Below are positions 1 through 42,184 of a DNA stretch of 42,184 bases, in pieces. A program made the translations under genes and the position numbers. The stretch covers positions 1-42,184 of IMG/VR virus record IMGVR_UViG_3300042516_001369. One strand, given 5' to 3'. This DNA is from a virus. Under the pieces are notes generated by a model that ran no database searches, had not been told where the DNA came from, and saw only the letters and a program-made list of their open reading frames with translations. How positions within the stretch are numbered: the stretch's first letter is position 1; the number at the start of each line of letters is the position of its first letter.

Positions 1-196
1 TCTTCCATCGTTGACTACACGCAATCCATCAACAACTATGTCTCGCAGATTGGCGGCGCAAACAACACATCCTCTACTTGGGTTCGCGTGTCCGTTCAAT
101 TTACGACGCCCGCAGGATGCACAGCAATCTACGTCTACCCAACTTCAAGCGATTCCGGCACGGTTGATCTTCTGATTTGGGGCGCACAGGTCGAAA
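1..196. repeat. Near-identical repeat shared with 40687-40882
   Basis: Bases 1-195 match 40687-40881 with four differences seen by eye (positions 78, 154, 171 and 172). Similarity continues more weakly, with a 3-base length change, to about base 250. The block encodes the conserved carbohydrate-binding-like domain of both fibres. The window begins exactly inside this repeat, so it probably marks where assembly was interrupted. It is also a natural site for homologous recombination between the two fibre genes. Confidence 0.9.
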
Positions 197-753
197 CCGG
201 CTCCGGTGCCAGTTCTTACATCCCCACGGGCGCGAGCACGGCGACGAGGGCTTTGGAGTCGTGCGTAATGACCGGGACGAACTTCTCGTCGTGGTTTGCT
301 GGAGCGACGGAGGGCGTGCTGTACGCGGAATGCGAACGACCGAGGAAGATTGAATCGCCTGCGGCAGATCATGCCATCGTTGGTACTCGGTACTCAAGTG
401 GGCAGGGACTTTGGGTCTATGCGTCCGCTACGAACCAGTACCCATCGTCCTACATCTTCCCGTCTGGTGGAGCGCAGTTTGCCGGAGGCATCGCTACGAT
501 GATCCCTCTTGTCAGCAAGCAAGCGGTTCGCTGGTTCAACGCAAATGACATCACGAACTTCGGAAACGGAATACAGGGAACTACGAATACTGCTGGAACA
601 GGAACGATGGTTCCGACCATGCTGACCATTGGCGCGAACTCCACCACCGGTACTGCTGCGAATTTGGAATGGCTCAACGGCTGCGTTCGCCGCGTCAAGT
701 TCTGGCCCGTTGCTCTCCCCGACTCGCAAATCATCGCACTTACCACACCATGA
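1..753 (+). CDS. Tail fibre/adhesin, 3' part only (5' end lies outside the window)
   Basis: The frame is open from base 1 and ends at TGA 751-753, leaving 250 residues of a larger protein. The first ~85 residues are almost identical to residues 333-417 of the fibre encoded at 39691-41412: a carbohydrate-binding-module-like beta domain ending in a 'LLIWGAQVE' strand and a 'SSYIPT' linker. The following ~165 residues diverge strongly from that paralogue except at the extreme C-terminus (G-x-V-x-x-x-K-F/Y-W-P, then 'TT'), as expected for a variable LamG/concanavalin-like receptor-binding tip. It lies outside the host cell on the virion and is inferred to bind surface glycans. The start codon is not in the window. 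Ribosomes can re-initiate at the overlapping ATGA into the next gene. Confidence 0.8.
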   Translation, partial: SSIVDYTQSINNYVSQIGGANNTSSTWVRVSVQFTTPAGCTAIYVYPTSSDSGTVDLLIWGAQVETGSGASSYIPTGASTATRALESCVMTGTNFSSWFAGATEGVLYAECERPRKIESPAADHAIVGTRYSSGQGLWVYASATNQYPSSYIFPSGGAQFAGGIATMIPLVSKQAVRWFNANDITNFGNGIQGTTNTAGTGTMVPTMLTIGANSTTGTAANLEWLNGCVRRVKFWPVALPDSQIIALTTP

Positions 754-1055
754 GCGACTACATGCTCCGCACCGAAACCGAAGCGCAGATGGACGATGCG
801 CTCGAGGCCGCCGGAATCCTCGTTGAGGTCGATCAGGGCGAGGGCGAGATGGTGCTCATGCCCGTCCCGAACTGCGCTTTGGATCGCATCGGCCCCATCC
901 CGCCCGTGCTGGACGAAGACGGCAACGAGATCCGCCCCGGCGACCCGCGATATCACACCAACCTGCGGGTGGCGTTTGAGCTGACCGAGGAGCAGGTCGA
1001 GGCGCTCCCGACATTCACCCCGGAGCCGGGGATTCCGTACCGGGTATGGGCATGA
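750..1055 (+). CDS. Small fibre-partner protein, copy 1 (unknown family)
   Basis: 101 residues, starting at the ATG that overlaps the fibre stop codon (ATGA). It is acidic and soluble, with no signal peptide or membrane segment. It is clearly homologous to the 100-residue product of 41414-41716; both share 'LDRIGPIP', a 'RPGD-x-RYH-x-N-R' segment, 'ELTE-x-QVEALPTFTPEP' and 'IPYRV'. Each copy sits directly behind a fibre gene and in front of a lipoprotein gene. Because it travels with the fibre, a fibre-assembly chaperone or fibre-bound accessory role is inferred, by analogy with Tfa-type proteins, but I see no Tfa motif. Function is otherwise unknown. Confidence 0.8.
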   Translation: MSDYMLRTETEAQMDDALEAAGILVEVDQGEGEMVLMPVPNCALDRIGPIPPVLDEDGNEIRPGDPRYHTNLRVAFELTEEQVEALPTFTPEPGIPYRVWA

Positions 1056-1531
1056 GGCTCCTGCTCGCGGTCCTGCTGCTCGCCGGCTGCAACCCGGTCG
1101 CACGGATCTCCGCGAACGCGACCGCCATCCGCAACGAGGCGCAGGCGCTCATCGACCACGGGAACGCCACGGGCGACCAGGTCGTGGTGCAGGGCGCGAC
1201 GCGCATCGACGCGGCCGCGGCGGCCATCCACGGCGACATCCCGGCCGTGCAGGCAATCACCCCCGCGTGGCTGTCCACGCTGCAATGGTGGGGCATCGCG
1301 GTCGCGGTCGTGGCCGTGGCGTTCGTGCTGTGGCAGACCGGGATCGGCACGGCCATCAGGGTCGCCGTCGGCTGGTTACCCAGGCGGAAGGTGCGTGACG
1401 CCGAGATGGCCGCTGCCATGCTCGACGACGACAAGACGGAGAACCTGCGCGAGTACATCGCCGCGCGCCGCGGGTCGGATCCGGCATTCGATGCCGCGTG
1501 GCGCAGGATCAAGAACAAGGAGAAGGCATGA
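1046..1531 (+). CDS. Phage lipoprotein with one membrane segment, copy 1 (possible unimolecular spanin)
   Basis: 161 residues. The N-terminus is a short lipoprotein signal with lipobox LLAGC, so Cys15 would be acylated (ATG 1046; an alternative ATG is at 1052). A hydrophobic segment at about residues 79-98 ('WWGIAVAVVAVAF') is followed by a positively charged tail rich in Arg and Lys. An acylated N-terminus joined to a C-terminal membrane span is the topology of unimolecular spanins, which link outer and inner membranes at lysis, although here a ~60-residue cytoplasmic tail follows. A superinfection-exclusion lipoprotein or a holin is also possible. It overlaps the preceding gene by 10 bases and is a paralogue of the partial gene at 41713. 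Confidence 0.75.
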   Translation: MGMRLLLAVLLLAGCNPVARISANATAIRNEAQALIDHGNATGDQVVVQGATRIDAAAAAIHGDIPAVQAITPAWLSTLQWWGIAVAVVAVAFVLWQTGIGTAIRVAVGWLPRRKVRDAEMAAAMLDDDKTENLREYIAARRGSDPAFDAAWRRIKNKEKA

Positions 1532-1659
1532 TCGACTTCATCGTCAACGTCGCTTCGGCGTTCATCGTCGGGTACGCCGTGTGCTGCTGGTTCCCGCCGA
1601 CCTGGATCGCCGGCAAGCTCGGCTTCGGCATCACCAAGACGAAGGGCAAGCGGAAGTGA
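1528..1659 (+). CDS. 43-residue single-span membrane peptide
   Basis: A short frame starting at the ATG overlapping the lipoprotein stop (ATGA). It encodes a hydrophobic segment at about residues 3-25, containing two adjacent Cys, and a basic tail ending 'KTKGKRK'. Its TGA overlaps the GTG of the next gene. Tight coupling on both sides and a coherent membrane-peptide composition argue that it is real. The topology suits a small holin or lysis regulator, but no family is recognised. The equivalent position in the other cassette lies beyond the end of the window. Confidence 0.6.
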   Translation: MIDFIVNVASAFIVGYAVCCWFPPTWIAGKLGFGITKTKGKRK

Positions 1660-3077
1660 GCGAACTCAAGGTCAACAAGGTCACGCCATCGACCGGGACC
1701 CAGGTCGAGCTGGAGGCGACCACCTTGCTCGTCGACGGGACGCTCGTCGTTCCGACGGTGAACAACCCGGCCGGCGTCGCTGTCCAGCACAACGGCAGCA
1801 CCAAGCTCGCGACATCGTCGACCGGGGTCACCGTGACCGGGACCGTCACCGCCACCGCGTTCTCCGGAAGCGGTGCCGGCCTTACGGGCATCATCGCGGC
1901 CGGAACCGGAGGAGCCTCGTCGACCGGCGGCCTGTCGGTGGTGGCTGCAAGCGGCGGCGGCAATGTTGGCGACATCGTCTTCTACACCAATGGAACCGCG
2001 GGTGCAAACATTCGCGGGACCTGCACGAACGGCGGTGACTGGAACTTCGACAGCAACACGCTGTTCATCCAGAACAGCACCAACAGGGTCGGCATCGGGA
2101 CCGTGGCGCCAGCGTCGGCTCTTGACGTCACCGGCACCGTTCGCGCCAGCGACGTGACGATCGTCGGAACTGGTCAGCTGGTCGGCGGCATCGGTGCAGT
2201 TACGACGTCCGGAGTGCTCAACTGGAACGACGTGTCAAATGCACGGTCCGGAAACGGATACACGCTGCTCCGGAGCAGCACGTCGTCGAACCAGCCAACG
2301 TCGTATTCGGCGACAACCGACTATTTCCATCCGTTCTCGTTTGAGTACAGCAGCAAGGACGGCTCTGGCAATATGTGCCAGTTCGCCATCCCATACACCA
2401 CCACGCTGTCAGGGATTCACTACCGCACGAGGGTTGGCGGCACTTGGGATTCATGGCGTTCGCTCGTCACCATGCCGAACGAGACGACGCCGAAGATCAC
2501 GGTAACCGCCACCGGCGTCGGCATCGCGAATACAGCCCCGAATGACGTCCTTGACGTCACCGGCGGCATCCACGCCACCGGAGCGATCAAGGCAGACGCG
2601 GGTGTCAAGTTCATTGCCGGTGGGAACCTCCAAGCTGACGTCAACACGCTCGATGACTACGAGGAAGGCACGTTCGTCCCGGCGTACGCAATGTCCGGCG
2701 GAACGCCGGCCATCGGAACGATCATCTACAACACGGGCAGTACGGGTGGCCGTTACGTCAAGATCGGACGGCTCGTCCATGCAACCGGGCAGATCACAGT
2801 TACCACCGGCCCGTCAACGGCCGCTACCGGCACCTACCTTGTCATCACCGGCCTTCCGTTCGCCCCAAGCAACAACGCGTCAGTCACGATCGGATTCCGA
2901 ACCACCACGGCTGCTCACTGGGGAGGAGCGTTCCCGGCAACCGGATACACATTCAGCGGTGGCATTTATTTGATGACGAATGCCTATGCCTATCTGTCGT
3001 CCACCTCCGCGGATGCTGCGGCGGACCTAACCGGAACCGACCTCCGGTTCAGCGTGACCTACGAAACCAACTCCTAA
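1656..3077 (+). CDS. Second tail-fibre/structural repeat protein
   Basis: 473 residues from a GTG start that overlaps the upstream TGA (GTGA). Composition is dominated by Thr, Ser, Gly, Val and Ala, typical of beta-helical phage fibres. Repeated units of the type 'NRVGIGT-x-x-PASALDVTGTV' (about residues 144-166) and 'ALDVTG'-like repeats later are the usual stalk repeats of phage fibres. 'LDDYEEGTF' at about residue 345 introduces a C-terminal beta domain, an arrangement frequent in environmental phages. It is not homologous to the fibre at 39691, so the virion may carry different adhesins. No intramolecular chaperone or enzymatic motif is visible. Confidence 0.75.
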   Translation: MSELKVNKVTPSTGTQVELEATTLLVDGTLVVPTVNNPAGVAVQHNGSTKLATSSTGVTVTGTVTATAFSGSGAGLTGIIAAGTGGASSTGGLSVVAASGGGNVGDIVFYTNGTAGANIRGTCTNGGDWNFDSNTLFIQNSTNRVGIGTVAPASALDVTGTVRASDVTIVGTGQLVGGIGAVTTSGVLNWNDVSNARSGNGYTLLRSSTSSNQPTSYSATTDYFHPFSFEYSSKDGSGNMCQFAIPYTTTLSGIHYRTRVGGTWDSWRSLVTMPNETTPKITVTATGVGIANTAPNDVLDVTGGIHATGAIKADAGVKFIAGGNLQADVNTLDDYEEGTFVPAYAMSGGTPAIGTIIYNTGSTGGRYVKIGRLVHATGQITVTTGPSTAATGTYLVITGLPFAPSNNASVTIGFRTTTAAHWGGAFPATGYTFSGGIYLMTNAYAYLSSTSADAAADLTGTDLRFSVTYETNS

Positions 3078-3079
3078 CC

Positions 3080-3343
3080 ATGCCCACATCAACCACCGAA
3101 ACGGTCGAAATCAACGACGACGGCATGATTTCCTACAAGGAGACGACCGTCGAGACGGACGGAGGCGGAAACGTAATTTCCGTCTCGTACCGGCGGGGCG
3201 TCTATCCGCCATCAGGAAGTCCGGTCGGGATCACCGCCGTCGACACCGTCGGCAGCGTCAGCTGGACCGCCAACGTCATCGAGAAGTATGAGCAGAAGAT
3301 TTATGGCGAGTTGGGTGAGCCTATTCCCCTTGGAGGCGTCTGA
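3080..3343 (+). CDS. Hypothetical protein between fibre and tail tube genes
   Basis: 87 residues, acidic and beta-rich in appearance, with no membrane segment, no cysteine and no recognisable motif. It starts two bases after the fibre stop and its TGA overlaps the next ATG (TGATG), so it belongs to the late operon. Position between a fibre and tail tube A suggests a small virion or tail-assembly component. Function unknown. Confidence 0.65.
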   Translation: MPTSTTETVEINDDGMISYKETTVETDGGGNVISVSYRRGVYPPSGSPVGITAVDTVGSVSWTANVIEKYEQKIYGELGEPIPLGGV

Positions 3344-3930
3344 TGACCAAGCTCGAGGCCATCAACGCAATCCTCCGCCGGCTCGGGCTCACCCCAGTGT
3401 CGTCGCTGGACACCGGCGGCAACTCGACGCAGGCCCAGGCCGAGCGATACCTCGACGACGCCGATCGGTCCTGCCAGGCGCGAGGTTGGCACTTCAACAC
3501 CCGCCGGGGCGTGACGCTCGCTCGAAACGGGTCCAACAAGGTCGCCGTGCCGGCCGGGACGTACCGAATCGACACGAGCGGCTCGTGCGCCAGCATCGAC
3601 GTCTCCGTGGTCGGCGGGTTCCTGTACGACCTTGAGAACAACACCGACGTCTGGTCGCGTGACCTCGAGGTGTCGTATGTGAGTCACGCGGCCTTCACGG
3701 ACCTGCCGCAGACCTTCGCAGACTACGTCATTTCCGAAGCCGCGTTCCTCTACAACCGGGCCCACAAGGCAAACAAGGCTATCGACGGCGCGCTCGCCGC
3801 GGAGGCTGCCCGGCGCTACTCCGAGGCCAAGCGTGAGGACGACGACCGGGCCGACGTCAACGTGCTGAACACGTCCGAGATGAACCAGATGCGCGGCCGC
3901 CCGCGCATGAGAGACAGGAGCGTCTTCTGA
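3343..3930 (+). CDS. Tail tubular protein A (T7 gp11-like), copy 1
   Basis: 195 residues, matching the ~196 residues of T7 gp11. The N-terminus 'KLEAINAILRRLGLTPVSSL' followed by a D-x-x-G spacer, 'AERYLDDADRSCQARGWHFN' and the 'TRRGVTL' turn are hallmarks of the tail-tube-A (gatekeeper) family. In T7 twelve copies form a ring under the portal that joins head to tail and helps retain DNA. This is the copy most like classical gp11. It is followed at once by two more related genes and then by tail tube B, so the late gene order is conserved around it. Confidence 0.92.
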   Translation: MTKLEAINAILRRLGLTPVSSLDTGGNSTQAQAERYLDDADRSCQARGWHFNTRRGVTLARNGSNKVAVPAGTYRIDTSGSCASIDVSVVGGFLYDLENNTDVWSRDLEVSYVSHAAFTDLPQTFADYVISEAAFLYNRAHKANKAIDGALAAEAARRYSEAKREDDDRADVNVLNTSEMNQMRGRPRMRDRSVF

Positions 3931-4517
3931 TGCCAGGAATGAGCAAGCTCGATGCGGTGAATGCGTGCCTCGCCGCGGTCAACGAGTACAGGGTCACATC
4001 GCTCGACACGGGCGGGACCAGCATCGCCGGCGAGGCGGAGCGGTACGTCGACGACGCGGTCCGGTACGTCTGCACGCAGGGTTTCCCGTGCAACACCCGC
4101 AGGGCCGTCAGCTTCACGGGTGCAGGCACATCCCCGTTCGAGATCTCCATTGCCGCCGCTAACCCGGAGATCCTCCGGGTCAAGCCCGTTGGATCGACGG
4201 CGCATCGGAACGTCGTCATCCGCGGCGACAAGCTGTACGACGCAGACCGAAGCACCACCAACTTCCAGGGCCAGACCGTCTACCTCGACGTCGCCGAGCT
4301 GCTCACGTTCGCCGACCTGGACCCGACGCTCAAGGAAATGACCGTCAAGTACGCGGCGCAGCAGTTCGCGCGGCGCACCACGCAGTCGCAGCTCGCGGAT
4401 GCGTACATCTCGCAGGAGCTGGCAGCCACCGAACTCGTGACCCCGAAGAGCCCCACCTTCGGGACCAACTTCCCGATCTTCTCGCAGCAGCAGCCGCAGC
4501 AGCGGCAAGGACAGTAA
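3930..4517 (+). CDS. Tail tubular protein A-like paralogue, copy 2
   Basis: 195 residues, the same length as the preceding gene and overlapping it by one base (TGATG). Its N-terminal third aligns with copy 1: 'KLDAVNACL', 'VTSLDTGGTS', 'EAERYVDDAVRYVCTQGF' and 'CNTRRAVSF' occupy equivalent positions. The C-terminus is Gln-rich. It is clearly a paralogue within the gp11 family rather than a chance resemblance. Whether it forms a mixed ring with copy 1 or an extra adaptor layer is unknown. Confidence 0.85.
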   Translation: MPGMSKLDAVNACLAAVNEYRVTSLDTGGTSIAGEAERYVDDAVRYVCTQGFPCNTRRAVSFTGAGTSPFEISIAAANPEILRVKPVGSTAHRNVVIRGDKLYDADRSTTNFQGQTVYLDVAELLTFADLDPTLKEMTVKYAAQQFARRTTQSQLADAYISQELAATELVTPKSPTFGTNFPIFSQQQPQQRQGQ

Positions 4518-5129
4518 ATGCCCAACCCGTACTCGATCGCAGATGCGATCAACCAGGTCGCCGAGGTGCTGATCCCGTTCCCGATGTATGGGGCAGACGT
4601 CGCCGCAGGAGACGAGACGTCCGTCTACGCGGTCGCAAAGCAGTTCATTTCTCGGGCGCGCACCGACGTCTGCTCCGTCCCGACCGAGCACAACACGCAG
4701 CTCGCGAAGGAGTACTCGCTCGACGCAAACGGCAAAGCGACGCTGACGCAGGCCCCGAACGCGTTCGCCGAGCTCGGGATCAAGGCGGCCGGGCCCGACC
4801 AGTACCGCACGCTCGTCCTGCGCTGGGACAGCACCGCCACCGCGCAGATGCGGCCGTACGACGCCGACAAGGGCACGTTCGCGCTCGGAACGCCGACGAC
4901 CGGCAAGGTGTGGCTCGACGTGACCGTGCTGCTGCCCTGGGAGTCGCTGAACACCCGCATGGCCGAGCAGGTCATCGCTCGTGCCAAGCTCGCATTCCAG
5001 CGCCGCTACGCGCCGGAGCAGCTCAAGGACCTCCAGCTCCAGCAGGAGTTCCAGATGGCTGGCGACGCGTCTCGCCGGCCCGGCGACCAGGTCCCCGCCG
5101 CCATGGATCCCCGCGCCATGCGCGGTTGA
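4518..5129 (+). CDS. Probable third tail tubular protein A-like paralogue
   Basis: 203 residues directly behind copy 2. The N-terminus differs, but the C-terminal half ('VWLDVTVLLPWESLNTRMAE', then an 'AKLAFQRRYAPEQLKDLQLQ' helix) follows the order of copy 2, whose 'VYLDVAELLTFADLD' is followed by a 'KYAAQQFARRTTQSQLAD' helix, and of copy 1, where a 'LEVSYVSHAAFTDLP' strand is followed by an 'EAAFLYNRAHK' helix. Relation to gp11 is therefore inferred from co-linear motifs and near-equal length and is less certain than for copy 2. Position between gp11-like and gp12-like genes supports an adaptor role at the head-tail joint. Confidence 0.65.
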   Translation: MPNPYSIADAINQVAEVLIPFPMYGADVAAGDETSVYAVAKQFISRARTDVCSVPTEHNTQLAKEYSLDANGKATLTQAPNAFAELGIKAAGPDQYRTLVLRWDSTATAQMRPYDADKGTFALGTPTTGKVWLDVTVLLPWESLNTRMAEQVIARAKLAFQRRYAPEQLKDLQLQQEFQMAGDASRRPGDQVPAAMDPRAMRG

Positions 5130-5132
5130 TGA

Positions 5133-7520
5133 ATGCCAACCAAGCCGTACTCGCAAAGGATCCCGTCGCTCCACAACGGGATCTCGACGCAGGCTCCCAG
5201 CAGCAGGTTCCCAAGCCAGGTCGCGGACGCCGAGAACGCCCTGTTCAGCCTCGTGAACGGCGTCTCGACCAGGGCCGGCACCCGTCACCACGTCACGATC
5301 CAGAAGTCCGGGCTCGCCGCCTCGTCGGCGAACTTCCGGATGCACCGGATCGTGCGTGACTCGAGCGAGCGGTACGGGATCGTCCACGGCAGGGACTCGG
5401 CCGGTGCGATGGCAATTGAGGTTCTCGACCTGCTGAACCCGCGAAACAGGGTCCAGTACTTCACCCTCGGCACGCCGTCGGCCGGCACGTTCACCATCTC
5501 GTTCGGAGGGCAGACGACGGCGGCGCTTGCACACAACGCGAGCGCCGCAGCCATCCAAACCGCGATCACCGGACTGACGTCCGTCGGAAGCGGAAACGCG
5601 ACCGTCACGGCGAGCGGAGGATGGTTCATCGTTGCGTTCTCCGACCTGCTCGAGTACTCGGGCCTGATCGTCGTCACATCGAGCCTGACCGGCGCGACCA
5701 TCGACGGCCCGTACGGCACGGCGTGCAAGGTCACTGGGAACTCCGGTGCGATCAAGACGTACCTCGAGGGCGGTTCCGCGACGGCAAGCGACCTCCGGTT
5801 CCTGACGATCGTCGACACGACGATCATCGCGAACTCCCAGGTCGCGACGGGAACGACCACGTCAAACCAGGCGCTCGATCCCGCGAAGATGCCGATCCAG
5901 ATGCAGCGGACGACACTTCTCCCTCCGACGTTCGCACTCTCGCAGATCACCTGGAACGCAGGGTCGGCGACCAAGACCGCTCCGGTGCCGATGCGGATGG
6001 GAGCTTCCGGCGAGAAGCGGATCGCCGACGTTTCGTACCACCGCGGTCGCCTCTGCTTCGCCATGGACGAGTGGCTGGTGACCAGCCAACCGGACTCCCT
6101 CTACAACTTCTTCCCGTTCACGGCCGACGGGACGTACAACGATTCAGACCCGATCGTCGCGCAGCTCGGAAGCTCGAGCGTGTCGATCATCGACTGGCTC
6201 GTTCCGTTCAGGAAGTCGCTTCTCGTGCTGACCCGCAACGGCGCGCAGTTCGAGATCGGCGGAGGCGATGTCTTCACCCCGAAGACCGCCACGCTCACGC
6301 CGAGCACGACGTACGCGACCCAGCGCGTGCGCCCGGCACCGATCTCGTCGTTCATCTACTTCGCAGGCGTGCGCGAGAACACGTCGGTCGTCTACGAGTA
6401 CGCCTACGACGACGTCCAGGTGTCCTACCGGGCATCAGCGATCACGCAGCACGTCGACGGCCTGCTCCCGACAAGCATCAGGAGCATGGCCGCCAGCGAC
6501 AACAACGACACGCTCATCGTCGTTCCGGGGTCGCTTGCGCCGGACCAAGGGGCGGCGGTCGCGTCGAACGGGCTCGGCGGAGGGTTCTGGTCGAACCCGA
6601 ACACATGGTCCGGCGGATCATCGCCTGCGCCAGGACACGTCACGCAGATCGCGGCTGGCGACGTCGTGATCTTCGACTCGTACAGGAATTCGGCGTCCTC
6701 CCTATACCTGTACAGGACCCTGCGCGTCGCCGACAAGCTCGTGCAGAGCGCATGGACCAGATACACCTTCGGGATCGACAGGATCATGGACGTGTTCATC
6801 GTCGAGGACACGGCCTACGTCCTCCGATGCGCCTACACGCAGCCCGCCAACAGCGGCTCGACGTCATCGAACTACCGGCTCGTGCTCGACACCATGCCGA
6901 TCTCGACGGACCCAGCCGCGCCTGCGACTTTCGACGAGCAGCCGCGAATGGACCGCCGCAGGATCATCAGGAACGGGTCCGTGTCCGGTTCTGACCTCCT
7001 CGTAAGGATCGAGATCCCCGACTACGGGATCAACCGCGCGGCCGCCGAAATCAACGGCGTGTGGCAGGAGTACGACAACGTCGTGATCGAGCCGATCGCA
7101 GGAACGGACGACGCGAACGTCCGGATCGTCGGAGGCGCCGCACTCCTGAACAAGATGGCCGTGATCGGTCGGAACATTCCGTTCAGCATCACGACCACCC
7201 GTCTCTTCAGGTCCGACGACCAGGGCAACGCGATCGTCGAGGGCGAGCTATTCATCAACAAGATCGTCACGGATCACACTAACTCCGGGCCGTATTGGGT
7301 CACAGTCTCCGCGCAGAACCGGCAGGATCGCGAATTCCGGTTCAGCCCGGCCGGAAACTTCGAGAAGTACGGACGGTTCTCCGTCTGGACGCCGGGACGA
7401 GCCCAGGACATGACCATCTCGATCAAGAACAGCAACTCGGCAGGCACGACGACCACGCGGCCAACGGTGATCACCGGCGTCGAGTTCTACGGCACGCACA
7501 ACACGGCAACGGAAGGCTGA
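5133..7520 (+). CDS. Tail tubular protein B (T7 gp12-like)
   Basis: 795 residues, against 794 in T7 gp12. The N-terminus ('IPSLHNGISTQAPSSRFPSQ', then 'ADAENALFSLVNGVSTRAGT') is the diagnostic opening of the tail-tube-B/nozzle family. The 'RIADVSYHRGRLCFAMDEWL' segment and 'SSVSIIDWLVPFRKSLLVLT' in the middle are likewise typical. The protein forms the hexameric nozzle at the tail tip through which DNA leaves. About residues 95-200 contain a Thr/Ala/Gly-rich beta domain not needed for the core fold, possibly an insertion. It follows the three gp11-like genes and precedes the internal virion proteins, as in T7. Confidence 0.93.
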   Translation: MPTKPYSQRIPSLHNGISTQAPSSRFPSQVADAENALFSLVNGVSTRAGTRHHVTIQKSGLAASSANFRMHRIVRDSSERYGIVHGRDSAGAMAIEVLDLLNPRNRVQYFTLGTPSAGTFTISFGGQTTAALAHNASAAAIQTAITGLTSVGSGNATVTASGGWFIVAFSDLLEYSGLIVVTSSLTGATIDGPYGTACKVTGNSGAIKTYLEGGSATASDLRFLTIVDTTIIANSQVATGTTTSNQALDPAKMPIQMQRTTLLPPTFALSQITWNAGSATKTAPVPMRMGASGEKRIADVSYHRGRLCFAMDEWLVTSQPDSLYNFFPFTADGTYNDSDPIVAQLGSSSVSIIDWLVPFRKSLLVLTRNGAQFEIGGGDVFTPKTATLTPSTTYATQRVRPAPISSFIYFAGVRENTSVVYEYAYDDVQVSYRASAITQHVDGLLPTSIRSMAASDNNDTLIVVPGSLAPDQGAAVASNGLGGGFWSNPNTWSGGSSPAPGHVTQIAAGDVVIFDSYRNSASSLYLYRTLRVADKLVQSAWTRYTFGIDRIMDVFIVEDTAYVLRCAYTQPANSGSTSSNYRLVLDTMPISTDPAAPATFDEQPRMDRRRIIRNGSVSGSDLLVRIEIPDYGINRAAAEINGVWQEYDNVVIEPIAGTDDANVRIVGGAALLNKMAVIGRNIPFSITTTRLFRSDDQGNAIVEGELFINKIVTDHTNSGPYWVTVSAQNRQDREFRFSPAGNFEKYGRFSVWTPGRAQDMTISIKNSNSAGTTTTRPTVITGVEFYGTHNTATEG

Positions 7521-7525
7521 AACGA

Positions 7526-8140
7526 ATGATCCCACTGTTGGTCGGAGGCGCGGCCATGGGCCTGTTCCAGGGCTTCCTTGGCTCGCAGGCGCAGGCGAAG
7601 CGCAACGAGGCGCTGGCTGCATCGATGCGGCAGCTCCAGGTGCAGCAGGGCAACATCAACGTCGCCTACGACACGCAGAACCAGATGCTCCAGGACAACC
7701 AGCGGTTCCAGACCGAGGGCCTGATGCAGAACATCGCCGTGCAGCGGATGGGGCTCCGCAGGCAGTACCAGCAGGCTGCCGGGACTGCGCGCGCCGCGGT
7801 CGCCGAGAGCGGATTTGCCGTCAGCGGCTCCAAGCGGGACATCCTCCGCTCCATCGACATGGACGCGGTCATCAATCGCCGCATCCTGGAGTCGAACATC
7901 AGCCGCGCAGTCGAACAGGATGCGCTCGAGTTCAGGAACCAGCTCTTCTCGCTGAACCAGCAGCGTCGGGCGCAGCAGTACGGATACCAGAACCAGATGA
8001 TGAGCCTCTCCAACGAGCAGGGCAGCACGTTCCTCACCGGGCTCACCCAGGGCATCCAGGGCTTCGGCACCGGCATCTCGATCGGCAGCGCGTTCAGTGA
8101 CCGAAGCATCAGCACCTACGTCGGCGGGGGCAGGTCGTGA
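7526..8140 (+). CDS. Internal virion protein B (T7 gp14-like)
   Basis: 204 residues, against 196 for T7 gp14. The N-terminus has a Gly/Ala-rich hydrophobic segment ('LLVGGAAMGLFQGFLG') and then a long helical Gln/Ala-rich region with 'YQQAAGTARAAVAESGFAVS', a pattern common to gp14-like ejection proteins. In T7 gp14 is ejected first and forms a pore in the outer membrane. The chosen ATG at 7526 lies five bases after the gp12 stop. Identification rests on length, composition and position between gp12 and the gp15/gp16-like genes. Confidence 0.85.
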   Translation: MIPLLVGGAAMGLFQGFLGSQAQAKRNEALAASMRQLQVQQGNINVAYDTQNQMLQDNQRFQTEGLMQNIAVQRMGLRRQYQQAAGTARAAVAESGFAVSGSKRDILRSIDMDAVINRRILESNISRAVEQDALEFRNQLFSLNQQRRAQQYGYQNQMMSLSNEQGSTFLTGLTQGIQGFGTGISIGSAFSDRSISTYVGGGRS

Positions 8141-10770
8141 GCCAGTTCCCGGCACAGGTCGCGATGGCATCGATGGCGCCAGGCGGGCGCAGAAACACGC
8201 CGGTGGACCTGCCGGCCGGATCCGGCATCCCGTCCATCAGCGTGACCAACCAGCAAGCACCCGGACTTCCTGGCGTGGCCGTGCTTCCGCCGCCGGTTCC
8301 GGACATGAGCGCCGCGCGCGACCTCGAGCAGGCCCTGCGCGCAACGCAAGCCCTCGGCAACACGCTCGTCGACGTCGGCAACGCCATCAACATCCAGCGC
8401 CAGATCGACGAGCGACAGTCCGTCTACAACGCACGGATCGAGGCTGACCGCGCACAGGGGCAGATGCTGCTCGACTTCCAGAACGGCAAGATGAACGACG
8501 CCATCGACGCCACCGTCGACATGGACGCATTCATCGCGTCGTACGCGGACAGATACCTCGATCCCGCAAGGACCGAGCCGCCGAAGGACGGCGACCGCTT
8601 GACCGCAGCCGAAGCCGAGTACCGCGAGCGAATCGGCCGGACCGCCCGCGAGCTGTACGTCACGCGACACGCACAGCGACAGAAAGAGCAGTTTCAGGAC
8701 GACATCCGTGGAGTCCATGCCGGGCTGGTCGACCCCGCGACCGTCGGACCGAATCCGGACGTGGCGACGCTGTGGGACGAATTCAGCACGCGCTACCCGT
8801 GGCTCGACCGGGCCACGTTCATGGAGGCATCCTTCGGCAAGGCCATGGAGGCGCTCGCGAAGGCCGGCGACGAGCAGGGATTCCGGCAGGTTGCCGATCT
8901 CGTCACGGACGATCAGGATCGCGTCATCTACGTCGGACCGCTCGAGAAGACGATGCGGGACGCCGTGCAGTCGCGAATCTCGCGCCAGCTCGAGGCGGCG
9001 TCCGTTGCAGTCAAGGCGGCGAGCGAGAGCACGGACCCGTTCGTCAGCCGGTATTCGCAGCTGCGTGACAGGCTCCAGACGCTGGTCGAGGACGACGGCG
9101 CCAGGGAGGACGCGATGGTCGATTTCTTCTCAAAGGAGATTTCGCAGACCAGGAGCATGGGTGACCTCGAGGCGACCGAGGCCACGGCGAAGATGGCGCT
9201 GTCGCCGGACGCCTACCAGGCATACACGTCAAGGAAGGCCGCGCTCCAAGGCCCGGTGATCACCAAGATGGTCAAGGCGGCGTCAAGCGTCCCCGGCTCG
9301 AACTTCGTCGAGCTGGCGACCGATGCCGATGGGCTCATTGACCCGGACGACCTCGAGGCAGCGAAGGACGCCTGGGTCCGGACCACAAAGCAGAACCGAC
9401 GGAACCTGATGGTCACGGAGTACGCCAGGACGGGCGAGCGAGAAAAGATCGAGAAGCTGCTCGACGACTCGCTTGCGTCGTTCGACATGGCGAAGCCGGC
9501 ATGGTTGCAGGTCGGTGACGCGATCGACGGCGAGGAGTGGCTCGACCTGCGCGCCGAGCTCGACAAGGTCGATGCCGCCAAGAAGGCCGAGTCCGTGACC
9601 GAGGACGTGCTTGCCAGGAGGGTGATTCTCGCTCCCGGAGCGCCTGCATGGGACGACGTGATGGCCCGCACCAGCGCGGTCCGCGGCGGGAAGATCGTCG
9701 ACCCAGTGGCAGCGGCCAACGTCGTCGCGCAGACGCAGACCGTCCCATCCAAGCTCCTCGACGCGATGTTCGCCGACCTCCGCGGGACCAAGGCCGACAA
9801 GGAGCGCGGGCTCCGGTTCCTTGCCGGCATCGCGCCGCTGCTGGACAACCCTGACTCCGCGGCGCAGATCAACGGCTTCTCGTTGAGCCAGACCGACTCG
9901 TCGACCAACGCCGCGAGCATCCTCGCGATCCAGTCCATGATGCCGATGCTGGCGCAGATCGATCGCGGACCGGACGGCTCGATCTCCGACGAGGCGATCG
10001 CGCCCGTCGCGCAGACATTCGAGGCGGCGCTCGAACGATGGCAGGACGCGCAGCCACCGCTGTACGACGCCAAGAGGTTCGAGGACCAGCTTCGTGGCGC
10101 CAACGTGTCCAAGGTGATGGGCGTGGTCGCCACCGATTCGCAGACGAACACGGTGACCGTCACGTCCTTCAGGAACGCGCTGAAGACCGCCGCGGCCGAC
10201 GCCATGTCCAAGCAGGGAATGGACGTCTCTGCCGCAGCCGAGCTCGGTGACATCGCGTCAGCCCGCGTCCTGCGCGACATCGTCCCGGCAATCGGCAACG
10301 CTGGCCTATCCCGCGAGGTGATCGAGCAGCGCGTCCGAGGCGAGATCGAGGCCCTCAAGGCCGAGTACCACCTGCCGATGCTCGCAGGACGTGGATTTCC
10401 GGCCCCGGTCGACCGTGCCGTCGCGCCCAACGCGACGTGGGACGAGCCGACGATCGTCGGCCGGCTCGCGGAGCAGGGGATCAAGCCGGAGTCCGTGACG
10501 CACGTCCTCCCGGCCATGGGCGAGGGAAACACCTGGTGGCTCCTTGTCTCCGAGGACAAGGTCGACCGCAGGACCAAGAAGACCGTCACGTCGAAGCGGT
10601 TCGTCCAGGTCGACATCCCGCTTCCGCAGCAGGAAGTCCCCGAAGCGACGCTGCCGATCGAGGAGCGAGTCCGTCGCGCTCGTGAGCGCGGGCGGCAGCA
10701 GCGGTCGACCATCCCGCCGATCAAGGACCTCCGCAACTCCGGGGTCCTTCCGTTCACGCTGAATCCATGA
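8137..10770 (+). CDS. Internal virion protein C (T7 gp15-like)
   Basis: 877 residues from a GTG that overlaps the upstream TGA; T7 gp15 has 747. It is mostly helical, charged and cysteine-free over long stretches, opening with a Pro/Gly-rich N-terminus and then 'MSAARDLEQALRATQALGNT'. No enzymatic motif is visible. In T7 gp15 forms the periplasmic channel with gp16 during DNA ejection. The call depends on position, size and fold-like composition rather than on a short signature. Its last codons overlap the gp16-like start (ATGA). Confidence 0.82.
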   Translation: MSQFPAQVAMASMAPGGRRNTPVDLPAGSGIPSISVTNQQAPGLPGVAVLPPPVPDMSAARDLEQALRATQALGNTLVDVGNAINIQRQIDERQSVYNARIEADRAQGQMLLDFQNGKMNDAIDATVDMDAFIASYADRYLDPARTEPPKDGDRLTAAEAEYRERIGRTARELYVTRHAQRQKEQFQDDIRGVHAGLVDPATVGPNPDVATLWDEFSTRYPWLDRATFMEASFGKAMEALAKAGDEQGFRQVADLVTDDQDRVIYVGPLEKTMRDAVQSRISRQLEAASVAVKAASESTDPFVSRYSQLRDRLQTLVEDDGAREDAMVDFFSKEISQTRSMGDLEATEATAKMALSPDAYQAYTSRKAALQGPVITKMVKAASSVPGSNFVELATDADGLIDPDDLEAAKDAWVRTTKQNRRNLMVTEYARTGEREKIEKLLDDSLASFDMAKPAWLQVGDAIDGEEWLDLRAELDKVDAAKKAESVTEDVLARRVILAPGAPAWDDVMARTSAVRGGKIVDPVAAANVVAQTQTVPSKLLDAMFADLRGTKADKERGLRFLAGIAPLLDNPDSAAQINGFSLSQTDSSTNAASILAIQSMMPMLAQIDRGPDGSISDEAIAPVAQTFEAALERWQDAQPPLYDAKRFEDQLRGANVSKVMGVVATDSQTNTVTVTSFRNALKTAAADAMSKQGMDVSAAAELGDIASARVLRDIVPAIGNAGLSREVIEQRVRGEIEALKAEYHLPMLAGRGFPAPVDRAVAPNATWDEPTIVGRLAEQGIKPESVTHVLPAMGEGNTWWLLVSEDKVDRRTKKTVTSKRFVQVDIPLPQQEVPEATLPIEERVRRARERGRQQRSTIPPIKDLRNSGVLPFTLNP

Positions 10771-13700
10771 CTTCATTCCAAGACCCATTCCGGACGGTCG
10801 CGGAAACTCGCGACGAGGCAAATCGCACGCTGTCCGGAACCGACCTGTCGCCGCTCCAGGAAGGATCGGAGGTCCAGCAGGCCGGGTTCACGGATGCCGT
10901 CGGCGCGAACTTCAGGCTGTCGCCCACGCAACGCATCGTGCGGAGCACCGGGCTCATCGACGAGCTCGGCACCGGGCTCGCGGTCATGCTTCCGGCGTGG
11001 GCCGGCGGCATCACGCTCGACGAGTACGACGCAACGCTCCCGTCCGCGCTTGAGGAGCCTTTCAAGCTCGAGGATTCGCTCAAGCGCCTCCAGCCGAGAA
11101 CGCAGGAAATCGCGCTCCGTCTTCTCGACGACGGATACCTCGACTCCGTCAGCAACCGCGAGCAGTTCGACGCGATCGTCAGCGATGCGCTGTCCGTCCA
11201 GGACGACCTCGATGCGATCAACGGCTACACGCAGACCGGCGGGTTCATCAAGTCGATGGGGGCGGCGATCGCCGGCGGTATCGCAGACCCGATCTACATG
11301 ATTCCGTACGGCGGGCAGGCTGCTCGCGGCGCGATGGCGACGACGCAGGCCGCGAGGTTCCTCGCATTGCAGGGAGCGAAGGGCGCGCTCGGCGGCGCCG
11401 CGGTCAACCTCGCGTCGAAGAAGATCGTCGATGCCGCTTCGTATGACCTGACGGACCTGCCGGGGGCAACCGACGACATGGTCGTCGCGGCCATCGGCGG
11501 AGGGTTCGGCGCGGCGATGCCGGCAGCCGGGTATCTCGCGCGGAACGGACTGGCGTCGGCCGTCACTGCGCTCGGATCCGGCGGCGTGCGCGTGCCGTTC
11601 GGCCTGCCCGCATGGGCGCAGCGATGGGGCACGCAGGTGCACCTGGAGTCGATGTTCAAGAAGATGAACACCCTGGAGACGCCGATGCTCCAGCAGTCTG
11701 CCTCCAAGGAGGGCGCCGATGCGGCGCTGCGGCAGCTCGGCGGGACGATCAGGTTCGACCTCGAGGCAGACCGGAGCATCCAGATCCTCGACGACTTCAT
11801 CAAGGACGCGCGGGCCGGCAAGTTCTACCCGGACCTTTCGATCGCGCCGCTGATGCGCGGAGTCGACGACCCGCAGGTCGTGAACAGGGTCGAGAAGCTC
11901 CAGCGCGCCTACAAGCGCCACCGGGCGTCAATCCGCAAGTCCGGCCTGGGTGACCCGAACCAGTTCAAGATCCGGCAGCAGGCGCACACCGCGCAGACCG
12001 ACTACGACCGGCTCCGGACGATCCGGGCATTCTTCCAGGAGGACGTCGGGCTCCAGTCCCTGCCTGTCGGCCCGATCGGCAGGCTGTTCCTCGACGCCGG
12101 CGACGCGCTGCCGACCGGAGCGACGCCGGCGACGCGCATGAGCAGGTACGCGAACCTCATGCACGACGTGACCCGCGCGCTGTCTGGGAGCTTCTCCGAC
12201 CTCACGCCGAACGACATCAATCTCGTCGGCGGCGTGCGCTCAAGCGCGGAAGCCATCAAGGATGGGCTCGACCTCGCGCTCGCCTCGTACAACCGTGAGA
12301 TGCTCGCGGTGCTTCGCAAGCACGGGCTCGCAGGTCGATTCCGCTCGCGGCTGAAGGAGGGCGACGACGTCCTGCGGGAGGCGACCAACCTCATCTTCGA
12401 CCGCCAGGCAGGCATCCATGGCCCCGTCCGGAATCCGGCGGCGTCGGAGCTCGCCGACGTGATGGAGCGATACTTCCGGATGATGGACTCCGAACTGGTC
12501 GCCGCCGGCCTGTTCGAGGCGAATCCGTTCGGGATGAAGCACTACGTCCCGCTCGCCATCGACGAGGGCGCGGCCGCCCGCGACAAGGACGGATTCACGC
12601 TTGCCGCGATCGCGCAGTTCAGGATGCTCGACCAGGCGCAGCGGCCCGGCCAGATCCGCACGGACGCGCTCGCGCGGGCATTCGACAGGACCACGGACGA
12701 GCAGATCCGGAGCGAGATCATCTCACTCGTCCGGACGCACGTCGGCGACCCGTCGTTCGATCCGAAGAACGGCACGGCCATCAGGGCAAGGCTCGACGAC
12801 CCGTCCGTCTCCGTGCTTCCGCCCGAGACGTCGATCCCGACGACGGCCCGGGCCGCATACCGGGACTCGCTCGAGGCCGTCTACAAGGAGGGCGCGGACA
12901 ACCTCTTCCGCACCATCACGGATCCATTCGCGGAAACCAAGCTCTTCGAGTCGATCACGACCGCCGGCAGCCCCGACGCATTCAAGCAGCGCACATTCAC
13001 GGTCGTCTCGCCGGAGATGCGTCAGTTCATCGTCGCCGACCCGGTGACGCTGATGCGTCGGTATGGCGCCCAGGTCCACGGACAGGTCGGCATCGCTCGC
13101 GCCATCAAGATGAACGGCGACGTCTTCGGCAAGATGAAGCTGACCGAAGGCGGCAAGACACGGCCGATCGAGAACGCGCAGGACCTGCTTGCCTGGCTTG
13201 GCGAGGCGGAGAACTCGTTCAACGAGTTCTTCGGCAGGGCAGGCGCAGGCGAGAAGGACCGGGCGCGCAGCGCCGTGAACTCGATCCTGACCGACCAGCG
13301 CGCGATGGTGAAGCGGCTGATCGGCCAGGCCCTCTACGAGGGAGGCGCAAAGCCGAGTGACGGGATGATGTTCACGACGCGCCAGCTTTCGCGCGCCGCG
13401 ATGATCGTGAACGGCGGGATGATGGGCGTGTCCAACCTGTCCGACATGGCAGGGAAGCTCGCGTGGACCATGATGCACCCGGTCCGCGGATTCCCGATCA
13501 TGTTCGAGACGTTCGCTCCGATCGCGAACAAGATGCGCCGCCGGGACCTCGAGTTCCTGCACATGACGAGCCAGCTCTCCATGCTGCCTCGTGAATCCTC
13601 GGAGTACGTCCTGTCGCAGCGCGGATTCGGCAGCGGCATCGTCAACCGTGCGACCGGAACCATCGACCAGGCGACGGAGGGTGCGGCTCGTCGTTTCGGG

Positions 13701-14786
13701 AGCCTGATCGGGCTCAACACGATCAACACCCTGAACGGACGATGGGGCGCGGCCATCGCCATGGACGAGATGGTCACCCTGTCCAAGCGGCTGCTCCTCG
13801 CCAAGCGAAAGAGCCCGTCTGGCGCGATCAAGGCTTCGGGGCTCACGAACACGGAGCTCGGGCGGCTCGCCAGGCTCGGGATCAGGGAAAGCAACGTCGA
13901 GGAGGTCCTTCAGCAGATCCACGCGCACGGCGTGCACTGGGACAAGAGCCAGGCCAACGCCATCGGGTTCGACGAATTCCTGGCCTCCGATCGCCCGGTG
14001 AACCCGCTCTTCGACAAGTGGACGAAGGCCCTCGACGAGCGGCGCGCGTTCATGGACAACATCGCGAACGAGGCGAGGCGCGTCCTGAACGTCACGCCCG
14101 GCGTCGCCGATCGCCCGGTCAGCGAGGACACGATGCCCATCCTCCGCATCGTCAACCAGTTCTCGTCGTATGCCTACGCATACAACCGCCAGCGCCTGCG
14201 GCCGATGCTCCAGGGCGATCTCGGCGAGCGCGCCGTGAACATGGGCACGCAGGTCATGCTTGGCTGGCTGATGTATGCGACGAAGAACGCCTTGAGCGAC
14301 CGCCGGTCGTTCGCGGACAGCGTCGCGGAGCTCGTCGAGGAGCCGCAGGCCGCGGCGTGGGGCGCGATGCAGGACAGCATGGTGCTCGGCAACGTCATGC
14401 GCGCCGTCGGCTACTACGACCGCGTCGGCCAGAACTTCGGCGCATCGACGTCGCAGGCCATCGGCCAGTCGGTCGCCGGCGGCACGTTCGGCGCCGTGAC
14501 GAGGCAGCAGCAGGACCGCGACGTCAGCGGCGCCGAGCTGGCCGTCTCGTTCATGGGCGCCGGGCCGCAGCTGCTCGTCAAGGGCGCCGAGGCCATCCTC
14601 AACAAGGACAGCCCTCGCCAGGACTACCTGGCCGCGCAGATATCGCCGCTCCAGAACCTCGTCTGGGCCAGGATCCTCAACAAGGCCGGCGTCAGCGAGC
14701 GCGTGCGAGACGAGTTCGGGTTCGTGCCCGGCATCGTGCCGAGCGACGTCTACCGGCCGCAACGCCCAACCTTGAGGTCCAGATGA
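10767..14786 (+). CDS. Internal virion protein D (T7 gp16-like), without visible transglycosylase domain
   Basis: 1,339 residues, close to the 1,318 of T7 gp16, and last of the ejection-protein series. In T7 gp16 the first ~150 residues form a lytic transglycosylase that opens the cell wall; here the N-terminus is 'MTSFQDPFRTVAETRDEANR' and I find no E-S-x-x-N/G or G-L-x-Q-x-x-P motif of that fold. Hydrophobic stretches with Gly/Ala occur around residues 155-255 ('SMGAAIAGGIADP', 'AAIGGGFGAAMPAAGYLA'), and the long remainder is helical. The inner-membrane channel role is inferred from family and position. Confidence 0.85.
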   Translation: MTSFQDPFRTVAETRDEANRTLSGTDLSPLQEGSEVQQAGFTDAVGANFRLSPTQRIVRSTGLIDELGTGLAVMLPAWAGGITLDEYDATLPSALEEPFKLEDSLKRLQPRTQEIALRLLDDGYLDSVSNREQFDAIVSDALSVQDDLDAINGYTQTGGFIKSMGAAIAGGIADPIYMIPYGGQAARGAMATTQAARFLALQGAKGALGGAAVNLASKKIVDAASYDLTDLPGATDDMVVAAIGGGFGAAMPAAGYLARNGLASAVTALGSGGVRVPFGLPAWAQRWGTQVHLESMFKKMNTLETPMLQQSASKEGADAALRQLGGTIRFDLEADRSIQILDDFIKDARAGKFYPDLSIAPLMRGVDDPQVVNRVEKLQRAYKRHRASIRKSGLGDPNQFKIRQQAHTAQTDYDRLRTIRAFFQEDVGLQSLPVGPIGRLFLDAGDALPTGATPATRMSRYANLMHDVTRALSGSFSDLTPNDINLVGGVRSSAEAIKDGLDLALASYNREMLAVLRKHGLAGRFRSRLKEGDDVLREATNLIFDRQAGIHGPVRNPAASELADVMERYFRMMDSELVAAGLFEANPFGMKHYVPLAIDEGAAARDKDGFTLAAIAQFRMLDQAQRPGQIRTDALARAFDRTTDEQIRSEIISLVRTHVGDPSFDPKNGTAIRARLDDPSVSVLPPETSIPTTARAAYRDSLEAVYKEGADNLFRTITDPFAETKLFESITTAGSPDAFKQRTFTVVSPEMRQFIVADPVTLMRRYGAQVHGQVGIARAIKMNGDVFGKMKLTEGGKTRPIENAQDLLAWLGEAENSFNEFFGRAGAGEKDRARSAVNSILTDQRAMVKRLIGQALYEGGAKPSDGMMFTTRQLSRAAMIVNGGMMGVSNLSDMAGKLAWTMMHPVRGFPIMFETFAPIANKMRRRDLEFLHMTSQLSMLPRESSEYVLSQRGFGSGIVNRATGTIDQATEGAARRFGSLIGLNTINTLNGRWGAAIAMDEMVTLSKRLLLAKRKSPSGAIKASGLTNTELGRLARLGIRESNVEEVLQQIHAHGVHWDKSQANAIGFDEFLASDRPVNPLFDKWTKALDERRAFMDNIANEARRVLNVTPGVADRPVSEDTMPILRIVNQFSSYAYAYNRQRLRPMLQGDLGERAVNMGTQVMLGWLMYATKNALSDRRSFADSVAELVEEPQAAAWGAMQDSMVLGNVMRAVGYYDRVGQNFGASTSQAIGQSVAGGTFGAVTRQQQDRDVSGAELAVSFMGAGPQLLVKGAEAILNKDSPRQDYLAAQISPLQNLVWARILNKAGVSERVRDEFGFVPGIVPSDVYRPQRPTLRSR

Positions 14787-15070
14787 GCGGAGAACGCGAG
14801 TACGAGGAAATCCACAGGCTCCTGTCGGCCACCATGCTCGACATCCTTCGCAACGGCCGGCAGACGGTCGGCCCGGACGGATCCGTCCAGCGCGTGACGC
14901 CGACCTCGTCGGACCTCAACGCCATCCGGGGCTTCCTCAAGGACCATGGCATCAACGCCGTGCGGACCAAGGACAGCCCGCTCAATGACCTCGTCGCCGA
15001 GATGGCACGTCGCCAGACGGCATTCAACGCGGCAGAACTCGCAGGGGACCCGGATGAGCAGGAAGGGTAA
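14783..15070 (+). CDS. terS: Terminase small subunit (T7 gp18-like)
   Basis: 95 residues, against 89 for T7 gp18. The ATG overlaps the end of the gp16-like gene (ATGA). The centre 'TMLDILRNGRQTVGPDGSVQ' followed by 'TPTSSDLNAIRGFLKDHGIN' is the arrangement seen in small terminases of T7-like podoviruses: a helical DNA-recognition segment, then an acidic tail. It recognises concatemer ends and recruits the large subunit. Unlike in T7, three other genes separate it from terL. Confidence 0.85.
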   Translation: MSGEREYEEIHRLLSATMLDILRNGRQTVGPDGSVQRVTPTSSDLNAIRGFLKDHGINAVRTKDSPLNDLVAEMARRQTAFNAAELAGDPDEQEG

Positions 15071-15992
15071 GAAGAATGCGCCGCCGTTCACCGTCACGCA
15101 CCATGGCCGGAACGTACACATCGTCGACTGCAAGGGAGAGGGGTTCTCGAGCTGGGAGCAGTGGATGCTCCTGCGCTCGGACGCGCACTCGGACTCGAGC
15201 AAGTGCGACCGGGCGCTCGAGGAAAAGCACCTGACCGAGGCGCGCGAGCGCAACGCGATCATCTGCGACCTCGGCGACTGCCTCGACCTCATGCAGGGAT
15301 CGAGCGACCGCCGGCAGTGCAAGTCCGCGCTGCGATCGTCGCAGCTCGCCGCCGCGTACTTCGACAAGGTCATCGAGGAGGCGGCCGATCGGTACGCCGA
15401 GTACTCGCCCTGGTGGGCCTTGCTGGGGCAGGGCAACCACGAGTCCGCGTGGCTCAAGCACCACGAGTGCTGCCCGACCACCAACCTCGTCCGGGCGATC
15501 AAGGGGATCAACCCGTCGTCGCAGATGGGCGCCGGCGGGTACGGCGGATGGCTCAAGGTCCGCGTCGACGTCAACGGGTGCAAGCTGACCTGGACCATGC
15601 GCTACGCGCACGGCAGCGGCGGCGGCGCACAGATGTCGATGGGCGTCCTCGACAGCCGCCGGATGCTCTCGTGGATTGAGGGCGCGGACGTCGTCGCCTA
15701 CGGCCACAACCACCACTCGAACGTCGTCGGCATCAGCCGCGAGTACCTCGAGACTCGCAACGGCGTCTACGAAATCCGAAACCGCCACTGCGACGTGATC
15801 CGCTGCGGCTCGTACAAGCGCGACTGGGGCGACGGCAGCGGCGGCTGGATCGTCGAGAAGGGCACCGGCCCGGCGCCGATCCGCGCCAAGTGGATCAGGC
15901 TCTTCGTCCGCTGGGAGACGGAGCCGGACAAGCACGGCGGGAAGTCGCGTGGGCATCCCCGCATCGCATGGGACGTCGTCGACGCCCAGTAG
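15054..15992 (+). CDS. Calcineurin-like metallophosphoesterase
   Basis: 312 residues from the ATG at 15054, overlapping terS by 17 bases. All metal-binding blocks of the family appear in order: D43-x-H45 in 'LLRSDAHSD', G-D75-C-L-D in 'ICDLGDCLDLM', G-N128-H129-E in 'LLGQGNHES', H186 in 'RYAHGSG' and G-H218-N-H220 in 'VAYGHNHHS'. Such enzymes cleave phosphodiesters or phosphomonoesters with two metal ions; phage members include Mre11/SbcD-like nucleases and nucleotide phosphatases. Substrate is unknown. Placement between the terminase subunits suggests work on packaged or concatemeric DNA, which is inference. Confidence 0.85.
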   Translation: MSRKGKKNAPPFTVTHHGRNVHIVDCKGEGFSSWEQWMLLRSDAHSDSSKCDRALEEKHLTEARERNAIICDLGDCLDLMQGSSDRRQCKSALRSSQLAAAYFDKVIEEAADRYAEYSPWWALLGQGNHESAWLKHHECCPTTNLVRAIKGINPSSQMGAGGYGGWLKVRVDVNGCKLTWTMRYAHGSGGGAQMSMGVLDSRRMLSWIEGADVVAYGHNHHSNVVGISREYLETRNGVYEIRNRHCDVIRCGSYKRDWGDGSGGWIVEKGTGPAPIRAKWIRLFVRWETEPDKHGGKSRGHPRIAWDVVDAQ

Positions 15993-16021
15993 GCAAACCG
16001 GCCGTTTCAGAAGGACAGATC

Positions 16022-16291
16022 ATGGCAACACCGGCAAGAGGCAAGCGGTTCGTGAAGGTCGTCAGGAACCCGGAGACGGGCCGCACTCGCAAGGTCAGTT
16101 ACGGCCAAGCCGGGGAGGCCAAGGGCGGCGGCGACCGGATCAGGCCGGGAACCGCCAAGGGCGACGCCTACTGCGCGCGCAGCATGGGGCAGATGAAGGA
16201 CAACCCAAGGGCGGCACGCGACCCCAACAGCCCGCTGCGGCTGTCGCGCGCCAAGTGGAAGTGCAGCGGGACCAAGAGCAGGAGATCGTGA
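16022..16291 (+). CDS. Small basic protein of the terminase cluster (DUF6321-like?)
   Basis: 89 residues, strongly basic (pI clearly high), with 'GGGDRIRPGTAKGDAYCARS' and then 'PNSPLRLSRAKWKCSGTKSR'; the two Cys flank a conserved-looking core. I recall similar short phage proteins listed as DUF6321 near packaging genes, but this is from memory and not verified. The start ATG 16022 has a Shine-Dalgarno-like AGAAGGACAG just upstream. Its stop overlaps the HNH gene start by one base. A nucleic-acid-binding packaging accessory role is plausible. Confidence 0.7.
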   Translation: MATPARGKRFVKVVRNPETGRTRKVSYGQAGEAKGGGDRIRPGTAKGDAYCARSMGQMKDNPRAARDPNSPLRLSRAKWKCSGTKSRRS

Positions 16292-16524
16292 TGGCGAAGA
16301 AGCGCGACTACGCGAAGGAATACCGTGAGTACCAGGGCACGCCGGAGCAGCTGCGCCGGCAGTCGGAGCGCCACAAGGCGCGGCGCAAGATGGGGCTGAA
16401 GACCGGCGACCCGCGCGAGGTCGACCACAAGGTCCCGCTCTCCAAGGGCGGCTCGAACGCGCGGAGCAACCTCCGCATCGTCAGCCGGACGGAGAACCGC
16501 CGCAAGGGCGCGAAGCGGGCCTGA
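16291..16524 (+). CDS. Small HNH endonuclease
   Basis: 77 residues, lysine/arginine-rich. The HNH (His-Me finger) core is 'EVDHKVPLSKGGSNARSNLR', giving the catalytic D-H pair, the central N and the second N, followed by 'SRTENRRKG'. Zinc-ribbon cysteines are absent, as in many short phage HNH proteins. It overlaps both neighbours by one base (TGATG). In cos-type siphophages an HNH protein next to terL stimulates terminase cleavage; the same partnership may operate here, but it could also be a homing-type nuclease. Confidence 0.85.
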   Translation: MAKKRDYAKEYREYQGTPEQLRRQSERHKARRKMGLKTGDPREVDHKVPLSKGGSNARSNLRIVSRTENRRKGAKRA

Positions 16525-18188
16525 TGGACGACCAGACCAAGCTGTACGTCTCCAGGCTGTACGGGGACTTCGGGTTCTTCCTCGAGGAGCTGTGGCACGA
16601 GATCGGCATGAAGTCGATGCCGCGCCACCACCGCGAGATCGCGACGTGGCTCATGGAGGACCGGCGCCGGCGCGGCGTGCTCGCCTGGCGCGGCGCCGCC
16701 AAGACCTGGGTGACCATCGCGTACTGCTGCTGGCGGCTGTTCCGCAACCCCGGCAAGGAGCGGATCACCTACGTCTCGAAGTCCGAGCGCGCGGCCAAGG
16801 ACAGCCTCTACCTCGCCCGCAAGTGGATCGGGCAGGCGAGGTTCCTCCAGCACCTCGTGCCGGAGCGCGAGCAGGGGCACCGCGACTCGGCGCTCATGTT
16901 CGACGTCAACGGCGCCGAGGCCGACCGCACCCCGAGCTTCGCCGCCTACGGCATCACCGGCCAGATCACCGGCATCCGCTCGACCTGCATTATCGGCGAC
17001 GACGTCGAGACGAGCGAGAACACCCTCACCCTCGACCTCCGCCGGCGCATGAGGGACCAGGTCGCCGAGTTCGAGAACATCATCGTCCCCGGCGGCGACA
17101 TCATCTACCTCGGCACCCCCCACCACGAGGAGACGCTGTACGACTACCTCATCAAGGGCGGGTACTCGTTCCGGGCGTGGCCCGTGATGCACCCGGGCGC
17201 CGACGGCTGCGGCTGCGAGCTCGGCGCGATGTTCGACGGGATGGAGGCCGGCGACCTGGCATGGCCCGACCGCTTCGGCCGGGAGGAGCTCGCCGCCCGC
17301 GAGGCCGCCGAGGGCCGCTCCAAGTTCCGGATGCAGTACCTGCTCCAGTGGCGCCTCGGGGACTCGAGCCTGACGCCCCTGCGGCTGGCCGACGCCGTCG
17401 TCTTCGCCATGGACCGGGACCGCGCCCCCATGCGGATCGCCTGGGGCGTCACCAACGCCGCCGGCCAGTCCACCCGGGTCGAGGACATCCCGAGCCTCGG
17501 CTTCGGCACCGACGGCTTCCACGGCCCGATCTTCTTCGACAAGGAGTGGGCCCCCTACACCGGGTGCAAGATGTGGGTCGACCCGTCCGGGCGGGGCGAG
17601 GACGAGACGGCCTACGCCGTCGTGGCGCACCTCAACGGCTTCCTGTTCGCCAAGGCCGCCGGCGGCCTCGAGGGCGGCTACGGCCCCGACACCCTCGAGG
17701 AGATCGCCCTCACCGCCAAGGCCCACCGGGTGACCGAGATCCTCGTCGAGGACAACTTCGGGCAGGGCATGATGGCCCAGCTCCTGGAGCCCGTCCTCCA
17801 GCGCCACTTCGCCGACCCGGGCGACGAGCCGGACCTCCCGGAAGGGTGGTCCTGCTCCGTCCAGACCGTCCGCGTCTCCGGCCAGAAGGAGATCCGCATC
17901 ATCGAGGGGCTCGAGCCCGTCCTCAACCAGCACCGCCTCGTCATCCACCCCGACGTCGCCAAGGACGAGACGCTCCAGCACCAGTGGACCCGCATCACCC
18001 GCCAGCGCGGCTGCCTCGACCACGACGACCGCATCGAGGCCCTCGCCATGGCCGTCCGCTCCTGGCGCGACGAAATGGCCCCGGACCCCGACCGCGCCGC
18101 CGAACGCAGCCGGCAACGGCTCATCGAGGACGAACTCCGCAAGCTCCGCCGCCAAGGCGACGGCACCTCCTGGATCCGCCGGCGCTGA
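16524..18188 (+). CDS. terL: Terminase large subunit (T7 gp19-like)
   Basis: 554 residues, against 586 in T7 gp19. ATPase: a Walker A variant 'AWRGAAKTW' at 54-62, in which R56 and K60 match the T7-type R-G-x-x-K, and Walker B 'CIIGDDVE' ending at D159-D160. Coupling motif 'IIYLGTPHHEE' follows. RNase H-like nuclease: 'MWVDPSGRGEDETAYAV', 'ILVEDNFGQG' and 'LDHDDRIEALAMA' supply the acidic metal ligands. It pumps and cuts DNA at the portal. The 3' two thirds is richer in G and C at third positions than the 5' end. It is the last gene of the late operon. Confidence 0.95.
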   Translation: MDDQTKLYVSRLYGDFGFFLEELWHEIGMKSMPRHHREIATWLMEDRRRRGVLAWRGAAKTWVTIAYCCWRLFRNPGKERITYVSKSERAAKDSLYLARKWIGQARFLQHLVPEREQGHRDSALMFDVNGAEADRTPSFAAYGITGQITGIRSTCIIGDDVETSENTLTLDLRRRMRDQVAEFENIIVPGGDIIYLGTPHHEETLYDYLIKGGYSFRAWPVMHPGADGCGCELGAMFDGMEAGDLAWPDRFGREELAAREAAEGRSKFRMQYLLQWRLGDSSLTPLRLADAVVFAMDRDRAPMRIAWGVTNAAGQSTRVEDIPSLGFGTDGFHGPIFFDKEWAPYTGCKMWVDPSGRGEDETAYAVVAHLNGFLFAKAAGGLEGGYGPDTLEEIALTAKAHRVTEILVEDNFGQGMMAQLLEPVLQRHFADPGDEPDLPEGWSCSVQTVRVSGQKEIRIIEGLEPVLNQHRLVIHPDVAKDETLQHQWTRITRQRGCLDHDDRIEALAMAVRSWRDEMAPDPDRAAERSRQRLIEDELRKLRRQGDGTSWIRRR

Positions 18189-18212
18189 AAGAAGTCCGCA
18201 TATGAACTTCTT
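18189..18212 (+). terminator. Weak hairpin directly behind terL
   Basis: A perfect 7-bp stem, AAGAAGT with ACTTCTT, separated by 10 bases, begins one base after the terL stop. The arm's own TTCTT gives only a minimal U-run, so termination would be inefficient; it could also be an operator. Called from position and pairing only. Confidence 0.3.
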
Positions 18213-18546
18213 ACGGCAGCCGCAAAACACTTACGGGCCGTTCAACAGACGAGGTTTCTGCACACGGCAAAGTTCAACAAAGTGGAACTTGGCGACAGGT
18301 TATATGGTCATGTCGATCCGACCTACAGGTTCCAACATCTGTAGCACCTTCGCTCCATATGACCAATAATCGAAGAACCGCAGTTCCTGCTTTATCGGGA
18401 CCTTGCAGTACGCAACGTCCAAATAAACCAGCCGTGTGGTATGGGGTAACACGGAAGAGAGAACAAGAACCGGAACTCGAAAACGCGCTGCCGGTGACTC
18501 GTTGCTCGCTGCTCGTGACAAGTGACTCGCCGACTCGGGGGAACAC
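18189..18546. other. Gap after terL: AT-richer, repeat-bearing candidate genome-end/control region
   Basis: 358 bases without a credible gene and visibly richer in A and T than its surroundings. It holds a 7-bp hairpin directly after the terL stop (18189-18195 with 18206-18212), direct CTTACGG repeats at 18210 and 18230 (20 bp apart), direct GTTCAACA repeats at 18240 and 18272, a hairpin AAGTTC/GAACTT at 18270-18290, and GTGACTCG/CGACTCG iterations near 18493-18540. In T7-like phages the terminal repeat lies between terL and the early promoters, so the packaging end or an origin may sit here. No convincing promoter was found. Confidence 0.5.
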
Positions 18547-18810
18547 ATGAAGGGCGATCGCATCATCCGAATCCGAGGCCAGCGATGGCGAATCCGATTC
18601 GTGCCCAACCTCGGCGACTGCGAAGGCATCTGCAACAAGCCCGAGAGAACCATCCGGATCGCTCTCGGATACCCAGACGAGCAGACCATGGATTCCGTCA
18701 TCCACGAAGTCCTGCACGCCGCACTGTGGGACCTCGACGAAGAAGCCGTCGAAGAGACGGCCAACGCCGTCAGCTCCGCGCTCGCCAAACTCGGCTGGCG
18801 TAGGCCATGA
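18547..18810 (+). CDS. Mini metallopeptidase-like protein with HExxH
   Basis: 87 residues. 'VIHEVLHAALWDLDEEAVEE' (about residues 54-73) contains the zinc-protease motif H-E-x-x-H and several downstream acidic residues, one of which (E68, E69 or E72) could be the third ligand. The N-terminal half is a basic beta-rich segment with two Cys. The protein is far shorter than standard SprT, M78 or M15 peptidases, and I recall similar ~90-residue phage proteins without assigned function. It stands alone between the repeat-bearing gap and the GC-rich island, upstream of P1. A peptidase role is inferred from the motif only. Confidence 0.75.
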   Translation: MKGDRIIRIRGQRWRIRFVPNLGDCEGICNKPERTIRIALGYPDEQTMDSVIHEVLHAALWDLDEEAVEETANAVSSALAKLGWRRP

Positions 18811-19337
18811 CCATTTACAACTGAAGACCATCCAGGGCAGAAATTTGCGAGGGGGAGGGTGAACCTGGGTCGGCCGGGCGCACCCCCCGGGCCCCCCGGC
18901 CGCGCTCCGGCCCCCGGCGGCCGACATTATCGACGCCCGGCGCGGCGCCGCCCCTATGACGCGCCCGCCGCGGCCGCCGAGCGCCACAACGGCGCGCCGC
19001 GCCCGCGCCGCCGACGCGCCTCGGCCGATTCATGCGTCCGGCGTGGACTCGAACCGACGGCCGACGCCGCCGGCCAGCCGGCCGAGCGCCCGCCCGCCGA
19101 CGCGCCGGGCCCGCGCCCGCACCGCGCGCACGGCGCCGCGCCGGTCCGGATGGACCCCACGCCCCAACAACCGCGCACCGTCGCCCGCTGGCACCGCCCG
19201 TCCCGGATCCGTTCCCGGCCGGGCCCGCGCTTGCATTTATTCTAGTCGTCGCCTTGACAATGACGAGACAGCGACTATACTAGTGCCATCGGGCCCGACG
19301 TGGGCCCGGCAACGCAACGCAGGAAGGACTGACCGAC
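18811..19337. other. Extremely GC-rich noncoding stretch leading to promoter P1
   Basis: 527 bases. Bases 18860-19230 consist mainly of C and G runs (CCGCCG, GCGCC and CCCCCGGG types), so open frames there have no stops but encode low-complexity Pro/Ala/Arg strings and are not credible genes. The composition changes abruptly at 19230 to an AT-rich promoter. A GCCGGCCAGCCGGCCG-type segment near 19070 recurs in the other GC-rich gap near 22203. The function is unknown; an insulating or end-proximal segment is possible. Confidence 0.6.
19254..19281 (+). promoter_or_regulatory. Promoter P1 (host sigma-70 type)
   Basis: The -35 element TTGACA (19254-19259) matches consensus, followed by a 16-bp spacer and -10 TATACT (19276-19281). 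It sits in the only AT-rich patch of a very GC-rich region. Start of transcription is expected near 19288, about 50 bases before the first gene of the island. An imperfect dyad (CTAGTCG before the -35 and CGACTATACTAG across the -10) could be an operator. Confidence 0.85.
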
Positions 19338-19889
19338 ATGACCTACACGCTTCAACTCGACCGCAACGGGAACACGATCGTCTGCCGCGGCGCCGACGTT
19401 CGCAACGGCTACCGCATCGTTGCCGAGGGCACCTATGCGGAATGCAACGCGGCGCGCGCCGGCGCCGTCGCCCAGCAGGCGCGGCACAACCTCGACGCGA
19501 TCGAGAGCGCGCTCGTGTCGGCCCGCGCCGGCATGGCCGAGCGCCGCGCCGCGGCCGGCGCGCACTATGACGGCCGCTGGGGCACGCTCAACCGCCGCGA
19601 CGCCGTCGCGCCCGGCATCGACTGGATCGACGGCGCGAGCCACGGCGGATTCATCCTCACCGCCGACCGCGTCGCGGCCATGCCCGCCGAACTGCGCGCG
19701 GAATCGTTCAACTACGACAACTACTTCGAGGAAGATTGCAGCGCCGCGGCCGTGCTGGTCGCGTTCCCGCAGTACTTCGACGCCGACCGCGTCGCCCGCG
19801 CCGCCAAGCACCTCGACAACGTCCGCGCCTACCGCGCCGCCGTCGCCGGCGAGGTCGCCCGGATCGACGCCGCCACCCGCACCGCCTAA
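19338..19889 (+). CDS. Early accessory protein (DUF7007-like motif)
   Basis: 183 residues, first gene after P1, with a good AGGAAGGA ribosome-binding site. The C-terminal half contains 'DGASHGGFILTADRVAAMPA' and 'NYFEEDCSAAAVLVAFP', a G/S-H-G-G then E-E-D-C pattern that I recall from the DUF7007 family of phage and plasmid proteins; this is memory, not a search. The N-terminal half contains an Ala/Arg-rich helix. No catalytic assignment is possible. It is probably expressed immediately after infection from a host promoter, as for host-takeover or anti-defence genes. Confidence 0.75.
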   Translation: MTYTLQLDRNGNTIVCRGADVRNGYRIVAEGTYAECNAARAGAVAQQARHNLDAIESALVSARAGMAERRAAAGAHYDGRWGTLNRRDAVAPGIDWIDGASHGGFILTADRVAAMPAELRAESFNYDNYFEEDCSAAAVLVAFPQYFDADRVARAAKHLDNVRAYRAAVAGEVARIDAATRTA

Positions 19890-19895
19890 CCCGAG

Positions 19896-19913
19896 AGGAC
19901 CCGCCACTATGAC
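19896..19913 (+). promoter_or_regulatory. Repeated 18-base initiation block, copy 1
   Basis: AGGACCCGCCACTATGAC, containing a Shine-Dalgarno-like AGGA and the start ATG of the gene at 19909. It is identical to 20891-20908. Confidence 0.7.
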
Positions 19914-20364
19914 CATGCACAACCCACGCAAGTACACCCGCGCCGACCTCGCACCGGGCACGTTCGCGCTCGTGCGCGCCCGCGGCGGCCTCGGCGCCTT
20001 CGTCGCCCGCGTCGACGCGTTCCCCGCCGGCGCCCGTATGGCCGTCGGCGTCAGCGTCGACACCGGGCGACGCGTTCGGTTCTCGCCGGCGCGCGTGCTC
20101 GGCGTGACGGCCGACGCCGCCGAGGCCCGATCGGAATCCGACGCCCGCCGCGCCGCTCGACTCGCGCGCCGCGATCGCGTGAACCGCCAGCGATCCGAGG
20201 ATGCCGACCAGCGCCGAATCGACCGATTCAACGGCGCGCTACGCGCGCTCTTCAACGCGCACGCCGCCGCCGACTATGACGCCCGCCACGGCGCCCGGTC
20301 CGATGGCTTCCCGCCCAGCGACAGCGACCCGGCCACGGGCGCCCAGTACGGAGAGGCCGTCTAA
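19909..20364 (+). CDS. Early hypothetical protein
   Basis: 151 residues. The start ATG at 19909 follows AGGACCCGCCACT, the same 18-base context found at 20891; a second in-frame ATG is at 19915. The N-terminal ~65 residues look like a small beta barrel ('GTFALVRARGGLGAFVARVD', 'RVRFSPARVLGV'), the rest is a basic, Arg-rich helix ('RRAARLARRDRVNRQRSEDA') that could bind nucleic acid. No family recognised. Its TAA overlaps the next ATG (TAATG). Confidence 0.7.
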   Translation: MTMHNPRKYTRADLAPGTFALVRARGGLGAFVARVDAFPAGARMAVGVSVDTGRRVRFSPARVLGVTADAAEARSESDARRAARLARRDRVNRQRSEDADQRRIDRFNGALRALFNAHAAADYDARHGARSDGFPPSDSDPATGAQYGEAV

Positions 20365-21197
20365 TGCCACGCGAACGCATTACCTCGGCCATGCTCGGCG
20401 ACGCCGTCGCCGCATTGAATCGCGAACTCGGCCGCCAGCCGGGAACGCCCGGCGCCTACGGCATCCTCGGCGCCTATGACGGCTGGCAGCTCGCCACGTT
20501 CGCGGCCTCCGGCGCCGGCAGCGTCGACCACGTAGCGCTACCCGTCGGCCACGGCTACCACCCGCGGCGCGCCGTCTATGACGCCGTGCAGGCCATCCGG
20601 CACGGGCTCGCGCTCGGCCGCGCCGGCACGCCCCTACGCGCCGGCACGCTGAACGCGATCGCCGACCTTATGGAATCCATCGAGGCCGAGCCCGTCGCAA
20701 CCGGGAACGAATGGACCGACGAGCACGCCGCGCTATGCCGCGTGCAGCAACGGCCGACCGTGCAGACGCTCGCCGGCGAGCCGCTCGCCCGTGCCGAGCT
20801 CGATGCTTGGGCCGTCGGGCATTGTGACTTTGAACCAGCCGACGCGGCCGACACCCGCGCCGACGTAGCCGTCGCAACCACCATGCAGGAAGGACCCGCC
20901 ACTATGACGCACCGCAACCAGCAACCGATCGCCGACGCCAACGGAAACACCGTCGGACGATTGTCGGTAAAGCTGGCACCGCCCGAAACCGTCGCCGTGC
21001 ACGTTCCGCGTGCCGACGCCGACACGCTCGCCGATGCGCTGTATACGGCCGCGGAACGTGCCGCCAGCGACGCCGAGGATCATCCCGCCGACGACGACCC
21101 CGAAACGGCCGAGGAACTGCGCGAACACGTCGCCGCCCTCGACCGACTCGCCGACGCTATCGCCGCCGCCGTGCGGCAGGAAGGAACTGCCCGATGA
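20364..21197 (+). CDS. Early hypothetical protein; apparent in-frame fusion of two genes
   Basis: 277 residues. Residues 1-~172 form one unit ('GAYGILGAYDGWQLATFAAS', 'GLALGRAGTPLRAGTLNAIADLM'). Residues 175-180 (QEGPAT) are simply the translation of a perfect ribosome-binding block, and the ATG at 20904 that follows would start a 97-residue acidic protein ('MTHRNQQPIADANGNTVGRL', ending in a helix with 'TAEELREHVAALDRLADAI'). Thus either a stop codon was lost, fusing two genes, or the downstream protein is also made separately by internal initiation. No function recognised. Confidence 0.7.
   Translation: MPRERITSAMLGDAVAALNRELGRQPGTPGAYGILGAYDGWQLATFAASGAGSVDHVALPVGHGYHPRRAVYDAVQAIRHGLALGRAGTPLRAGTLNAIADLMESIEAEPVATGNEWTDEHAALCRVQQRPTVQTLAGEPLARAELDAWAVGHCDFEPADAADTRADVAVATTMQEGPATMTHRNQQPIADANGNTVGRLSVKLAPPETVAVHVPRADADTLADALYTAAERAASDAEDHPADDDPETAEELREHVAALDRLADAIAAAVRQEGTAR
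20891..20908 (+). promoter_or_regulatory. Repeated 18-base initiation block, copy 2 (inside an ORF)
   Basis: Identical to 19896-19913 but lying in frame within the ORF 20364-21197, where it is translated. It fixes the candidate internal start at 20904. Confidence 0.7.
20904..21197 (+). CDS. Possible internally initiated 97-residue protein (same frame as 20364-21197)
   Basis: The ATG at 20904 is preceded by exactly the same 13 bases (AGGACCCGCCACT) that precede the gene at 19909, giving an 18-base identity including ATGAC. The protein is acidic at the C-terminus and unlike the upstream half of the long ORF. The repeated initiation context is the reason to list it separately; whether it is translated independently cannot be told from sequence. 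Confidence 0.5.
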   Translation: MTHRNQQPIADANGNTVGRLSVKLAPPETVAVHVPRADADTLADALYTAAERAASDAEDHPADDDPETAEELREHVAALDRLADAIAAAVRQEGTAR

Positions 21198-21952
21198 ACC
21201 TGCCCCAGCTTCCGCGCGTCACCGGCTTCGAGCTCTGGCGCGGCCGATCGCACTATGACGGCGCCGACGTGGTCGCCGTCGCCACGCTCCAGACCTCGAA
21301 CCGGAAAACCGGCGATATGGTCCAGACGTGGATTCTCCGCACCGACCGCCCGCCGGTCGACGCCGTCGCCGACGGCACCGATGCCGCAATCTGCGGAACG
21401 TGCCCGCACCGGCGCGACGACGACGGCCGGCGCTCGTGCTACGTCAACGTAGGACAGGCGCCCCAGTCCGTACACCGCGCATGGATGGCCGGCGCCTACC
21501 CGCGCGCCGACCGCCACGACCGGTACGCGATCGGCCGCGGGCGCGCCGTGCGCCTCGGCGCGTACGGGGATCCGGCCATGGTGCCGGCGCGCATATGGCG
21601 CGACCTCATCCGCGACGCCGTCGGCCACACCGGCTATACGCACCAATGGCGCCGGCCGTTCGCGGCCGAGCACCGCGCGCTATGCATGGCGTCGGTCGAT
21701 TCGCCGGCCGAACTCGCCGAGGCCCGCGCGGCCGGCTGGCGCACGTTCCGCGTCCGATCCGAGGCCGAGCCCATGCGGCCCGGGGAAATCGCGTGCCCAG
21801 CGTCGCCGGAAGGCGGCCGCCGCGCCCAGTGCGCCGACTGCCTGCTATGCCGCGGCGCCACGGACCGCCGCGGCATCGTCGCCGGAATCGCGATCGTCGC
21901 CCACGGATCCGGCGCGACGCACTTCGAGAGGCGGACCCCGTGCAGCGCCTAA
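21194..21952 (+). CDS. Conserved Cys-rich phage/bacterial protein (DUF7227-like)
   Basis: 252 residues, ATGA-overlapping the preceding gene. Cys clusters 'AICGTCPHR', 'RSCYVNVGQAPQSV', 'IACPAS' and 'CADCLLCRG' could bind metal or an iron-sulfur cluster. 'GRAVRLGAYGDPAMVPARIW', 'GHTGYTHQWR' and 'AAGWRTFRVR' are very characteristic; I recall this as a family widespread in proteobacterial genomes and phages (DUF7227, unverified). Its distant similarity in layout to radical-SAM-like TIM barrels is only an impression. It is the best recognised gene of the GC-rich island and is typical accessory cargo. Confidence 0.75.
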   Translation: MNLPQLPRVTGFELWRGRSHYDGADVVAVATLQTSNRKTGDMVQTWILRTDRPPVDAVADGTDAAICGTCPHRRDDDGRRSCYVNVGQAPQSVHRAWMAGAYPRADRHDRYAIGRGRAVRLGAYGDPAMVPARIWRDLIRDAVGHTGYTHQWRRPFAAEHRALCMASVDSPAELAEARAAGWRTFRVRSEAEPMRPGEIACPASPEGGRRAQCADCLLCRGATDRRGIVAGIAIVAHGSGATHFERRTPCSA

Positions 21953-22044
21953 CCCCGTGCGCGTGGTGGCTCGCGCTGCTGGTCGCCGTCGCCGCGTGGC
22001 AGGCGCTCGACCGCCGCCCGGCCGACCCGCCGCCGCGCCCGTAG
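21940..22044 (+). CDS. Putative 34-residue membrane peptide
   Basis: A GTG-initiated frame overlapping the preceding gene by 13 bases, with a GAGAGGCGG Shine-Dalgarno-like stretch a few bases upstream. It encodes one hydrophobic segment ('WWLALLVAVAAW') and a Pro/Arg tail, and a candidate terminator hairpin follows 26 bases later. Very short and in a GC-rich region where stops are scarce, so it may be spurious. Confidence 0.35.
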   Translation: MQRLTPCAWWLALLVAVAAWQALDRRPADPPPRP

Positions 22045-22069
22045 CGCGCGCCCTATGACGCCCACCCCC

Positions 22070-22100
22070 GCGCCCGTCGGCCCCGTGCCGCGGGCGCTTT
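22070..22100 (+). terminator. Candidate terminator after the GC-rich island genes
   Basis: A 7-bp stem GCGCCCG (22070) with CGGGCGC (22091), with an inner CGG/CCG pairing, followed by TTT. The U-run is short, so efficiency is uncertain. Its position just past the last island gene supports the call. Confidence 0.4.
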
Positions 22101-22335
22101 GCCATGGGCACCGCGCCCGCCGCGCCCGACGCGCCCGCCGGCGCCGCGCCCCGAGCGCCAACGCTGGCGCCGGCCGTGCCGGCCCGCCCGAGCGCCGAGC
22201 GGCGCCGGCCAGCCGGCCGCGCGCGCCGGCGCCCATCCGCGCCCCGGCGCCGAGCGCCGCCGGCCCGCCCGGCGCCGCCCGCCCGCCCGGCCCGCCCGGC
22301 ACGCCCGGCCGGCCAAGTTGACCCCGGCTCTCGCG

Positions 22336-22359
22336 TGTCCACATCCCGGCTGTCCACAT
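22336..22359. repeat. Direct TGTCCACAT repeats upstream of P2 (operator candidate)
   Basis: TGTCCACAT occurs at 22336-22344 and 22351-22359, 15 bp apart, ending 8 bases before the P2 -35 box. Both copies are followed by C/G-rich CGG. The placement suits an activator or repressor bound next to RNA polymerase at a promoter that leads to the integrase. Confidence 0.55.
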
Positions 22360-22367
22360 TCGGACTC

Positions 22368-22395
22368 TTGACTTTGACTAGGTACGCACTACAAT
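22368..22395 (+). promoter_or_regulatory. Promoter P2 (host sigma-70 type)
   Basis: The -35 TTGACT (22368-22373) and -10 TACAAT (22390-22395) are separated by 16 bp. TTGACT is repeated immediately downstream as TTGACTA. It lies 36 bases ahead of the gene at 22431 and would transcribe three small genes and the integrase. Confidence 0.75.
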
Positions 22396-22430
22396 CTGAC
22401 AAGCGCAGAAAGCGCAGAGAGGAGCGCCGC

Positions 22431-22712
22431 ATGGCGTCTATGCAGGAGATCGATGAGTTGTTCACGAGGGTGTGGGAATACCCGATCGATGCGAACGGCA
22501 AGTTCGGGGAGACGGCGGTCGCGCACACCTACTGGCATACCAGGTGGAAGGACGAACCGGCCAAGCTCACCTGGGCCGTCGTCCACATGGTGTCGCACGG
22601 CGCAGACATTCACGCGATCATGCGCTCGATCGCGAAGGGTGAAGCTCCCGACGGCATGGTGCCGCTCGAGGACGCCGACCGCGCGCTCGAGCAGATCAGG
22701 AGTAACGCATGA
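22431..22712 (+). CDS. Early hypothetical protein
   Basis: 93 residues from an ATG preceded by GAGAGGAG at proper spacing. It is soluble and mixed-charge, with 'FTRVWEYPIDANGKFGETAV' and 'LTWAVVHMVSHGADIHAIMR'. No metal-binding pattern beyond scattered His. First gene after P2; its stop overlaps the next start (ATGA). Function unknown. Confidence 0.7.
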   Translation: MASMQEIDELFTRVWEYPIDANGKFGETAVAHTYWHTRWKDEPAKLTWAVVHMVSHGADIHAIMRSIAKGEAPDGMVPLEDADRALEQIRSNA

Positions 22713-22906
22713 CCGCGAAGAAGAAGGCAGCGAAGAGGCAGCAGCACGCAGTTTGGTTCGCCGAGCCGACGACGCCGCAGCGCGTCGCGAGGCTCATCGA
22801 GCTCATGCAGAAGGAGATGCCGATCAAGGTCAGCCTCTCCGCCGGGCAGTGCGTGATGGCCGCCATCGAGGAGGCGATCCAGCGCAGGGAGGACAAGCAA
22901 CGATGA
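22709..22906 (+). CDS. Small basic protein, possible DNA binder
   Basis: 65 residues with a Lys/Arg-rich N-terminus ('TAKKKAAKRQQHAVW') and a predicted helix-turn-helix-like or ribbon-helix-helix-like end ('KVSLSAGQCVMAAIEEAIQR'). Such composition suits a small transcription regulator near the integrase, for example an excision or lysogeny factor, but no family is recognised. Coupled by ATGA on both sides. Confidence 0.65.
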   Translation: MTAKKKAAKRQQHAVWFAEPTTPQRVARLIELMQKEMPIKVSLSAGQCVMAAIEEAIQRREDKQR

Positions 22907-23085
22907 AGCGGTACTTTCCGAGGGAATCCGATCGAGACAGGATCAAGCGTGAGTTCCAGAAGGAATTCGGGTTCCTTCCGTGGAACCAGGCGACGTCCAT
23001 TCGGGAGCCGGTGATCGCGACGATCATCTTCGTCGCCGTGATGCTCACGCTCACGCTCACCATCAAATCATGCAGGGGGGAATGA
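22903..23085 (+). CDS. 60-residue single-span membrane protein
   Basis: It has a charged N-terminal ~30 residues ('RDRIKREFQKEFGFLPW') and one clear transmembrane segment ('VIATIIFVAVMLTLTLTI'), then a short 'KSCRGE' tail. It overlaps both neighbours through ATGA. Role unknown; early membrane peptides of T7-like phages often act on host membrane proteins or exclude other phages. Confidence 0.65.
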   Translation: MKRYFPRESDRDRIKREFQKEFGFLPWNQATSIREPVIATIIFVAVMLTLTLTIKSCRGE

Positions 23086-24233
23086 TGGTCACGCTCAACA
23101 AGAACGGCAAGTACTGGCAGGCCAGGTGGACGGATCCCGTGACGGGCAGGCTCTGCCGGCGCGGGCTCGGCGCGCGCGTGCAGGTGACGCGCCAGCAGGC
23201 GGCCGCGCTCTGCAAGCTCATCGCCGACGAGGTGTCGCACAACGCGCTCGCGTCGCTTGAGCCGGCGCCCGCGCCGGAGCCGCCGCCGTCTCCGACCATC
23301 GCCGAGTTCCGCGACCGATGGCTCGCGCAGCAGCACTCGCTGATGGAGTCGACCATGCGGATGCACCAGCGTTACTGGCGCATGATCTGCGAGCAGTTCG
23401 GCACGAGCACCAGGCTCGACGAGGTCACGCCGGACATGGTGCTCGACGCGCGCATCCGCATGGGTTCTCGAGCCGACCTGCTGCACGGCGCCGGCACGCT
23501 GCGCCGCGCCAAGGCCGAGACGACGATCGCACGGATGTGCCGCAACGCGCGCAAGTACTGGCACGACGCCGTCCGCGACGGCCTCGCGCACGGCAACCCG
23601 TGGACCGCCGTCCGCACGACGGCCCCGGAGATCCAGGTGCCGCGCCGGGTCCTCACCGACGACGAGGTCGAGCGCATCATGCGCCACTCGAAGGGCGGGG
23701 TGCGCCTGGTGATCGCGCTGTGCTACTTCGCCGGCCTGCGCCGGCACGAGGCGATCGGGCTGCGCTGGGAGCACGTCGACTTCGACCGCAACCGGATCGT
23801 CGTATGGCCCAAGGCATACGTCGTGACGAGCAAGCACAAGCACCGGGAAGTCAGGCTCGAGCCGCGCCTGGCAGAGATCCTGCGGGAGGCCCCGCGCACG
23901 AGCGAGCGCGTCGTCGGCAGCGTCACCGAGGCCCGTGCATGGCTCGACATGAAGAACGCAGCCGTGAAGGCCGGCGTCACCGGCGACGTCTCGTACCAGC
24001 TCATGCGTTCGAGCCGCGAGAACCACTGGTTCGCGGCCGGCTACCCGGCCAACGTCGTCACGAGCTGGGTCGGGCACTCCCCGCAGGTCGCGGCAAAGCA
24101 CTACCGCGGCGTGGCCGAGCGGTACTACACCGATGAAGCACCTGCTTCACCGCAGTCGGCCGCGAGCGAGATCGCCGCGCTCCGCGAACAACTGCAAGCC
24201 CTTCAAGCCGCCATACTTGGGCGCGCGTCCTGA
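23082..24233 (+). CDS. int: Tyrosine recombinase/integrase
   Basis: 383 residues; an AGGGGGG ribosome-binding site precedes ATG 23082. An N-terminal Arm-binding-like segment ('NGKYWQARWTDPVTGR'), a SAM-like core-binding helical domain (about 70-180), then the catalytic domain: R220 in 'AGLRRHEAIGLRW', Lys at 251/253, R309 in 'QLMRSSRENHW', H332 in 'WVGHS' and nucleophile Y341 in 'AAKHY'. The usual His of the H-x-x-R box is replaced by Gln306, a tolerated variant. A Leu/Ala-rich C-terminal helix follows. It would integrate phage DNA into the host chromosome, implying a temperate life cycle. Confidence 0.93.
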   Translation: MMVTLNKNGKYWQARWTDPVTGRLCRRGLGARVQVTRQQAAALCKLIADEVSHNALASLEPAPAPEPPPSPTIAEFRDRWLAQQHSLMESTMRMHQRYWRMICEQFGTSTRLDEVTPDMVLDARIRMGSRADLLHGAGTLRRAKAETTIARMCRNARKYWHDAVRDGLAHGNPWTAVRTTAPEIQVPRRVLTDDEVERIMRHSKGGVRLVIALCYFAGLRRHEAIGLRWEHVDFDRNRIVVWPKAYVVTSKHKHREVRLEPRLAEILREAPRTSERVVGSVTEARAWLDMKNAAVKAGVTGDVSYQLMRSSRENHWFAAGYPANVVTSWVGHSPQVAAKHYRGVAERYYTDEAPASPQSAASEIAALREQLQALQAAILGRAS

Positions 24234-24240
24234 ATATTCA
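24231..24240. repeat. TGAATATTCA palindrome at the integrase stop
   Basis: A perfect 10-bp AT-rich palindrome whose first three bases are the integrase stop codon. Its location directly behind int makes it a possible component of an attachment site, but no core or arm sites were recognised. Confidence 0.35.
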
Positions 24241-24262
24241 AGGAATCCTCCTCGAAATGCCG

Positions 24263-24290
24263 TTGACAAGAAGGGGCGATTGTTTACAGT
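24263..24290 (+). promoter_or_regulatory. Promoter P3 with overlapping dyad
   Basis: -35 TTGACA (24263-24268), 16-bp spacer, -10 TACAGT (24285-24290). A perfect 6-bp dyad, GGGGCG (24273-24278) and CGCCCC (24292-24297), brackets the -10, suitable for a repressor operator. It would drive the recombination and replication genes. Confidence 0.7.
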
Positions 24291-24339
24291 ACGCCCCAAA
24301 GCGGGACGTTCACCGTAAGAACGGCCGCCAAGCGCAACA

Positions 24340-24381
24340 GGCGCGCGTGAAGTAGTCCTTTCTGGCCCATTCACGCGCGCC
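24340..24381 (+). promoter_or_regulatory. 12-bp leader hairpin upstream of the recT-like gene
   Basis: GGCGCGCGTGAA (24340-24351) pairs perfectly with TTCACGCGCGCC (24370-24381) across an 18-base loop. It lies in the 5' leader between P3 and the start codon at 24404 and ends 10 bases before the Shine-Dalgarno sequence. No U-run follows, so transcript stability, attenuation or protein binding are likelier than termination. Confidence 0.65.
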
Positions 24382-24386
24382 ATGAC

Positions 24387-24403
24387 TCCCCAAGGAGGGG
24401 ATC
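24387..24403 (+). promoter_or_regulatory. Ribosome-binding site partly held in a small stem
   Basis: CCCC (24388-24391) can pair with GGGG (24397-24400) around AAGGA, so the strong AAGGAGGGG Shine-Dalgarno sequence lies in its own small hairpin just before ATG 24404. Confidence 0.4.
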
Positions 24404-25360
24404 ATGGCAGGAAGCACAGAGGTAACCGTGGCGCCGGCGAGTCCGGCGCCACACGCGGCAAGTGCGATTTCGGTGTTCGGGGGCATGGCCGGAGATCCGA
24501 TCTCCATTGGTCGTGTCTTTGCAGAGAGCGGGTTCTTCCCCGACATCAAGAGCGCCTCGCAGGCGGCGGTGAAGCTCATCTTCGGCCGCGGCCTCGGCTT
24601 GAGCGACTACGACTCGATGACCCTCCACCTGGTGGAAGGGAAGATCGTGATGCCGGCCCACCTGATGGCCGCCGCGATCAAGAAGAGCCGCTACGACTAT
24701 CGCGCCGACGTGACGCCGTCGTCGTGCACGATCACGTTCTTCGATCGCACCGGCGGCAAGGCCGAGAAGATCGGGACCACGACGTGGACGCTCGAGGACG
24801 CCAAGCGCGCCGGCCTGGCCGATCGGCAGAACTGGCGCCGCTACCCGTCGGCGATGCTGTTCGCGCGCTGCATCAGCGCCGGCTACAAGCAGCACTGCCC
24901 AGACGCGCTGGGGCACAGCCCCGTCTACGTGGAATCCATGGGGGAACTCGAAATCGAGTCCGCGCCGCCGCGCGTCGCGTTCTCGCGGCCCGTCGACGTT
25001 GACGCACAGCCCATCCTGACTGCCGAGGTGGTGCCGCAGGACCAGACGACGGATCCTGCGCCCACCTCGGCGTCAACTATGACGCGCCGCGACAACCTTT
25101 CTGACAGCGGCCAGGACGAGTTCAGCGCCGTCGAGGCCGCCGTGACCAAGACCGGCGAAGGGAAGTTCGGGCCATGGGAACTGGTGGTGCTCAAGACCGC
25201 CGAGGGTCCGTCGTTCTCGACCCTCAACAAGCGGATGGCCGCGCAGATGCGCGATGCGGCCAGCGACGGCGCGCGCGTCCGGATCACCTGGGACCGAACC
25301 AAGAAGGGCGGCCTTGAGTGCAAGGAGCTGGTGAAGCTCGCGGAAACGGGGGACGCGTGA
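24404..25360 (+). CDS. RecT-like single-strand annealing recombinase
   Basis: 318 residues. The core 'HLMAAAIKKSRYDYRADVTP' followed by 'TTTWTLEDAKRAGLADRQNW' and 'RYPSAMLFARCISAGYKQHC' is the conserved block of phage RecT-family annealing proteins, including the W-x-x-x-D-A-K-R-A-G and Y-P-x-x-M-L-x-A-R motifs. The C-terminal ~90 residues form a separate domain. It anneals complementary strands during recombination-dependent replication and concatemer formation. It pairs with the nuclease gene directly downstream (GTGA overlap), the normal RecE/RecT or Exo/Beta arrangement. Confidence 0.85.
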   Translation: MAGSTEVTVAPASPAPHAASAISVFGGMAGDPISIGRVFAESGFFPDIKSASQAAVKLIFGRGLGLSDYDSMTLHLVEGKIVMPAHLMAAAIKKSRYDYRADVTPSSCTITFFDRTGGKAEKIGTTTWTLEDAKRAGLADRQNWRRYPSAMLFARCISAGYKQHCPDALGHSPVYVESMGELEIESAPPRVAFSRPVDVDAQPILTAEVVPQDQTTDPAPTSASTMTRRDNLSDSGQDEFSAVEAAVTKTGEGKFGPWELVVLKTAEGPSFSTLNKRMAAQMRDAASDGARVRITWDRTKKGGLECKELVKLAETGDA

Positions 25361-26175
25361 ACACTCCGGTTCCCGGCTGCTACCCGTCCGTTCCGGCCGA
25401 CCAGTACCACGCATGGGAAGCGTGCTCGAGCACGGCTCTGCGTGCGCTCATGCGATCGTCCCCTGCTCATGCGAAGGTCGGAATGGTCGACGGCGACAGC
25501 CCGTCCCTGCGCCTCGGAACGGCGGTCCACACGGCCGTCCTCGAGCCGCACCGGTTCGCGTCCGACATTCGGGTCGAGCCGAAGGTGGACAGGCGAACCA
25601 AGGAAGGCAAGGCACTGTGGGAGTCGTTCGAGATGTCGATGATGACGGGGCAGACCCGCATCAGCGAGGAGCAGCTGCTCGTGGTCCAGGCAATTCAGGA
25701 CCGCGTGTGGAACTCGAAGTCGGCGTGCGGCCTGCTCGACGAAGCGGCGCACCGTGAGTACTCGGTCGTCGCGGAGGTCGAGGGAGTTCTCTGCAAGGCG
25801 CGCTGCGACGGCTACGGCGGCGGGCTGATCCTCGACGTCAAGACCACGAGCGGACTCGCATCGCACGACGAGTTCGCGAAGACGATGTGGAACTTCGGCT
25901 ACGCCGTGCAGGCACAGCTCTATCGCATGGTGCTGAACCGCGCCGGCCTGAAAGCCGACCGCTTTGCGTGGATCGTGTGCGAGACGAACGCGCCGCACGG
26001 GGTCGCCTGCTATTCGATCGACGCGAGCCTGCTCGACTCGTTCGAGCCGCTGGTGGTCAACGCGCTGCACCGCTGGGCCGACTGCGAGCACACGAAGTCG
26101 TGGCCAGCGTATCCGGACGAGGTCGTCGGGCTCGAGCTCCCGTCGTGGATGACAAGGCAACTCGAGGTGATCTGA
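25357..26175 (+). CDS. RecE-like PD-(D/E)XK exonuclease (DUF3799-like)
   Basis: 272 residues from a GTG overlapping the recT-like stop. 'LRLGTAVHTAVLEP' (about 51-64) is the conserved G-x-x-x-H motif. The nuclease core is 'VLCKARCDGYGGGLILDVKT', with D151 and D160-x-K162, followed by 'YAVQAQLYRMVL', the Q-x-x-x-Y motif of the RecB/Exo VIII-type family. It should resect duplex DNA to 3' tails for the annealing protein. Missing long RecE N-terminal regions are normal for phage versions. Confidence 0.85.
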   Translation: MNTPVPGCYPSVPADQYHAWEACSSTALRALMRSSPAHAKVGMVDGDSPSLRLGTAVHTAVLEPHRFASDIRVEPKVDRRTKEGKALWESFEMSMMTGQTRISEEQLLVVQAIQDRVWNSKSACGLLDEAAHREYSVVAEVEGVLCKARCDGYGGGLILDVKTTSGLASHDEFAKTMWNFGYAVQAQLYRMVLNRAGLKADRFAWIVCETNAPHGVACYSIDASLLDSFEPLVVNALHRWADCEHTKSWPAYPDEVVGLELPSWMTRQLEVI

Positions 26176-26176
26176 C

Positions 26177-26779
26177 ATGGCGAACGAGCTGGACACGGAA
26201 CGTCTGGCCCAACTCGAACGGATCGTCGAAGACGGCGCAAGGCAGTTCGTCGCGGTCGGAGAGGCACTCCGCGAGATCAGGGACAGAAGGCTCTTCAAGG
26301 CGAGCCACGACTCCTTCTCGGCATACGTCGAGGAGCGGTTCGGTTTCACTTCGCGCTGGGCGAACAAGCTCATCAAGCGCGAGGAGCCGAAGCGCGAGGT
26401 CGTCGACCTCGACGAAGGACCTGACCTCGACGAGGTGATCGAGGTGGAGGAGCCCGTGCGGGTCGACGCCGAGGTGGTCGACCCGATGCACGAGGCGAAG
26501 GTCGAGTTCAGCCGCGCGTTCGACGCCGTGCTCCAGGCCCGGCGCGCGGTCCTGTCGCTGCTGAAGGGCCCGCACGCCGCGTGGCTCCAGCAGCAGGCGA
26601 TCGACGCCGCGATGACCAACCTGATGTCGGAGCTCAAGTGGGGGGCGCCGGGTCGCTCGTGCCCGCAAGCCGGCGATCACGGCAAGCGGTGCAGGTGCAA
26701 GGGTCTTGGGTGGATACCGCAATCGCAAATCGGACAGGAGGGGAACGGAAATGGTCGTGGCAATCGACGAGAAGGCTGA
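26177..26779 (+). CDS. Putative DNA-binding protein with C-terminal Cys knuckle
   Basis: 200 residues. Residues ~10-70 ('VAVGEALREIRDRRLFKASH', then 'SFSAYVEERFGFTSRWANKL') match the pattern of phage proteins in which a long helix precedes a helix-turn-helix. An acidic linker follows (35 residues rich in Asp/Glu/Val), then a helical region and a C-terminal 'SCPQAGDHGKRCRCKGLGW' that could bind zinc. Located in the replication operon; a DNA-binding replication or regulatory function is inferred. Confidence 0.7.
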   Translation: MANELDTERLAQLERIVEDGARQFVAVGEALREIRDRRLFKASHDSFSAYVEERFGFTSRWANKLIKREEPKREVVDLDEGPDLDEVIEVEEPVRVDAEVVDPMHEAKVEFSRAFDAVLQARRAVLSLLKGPHAAWLQQQAIDAAMTNLMSELKWGAPGRSCPQAGDHGKRCRCKGLGWIPQSQIGQEGNGNGRGNRREG

Positions 26780-27035
26780 TCGGCTGATTCAACGGGACAA
26801 GCTCGACGAGCTGATGCGGATCGACGCAGGCTTCCGCAAGAGCGGAGCGGCGTACTGCATCCTCGTGTCGAGCCTGCTGGTCAAGGACGACCTCGACGAT
26901 GTCGACCGGCGCGTCCTGCTGAACCTCCAGGCCGACATGATCTACAAGGCCGAGATCCTCATGGAGGTGAGCCCGTCGCTGCGGGCACGGGCCGAGCGGC
27001 ACCTCCGCTTGCTGCGGAAGGAAGTGACGCAGTGA
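26751..27035 (+). CDS. Small helical hypothetical protein
   Basis: 94 residues when started at ATG 26751, which has a GGAGGGGAACGG upstream; longer in-frame starts would lie deep inside the previous gene. All-helical appearance with many charged residues ('DEKADRLIQRDKLDELMRID'), no motif. It overlaps the preceding gene by 29 bases and the next by four. Confidence 0.6.
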   Translation: MVVAIDEKADRLIQRDKLDELMRIDAGFRKSGAAYCILVSSLLVKDDLDDVDRRVLLNLQADMIYKAEILMEVSPSLRARAERHLRLLRKEVTQ

Positions 27036-27298
27036 GCGACCGGCGCAAGGACGCGCACCCGTTGCTGTTCGACGGATGCGACAAGGCAATCATCGGATAC
27101 ATCAGCCGCTGCGGGCAGGTTCCGATGGTCGTCTACGACTGGGAACGACTCGTTCGCGTCTTTGAGAAGCAAGGGATGACGAACGAGGAGGCCGACGAGT
27201 GGGTTGCCTTCAACTGCGAAGGCGCCTGGCTTGGATCCGGTACGCCTGGAATCCTGCATCGCGGCAACGCAGACGCCGTGAAGGAGGCGATCGAATGA
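27032..27298 (+). CDS. Conserved phage protein of unknown function
   Basis: 88 residues from a GTG overlapping the upstream stop. 'AIIGYISRCGQVPMVVYDWE' and 'GMTNEEADEWVAFNCEGAWL' followed by G-S-G-T-P form a pattern I recognise from many short proteins of unrelated tailed phages (R-C-G-Q, Y-D, E-E-A, N-x-x-G-A-W, G-x-G-T-P). Function is unestablished. It precedes the helicase gene, overlapping by ATGA. Confidence 0.75.
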   Translation: MSDRRKDAHPLLFDGCDKAIIGYISRCGQVPMVVYDWERLVRVFEKQGMTNEEADEWVAFNCEGAWLGSGTPGILHRGNADAVKEAIE

Positions 27299-28917
27299 AC
27301 CTCCGCCCGTATCAGGAGCACGCCGTCGCCGCCGTGGAGCAGGCGCACGCCGAGCACCAGGCGGCACTCCTCGTGCTGCCGACCGGCTGCGGTAAGACGG
27401 TCGTGTTCAGCCACCTGGCCGCCCGCCAGCCGAAGCGGACCCTCATCCTCGCGCACCGGCAGGAGCTCGTCGAGCAGGCGGCCGAGAAGATCCGGGCCGT
27501 CACCGGCGAGCACGCGGCCATCGAAATGGGCAACCGCTACAGCCAGGAGCGCGGCGTTTACGCGGCCGCGAAGGTCGTCGTCGCCAGCGTGCAGACCATG
27601 ATCGCCGGGTTCAGCGGGAAGCGGCGCATGGATCGGTTCCGGCCGAACGACTTCGGGCTTGTCGTCGTCGACGAGGCGCATCACTCGGCCGCGAACTCCT
27701 ACCGCGCGGTGATCGAGTACTTCACCAAGCACAGCGGCGCGCGCGTCCTGGGCGTGACCGCGACGCCTGACCGAGGCGACAAGAAGGGGCTCGGCGACGT
27801 CTTCCAGACGATTGCCTACCAGTACGAGGTTGCGGACGCGATCTCCGACGGCTGGCTCGTCCCGGTGACGCAGCAGATCGTGCACGTCAAGAGCCTCGAC
27901 TTCAGCGAGGTGCGCTCGCGCGGCGGCGACTTCATGGAGGCCGACCTCGCACGGGTGATGCAGTACGAGAAGACGCTCCAGGGCGTCGTCGCACCGGCGC
28001 AGGAACTCACCTCGAAGCTGCGGACCGTCGTGTTCGCGACGAGCGTCGACCACGCTGACCGGATGGCCGAGATGTGGAATCGCTATGACGCCGGGTGCGC
28101 CCGTTCCGTGAGCGGCCGCATGAACCGCGACGAGCGCCGGCAGCTGCTGACGGCATTCGCGCGCGGCGACTTCCGCGTCCTGACCTCGTGCATGGTGCTG
28201 ACGGAGGGCTGGGACTGCCCGGCCGTCGAGGCGGTCGTCATGGCCCGGCCGACCAAGAGCAGGGCGCTCTACGCGCAGATGCTCGGCCGGGGCACGCGCC
28301 CGCTTCCTGGGCTCGTCGACGGCGTGGAGGATGCCTACGAGCGCCGCCTCCGCATCGAGACGAGCACGAAGCCCGAGCTCAAGGTGCTCGACTTCACGGG
28401 AAACAGCGCGCAGCACAAGCTGGTGTGCGCCATCGACATCCTTCGGCCCGACGCCTCGGTGGAGGTGCGGGAGATCGCCGTTCGCAAGGCCGCGAGCGGG
28501 ATCCGAGTCGACACGGCCGTCGACGAAGCCGAGGAGGAGGAACGCGCTCGGAGGGACCAGGCCCGACGCGAGCAGGAGGCTCGCCGTGCCGCCCTCCGGG
28601 CGCGCGCCACCTACAGCGTGGCCGCGATGAACCCGTTCGACGTGATCGGGCGGGCGCCGCCGAAGGCGACCGCGTTCGACCGGACCCGCCAGATCAGCGA
28701 CGGGATGCGGAACGTCCTGCTGAAGGGCGGCGTTGATCCCGACGGCATGAACTACGCCGAGGCCAAGGCGATGTGCGCCGAGATCGTGCGGCGTTGGAAG
28801 GCCGGGCTCTGCACATTGAAGCAGGCCAAGTACCTGAAGGACATGGGGCACAGCCCCGACTGCACGCGCGAGGAGGCGCGGCGGATTCTCGATTCAGCAT
28901 GGAGGAAGACAGCGTGA
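27295..28917 (+). CDS. Superfamily 2 DEAD/DEAH-box helicase
   Basis: 540 residues. Q-motif-like 'LRPYQEHAV' at the start, Walker A 'LPTGCGKT' (28-35), motif Ia 'ILAHRQELVEQA', DEAH box at 126-129 ('VVDEAHHS'), motif III 'VTATPDRGD' from 154, and motif VI 'QMLGRGTRPLPG' from 328. The last ~100 residues are an extra helical domain ('KQAKYLKDMGHSPDCTREEA'). It is a DNA-dependent ATPase of the type III restriction/UvsW-like group and unlike the hexameric T7 gp4 helicase. It probably unwinds or remodels recombination and replication intermediates alongside the RecT-like protein. Confidence 0.92.
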   Translation: MNLRPYQEHAVAAVEQAHAEHQAALLVLPTGCGKTVVFSHLAARQPKRTLILAHRQELVEQAAEKIRAVTGEHAAIEMGNRYSQERGVYAAAKVVVASVQTMIAGFSGKRRMDRFRPNDFGLVVVDEAHHSAANSYRAVIEYFTKHSGARVLGVTATPDRGDKKGLGDVFQTIAYQYEVADAISDGWLVPVTQQIVHVKSLDFSEVRSRGGDFMEADLARVMQYEKTLQGVVAPAQELTSKLRTVVFATSVDHADRMAEMWNRYDAGCARSVSGRMNRDERRQLLTAFARGDFRVLTSCMVLTEGWDCPAVEAVVMARPTKSRALYAQMLGRGTRPLPGLVDGVEDAYERRLRIETSTKPELKVLDFTGNSAQHKLVCAIDILRPDASVEVREIAVRKAASGIRVDTAVDEAEEEERARRDQARREQEARRAALRARATYSVAAMNPFDVIGRAPPKATAFDRTRQISDGMRNVLLKGGVDPDGMNYAEAKAMCAEIVRRWKAGLCTLKQAKYLKDMGHSPDCTREEARRILDSAWRKTA

Positions 28918-29093
28918 GGAAGAAGCGTCGCAAGCCGGTCACGTTCGAGCAGGCAGAGGAGATTCGACGTCTCGTCCGTGGCGGAGCAACCTTGACGGTC
29001 ATCTGCGAGCGGTACGGGATCTCGAAGCCGTACGCAAGCTTGATCGCTCGCAACCTTCGGAAGAAGCGGAGGCCAGCCAATGTCGCAGCGTGA
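28914..29093 (+). CDS. Small helix-turn-helix protein
   Basis: 59 residues from GTG 28914, which overlaps the helicase stop (GTGA) and has GGAGGAAG six bases upstream; an ATG at 28899 is possible but less well placed. 'TFEQAEEIRRLVRGGATLTV' then 'ICERYGISKPYASLIARNLR' is a classic helix-turn-helix resembling resolvase/Trp-repressor types, flanked by basic ends. It could be a transcription regulator, the only one clearly visible besides the small protein at 22709. Confidence 0.75.
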   Translation: MRKKRRKPVTFEQAEEIRRLVRGGATLTVICERYGISKPYASLIARNLRKKRRPANVAA

Positions 29094-29343
29094 CGAGGGC
29101 GGGATCGTCGAGTGCGACGAGACGTGGGTCCGTTTCGAGTGGCCGTCGTTTCAGGTCCGGAACACCGGCTCCCAGAAGCTGCGCGTGAACGCCGAGATCG
29201 TGCACGGAGCGTACGAGGTTTCGTTCGAGGTGATTGAGCTCGATGACGTCGCTTGCCCCCGGACGATCTGCGAATTCAGCCTGTCGATCAACAGCCTCGA
29301 GCGGATGGTCAAGGTCGCCAGGGCGCAGGAGGGAATGCAATGA
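29080..29343 (+). CDS. Hypothetical protein
   Basis: 87 residues, acidic and beta-rich in appearance ('TWVRFEWPSFQVRNTGSQKL', 'EVSFEVIELDDVACP'), two Cys, no motif. Good GGAGG ribosome-binding site; overlaps the gene before by 14 bases and the primase by four (ATGA). Possibly a single-strand-DNA-binding or inhibitory small protein, but nothing in the sequence proves it. Confidence 0.6.
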   Translation: MSQRDEGGIVECDETWVRFEWPSFQVRNTGSQKLRVNAEIVHGAYEVSFEVIELDDVACPRTICEFSLSINSLERMVKVARAQEGMQ

Positions 29344-30209
29344 ACGGCAAGTGGATGCGGTGCAGTCGCCGGCACCCGTGCCCTGTCTGCGGTCACGCCG
29401 ACTGGTGCTGCTGGCTGTCGACCGGCGAGGTGTTCTGGTGCATGAGGTCGGGCGCCGGCAGCGTGCCGGGCTTTGAGCGCGGCAAGACGCACGTCAATGG
29501 CGGAACGGCGTGGCGACCGACCGTCGAGCCGCCGCCGCGCATGGCGCTGCGTCGTGACGAAGCCGAGGTCGTCCGCACCAAGAGCGCGATCCCGTGGAGC
29601 GTGATCCAGGTCGACTGCATGAACGAGATGACCGAGGACGGGCTGTATGACGCGGCGTCCATGCTCCGCATCCCGGCATCCTCGCTCCAGGCGTTTGACA
29701 TGGGATGGAGCGTCCACTGGAAGGCGTGGACGTTCCCGATGCGGCACCCTGTCAGCAAGCGCATCGTCGGCATCCGCACTCGGACTCCGTGCGGCAGGAA
29801 GTTTGCGCTCGCCGGAAGCAAGCAGGGATACTTCATGTGCACCTACGCAAGGCCGCAGCAGCGCGTGTTCCTCGTCGAGGGACCGACTGATGCCGCCGCG
29901 GTTCACTCGCTTGGCCTCGAGGCGATCGGCCGCGCGTCGTGCCTGCACCTGTCGCACGCGTTGCGCGATGCGCTGGCCGGCAGGACCGTGCTCGTCGTCG
30001 CCGACAACGACGAGGCCGGCCGGCGCGGGGCGTCGCGGGCTGCGGAGTTCCTCGACCGTTCCCGCGTGACCGTGATGTCTCCGCCGGCGCAGTTCAAGGA
30101 CATGAGGGCGTGGATCGCTGGCGGCGCGAACAGGCAGGACGTCGAGACTCTGGCAAGGGAGGCCATCGAAAATGCCGTGGAAGAGCAAGTTCAACGTATC
30201 TCCGCCTGA
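29340..30209 (+). CDS. DNA primase with zinc finger and TOPRIM domain
   Basis: 289 residues. N-terminal zinc ribbon with C14-x-x-C17 ('CPVCGHADWCCW') plus C23/24 and C34, then a ~120-residue linker domain and a TOPRIM domain: E180 in 'VFLVEGPTDAAAV' and D222-x-D224 in 'VLVVADNDEAGRRGA'. This is the architecture of phage DnaG-type primases but lacks the fused RecA-like hexameric helicase seen in T7 gp4. It should make primers for lagging-strand synthesis, using a host polymerase since none is encoded in view. Confidence 0.88.
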   Translation: MNGKWMRCSRRHPCPVCGHADWCCWLSTGEVFWCMRSGAGSVPGFERGKTHVNGGTAWRPTVEPPPRMALRRDEAEVVRTKSAIPWSVIQVDCMNEMTEDGLYDAASMLRIPASSLQAFDMGWSVHWKAWTFPMRHPVSKRIVGIRTRTPCGRKFALAGSKQGYFMCTYARPQQRVFLVEGPTDAAAVHSLGLEAIGRASCLHLSHALRDALAGRTVLVVADNDEAGRRGASRAAEFLDRSRVTVMSPPAQFKDMRAWIAGGANRQDVETLAREAIENAVEEQVQRISA

Positions 30210-30555
30210 CCAGCGCCGGTCGTTCGGCAGGACGTACGCATCAAAGGCGGAGAAGGAGTACGCGGATTGGTGTCGGGCGTGCCATTCCAGCGGCGCGTTC
30301 CAGCTCGTGCTCGAGCAGGTTTCGATCTGGCTCGGTGTCCCGGAGAACACCTACCGTCCTGATTTCTTCATCATCTTCGCCGACGGCTCGTACGAGTTCG
30401 TCGACGTGAAGGGCGTCGAGACGGCCGCGTTCAAGAAGACCGTGAGGCTGTGGAAGGCGTACGGTCCCTGCCGCCTGCGTGTCGTGAAGCGGAAGGGAAA
30501 GGGATTCGCGACCGCATACGTCGTCGAGAAGGGAGCGCAATGCCGCGCCGAATGA
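30172..30555 (+). CDS. DUF1064-type PD-(D/E)XK nuclease (Holliday-junction-resolvase-like)
   Basis: 127 residues, overlapping the primase end by 38 bases. 'YASKAEKEYADWCR' gives the conserved S-x-x-E, 'YRPDFFIIFADGSYEFVDVK' gives the catalytic P-D and D-x-K, and 'WKAYGPCRLRVVKR' follows; together these are the DUF1064/VRR-like pattern. It occupies the slot filled in T7 by endonuclease I, a junction resolvase, and probably processes branched DNA before packaging. The nuclease fold is well supported, the exact substrate is inference. Confidence 0.82.
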   Translation: MPWKSKFNVSPPDQRRSFGRTYASKAEKEYADWCRACHSSGAFQLVLEQVSIWLGVPENTYRPDFFIIFADGSYEFVDVKGVETAAFKKTVRLWKAYGPCRLRVVKRKGKGFATAYVVEKGAQCRAE

Positions 30556-30833
30556 TCGGAAGACCGAAGCGATACGTCCAGTCGAGGTTCGGACTGTTTG
30601 CCGCAATGAGCCCGCTCGAGGCGTGGTGCGACGATGGAAGCGCGTCGAGGTACGTCGAGATCCGTTGCAACAACAACGGAAACGATGGCTCATGGTCCGC
30701 GATGACCAGCCCGGATGAGGTCCGTCGGCTGGGCCAATGGCTCATGGCCGCAGCGGCGTGGATGGAGTCGTGCGATTCCATCGGTCCTGGCGCGCGGGAG
30801 GTTTCGGAGCAGCTCTACAAGGGAGAGGGATGA
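30540..30833 (+). CDS. Small hypothetical protein upstream of the RNA polymerase
   Basis: 97 residues from ATG 30540, overlapping the nuclease gene by 16 bases. It contains 'ASRYVEIRCNNNGNDGSWSA' and 'WLMAAAAWMESCDS', with no recognised motif. ATGA coupling to the polymerase gene suggests co-expression; a small regulator or inhibitor of a polymerase would fit this position but is speculation. Confidence 0.6.
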   Translation: MPRRMIGRPKRYVQSRFGLFAAMSPLEAWCDDGSASRYVEIRCNNNGNDGSWSAMTSPDEVRRLGQWLMAAAAWMESCDSIGPGAREVSEQLYKGEG

Positions 30834-33271
30834 CGATGCTCAAGGCAGCGATGCACGGACGCCTGCTGGCCGACACAATCATGGACAAGGAACTCGACCT
30901 TGAGCGCCGTGCGGCCGAGGACGGCGCGGCCCGGTACGAGGCCATGAGCCAGGCAGCGATCAACCGCGGGGAGGGGGCGCAGCTTCGGCCAGCGGAGCGG
31001 ATGCTCGCCGCGTGGTATCCGGTCCTGCTCGCCGAGATTCGGCGCGAGCGCACGAGGTGCGTGATGGGCAAGGCAGGGGCCGGCCGGGCGGTTTACGGGC
31101 CGATCCTCGCCGCAATCCGGCTGAAGCCGGCCACCGCCATCGTGCTCCACGAGGCGATGAGCCACGCGATGCAGTGTCCGCGAGGCGTCACGCTCACCAA
31201 GGTTTCCTACGCGATCGGGTCGGCGATGGTCGCGGAGATTCACGCGAACGCCTTCAGCGAGCGGAAGATCGATACGAAGGAGCTCGACGCGCTCATCCGG
31301 CGGAAGGGTCAGAAGATCCCGCGCGCGATCAACCACTGGGCGAAGCAGACGCTCGAGGACCACGTCTGGGCACGGCGCGTCTGCACGATGCTGGGTCAGG
31401 CGATGGTGTGGAAGCTGATCGACTCTGCGACGCTGGACGCCGGCGAGGGAGTGCAGCTGCCGTGCTTCGTCGTCCGGCCGCTGTGGCAGAACGGAAAGCG
31501 CGTGAATCACCTGGTGCTGACTGACCACGTCCAGCGGCTGATCGCGGACGCGCAGCTTCTCCGCTCGGGGATGCGGCCTCGGTTCGCGCCGATGGTCGTC
31601 CCGCCGCTCCCATGGGGAAAGGATGGCGAGAAGATGACCGAGGGAGGCCATTATCGCCTCCGGACACCTTTCGTGGTGCGAACCTCACGCAGCCTGCGCG
31701 AGCGACTCAAGGCCGCGTCCATGGACCAGGTGTTCAACGCGGTGAACTCACTGTCGTCGACGGAATGGCAGATCGATCCGTTCGTGAAGGACACCATCTC
31801 ATCGCTCCTGGCGCAGGGCGGCGGCGTGGCCGGCATCCCCCGCGCCGATCCCATCCCGCTGCCACCGAAGCCGGAGGGGCTCGACGGGCTCAAGGACTGG
31901 CAGCGAGAGGCGGCGCAAATCTACGAGGCGAACCGCAAGGCGTACTCGAGCAGGAACGACCTGCTGCTGGCGCTCAACCTCGCCGACCGGCTCGTCGACA
32001 GCCAGGTGATCTGGTTCCCGCACCAGCTCGACTTCCGGTCGCGGTGCTACCCGGTGCCGCTGCACCTCAACCACGTCGGCGAGGACCCGCGCCGTGCCAT
32101 GCTGCGGTTCGCGAAGTCCGTGGCTCCGGACATGGATGCCATCAAGGTGCACACAGCGAACTGCTGGGGCAGGGGCGTCGAGAAGAAGCCGTTCGCGGAG
32201 CGCATCGCCTTCACGGACTCCGGCGCCCGCGACTTCGAGCGGTTCCAGGCCGACCCGCTGAAGCACGATGGCTGGATGGCGGCCGAGGACCCGTTCCAGT
32301 TTCTCGCCGCTTGCCGGGCCTTGTTCGACTCGCGGGCGGCGGCGAAGCTCCCGGTGCAGGCTGATGGATCGAACAACGGGTTGCAGCACTACGCCGCGAT
32401 GGGGCGCGATCCGGTGAGCGGACGCGCCGTGAACCTCGTGCCTGGCGTGCTGCCGAGCGACGTCTACATGGAGGTCGGCCAGGTCGCCTGCCGGAAGGTG
32501 ATGGAACTCGCCGACGCCGGCGACCAGACCGGACGCCTCGTCCTGTCGAAGGTCACCGACCTTCCCAAGTGGCGCAAGGTCGTGAAGCAGAACGTGATGA
32601 CGAGCGTGTACGGGGTCACGCGGACCGGGGCGCGGGAGCAGCTCGTGCCGAGGCTCCTCGAGCTCGGGATGGAGCGGAAGGACGTCGCGAAGGCGGCATC
32701 GTGGCTCGCCAAGGTCACGATGGAGTCGATCGGGGAGAAGTGCATCGCCGCGAGCGAGATCATGGGGTGGCTCAAGGGGGCCGTCCGCCAGATCGTCCTC
32801 AAGGACCGGACGAAGCCGATCGAGTGGACGACGCCGCTCGGGTTCCCGGTGCTCCAGCCGTACTGGAACCAGCACCGGCTTCGGATCAAGACCTCGGTCA
32901 GCCCGTGGGAACTGCACCTGGACGTCCCGAACGAGGACGACAACCAGCACCTGGGGCGGAACGTCAACGGGATCGCCCCGAACTGGGTGCACTCGATCGA
33001 CGCGAGCCACATGATGCTGACGGCGCTGCGGTGCCGGGTGGACGGCATCGAGTTCGCCGCGGTCCATGATTCGTTCTGGACGCACGCCGGGACGGCCCGC
33101 CGGCTGGCGCACGCGCTGCGGGACGAGTTCGTCTCGCTCCACGAGCGTCCGCTGCTGGCCGACCTCAAGCAGTCGTGGGAACGCCGCTATGACGTCTCGC
33201 TGCCGGACCTGCCGGCGACGGGCTCGCTCGACCTCGCAGACGTGCGGAGGAGCGAGTACTTCTTCGCGTGA
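30830..33271 (+). CDS. Single-subunit DNA-dependent RNA polymerase (T7 type)
   Basis: 813 residues from ATG 30830, which overlaps the preceding stop; T7 RNAP has 883. Catalytic blocks, with T7 equivalents: 'LDFRSRCYPVP' (D401-R405, motif T/R-G-R-x-Y), D512 in 'QADGSNNGLQHYAAMGRD' (T7 D537), K586 and Y594 in 'KVVKQNVMTSVYG' (T7 K631, Y639), and H746-D747 in 'AAVHDSFW' (T7 H811-D812). All catalytic aspartates are present. It should transcribe the late genes from phage-specific promoters. Placement after the replication genes and directly before the virion genes resembles phiKMV rather than T7. Confidence 0.96.
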   Translation: MTMLKAAMHGRLLADTIMDKELDLERRAAEDGAARYEAMSQAAINRGEGAQLRPAERMLAAWYPVLLAEIRRERTRCVMGKAGAGRAVYGPILAAIRLKPATAIVLHEAMSHAMQCPRGVTLTKVSYAIGSAMVAEIHANAFSERKIDTKELDALIRRKGQKIPRAINHWAKQTLEDHVWARRVCTMLGQAMVWKLIDSATLDAGEGVQLPCFVVRPLWQNGKRVNHLVLTDHVQRLIADAQLLRSGMRPRFAPMVVPPLPWGKDGEKMTEGGHYRLRTPFVVRTSRSLRERLKAASMDQVFNAVNSLSSTEWQIDPFVKDTISSLLAQGGGVAGIPRADPIPLPPKPEGLDGLKDWQREAAQIYEANRKAYSSRNDLLLALNLADRLVDSQVIWFPHQLDFRSRCYPVPLHLNHVGEDPRRAMLRFAKSVAPDMDAIKVHTANCWGRGVEKKPFAERIAFTDSGARDFERFQADPLKHDGWMAAEDPFQFLAACRALFDSRAAAKLPVQADGSNNGLQHYAAMGRDPVSGRAVNLVPGVLPSDVYMEVGQVACRKVMELADAGDQTGRLVLSKVTDLPKWRKVVKQNVMTSVYGVTRTGAREQLVPRLLELGMERKDVAKAASWLAKVTMESIGEKCIAASEIMGWLKGAVRQIVLKDRTKPIEWTTPLGFPVLQPYWNQHRLRIKTSVSPWELHLDVPNEDDNQHLGRNVNGIAPNWVHSIDASHMMLTALRCRVDGIEFAAVHDSFWTHAGTARRLAHALRDEFVSLHERPLLADLKQSWERRYDVSLPDLPATGSLDLADVRRSEYFFA

Positions 33272-33295
33272 CCATGTAAACCCGCGGTATGTGAT

Positions 33296-33505
33296 ATGGC
33301 TGCACCGATACGCGAGCAGGGCTACCCCGAACGGCTGCCCGCCACCGTCGCGCAGCTCATCGCCGACCTCGACCGTGCGGTTCCGAAGGTTGTGATCTCG
33401 TCCCCGATCACGCAGGGCGACGTGCAGGCCATCAACTTCACTGCCGGCCAGCGGTCGGTGGTCGACCAGCTCGTCCTGATGGCGCGCAAGGAGGGCCTCC
33501 TGTGA
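33296..33505 (+). CDS. Small late protein, unknown
   Basis: 69 residues starting 24 bases after the polymerase gene, with a weak ribosome-binding site. 'YPERLPATVAQLIADLDRAV' and 'RSVVDQLVLMARKEG' look helical. Conserved-looking but no family recalled. First gene of the late block; its stop overlaps the GTG of the next gene. Confidence 0.6.
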   Translation: MAAPIREQGYPERLPATVAQLIADLDRAVPKVVISSPITQGDVQAINFTAGQRSVVDQLVLMARKEGLL

Positions 33506-34035
33506 GCCAGTTCTCGATGCCGGGAATCCCGGCGAACATGGACCCGACCTTCGCGCTGGACATGGCCGCCGCGCTTCGTGAGCAGGCAAAGGCCCTGCGT
33601 TCGAGCCCTGACGCTGGATACGAGACGATCTCGTACAAGGTGCGCCGCGGCGGCATCGCTGGGTTCTTTGGGGCCACCAAGACCGTGTCCGAACGCCGCC
33701 TAAAGGCCGGGGCGCAGCAGCTGCTCGACAATGCCGCGATGTTCGAGCAGCAGGCGTCGTACTTCGACAGCCTGTCCAAGAGCCTCACGTCCATGCGCGA
33801 TCGCGAGCAGGCCCTCGAGGACCAGGCGACCGCGGAGGAAGAAGCCGCCCTGGGGATCCAGAAGCCGGTGAGCGAGGGCGGGCAGCAATACACGCGGAAC
33901 GACCTCACGAGGCCGGCAAACAACAACCGGCTCGCGATCCTCCTCGGCTACGACGACCGCGAGAACAACACGTCGGGCATATCAATCAATTCAGGCGGCA
34001 CGCTCGGCGGCCTCCGCATCCCAACCGGAACCTGA
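33502..34035 (+). CDS. Late virion-type protein with C-terminal IPxGT motif, copy 1
   Basis: 177 residues from a GTG start. Mostly helical ('ALDMAAALREQAKALR', 'RLKAGAQQLLDNAAMFEQQA') with a Gly/Ser/Asn-rich C-terminus ending 'LGGLRIPTGT'. The next gene ends 'GVGINIPLGT', so the two share a C-terminal tag. Located directly before the portal gene, where T7-like phages carry gene 7.3-type virion and tail-assembly proteins; a virion component is therefore inferred. Confidence 0.65.
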   Translation: MSQFSMPGIPANMDPTFALDMAAALREQAKALRSSPDAGYETISYKVRRGGIAGFFGATKTVSERRLKAGAQQLLDNAAMFEQQASYFDSLSKSLTSMRDREQALEDQATAEEEAALGIQKPVSEGGQQYTRNDLTRPANNNRLAILLGYDDRENNTSGISINSGGTLGGLRIPTGT

Positions 34036-34037
34036 TT

Positions 34038-34745
34038 ATGTCGACCACCCAGCAGCGACTAGCACAACTGATCGCGCAGCGGCAGGCAACCGCCATGTCC
34101 GTCGACAAGACGCGCTCGTACATCCAGAACTTTGCGAAGTCGCGAATCAACGATCTGAAGTCAGAGATTCAACGATCTCCGCGGAATTGGGTCGGCAAAA
34201 GCGGCGCTCAAAGCGAGATCCAGCGATTTGCGAGCATTGAGAGTGCTGTGCAGCGTGGCGAGTTGCCGACATGGTCGTCGCTCGCACCAGCCGCGACGCG
34301 CGAGCGGTACTTCGCGCCGGTGGTGTTCGACAAGTCTGTTGGTTTCGTAGCCAAGATGCCTGATGGCAAAGAGTTGCATCCGCGGTACTTCCAGGGTGGG
34401 AAGGGCTATCAAGAAGCACTGCTTGCCCAGAACAAGCAGTTCTATAACTCAATTGTCGCGAAGGCTGGCAGCATTTCGGCCTTGGACCAGGAGATTTCAA
34501 GCCTACAGACGCAGCTTGCCAATGAACTGGCCGGCGGTGCGGCGACCGGAGGCGGCTCGCCGACTTCCGGCGGTGGCACGACCATCACGCCGATTGAAGG
34601 TCCGGTCGACCAAATCGACGAATCTTCCTTCGCCCAGACGGAGGCGCAGTCCAACGAGCGATCGCGCCTGCGACGTGACCGTGCCCGCATCGCGTTCGGC
34701 ACGCCGCGCTTCGGCGTCGGCATCAACATCCCGCTCGGAACCTGA
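34038..34745 (+). CDS. Late virion-type protein with C-terminal IPxGT motif, copy 2
   Basis: 235 residues. Coiled-coil-like segments at the N-terminus and near 140-165 ('SISALDQEISSLQTQLANEL'), then a Gly/Thr/Ser-rich linker ('GGAATGGGSPTSGGGTTITP') and a C-terminus ending 'FGVGINIPLGT'. Codon use is visibly less GC-rich than neighbours over the first two thirds (TCAATT, GAGATTTCAAG), suggesting more recent acquisition. Stops one base into the portal start. The function is unknown, probably virion-associated. Confidence 0.65.
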   Translation: MSTTQQRLAQLIAQRQATAMSVDKTRSYIQNFAKSRINDLKSEIQRSPRNWVGKSGAQSEIQRFASIESAVQRGELPTWSSLAPAATRERYFAPVVFDKSVGFVAKMPDGKELHPRYFQGGKGYQEALLAQNKQFYNSIVAKAGSISALDQEISSLQTQLANELAGGAATGGGSPTSGGGTTITPIEGPVDQIDESSFAQTEAQSNERSRLRRDRARIAFGTPRFGVGINIPLGT

Positions 34746-36352
34746 TGAAAAACATCGAAGCCTGCTGGCAACGAGACGACGCGCGGCGGCAGACAATCCT
34801 CGAGCGCGCGCGCCAGTGTGCTTCGCTGACCCGCCCGTGGATCCTCCCGGAGCTAGGACAGACGGCCGACTCGAAGATGCCGGAGACGTTCACGAGCCTT
34901 CCTGGCCGCGGCGTCGCCAACCTCGAGGGACGCCTGCTCATGGCGCTCTACCCGCCGGGCACGCCGTTCTTCAGGCTCATGCCGGCGGCGCACATTCGCT
35001 ACTCGAAGGACGTTGACCACGAGAAGCTGAACTCGTTCGCCAACGCGCTCTCGGTGTACGAGCTCCTGATGATGGCGAAGCTCGAGTCGAGCGACATGGG
35101 CAGCGCGGCAAACCGCCGGCGCAGCGGATTCCGCTCCAAGAAGCGCGCGGCGCTCACCCAGATCCTCGTCACCGGGGACGTGCTCGAGCAACTGACCGAC
35201 GACTACCGCATCCGCGTCTTCCGGCGCGATCAGTACGTCACGAAGCGCGACTCCAGCCAGGAGGTCGAGTACCACATCGTTCGGGAGAAGATCGACCCGC
35301 GCACGCTCGCGCCGGAGATCCTCGCCGCCGCTGACATCGACCTTGAGTCCGGCAAGGAAGACTATGAGCCTGACGAGATCCTGCTGTACACGCGGTGCAG
35401 GTGGGAGCCGTTCTCGCGCATCTGGGTGACGGAGCAGGAGATCAACGGCAACGTCGTCGCGACGAGCGAGGATCCGGTGCCGTCGTTCTTTGCGACCCCA
35501 TATGAACTGGCGCCCGGCGAGGACTACGGCCGCGGGTTCGTCGAGAGCAACCTCGGTGACGTCCGGACGCTGAACGAGCTGCACGAGCGCCTGATCGACT
35601 TCGCCGGGATGTGCTCCAAGTTCGTCCCCGTGATCGACTACAACAGCCAGATCCGGGCCTCGGACCTCGCGAAGCCGAGCGGCGAGGTGATCGAGGGGCG
35701 TGTCGTCGGCGGGCAGGTGCAGGACGTCGCGTTCCTGTCGGTCAACAAGGGAAGCGACTTCCAGGTCGTGTACCAGACCGCCGCGGACAAGCGGCGTGAC
35801 CTCGCGGTCGCGATGCTGATGGAGGCCGATTCGGCACCGAAGGCCGAGCGAGTCACCGCGTACCAGATCCAGCGCATCGCGACCGAGCTCGAGGGCGCGC
35901 TTGGCGGCATCTACGCGCCGATCGCCGATGCCCAGCAGGTCCCGCTCGTCGAGCGCCTGATGTACCTGATGCAGCGCCAGCGGCTCGTGCCGTCCATGCC
36001 GCGCGGCTCGTTCGACATCGAGGCACAGACCGGCATCGCCGCGCTGTCCCGCGAGGCCGACAAGGCCAAGCTGCTCCAGCTCCTCGGCACGATGGCGCAG
36101 TTCGGGCCCGAGGCGGCGAACCGGATCAACATCGGCGTGCTGTTCGACACGCTGCTCCGACAGAGCGGCATCTACGAGCCTGGGCTCGTCAAGACCGACG
36201 AACAGCTCGCCGCCGAGGCACAGGCCGCCCTCCAGCAGCAGATGGAGATGGAGGCCCAGAAGAAGCTCATCAACGTGAGCGGAAACGTGATGCAGAACGA
36301 GCTTGCACCGCAAGCAGGAGGACCGAATGGAACAGGAACACCCGCCGGCTGA
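34745..36352 (+). CDS. Portal / head-tail connector (T7 gp8-like)
   Basis: 535 residues, against 536 in T7 gp8. The N-terminus 'RARQCASLTRPWILPELGQT' and 'SLPGRGVANLEGRLLMALYP', then 'PPGTPFFRLMP', are diagnostic for the T7-type portal; the middle has 'YELAPGEDYGRGFVESNLGD' and the C-terminus a Gln/Met-rich tail. Twelve copies form the DNA channel at the capsid vertex and dock the terminase. It overlaps the preceding gene by one base and precedes scaffold, as in T7. Confidence 0.95.
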   Translation: MKNIEACWQRDDARRQTILERARQCASLTRPWILPELGQTADSKMPETFTSLPGRGVANLEGRLLMALYPPGTPFFRLMPAAHIRYSKDVDHEKLNSFANALSVYELLMMAKLESSDMGSAANRRRSGFRSKKRAALTQILVTGDVLEQLTDDYRIRVFRRDQYVTKRDSSQEVEYHIVREKIDPRTLAPEILAAADIDLESGKEDYEPDEILLYTRCRWEPFSRIWVTEQEINGNVVATSEDPVPSFFATPYELAPGEDYGRGFVESNLGDVRTLNELHERLIDFAGMCSKFVPVIDYNSQIRASDLAKPSGEVIEGRVVGGQVQDVAFLSVNKGSDFQVVYQTAADKRRDLAVAMLMEADSAPKAERVTAYQIQRIATELEGALGGIYAPIADAQQVPLVERLMYLMQRQRLVPSMPRGSFDIEAQTGIAALSREADKAKLLQLLGTMAQFGPEAANRINIGVLFDTLLRQSGIYEPGLVKTDEQLAAEAQAALQQQMEMEAQKKLINVSGNVMQNELAPQAGGPNGTGTPAG

Positions 36353-37109
36353 AGCGCCGGCAGAGGCCGCATCGCCACCGGCTGAAACGCCGGCGGCGGT
36401 GCGGATCGAGTCAAAGGGCGTCTCGGCAACCGCGGATGCGGCCACGATCGCGGAGATCACGCCGAAGAAGTGGGCCGGAAAATTCGAGAGCCCGGAGGCG
36501 CTCGAGCAGGCGTACGCCGAGGCGCAGAAGCTCATCGGGCAGCGCCGGATCGACAGCCCGGAATCGCTCGCGGAGAAGGCCGGCGTCAAGCTCGAGGAAC
36601 TGACCGCGGCGTACATGGCTGACGGGAAGATCCCGCCGACGGCGCTCGAGGCGCTCGAAAAGGCAGGCATTGGCCGTGCGTTTGCCGAGCGGATCGTCCA
36701 GGGCGAGGCCGCCCGCGTGAAGTACGCGCAGGGCGAGGTCGACCGCGTCGTGCAGCAGGTGACCGAGATCGCCGGCGGCGCGGTGCAGCGCGACACGGTC
36801 CTGAACTGGGCCGCGGCAAGCCTCCCGAAGGCCGACATCGAGAAGATGAACGCGCGGCTCAACGACCCGCAGCAGGCGGTGTCGGCGATCCGCGAGCTGA
36901 TGTTCATGCACCAGCAGGCAGTCGGATCCGGCAAGGCGCGGCCGCTCGTGTCGGGCATGGCGCCGGTCGCGGAGGCGCCCGGCTTCACCAACTCGTCGCA
37001 GGTCGTGGCGGCGTTCGCCGCGGCCCGCCGGCAGGGCTACCTCGACGAGGCGACCAAGCGGCGCCTCGCGAACACGCCCGAACACATCTTGCAGGGGATC
37101 AACCGATGA
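36327..37109 (+). CDS. Capsid scaffolding protein (T7 gp9-like)
   Basis: 260 residues from ATG 36327, which has GGAGGA a few bases upstream; the earlier ATG at 36303 lacks this. N-terminus is Pro/Ala/Glu-rich and disordered; 'KKWAGKFESPEALEQAYAEA' is the typical short motif of T7-like scaffolds; the C-terminus is helical and basic ('AARRQGYLDEATKRRLANTP'). It directs procapsid assembly and leaves before packaging. It overlaps the portal 3' end by 26 bases and precedes the capsid gene by one small gene. Confidence 0.88.
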   Translation: MEQEHPPAEAPAEAASPPAETPAAVRIESKGVSATADAATIAEITPKKWAGKFESPEALEQAYAEAQKLIGQRRIDSPESLAEKAGVKLEELTAAYMADGKIPPTALEALEKAGIGRAFAERIVQGEAARVKYAQGEVDRVVQQVTEIAGGAVQRDTVLNWAAASLPKADIEKMNARLNDPQQAVSAIRELMFMHQQAVGSGKARPLVSGMAPVAEAPGFTNSSQVVAAFAAARRQGYLDEATKRRLANTPEHILQGINR

Positions 37110-37483
37110 CCAGGGTCTTTGCCGAGACGCCGAGCCAGTCCGAGCGGCTCGAGAAGCTGAACAGCTCGTACATCACCGGGATGCGGATCCGCAACGACAT
37201 CCGCGAGTGCTGCGTGACGCTGATCGACAACGTCACGGGCAACGAGTACCACCGCGGCTACCACCCGGAGTCGTACTCGAAGGCACTCGACGCGGCCCTC
37301 GAGACGGTGACTGGCAAGCCGCGCACCACGGCGGAGATCGCCGCCGACGCGGTGGCCCTTGCCGACGAGAACGCGAAGCTCCGCGACCTGGTCGAGCAGC
37401 TCCGGCTGCGCGGCGCGGAGCAGCCGGCGGCGCAGGAGGAGGCCGCTGCCCCGTCACCGACCCGTCGCCGGTCGGCGAACTGA
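37106..37483 (+). CDS. Small coiled-coil protein between scaffold and capsid genes
   Basis: 125 residues overlapping the scaffold stop (ATGA). The N-terminal half is globular ('SSYITGMRIRNDIRECCVTL') with adjacent Cys; the C-terminal half is a coiled coil ('ALADENAKLRDLVEQLRLRG') ending in an Ala/Pro/Arg-rich tail. No T7 counterpart at this point. A minor virion or assembly factor is plausible. The gene is followed immediately by two terminator hairpins. Confidence 0.65.
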   Translation: MTRVFAETPSQSERLEKLNSSYITGMRIRNDIRECCVTLIDNVTGNEYHRGYHPESYSKALDAALETVTGKPRTTAEIAADAVALADENAKLRDLVEQLRLRGAEQPAAQEEAAAPSPTRRRSAN

Positions 37484-37494
37484 TCCTCCTGCGT

Positions 37495-37526
37495 CCACCG
37501 TCCGGCCTCGGCCGGCGGTGGATTTT
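37495..37526 (+). terminator. Intrinsic terminator T1 upstream of the capsid gene
   Basis: CCACCG-T-CCGGCC pairs with GGCCGG-CGGTGG (12 bp with one bulged T) around a 2-base TC turn and is followed by ATTTTC. It lies 12 bases after the small coiled-coil gene. Confidence 0.8.
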
Positions 37527-37545
37527 CATCCTCTCTGTGCGGCTT

Positions 37546-37573
37546 CCGTCCCGGGAACGGGACGGTGGCTTTT
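37546..37573 (+). terminator. Intrinsic terminator T2 upstream of the capsid gene
   Basis: CCGTCCCG (37546-37553) pairs with CGGGACGG (37558-37565) across a GGAA tetraloop, followed by TGGCTTTT. It lies 20 bases behind T1, giving a tandem pair. Confidence 0.7.
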
Positions 37574-37684
37574 CCGACACGCGGCCCGTGATCGGCCGGA
37601 TACCCCAGCGATGGGCCCGGCGACGTCACGGACACCCGCAGGTCACCCCGTGTTTCCCCAATCGAATCTCTTTCGGAGCAAGCA
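37574..37684 (+). promoter_or_regulatory. Expected late promoter region for the capsid gene
   Basis: 111 bases between the tandem terminators and the capsid ATG. A highly expressed gene behind two terminators needs its own promoter, so a phage RNA polymerase promoter is expected here. By eye I find no sequence shared with other gaps that would define it. The capsid ribosome-binding site is CGGAG, eight bases upstream of ATG. Confidence 0.4.
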
Positions 37685-38830
37685 ATGAGCAACGTCAACT
37701 ACGAGCGCATCCTGGCCTCGTGGAACGGGTCCGCCCACGATTCCACGGACAGCCTGGCGCTGAAGGTCTTCTCGGGCATGGTGCTCGAGGCATTCCAGCA
37801 GTCCACCCAGTTCTACGACCGCACCGGCCAGTTCATCTCGGTCAAGGTCATCGAGGGCGCCAACTCGGCCCAGTGGCCGATCCTCGGCGACGACCCGGCC
37901 CCGTCGTACCACACCCCCGGCGTCGTGCTGAACAACACGGTCAGCTCGCCGCGCATCAAGACCGCCTCGGCCGACGTCGTCGTGGACGAGATCCTCGTCA
38001 ACGCCCTCGACGTCCCCTTCCGCGACATGGAGATCAGCCACTTCGACGTGCTGGCCCCCTTCGCGACGAAGCTCGGCCGCGGCATCGCGAAGGTGCTCGA
38101 CAAGAAGATCGCGATCCTCGCGGTCAAGGCGGCCCGCACCGCCAGCGTCACCAGCCTCCACGGCGGCGGCTACAAGGTCGAGCGCAACTCGTCCGGCTCC
38201 GGCAGCACCCTGCTGACCGACGGCTCGGCGTACCAGCTCTCGCCCCGCGGCGCCTACAACTTCCGCTCGGACGTCGCGTCCCTGGCCCAGGCCATGGACG
38301 AGAAGGCCGTGCCGGAGAGCAGCCGCTACCTGTTCATCACGCCCTACATCAAGAGCGTGCTCCGGTTCGAGGCCAACTTCGACGGCACGAACCTGACCAG
38401 CGTGCCGGTGCTCCCGTCGACGTACGACCAGAACCTCAACACCAGCCCGAACGACGTCAACAACCGCGTCATCGGGATGCTCGAGGGCTTCAAGGTCATC
38501 GTCACCAACCACCTGCCCAGCGGTGACCTGACCGGCAACAGCCTGACCGGCGAGGACGCGGCCATCGCGTACACGTCCGGTTCCGGCACGACCGGCGGCA
38601 AGTACCAGGGCCTCTTCGACGGCTCCACGCAGGCGGGTGGCCGCCCCGTGGCCGTGGCCCTGTGCGGCGCCGACACCGGCAGCCCGGCGATCGGCATGGT
38701 CCAGGCGTCCGGCCTGCGGTCGTACGTCGAGGCCGACGAGCGGCGCAACACGCAGTTCATGAAGGCCCAGATGATGGCCGGCATGGGCATCATCTGCCCG
38801 TGGTCGGCGGGCGTGATCCAGGTGTACTGA
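37685..38830 (+). CDS. Major capsid protein (T7 gp10-like)
   Basis: 381 residues, against 345-398 in T7. 'LASWNGSAHDSTDSLALKVF' and 'GMVLEAFQQSTQFYDRTGQF' followed by a 'GKTAQFP'-like 'NSAQWPILGDDPAPSYHTPG' segment are typical of T7-type HK97-fold capsids; the end 'MMAGMGIICPWSAGVIQVY' resembles the usual P-E-A-A/G-V C-terminus. Codon choice is almost exclusively C- or G-ending, consistent with selection for very high expression. Flanked by terminators on both sides, so it forms a separate transcription unit. Confidence 0.95.
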   Translation: MSNVNYERILASWNGSAHDSTDSLALKVFSGMVLEAFQQSTQFYDRTGQFISVKVIEGANSAQWPILGDDPAPSYHTPGVVLNNTVSSPRIKTASADVVVDEILVNALDVPFRDMEISHFDVLAPFATKLGRGIAKVLDKKIAILAVKAARTASVTSLHGGGYKVERNSSGSGSTLLTDGSAYQLSPRGAYNFRSDVASLAQAMDEKAVPESSRYLFITPYIKSVLRFEANFDGTNLTSVPVLPSTYDQNLNTSPNDVNNRVIGMLEGFKVIVTNHLPSGDLTGNSLTGEDAAIAYTSGSGTTGGKYQGLFDGSTQAGGRPVAVALCGADTGSPAIGMVQASGLRSYVEADERRNTQFMKAQMMAGMGIICPWSAGVIQVY

Positions 38831-38841
38831 TCCCTCTTCAG

Positions 38842-38888
38842 CCCCCGGATCGGCGGGGGTGGGCCTTCGGGTCCACCCCCGCTTCTTC
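38842..38888 (+). terminator. Strong intrinsic terminator T3 behind the capsid gene
   Basis: A 12-bp stem (38854-38865 with 38870-38881, one G-U pair) closes on a C-TTCG-G tetraloop and is followed by CTTCTTCC. A CCCCCG at 38842 can also pair with the 5' arm, offering an alternative fold. It is equivalent in position to T7's late terminator T-phi. Confidence 0.82.
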
Positions 38889-38908
38889 CGGGCGACGGAA
38901 CCACAGAC

Positions 38909-39115
38909 ATGACCATGCGAGACGACCGGATCGTTTCACTCTCGTTCAAGGACTGGCTCGGCTTGATCGGCCTGGTCGCGTCCATCCTCACCGTGGTGTT
39001 CACCATGCACGTCGGCATCGTCCGCATGATGGAGCGCATGAGCACCACCCTCGACCACCACGCCAGCCGGCTCGACCGCATCGAGATCCGGCTCGACAAG
39101 GACACCAAGCCATGA
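38909..39115 (+). CDS. Small single-span membrane protein, holin candidate
   Basis: 68 residues; a short N-terminus, one membrane segment at about 18-36 ('GLIGLVASILTVVFTMHVG') and a charged helical C-terminus ('HHASRLDRIEIRLDKDTK'). Size and topology resemble T7 gp17.5 (67 residues, one span). It follows the capsid terminator and precedes the fibre block. Function as holin is inferred from topology only. Stop overlaps the next start (ATGA). Confidence 0.65.
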   Translation: MTMRDDRIVSLSFKDWLGLIGLVASILTVVFTMHVGIVRMMERMSTTLDHHASRLDRIEIRLDKDTKP

Positions 39116-39687
39116 ACATCCAGCCCAACATCGTCACCAAGGGCGGGGACGCGCTGTCCACGTCCGTCACCGGGAGCGCCGTCGGCGCCTTCCTGTCGAC
39201 CCACCAGCCCCGGTGGCAGTGGAAGGCCCTGACCCGCGACGGAACGACCTACAGCGCGTACGGCACGCTCGGCACCAAGCCGACGACCAACGTCCTGTAC
39301 GAGTCGTCCCTCGACCACCCGACGCTGGTGCGCCTCATGCCGTTCACCGGCACCAGCACGAACACCACCGGCGGCATCCGCGTGGTCGGCTGGTCCATGT
39401 ACATGGACGGCGCGAACGAGGACTGGGTGCCGACGGTGCTCGCTGACATCTCGCTGACGCGGACGAGCGGGACGACCGTCAAGAACGCGGTCGGAGGAAC
39501 GGACTTCTACCCGTACGCCGGCGGCGGTGTCACCACCGGAACCCCGGCCCCGAACCTCTACGCGCTCGGGAACACCTCGACGAACCCGCCCGCATCGGTC
39601 GTGGTCGACGCCCTCGGGTCGCAGCTGATCCAGGTGACCTGCATCGCGCCGGCAGGCGACTTCGGCGTCATGTGGTGCGTCCTCTGA
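39112..39687 (+). CDS. Putative virion or decoration protein
   Basis: 191 residues from ATG 39112; Thr/Gly/Ser/Val-rich and beta-like ('TSVTGSAVGAFLSTHQPRWQ', 'GGIRVVGWSMYMDGANEDWV'), lacking signal, membrane or catalytic motifs. Position between the capsid gene and the fibre suggests a virion surface or fibre-anchoring component. No family recognised. Confidence 0.65.
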   Translation: MNIQPNIVTKGGDALSTSVTGSAVGAFLSTHQPRWQWKALTRDGTTYSAYGTLGTKPTTNVLYESSLDHPTLVRLMPFTGTSTNTTGGIRVVGWSMYMDGANEDWVPTVLADISLTRTSGTTVKNAVGGTDFYPYAGGGVTTGTPAPNLYALGNTSTNPPASVVVDALGSQLIQVTCIAPAGDFGVMWCVL

Positions 39688-39690
39688 TCC

Positions 39691-41412
39691 ATGCGTAATC
39701 TCCTCGGTCGGCTCCGGAGGTCGGGCTCACGGTCGCTCGTCGAGCAGCTGGCGACACTCACCTCCGTCGGCGACGGCTCCACGCTCAACCTCGACTTCAC
39801 CACGGGCGTACTTGACCCGCGCCTGTCGTTCTCGCGGTTGGGCGATGCCACCTTCATCAACAGCAGCGGGCTGGTGCAGTTTGCGAACGCAAACCTGATG
39901 ACCTACAGCAATCCGCGACAAACGGGTACTGCGTGGGGAACTACTGGTACGGTCACATGGGGGAGCAGCACACTTACTGACCCAACCGGAGGATCAGCAG
40001 CACAGTCGATTACGTTTGGCACTACTGGTTCTGCAATCTTCAATACGTCCGGAACGACGGTTGTTTCCGGTATTACCCACACATTTTCTGTGTGGATGCG
40101 CTCCGCAACCGGAACAACTACTGTCAGAATCGGAGATGCGAATGTCGCTCCAGTCGCTACGGTAACTCTCACTACGACGTGGCAGAGATTCAGTTGCCAA
40201 TACACGACTTCAGGAACGAACGACGGCGGCGCGATTTATAGTCAGACTGGAACACCAAGCGCGGAGTTCTATGTCTGGGGCGCACAAGTCCAACCTGGCA
40301 GCATCGTCGGCGAACTGCTTCAAACGAGCGGAACAATCAACAACAACATCCCACGCTTCGACCACGACCCGACCACGCTCGCGCCGAGGGGACTGCTGAT
40401 TGAAGGTGCGGCGACGAACCTTGCAAGGCGTAGTGATGATTTCAATACTACGGTGACTGATGGCACTCAATGGGTTGCAGCCGGTTACACAGCGGGAACA
40501 TTGTCAACAACTCTTCCTGACGGAACCACAGGCAACGCACGAAGGATCAGTACTGCGTCTGGATCTGGGTCGTTCCGTTCTGCTGACATTACGGTCACGG
40601 CATCAACTGCGTACACGTTTTCGTTTTGGGCGCGAAATAATGGAGGATCGCAGGCACGATTCCGTGTCTGGAACGTAACGGCTGGTTCTTCCATCGTTGA
40701 CTACACGCAATCCATCAACAACTATGTCTCGCAGATTGGCGGCGCAAACAACACATCCTCTACCTGGGTTCGCGTGTCCGTTCAATTTACGACGCCCGCA
40801 GGATGCACAGCAATCTACGTCTACCCAACTTCAAGCGATGCCGGCACGGTTGATCTGTTGATTTGGGGCGCACAGGTCGAAGCAGGTTCCGTCTCCTCGT
40901 ACATCCCCACGGTCGCAAGCACGGCGACGAGGGCCGCGGACAACTGCTACGCAGATTCAATTTCTTCGTGGTACACGCAGGGAAGCGGGACGATGTTGTT
41001 CTTCGGAAGGCCAACAGTTCCTTCTACCAGAACCATGCTTACCTTCAGCGTTGGCACAAATGTTCCGCGAATTCAAATGTACGGAAGCACATCTACGGAT
41101 GTGGTCTGCTTTTTGGAGAATCCATCAGGTACTGGAGCAAACATCGTCTTTCCGTCTGGAACATTGGTGAACGGAACAGCGTTCAAATCAGCATGGGCTT
41201 TTGAAACTGGAAATCACGCCGCTTGCATCAATGCAGGAACGGTTGCCACCGCTAGTACGTCATCACCAGCGGTTCCTTCATCTGGAATCACCCGACTCAA
41301 CATCGGAATGCGATATGACGGATTCAACCAATTCAACGGTCACGTGATTTCTGCGAAGTATTGGCCTACCCGTTTGGCAAACGCAACCCTTCAAGCAATT
41401 ACGACCCTCTGA
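39691..41412 (+). CDS. Tail fibre/adhesin with tandem carbohydrate-binding-like domains
   Basis: 573 residues. The N-terminus contains 'LDFTTGVLDPRLSFSRLGDA', a common opening of environmental phage adhesins, then a first CBM-like unit ('THTFSVWMRSATGTTTVRIG', 'FYVWGAQVQPGS'), the bridge 'RFDHDPTTLAPRGLLIEGAA', a second CBM-like unit ('AYTFSFWARNNGGSQARFRV', 'LLIWGAQVEAGS') and a LamG-like C-terminal tip. It should bind host surface glycans. From ~39,880 on, base composition is markedly less GC-rich than neighbouring genes, a sign of horizontal acquisition. Residues 333-417 recur in the fibre at 1-753. Confidence 0.85.
   Translation: MRNLLGRLRRSGSRSLVEQLATLTSVGDGSTLNLDFTTGVLDPRLSFSRLGDATFINSSGLVQFANANLMTYSNPRQTGTAWGTTGTVTWGSSTLTDPTGGSAAQSITFGTTGSAIFNTSGTTVVSGITHTFSVWMRSATGTTTVRIGDANVAPVATVTLTTTWQRFSCQYTTSGTNDGGAIYSQTGTPSAEFYVWGAQVQPGSIVGELLQTSGTINNNIPRFDHDPTTLAPRGLLIEGAATNLARRSDDFNTTVTDGTQWVAAGYTAGTLSTTLPDGTTGNARRISTASGSGSFRSADITVTASTAYTFSFWARNNGGSQARFRVWNVTAGSSIVDYTQSINNYVSQIGGANNTSSTWVRVSVQFTTPAGCTAIYVYPTSSDAGTVDLLIWGAQVEAGSVSSYIPTVASTATRAADNCYADSISSWYTQGSGTMLFFGRPTVPSTRTMLTFSVGTNVPRIQMYGSTSTDVVCFLENPSGTGANIVFPSGTLVNGTAFKSAWAFETGNHAACINAGTVATASTSSPAVPSSGITRLNIGMRYDGFNQFNGHVISAKYWPTRLANATLQAITTL
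40687..40882. repeat. Second copy of the fibre-domain repeat (matches 1-196)
   Basis: Partner of the block at 1-196, in the same orientation and the same reading frame, inside the fibre gene at 39691-41412. The DNA-level identity is much higher than in the flanking receptor-binding tips, suggesting recent duplication or continuing gene conversion. Confidence 0.9.
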
Positions 41413-41413
41413 C

Positions 41414-41716
41414 ATGGACTACCTACTCCGATCAACCACCGAGTCCGACCTCGACGATGCCCTCATTGCCGCAGGGCTTGCCGAGGAACGCACCGACATT
41501 GACGGCGAGGTCATGGTGCTGCCCGTCACGGGTGTCACGCTTGACCGCATCGGGCCGATTCCGGCACAGGTTGATGAGGAAGGGATCATCGTCCGGCCCG
41601 GCGACAACCGCTACCACGCGAACATCCGCGCCACCATTGAGCTGACCGAAGCCCAGGTGGAGGCGCTGCCGACGTTCACGCCCGAGCCGACCATCCCGTA
41701 CCGGGTGTTCGCGTGA
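41414..41716 (+). CDS. Small fibre-partner protein, copy 2
   Basis: 100 residues, starting two bases after the fibre stop. Paralogue of 750-1055: shared blocks 'LDRIGPIP', 'RPGDNRYHANIRATIELTE' and 'QVEALPTFTPEP', with divergent N-terminal ~35 residues. The conserved part is at the C-terminus, the variable part at the N-terminus, as expected if the N-terminus meets the variable fibre tip. Function inferred from linkage only. Confidence 0.8.
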   Translation: MDYLLRSTTESDLDDALIAAGLAEERTDIDGEVMVLPVTGVTLDRIGPIPAQVDEEGIIVRPGDNRYHANIRATIELTEAQVEALPTFTPEPTIPYRVFA

Positions 41717-42184
41717 GGGCGATTGTCCTCGTCTTGTTCCTAGCCGGGTGCAACCCGGTCGCACGCATCTCGGCGAACGCAACGGCGATCCGCAACGAGG
41801 CCGGGGCGCTCATCGACCACGGAAACGCCATCGGCGACCAGGTCGTGGTGCAGGGCGCGACCCGCATCGACGAGCACGCCGCGGCGATCCACGGCGACAT
41901 CCCGAACGTGCAGGCGGTCACGCCGGCGTGGTTGTCCACCCTGAAGTGGTGGGGCATCGCGCTGGCGGTCGCCGGCGTGGCGTTCGTCCTGGCGCAGAGC
42001 GGGGCGTTTACGGCCGTCCGCATCGCCATCGGGTGGCTGCCTCGCCGGAAGGTGGCAGCCGCCGAGCTCGCCGTCGATACACTTGATGAATCCCGTCCCG
42101 AGGGGGACAGGGAACTCGTCACGCTGCTCCGGGCGGACCCGGAGTTCGACGCGGCGTTCAAACGCGCCAAGGGGCGCAGAAAGA
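41713..42184 (+). CDS. Phage lipoprotein with one membrane segment, copy 2 (3' end cut off by window)
   Basis: 157 residues remain in the window from GTG 41713, which overlaps the upstream TGA. Lipobox LFLAGC, then 'NPVARISANATAIRNEA' identical to copy 1 at 1046; the membrane segment at about 75-93 ('WWGIALAVAGVAFVLAQSG') and 'GWLPRRKV' also match. The C-terminal tail diverges. No stop codon is reached before base 42184. Same candidate roles as copy 1. Confidence 0.75.
   Translation, partial: MRAIVLVLFLAGCNPVARISANATAIRNEAGALIDHGNAIGDQVVVQGATRIDEHAAAIHGDIPNVQAVTPAWLSTLKWWGIALAVAGVAFVLAQSGAFTAVRIAIGWLPRRKVAAAELAVDTLDESRPEGDRELVTLLRADPEFDAAFKRAKGRRK

Follow-up and report, generated by a model that had tools for sequence, protein, structure and literature searches.

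Analysis of a 42,184-base viral record (IMGVR_UViG_3300042516_001369; the whole stretch is called the window here) indicates that it comes from a temperate phage of the T7 type, on a deep branch for which no isolate was found; the phage lacks a DNA polymerase, and it probably directs its own late transcription and is replicated by the host Pol III. We put the probability of this reading at about three in four. The phage is T7-like by its hallmark enzyme and virion and is not T7-like by its replication. The record is linear, has a G+C content of 66% and carries no end repeats. Nearly all genes with coding signal lie on the + strand, and from left to right they run through tail and internal virion genes, the terminase, an early region, a tyrosine integrase and RecT, followed by an ExoVIII-type nuclease, a helix-turn-helix protein, an SF2 helicase, a TOPRIM primase, a resolvase and a single-subunit RNA polymerase, with the portal, scaffold and capsid genes downstream of the RNA polymerase. 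The genes from the integrase through the RNA polymerase form one rightward block ahead of T7-type virion genes.

Recombination, replication and integration genes of the window

A sequence-only reading of the window had named a RecT/RecE-like pair, an SF2 helicase, a stand-alone primase and an RNA polymerase, and profile matches on the + strand bore out all of these. The pair consists of a RecT-like single-strand annealing protein (24404..25360; phrog_561, E 5.8e-13; phrog_4171, E 4.9e-8) and a RecE/ExoVIII-like PDDEXK nuclease (DUF3799; 25318..26175; phrog_412, E 5e-65; PF12684, E 2.8e-17). The SF2 helicase (27199..28917, start probably 27295; phrog_16, E 3.2e-90; ResIII, E 1.3e-32) has RadD as its best match among solved structures (E 2.3e-37), and its nearest phage kin are helicases of Gram-positive siphophages (Streptococcus, Paenibacillus and Faecalibacterium phages). 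The primase is of the DnaG/T7-gp4 type, with zinc and TOPRIM parts (29253..30209, start probably 29340; Toprim_2, E 4.9e-7). It has no helicase half, and its phrog_239 match covers the primase half only; its Cys motif (zinc), E183, D225 and D227 are conserved, its structure model (pLDDT 68) matches the DnaG and T7 gp4 primase domains, and no match to it was found among isolate phages. The nuclease that the reading had named DUF1064 is present as well: 30172..30555 (+ strand) encodes a DUF1064-like, Holliday-junction-resolvase-like nuclease by its match to phrog_190 (E 5.5e-10), but DUF1064 itself scored 21.8 bits, under the Pfam cut-off. Finally, the single-subunit DNA-directed RNA polymerase (30737..33271, start probably 30830; PF00940, E 2e-106; phrog_414, E 5.9e-174) conserves the catalytic residues D543, K617, Y625 and D778.

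Directly upstream of RecT we found a tyrosine integrase gene that was absent from the gene list of the sequence-only reading (22980..24233, + strand, start probably near 23082; phrog_1, E 3e-40; Phage_integrase, E 1.1e-11), with the catalytic residues R254, QxxR343, H366 and Y375 kept. With an integrase present, a temperate phage is the best reading of the window. A helix-turn-helix protein with a C-terminal Cys/His cluster (26177..26779, + strand) was recognized by alignment with three relatives and with the ParB-like protein of clade member G029; conserved across the clade, G029 included, it is a candidate DNA-binding organizer. Further upstream, 21194-21952 encodes a phrog_2554 protein (E 1.1e-73) without known function. 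Proteins of this family are common to the T7-like contigs L057, L058 and L067 (42-50% identity), where they lie upstream of the RNA polymerase; L057 and L058 encode a DNA polymerase, and the L067 record is incomplete.

A T7-type virion and packaging module

Portal, scaffold, capsid, tube, nozzle, gp14 and terminase genes occur in T7 order, all on the + strand. These comprise a T7 gp8-type portal, or head-tail connector (34745..36352; phrog_449, E 2.5e-100), a scaffold protein assigned by a weak Phage_T7_Capsid match (E 0.019) plus its position (36303..37109), a major capsid protein (37685..38830; Gp10A-like, E 4.3e-7), a stretch encoding tail tube proteins, nozzle and gp14-like internal virion protein (3343..8140; PF17212, PF25675 and PF24072) and a T7-type terminase large subunit (16524..18188; phrog_38, E 3.7e-96; T7 terminase RNase H-like domain, E 3.3e-33). 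Three further proteins of the virion region (877, 560 and 1339 aa) were Pfam-negative, and their position and conservation fit virion proteins. dN/dS values of 0.05-0.33 for the RNA polymerase, helicase, primase, portal, capsid, terminase and integrase indicate constraint (two misframed comparisons, RNA polymerase with L036 and RecE with G015, were left out).

At the tail-tube position the window has three tandem genes (3343-5129), where T7 has one and the relatives mostly two; two of the three match the Tube profile, and the third is related to the same genes of the relatives. A dual tubeA has been described for phage phiGT1 (PMC10386132). Near the terminase, a small ORF directly upstream (16292-16524) looks by eye like an HNH-type endonuclease (DHKVPLSKGG...N), and a clade-conserved protein (14946-15992) matches phrog_7339, 'DNA repair exonuclease' (E 1.9e-11), and no Pfam family.

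DNA polymerase is absent from the window and its clade

The sequence-only reading had seen no DNA polymerase, and our searches agree with it. Six-frame searches of the window and its kin yielded no candidate for a DNA polymerase of family A, B (two models) or C, and Pfam and PHROGs profile scans found none among the large ORFs of the window (PF00476 in six frames, PF00136, PF07733 and PF03175 all negative). As a positive control, the PF00476 search matched 14 of the 37 other RNA-polymerase-bearing records, none of them from the window's clade, so the family A search was sensitive enough.

To place the window, RNA polymerase relatives were drawn from viral contigs and two trees were built, one of 49 sequences and a more careful one of 38 that included T3, SP6, phiKMV, P-SSP7 and several temperate T7-like phages. 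Absence of a DNA polymerase was scored only where a record covers all or most of the replication region, and incomplete records were left unscored. In both trees, a single 100/100 branch separates the records that bear a DNA polymerase from the window and the records shown to lack one. The presence of a DNA polymerase changes only once along the RNA polymerase tree, and the incomplete records that group on the window's side do not contradict the split. Lack of a DNA polymerase is thus a trait of the clade, fixed across its sufficiently covered members.

We then considered whether a polymerase is present and was missed, either because the sequence between the contig ends is missing from the record or because the gene has diverged beyond the reach of the profiles. 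The linear record has no end repeats, and the 877- and 560-aa proteins have no Pfam function, both of which would leave room for such a gene. However, a tail-fibre cassette is found at both contig ends, in two versions that have diverged (the first at the contig end, 40687..42184, and the second at the contig start, 1..1531; both + strand), and the relatives carry a single copy of it. In blastn comparisons, identity is 94% between 1-251 and 40687-40934 and 76% between 840-1412 and 41501-42073. Most simply, these are the two ends of a contig with a self-overlap of ~1.5 kb at a variable fibre locus, the alternative being a tandem duplication; neither offers a likely place for a polymerase. Furthermore, in relatives G001 (98% identical to the window over the RNA polymerase fragment) and G015 the sequence continues across the 42184/1 junction with no polymerase there, so none turned up in the gap where the sequence-only reading had allowed for one. 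A divergent form, in turn, would need to be hiding in every member of a clade in which PF00476 matched nothing. We consider a missed polymerase very improbable. The window is then an almost complete genome, of ~40.7 kb if the contig ends overlap; none of the near-complete relatives is a closed circular record.

A second way to account for the missing polymerase is that the window is a decayed prophage, or a satellite that replicates only with the aid of a helper phage, and the presence of an integrase would suit this. The packaging, head and tail gene set is complete, however, and the genes are under purifying selection. In addition, many divergent records share the architecture, the relatives keeping the order integrase, recombinase, nuclease, helicase, resolvase, RNA polymerase and portal. 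Decay or satellite status is accordingly a very unlikely explanation.

Replication genes of relatives point to the host replisome

Within this conserved order, replication genes are swapped among members of the clade. G041 carries Erf, a weak initiator match and a DnaB helicase; G035 a lambda-O/DnaD-like protein; G029 Sak4, a ParB-like protein, RusA and an SF2 helicase; and L050 and G037 RecT plus a resolvase. The primase is missing from the G033/G016 branch, which indicates that it is not essential to the replication scheme proposed below. Genes for Erf, Sak4, DnaB and lambda-O/DnaD-like proteins are typical of (temperate) phages copied by the host replisome. Dependence on host Pol III, which the sequence-only reading had suggested, is well supported by elimination, given the clade-wide lack of a DNA polymerase, and by these genes of the relatives.

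We propose the following scheme, drawn from gene content and order. The early block would be transcribed by the host RNA polymerase from sigma-70 promoters, and the phage RNA polymerase, the last gene of that block, would then transcribe the virion genes. Two sigma-70-like sites on the + strand stand at suitable places, one before the early genes (19254..19281; TTGACA-16-TATACT, 11/12 to consensus) and one just before RecT (24263..24290; TTGACA-16-TACAGT, 10/12); in all, 18180-38000 holds 4 such sites against 1.3 expected in shuffles. Phage DNA would be copied by the host Pol III replisome, while RecT, the exonuclease and the resolvase would make and process recombination intermediates and the head-to-tail concatemers used by the T7-type terminase. 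The SF2 helicase and primase may assist in DNA opening and in loading of the host fork, for which the site could be a recombination intermediate or an origin to which the 26177 helix-turn-helix protein binds. The integrase would permit lysogeny.

How replication begins within this scheme is less certain than who performs it. Of genes that might recruit the host fork, the window has the SF2 helicase and the primase, DnaB and O/DnaD-like genes being found in relatives only, and we recognized no initiator, helicase loader or DnaB-binding motif in the window. With RecT, an exonuclease, a resolvase and an SF2 helicase present and no recognizable initiator or loader, recombination-driven initiation is plausible. 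Initiation by the 26177 protein, or by primase plus helicase, would fit as well. In that sub-case of host-replisome dependence, the helix-turn-helix protein binds an origin, or the primase and SF2 helicase start the fork, the host replisome follows, and RecT/RecE serve concatemer formation and repair only. The initiator and DnaB-type genes of relatives speak for such a start, as does the conservation of the 26177 protein across the clade up to G029, where its kin is ParB-like; on the other hand, we identified no origin in the window and the structure model of the protein is poor (pLDDT 62). We regard this as a serious possibility that falls somewhat short of even odds.

In another sub-case of host dependence, R-loops formed by transcripts of the phage RNA polymerase would serve as replication primers, as those of T7 RNA polymerase do at the T7 origin, and host Pol I/III would extend them. 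An intact T7-type RNA polymerase in a genome with neither a polymerase nor a recognized initiator is in keeping with this, and the T3 primary origin beside a phage promoter is an annotated precedent. Yet whole-window and intergenic scans returned only GC-rich coding repeats and no conserved phage promoter motif, and the place of the RNA polymerase as last gene of its block suits late transcription. Priming by R-loops therefore seems unlikely. Common to all three modes of initiation is the preferred reading, in which the host replisome copies the phage.

Relationship to known phages

No isolate from the window's branch was found among 50,697 phage records; the closest isolates stand at ~31% in the RNA polymerase, 34% in the portal and 39% in the terminase. 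The nearest isolates by any of these three proteins have a DNA polymerase where checked (the YIMV22061 stretch ends before its likely place), and so do Mycobacterium phage jiawei and Pseudomonas phage Oiolarie, which are among the top matches for distant clade members. Two scans of genome contigs for prophage kin yielded one contig only, from a metagenome-assembled genome (MAG) labelled Euryarchaeota. Two contigs with a T7-type RNA polymerase carry this MAG label (L085 = PBMS01000049.1; G057 C33) and are probably binned phage DNA. A 48-kb plasmid record, Vibrio panuliri plasmid pVPan1 (L086), resembles a T7-like phage-plasmid with an integrase, an RNA polymerase and a DNA polymerase.

The single-subunit RNA polymerase is a hallmark of the Autographiviridae (PMC10134795). 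The window has this enzyme and lacks the family A DNA polymerase and gp4-type primase/helicase of the family, of which it keeps the primase half only, and its RNA polymerase falls outside the recognized Autographiviridae set, across the 100/100 branch. Temperate Autographiviridae (LUZ100, TRX32-1, Pasto, HTVC019P, Lo5R7ANS and BB8) are like the window in their single-subunit RNA polymerase, their T7-type portal, capsid, tail and terminase, and their integrase or proven lysogeny. They differ in that all have a T7-type DNA polymerase and a fused primase/helicase, and their RNA polymerases lie on the opposite side of the 100/100 branch; carriage of a DNA polymerase is what has been reported for known temperate T7-like phages (PMC10134795, PMC8631192). 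phiKMV (Krylovirinae) shares with the window an RNA polymerase just before the virion genes and a primase encoded as a separate gene, but has a DNA polymerase and a ligase, and no integrase within the stretch read.

Other likenesses lie outside the T7-like phages. Modules of Sfi21-type and similar temperate siphophages also combine an SF2 helicase, a primase and recombination genes with no DNA polymerase, whereas the window's primase is DnaG/gp4-like; to our knowledge, Sfi21-type siphophages have neither a T7-type RNA polymerase nor a T7-type virion. Lambda Red and RecET resemble the window in pairing a RecT annealing protein with an ExoVIII-type nuclease. In lambda, an origin and replication proteins (O and P) accompany the recombination genes, while no O/P-type origin or replication proteins were recognized in the window. 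In the parts of the literature on temperate T7-like phages and Sfi21-type modules available to us, we found no T7-like phage without a polymerase; Boeckman et al. 2022, cited in PMC10134795 for temperate T7-like prophages, may hold such cases.

N4 RNA polymerase proved too distant to place the root of the RNA polymerase tree, and the clade may be either a sister group or a derived branch of the Autographiviridae. Among T7-like phages the window would be a new variant, probably at family level, placed relative to the Autographiviridae on an unrooted tree.

Similarity to mitochondrial RNA polymerase

The window's RNA polymerase aligned better with the yeast (316 bits) and human (300 bits) mitochondrial enzymes than with that of T7 (254 bits). 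The same preference was seen for clade member L053, while for LUZ100 and HTVC019P the reverse held, the T7 enzyme scoring above the mitochondrial ones. Among 48 phage enzymes compared with yeast, the median score was 333 for records with no DNA polymerase detected and 226 for those with one, the two ranges overlapping; L057, which has a DNA polymerase, scored as high as the window's clade. The RNA polymerases of L048, L088, L050 and the window are unusually similar to the mitochondrial enzyme, and L048 had the top score of all tested phage enzymes with both yeast and human. In the trees, the yeast and human enzymes join the branch between the window's clade and classical T7-like phages, nearer the clade (0.13-0.44 changes per column, against 0.67-0.93 to the classical side), a comparison of two mitochondrial sequences with no usable outgroup. 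One reading is that the clade's RNA polymerase belongs to a separate, deep lineage, closer than any other phage lineage to the mitochondrial enzyme, which would then have come from a host-replicated temperate phage and not from a T7-like lytic one. We think this doubtful at present and treat the placement as a cautious lead only.

Implications for T7-like phages

T7-like phages are the textbook example of viruses that bring their own replication set. The branch described here keeps T7 transcription and the T7 virion and is seemingly replicated by its host, with recombination and helicase genes that can be swapped. T7's mode of life would thus come apart into two separable halves, which bears on whether the T7-like ancestor was temperate and host-replicated. 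For the origin of mitochondrial RNA polymerase, the branch may be a third deep phage lineage to consider.

Follow-up and report, generated by a model that had tools for sequence, protein, structure and literature searches.

Apparent duplication of a fibre, partner, and lipoprotein gene set at the ends of a T7-like phage contig as the probable assembly product of one variable locus

The fibre, partner, and lipoprotein genes that occur at both ends of a 42,184-nt viral contig very probably derive from the assembly of one variable fibre locus and not from a phage that carries two fibres. The window, by which we mean the whole stretch of DNA that was analysed, is the entire IMG/VR record IMGVR_UViG_3300042516_001369 (42,184 nt), which is classed as linear, such that both ends of the window are contig ends. 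PHROGs matches to a phage RNA polymerase, head-tail adaptor, capsid, terminase, and tail proteins identify a T7-like podovirus, all of whose capsid matches among isolated phages fall below 60% identity (the best, 27%, being to Rhizobium phages). Neither the lipoprotein nor the partner protein has a match among isolated phages, and a genome scan aimed at the host returned no bacterial or archaeal relatives of the lipoprotein. A tyrosine integrase (22980-24233; Phage_integrase, E 1e-11), encoded in addition to the phage's own T7-like RNA polymerase, points to a possibly temperate phage. In the unannotated region at 18859-22712, each strand has long open frames, and there are very G+C-rich repeats (families D5 and D12). 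The two gene sets, termed A at the left end and B at the right end, consist of the following features.

1-753, + strand: C-terminal part of the native fibre, with the end of the second CBM-like domain and the variable tip (phrog_5939, E 2e-20)
1-77, + strand: 77-nt stretch identical to 40687-40763, the putative assembly-graph fork (k = 77)
750-1055, + strand: partner, native copy, 101 aa (phrog_18574, E 0.0015)
1046-1531, + strand: lipoprotein with a TM helix, native copy, start at 1046 or 1052; type-1 C-terminus, followed by the 43-aa peptide
1528-1659, + strand: 43-aa TM peptide, 100% identical in amino acids in the relative L006
1656-3077, + strand: next fibre-like gene, which in relatives follows the single cassette
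39112-39687, + strand: conserved gene upstream of the fibre, found in relatives of both lineages
39691-40686, + strand: N-terminal 332 codons of the fibre, with the anchor region, the first CBM-like module, and the start of the second
40687-40763, + strand: second occurrence of the 77-nt stretch, within a 195-nt exact match (40645-40839) to L067
40764-41412, + strand: fibre tip B, attributed tentatively to another phage or to a variant strain
41414-41716, + strand: partner B, 100 aa, closest to phages of the type-2 lineage (85% to L024 and L026)
41713-42184, + strand: lipoprotein B, cut at the contig end, with a type-2 C-terminus

The initial annotation described three genes in the same order and with the same overlaps at both ends. 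Their homology and order are borne out, with similarities far beyond chance. The fibres are 94% identical in nucleotides over 1-251 versus 40687-40934 and 49% identical in amino acids over their whole overlap, with tips that differ beyond approximately residue 80, and the amino acid identities of the partners and lipoproteins are 60% and 70%, respectively. The overlaps agree between partner and lipoprotein (4 nt in both sets, if the left lipoprotein starts at the ATG at 1052) but not between fibre and partner, which share 4 nt on the left (ATGA, 750-753) and are separated by a 1-nt gap on the right (the stop ends at 41412, and the ATG is at 41414). The window does start inside a fibre and stop inside a lipoprotein: the left fibre comprises only the C-terminal 250 codons, its 5' part being absent at the contig start, and the right lipoprotein runs up to the record's final base, a few codons short of the stop known from relatives. 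A second copy of the 43-aa peptide is absent from the window, the record ending before its expected place. The right-end fibre is complete (573 aa), is separated from the capsid gene by two small genes, and contains CBM_4_9-like domains (Pfam PF02018, 44.8 bits versus a cut-off of 25.9). The small protein encoded directly after the capsid gene (38909-39115) has a weak holin match (phrog_1350, E 0.0085), and its position is conserved in relatives.

The left end of the contig begins with a sequence that recurs exactly inside it and diverges directly afterward. Bases 1 to 77 are identical to 40687-40763, a mismatch follows at base 78, and the next 75 bases are again identical; these two matches are the sole exact repeats of at least 30 nt in the window. 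From a contig start that lies exactly 77 bases ahead of a divergence, we infer a fork in a de Bruijn graph with k = 77, a value that is read from this single junction. Because it is shorter than this k, the 75-base match cannot re-merge the branches. The earlier proposal that the assembly opened at a shared stretch is supported, that stretch being exactly 77 identical bases. Codon 333 of the fibre begins at position 40687, and the reading frame at base 1 is the same; closure at the repeat yields one 582-aa fibre and a 40,686-bp circle, and the closed 582-codon fibre is similar to the whole fibres of relatives (e.g., 600 aa in L018). Exact identities longer than 77 nt exist across phages, as in L067, an unrelated 62.6-kb phage record that shares 195 nt with the fibre B segment, and such forks are therefore to be expected.

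De Bruijn assemblies are known to break at conserved stretches longer than k, with chimeric joins across them (PMC11443906), and host-interaction loci are among the regions that are hard to assemble (PMC6350398). As in those virome cases, a shared stretch of at least k with differing flanks lies in a host-interaction gene, and the contig is broken there; unlike those cases (PMC11443906, PMC6350398), the contig would circle the whole genome, and the presence of both branches in one record would mimic a duplication.

Gene order in relatives places the two ends at one site. The order is capsid, small gene, the gene corresponding to 39112-39687, fibre, partner, lipoprotein, small peptide, fibre-like gene, and tail gene, with one lipoprotein (in L004 and L058, no partner is recognised at the locus). 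Nine related contigs span the site with one lipoprotein each: six (L004, L006, L007, L058, L076, and L077) extend from capsid to tail, L056 reaches the gene before the tail gene, and L016 and L074 run into the tail. The first half of this order is found at the right end of the window and the second half at the left end, such that the two ends belong to the same genomic site, which supports that part of the initial reading. The closest relative, L006, has a capsid that is 100% identical in amino acids, is 98% identical in nucleotides over 38800-39836, and shares 241 nt exactly with the left end, a match that runs from the lipoprotein end across the 43-aa peptide into the following gene. Since L006 matches both ends and the gene order is split between them, the ends of the window face each other at one locus. 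Farther into the window, three consecutive genes (3343-5129) match the tail family phrog_446 (E 3e-41, 2e-23, and 2e-6), a run of tail-gene paralogues at least two of which are present in relatives.

Copy number also favours a single locus, as does the spacing if the ends join at the repeat. In a profile search of 45 records, many of them 30 to 62 kb, 43 match the lipoprotein once each and the window alone has two, counts from which the closest strains may be missing, since records closely similar to the window may have been left out of the searches. Among the contigs that match the capsid, 8 of 17 terminate within this gene block. With the window closed at the repeat, the distance from capsid to tail is 5,202 nt, which is within the 4,243 to 5,477 nt of the relatives that reach the tail gene; two modules in tandem would require no less than 6,700 nt, to which the missing 5' fibre DNA would have to be added. 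None of the related contigs joins the two copies on one molecule.

The lipoproteins at the two ends belong to different lineages. A comparison of 56 loci distinguishes two lineage-specific forms of the C-terminus. Type 1 mostly precedes a MID-type or similar peptide and then the fibre-like and tail genes of the window phage, and type 2 mostly precedes a MILADF- or MSEFLG-type peptide. All 37 type-2 genes lack the flanks of the window phage, which accompany 15 of the 19 type-1 genes. The left lipoprotein is of type 1 (98% to L006), and the right is of type 2, its C-terminus being 100% identical in amino acids to those of L024, L026, L032, L034, and L029. Moreover, the last 102 nt of the window exactly match the end of another contig, L070, which runs on into type-2 surroundings, and 14 of 15 tested records, mostly of type 2, lack the RNA polymerase family of the window phage. 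The type-2 C-terminus, the match to L070, and the absence of the RNA polymerase together point to another phage or a co-occurring variant as the most likely source of the right end, joined through the near-identical carbohydrate-binding segment. The exact point of the switch from native to foreign DNA is not fixed: the first 97 codons of fibre B (39691-39981) are identical to L052, a close relative by capsid and the sole match when the fibre N-terminal DNA was searched in other records, and the fork lies at 40687-40763.

These findings fit a phage with a single fibre-partner-lipoprotein locus, which would lie between the capsid gene and the tail genes. Its genome would have been assembled as an opened circle, with the contig starting at the k = 77 fork in the second carbohydrate-binding-like domain of the fibre, running from the native fibre tip across its partner, the lipoprotein, and the 43-aa peptide to the remaining genome, and returning to the start of the same fibre, such that 39691-40686 would be the missing 5' part of the native gene. 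After passing the same 77-mer again, the contig would have taken the other branch, into the tip, partner, and lipoprotein genes that another phage or a variant strain in the same sample would have contributed, and it would have ended at the 3' end of lipoprotein B, where known relatives diverge. We infer both this behaviour of the assembler and the presence of a second phage in the same sample. The initial annotation had itself named one locus misassembled from strain variants as the outcome that would overturn two modules, and this is the better explanation.

Within this explanation, the owner of set B could instead be a member of the same species, some members carrying set B at the same locus, with a recombinant lipoprotein that has a type-2 C-terminus. 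This version, which differs solely in the ownership of set B, gains from the movement of fibre tips, partners, and lipoprotein N-terminal halves between lineages, but the C-terminus is of type 1 in all 15 loci of the window type, and the 102 nt shared with the end of L070 lead into type-2 surroundings, making it a minority possibility.

A true tandem duplication is less probable still. It would place two adjacent modules in one genome, the upstream one from the other lineage, with approximately 1 kb missing from the assembly (the end of a lipoprotein, a small peptide, and the N-terminus of a second fibre). Order and reading frames are intact in both sets, a recent recombinant with tandem modules would likewise leave a shared stretch, and L067 demonstrates that pieces of fibre tip and partner can become tandem after recombination. 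Nevertheless, no relative has such an arrangement, every other record with the gene has one lipoprotein, the spacing would fall outside the range of relatives, and a type-2 lipoprotein would have to reside in a type-1 genome, a combination unseen in 37 type-2 loci; tandem modules also need missing sequence, of which the closed circle needs none. The proposal of two modules in one genome is thus not supported, given the single modules of relatives, the lack of any other record with two lipoproteins, and a right lipoprotein whose C-terminus is that of the other lineage. There is a correspondingly slim chance that the contig represents a T7-like phage caught as a recombination intermediate, with its native and just-acquired modules adjacent, which could bind two receptors. 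That set B serves as a functional reserve for receptor switching by recombination between fibre copies is highly implausible: a near-identical segment followed by different tips would suit that role, but the two copies would have to share a genome, against the comparative evidence, and no invertase site or reverse-transcriptase cassette came to notice.

Although the phage probably has one module, the fibre tips, partners, and N-terminal (periplasmic) halves of the lipoproteins are, as judged by sequence comparison, exchanged between unrelated environmental phages. A fibre match lies directly upstream of 64 partner genes and is absent for 2, and the fibre-partner pair travels jointly, occurring in phages both with and without the RNA polymerase family of the window phage. 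A fixed cassette of three genes is rejected, as the partner is directly upstream of only 25 of 45 lipoproteins and a lipoprotein follows only 27 of 59 partners. The N-terminal halves of the lipoproteins in L006, L007, and the left copy are nearest to those of type-2 phages (97 to 98%), whereas the C-terminal halves follow the genome lineage. Partner distances correlate more strongly with those of the lipoprotein N-terminal half (r = 0.44, P = 0.002) than with those of the C-terminal half (r = 0.20, P = 0.06), the permutation P values ignoring shared ancestry. This pattern fits exchange through two crossovers, located in the fibre and inside the lipoprotein, respectively, and we propose that the fibre tip, the partner, and the periplasmic half of the lipoprotein constitute an exchangeable host-recognition segment. 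In L067 (2495-3014; also in L066), approximately 41 aa of a partner N-terminus and a fibre C-terminal end motif form one fusion, after which comes a complete second partner gene; insertion of a foreign fibre tip and partner apparently left this scar.

A similar exchange of host-recognition modules is known from the distantly related Alteromonas phages A5, V22, and P24 (PMC10579305). As in those phages, a fibre and a directly following small partner gene are common to unrelated genome types, and the end of the tip is shared (PMC10579305). Their partner is a chaperone of 195 to 240 aa that resembles intramolecular chaperone domains, as opposed to approximately 100 aa here (PMC10579305), and, unlike in A5, V22, and P24, part of the lipoprotein gene is exchanged as well.

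The model of the partner is confident (pLDDT 87) and yields no PDB match with E under 0.2; the fourth-ranked hit in the fold search, a chaperone, is not significant, and proteins that are uncharacterised or unnamed account for the good viral matches. In the lipoprotein, the lipobox cysteine is invariant, and the TM helix is central, with approximately 50 residues after it. Its periplasmic part is short, is predicted to be helical, and has no cysteine after the lipobox (model pLDDT 70, low confidence). Unimolecular spanins of the T1 gp11 type are defined by a lipobox and a C-terminal TM domain and span both membranes (PMC6139136). The lipoprotein resembles them in combining a lipobox near the N-terminus with a TM helix in one protein and in having no periplasmic cysteine beyond the lipobox, but it differs in that the helix is in mid-protein and the periplasmic part is predicted to be helical, not beta. 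Its sole match to a spanin family is marginal (Rz-like, E 0.055), and, given also the short helical periplasmic part and the tail after the helix, the protein is not grouped with the u-spanins here.

Very similar CBM-coding DNA shared between genomes would allow natural recombination at this site and would also break assemblies there. As a probable example of a circular genome whose single variable locus passes for a duplicated gene cassette, the window illustrates the tell-tale signs, these being an exact k-length identity at the contig end, in-frame closure, the copy counts of relatives, and lineage-specific gene ends.
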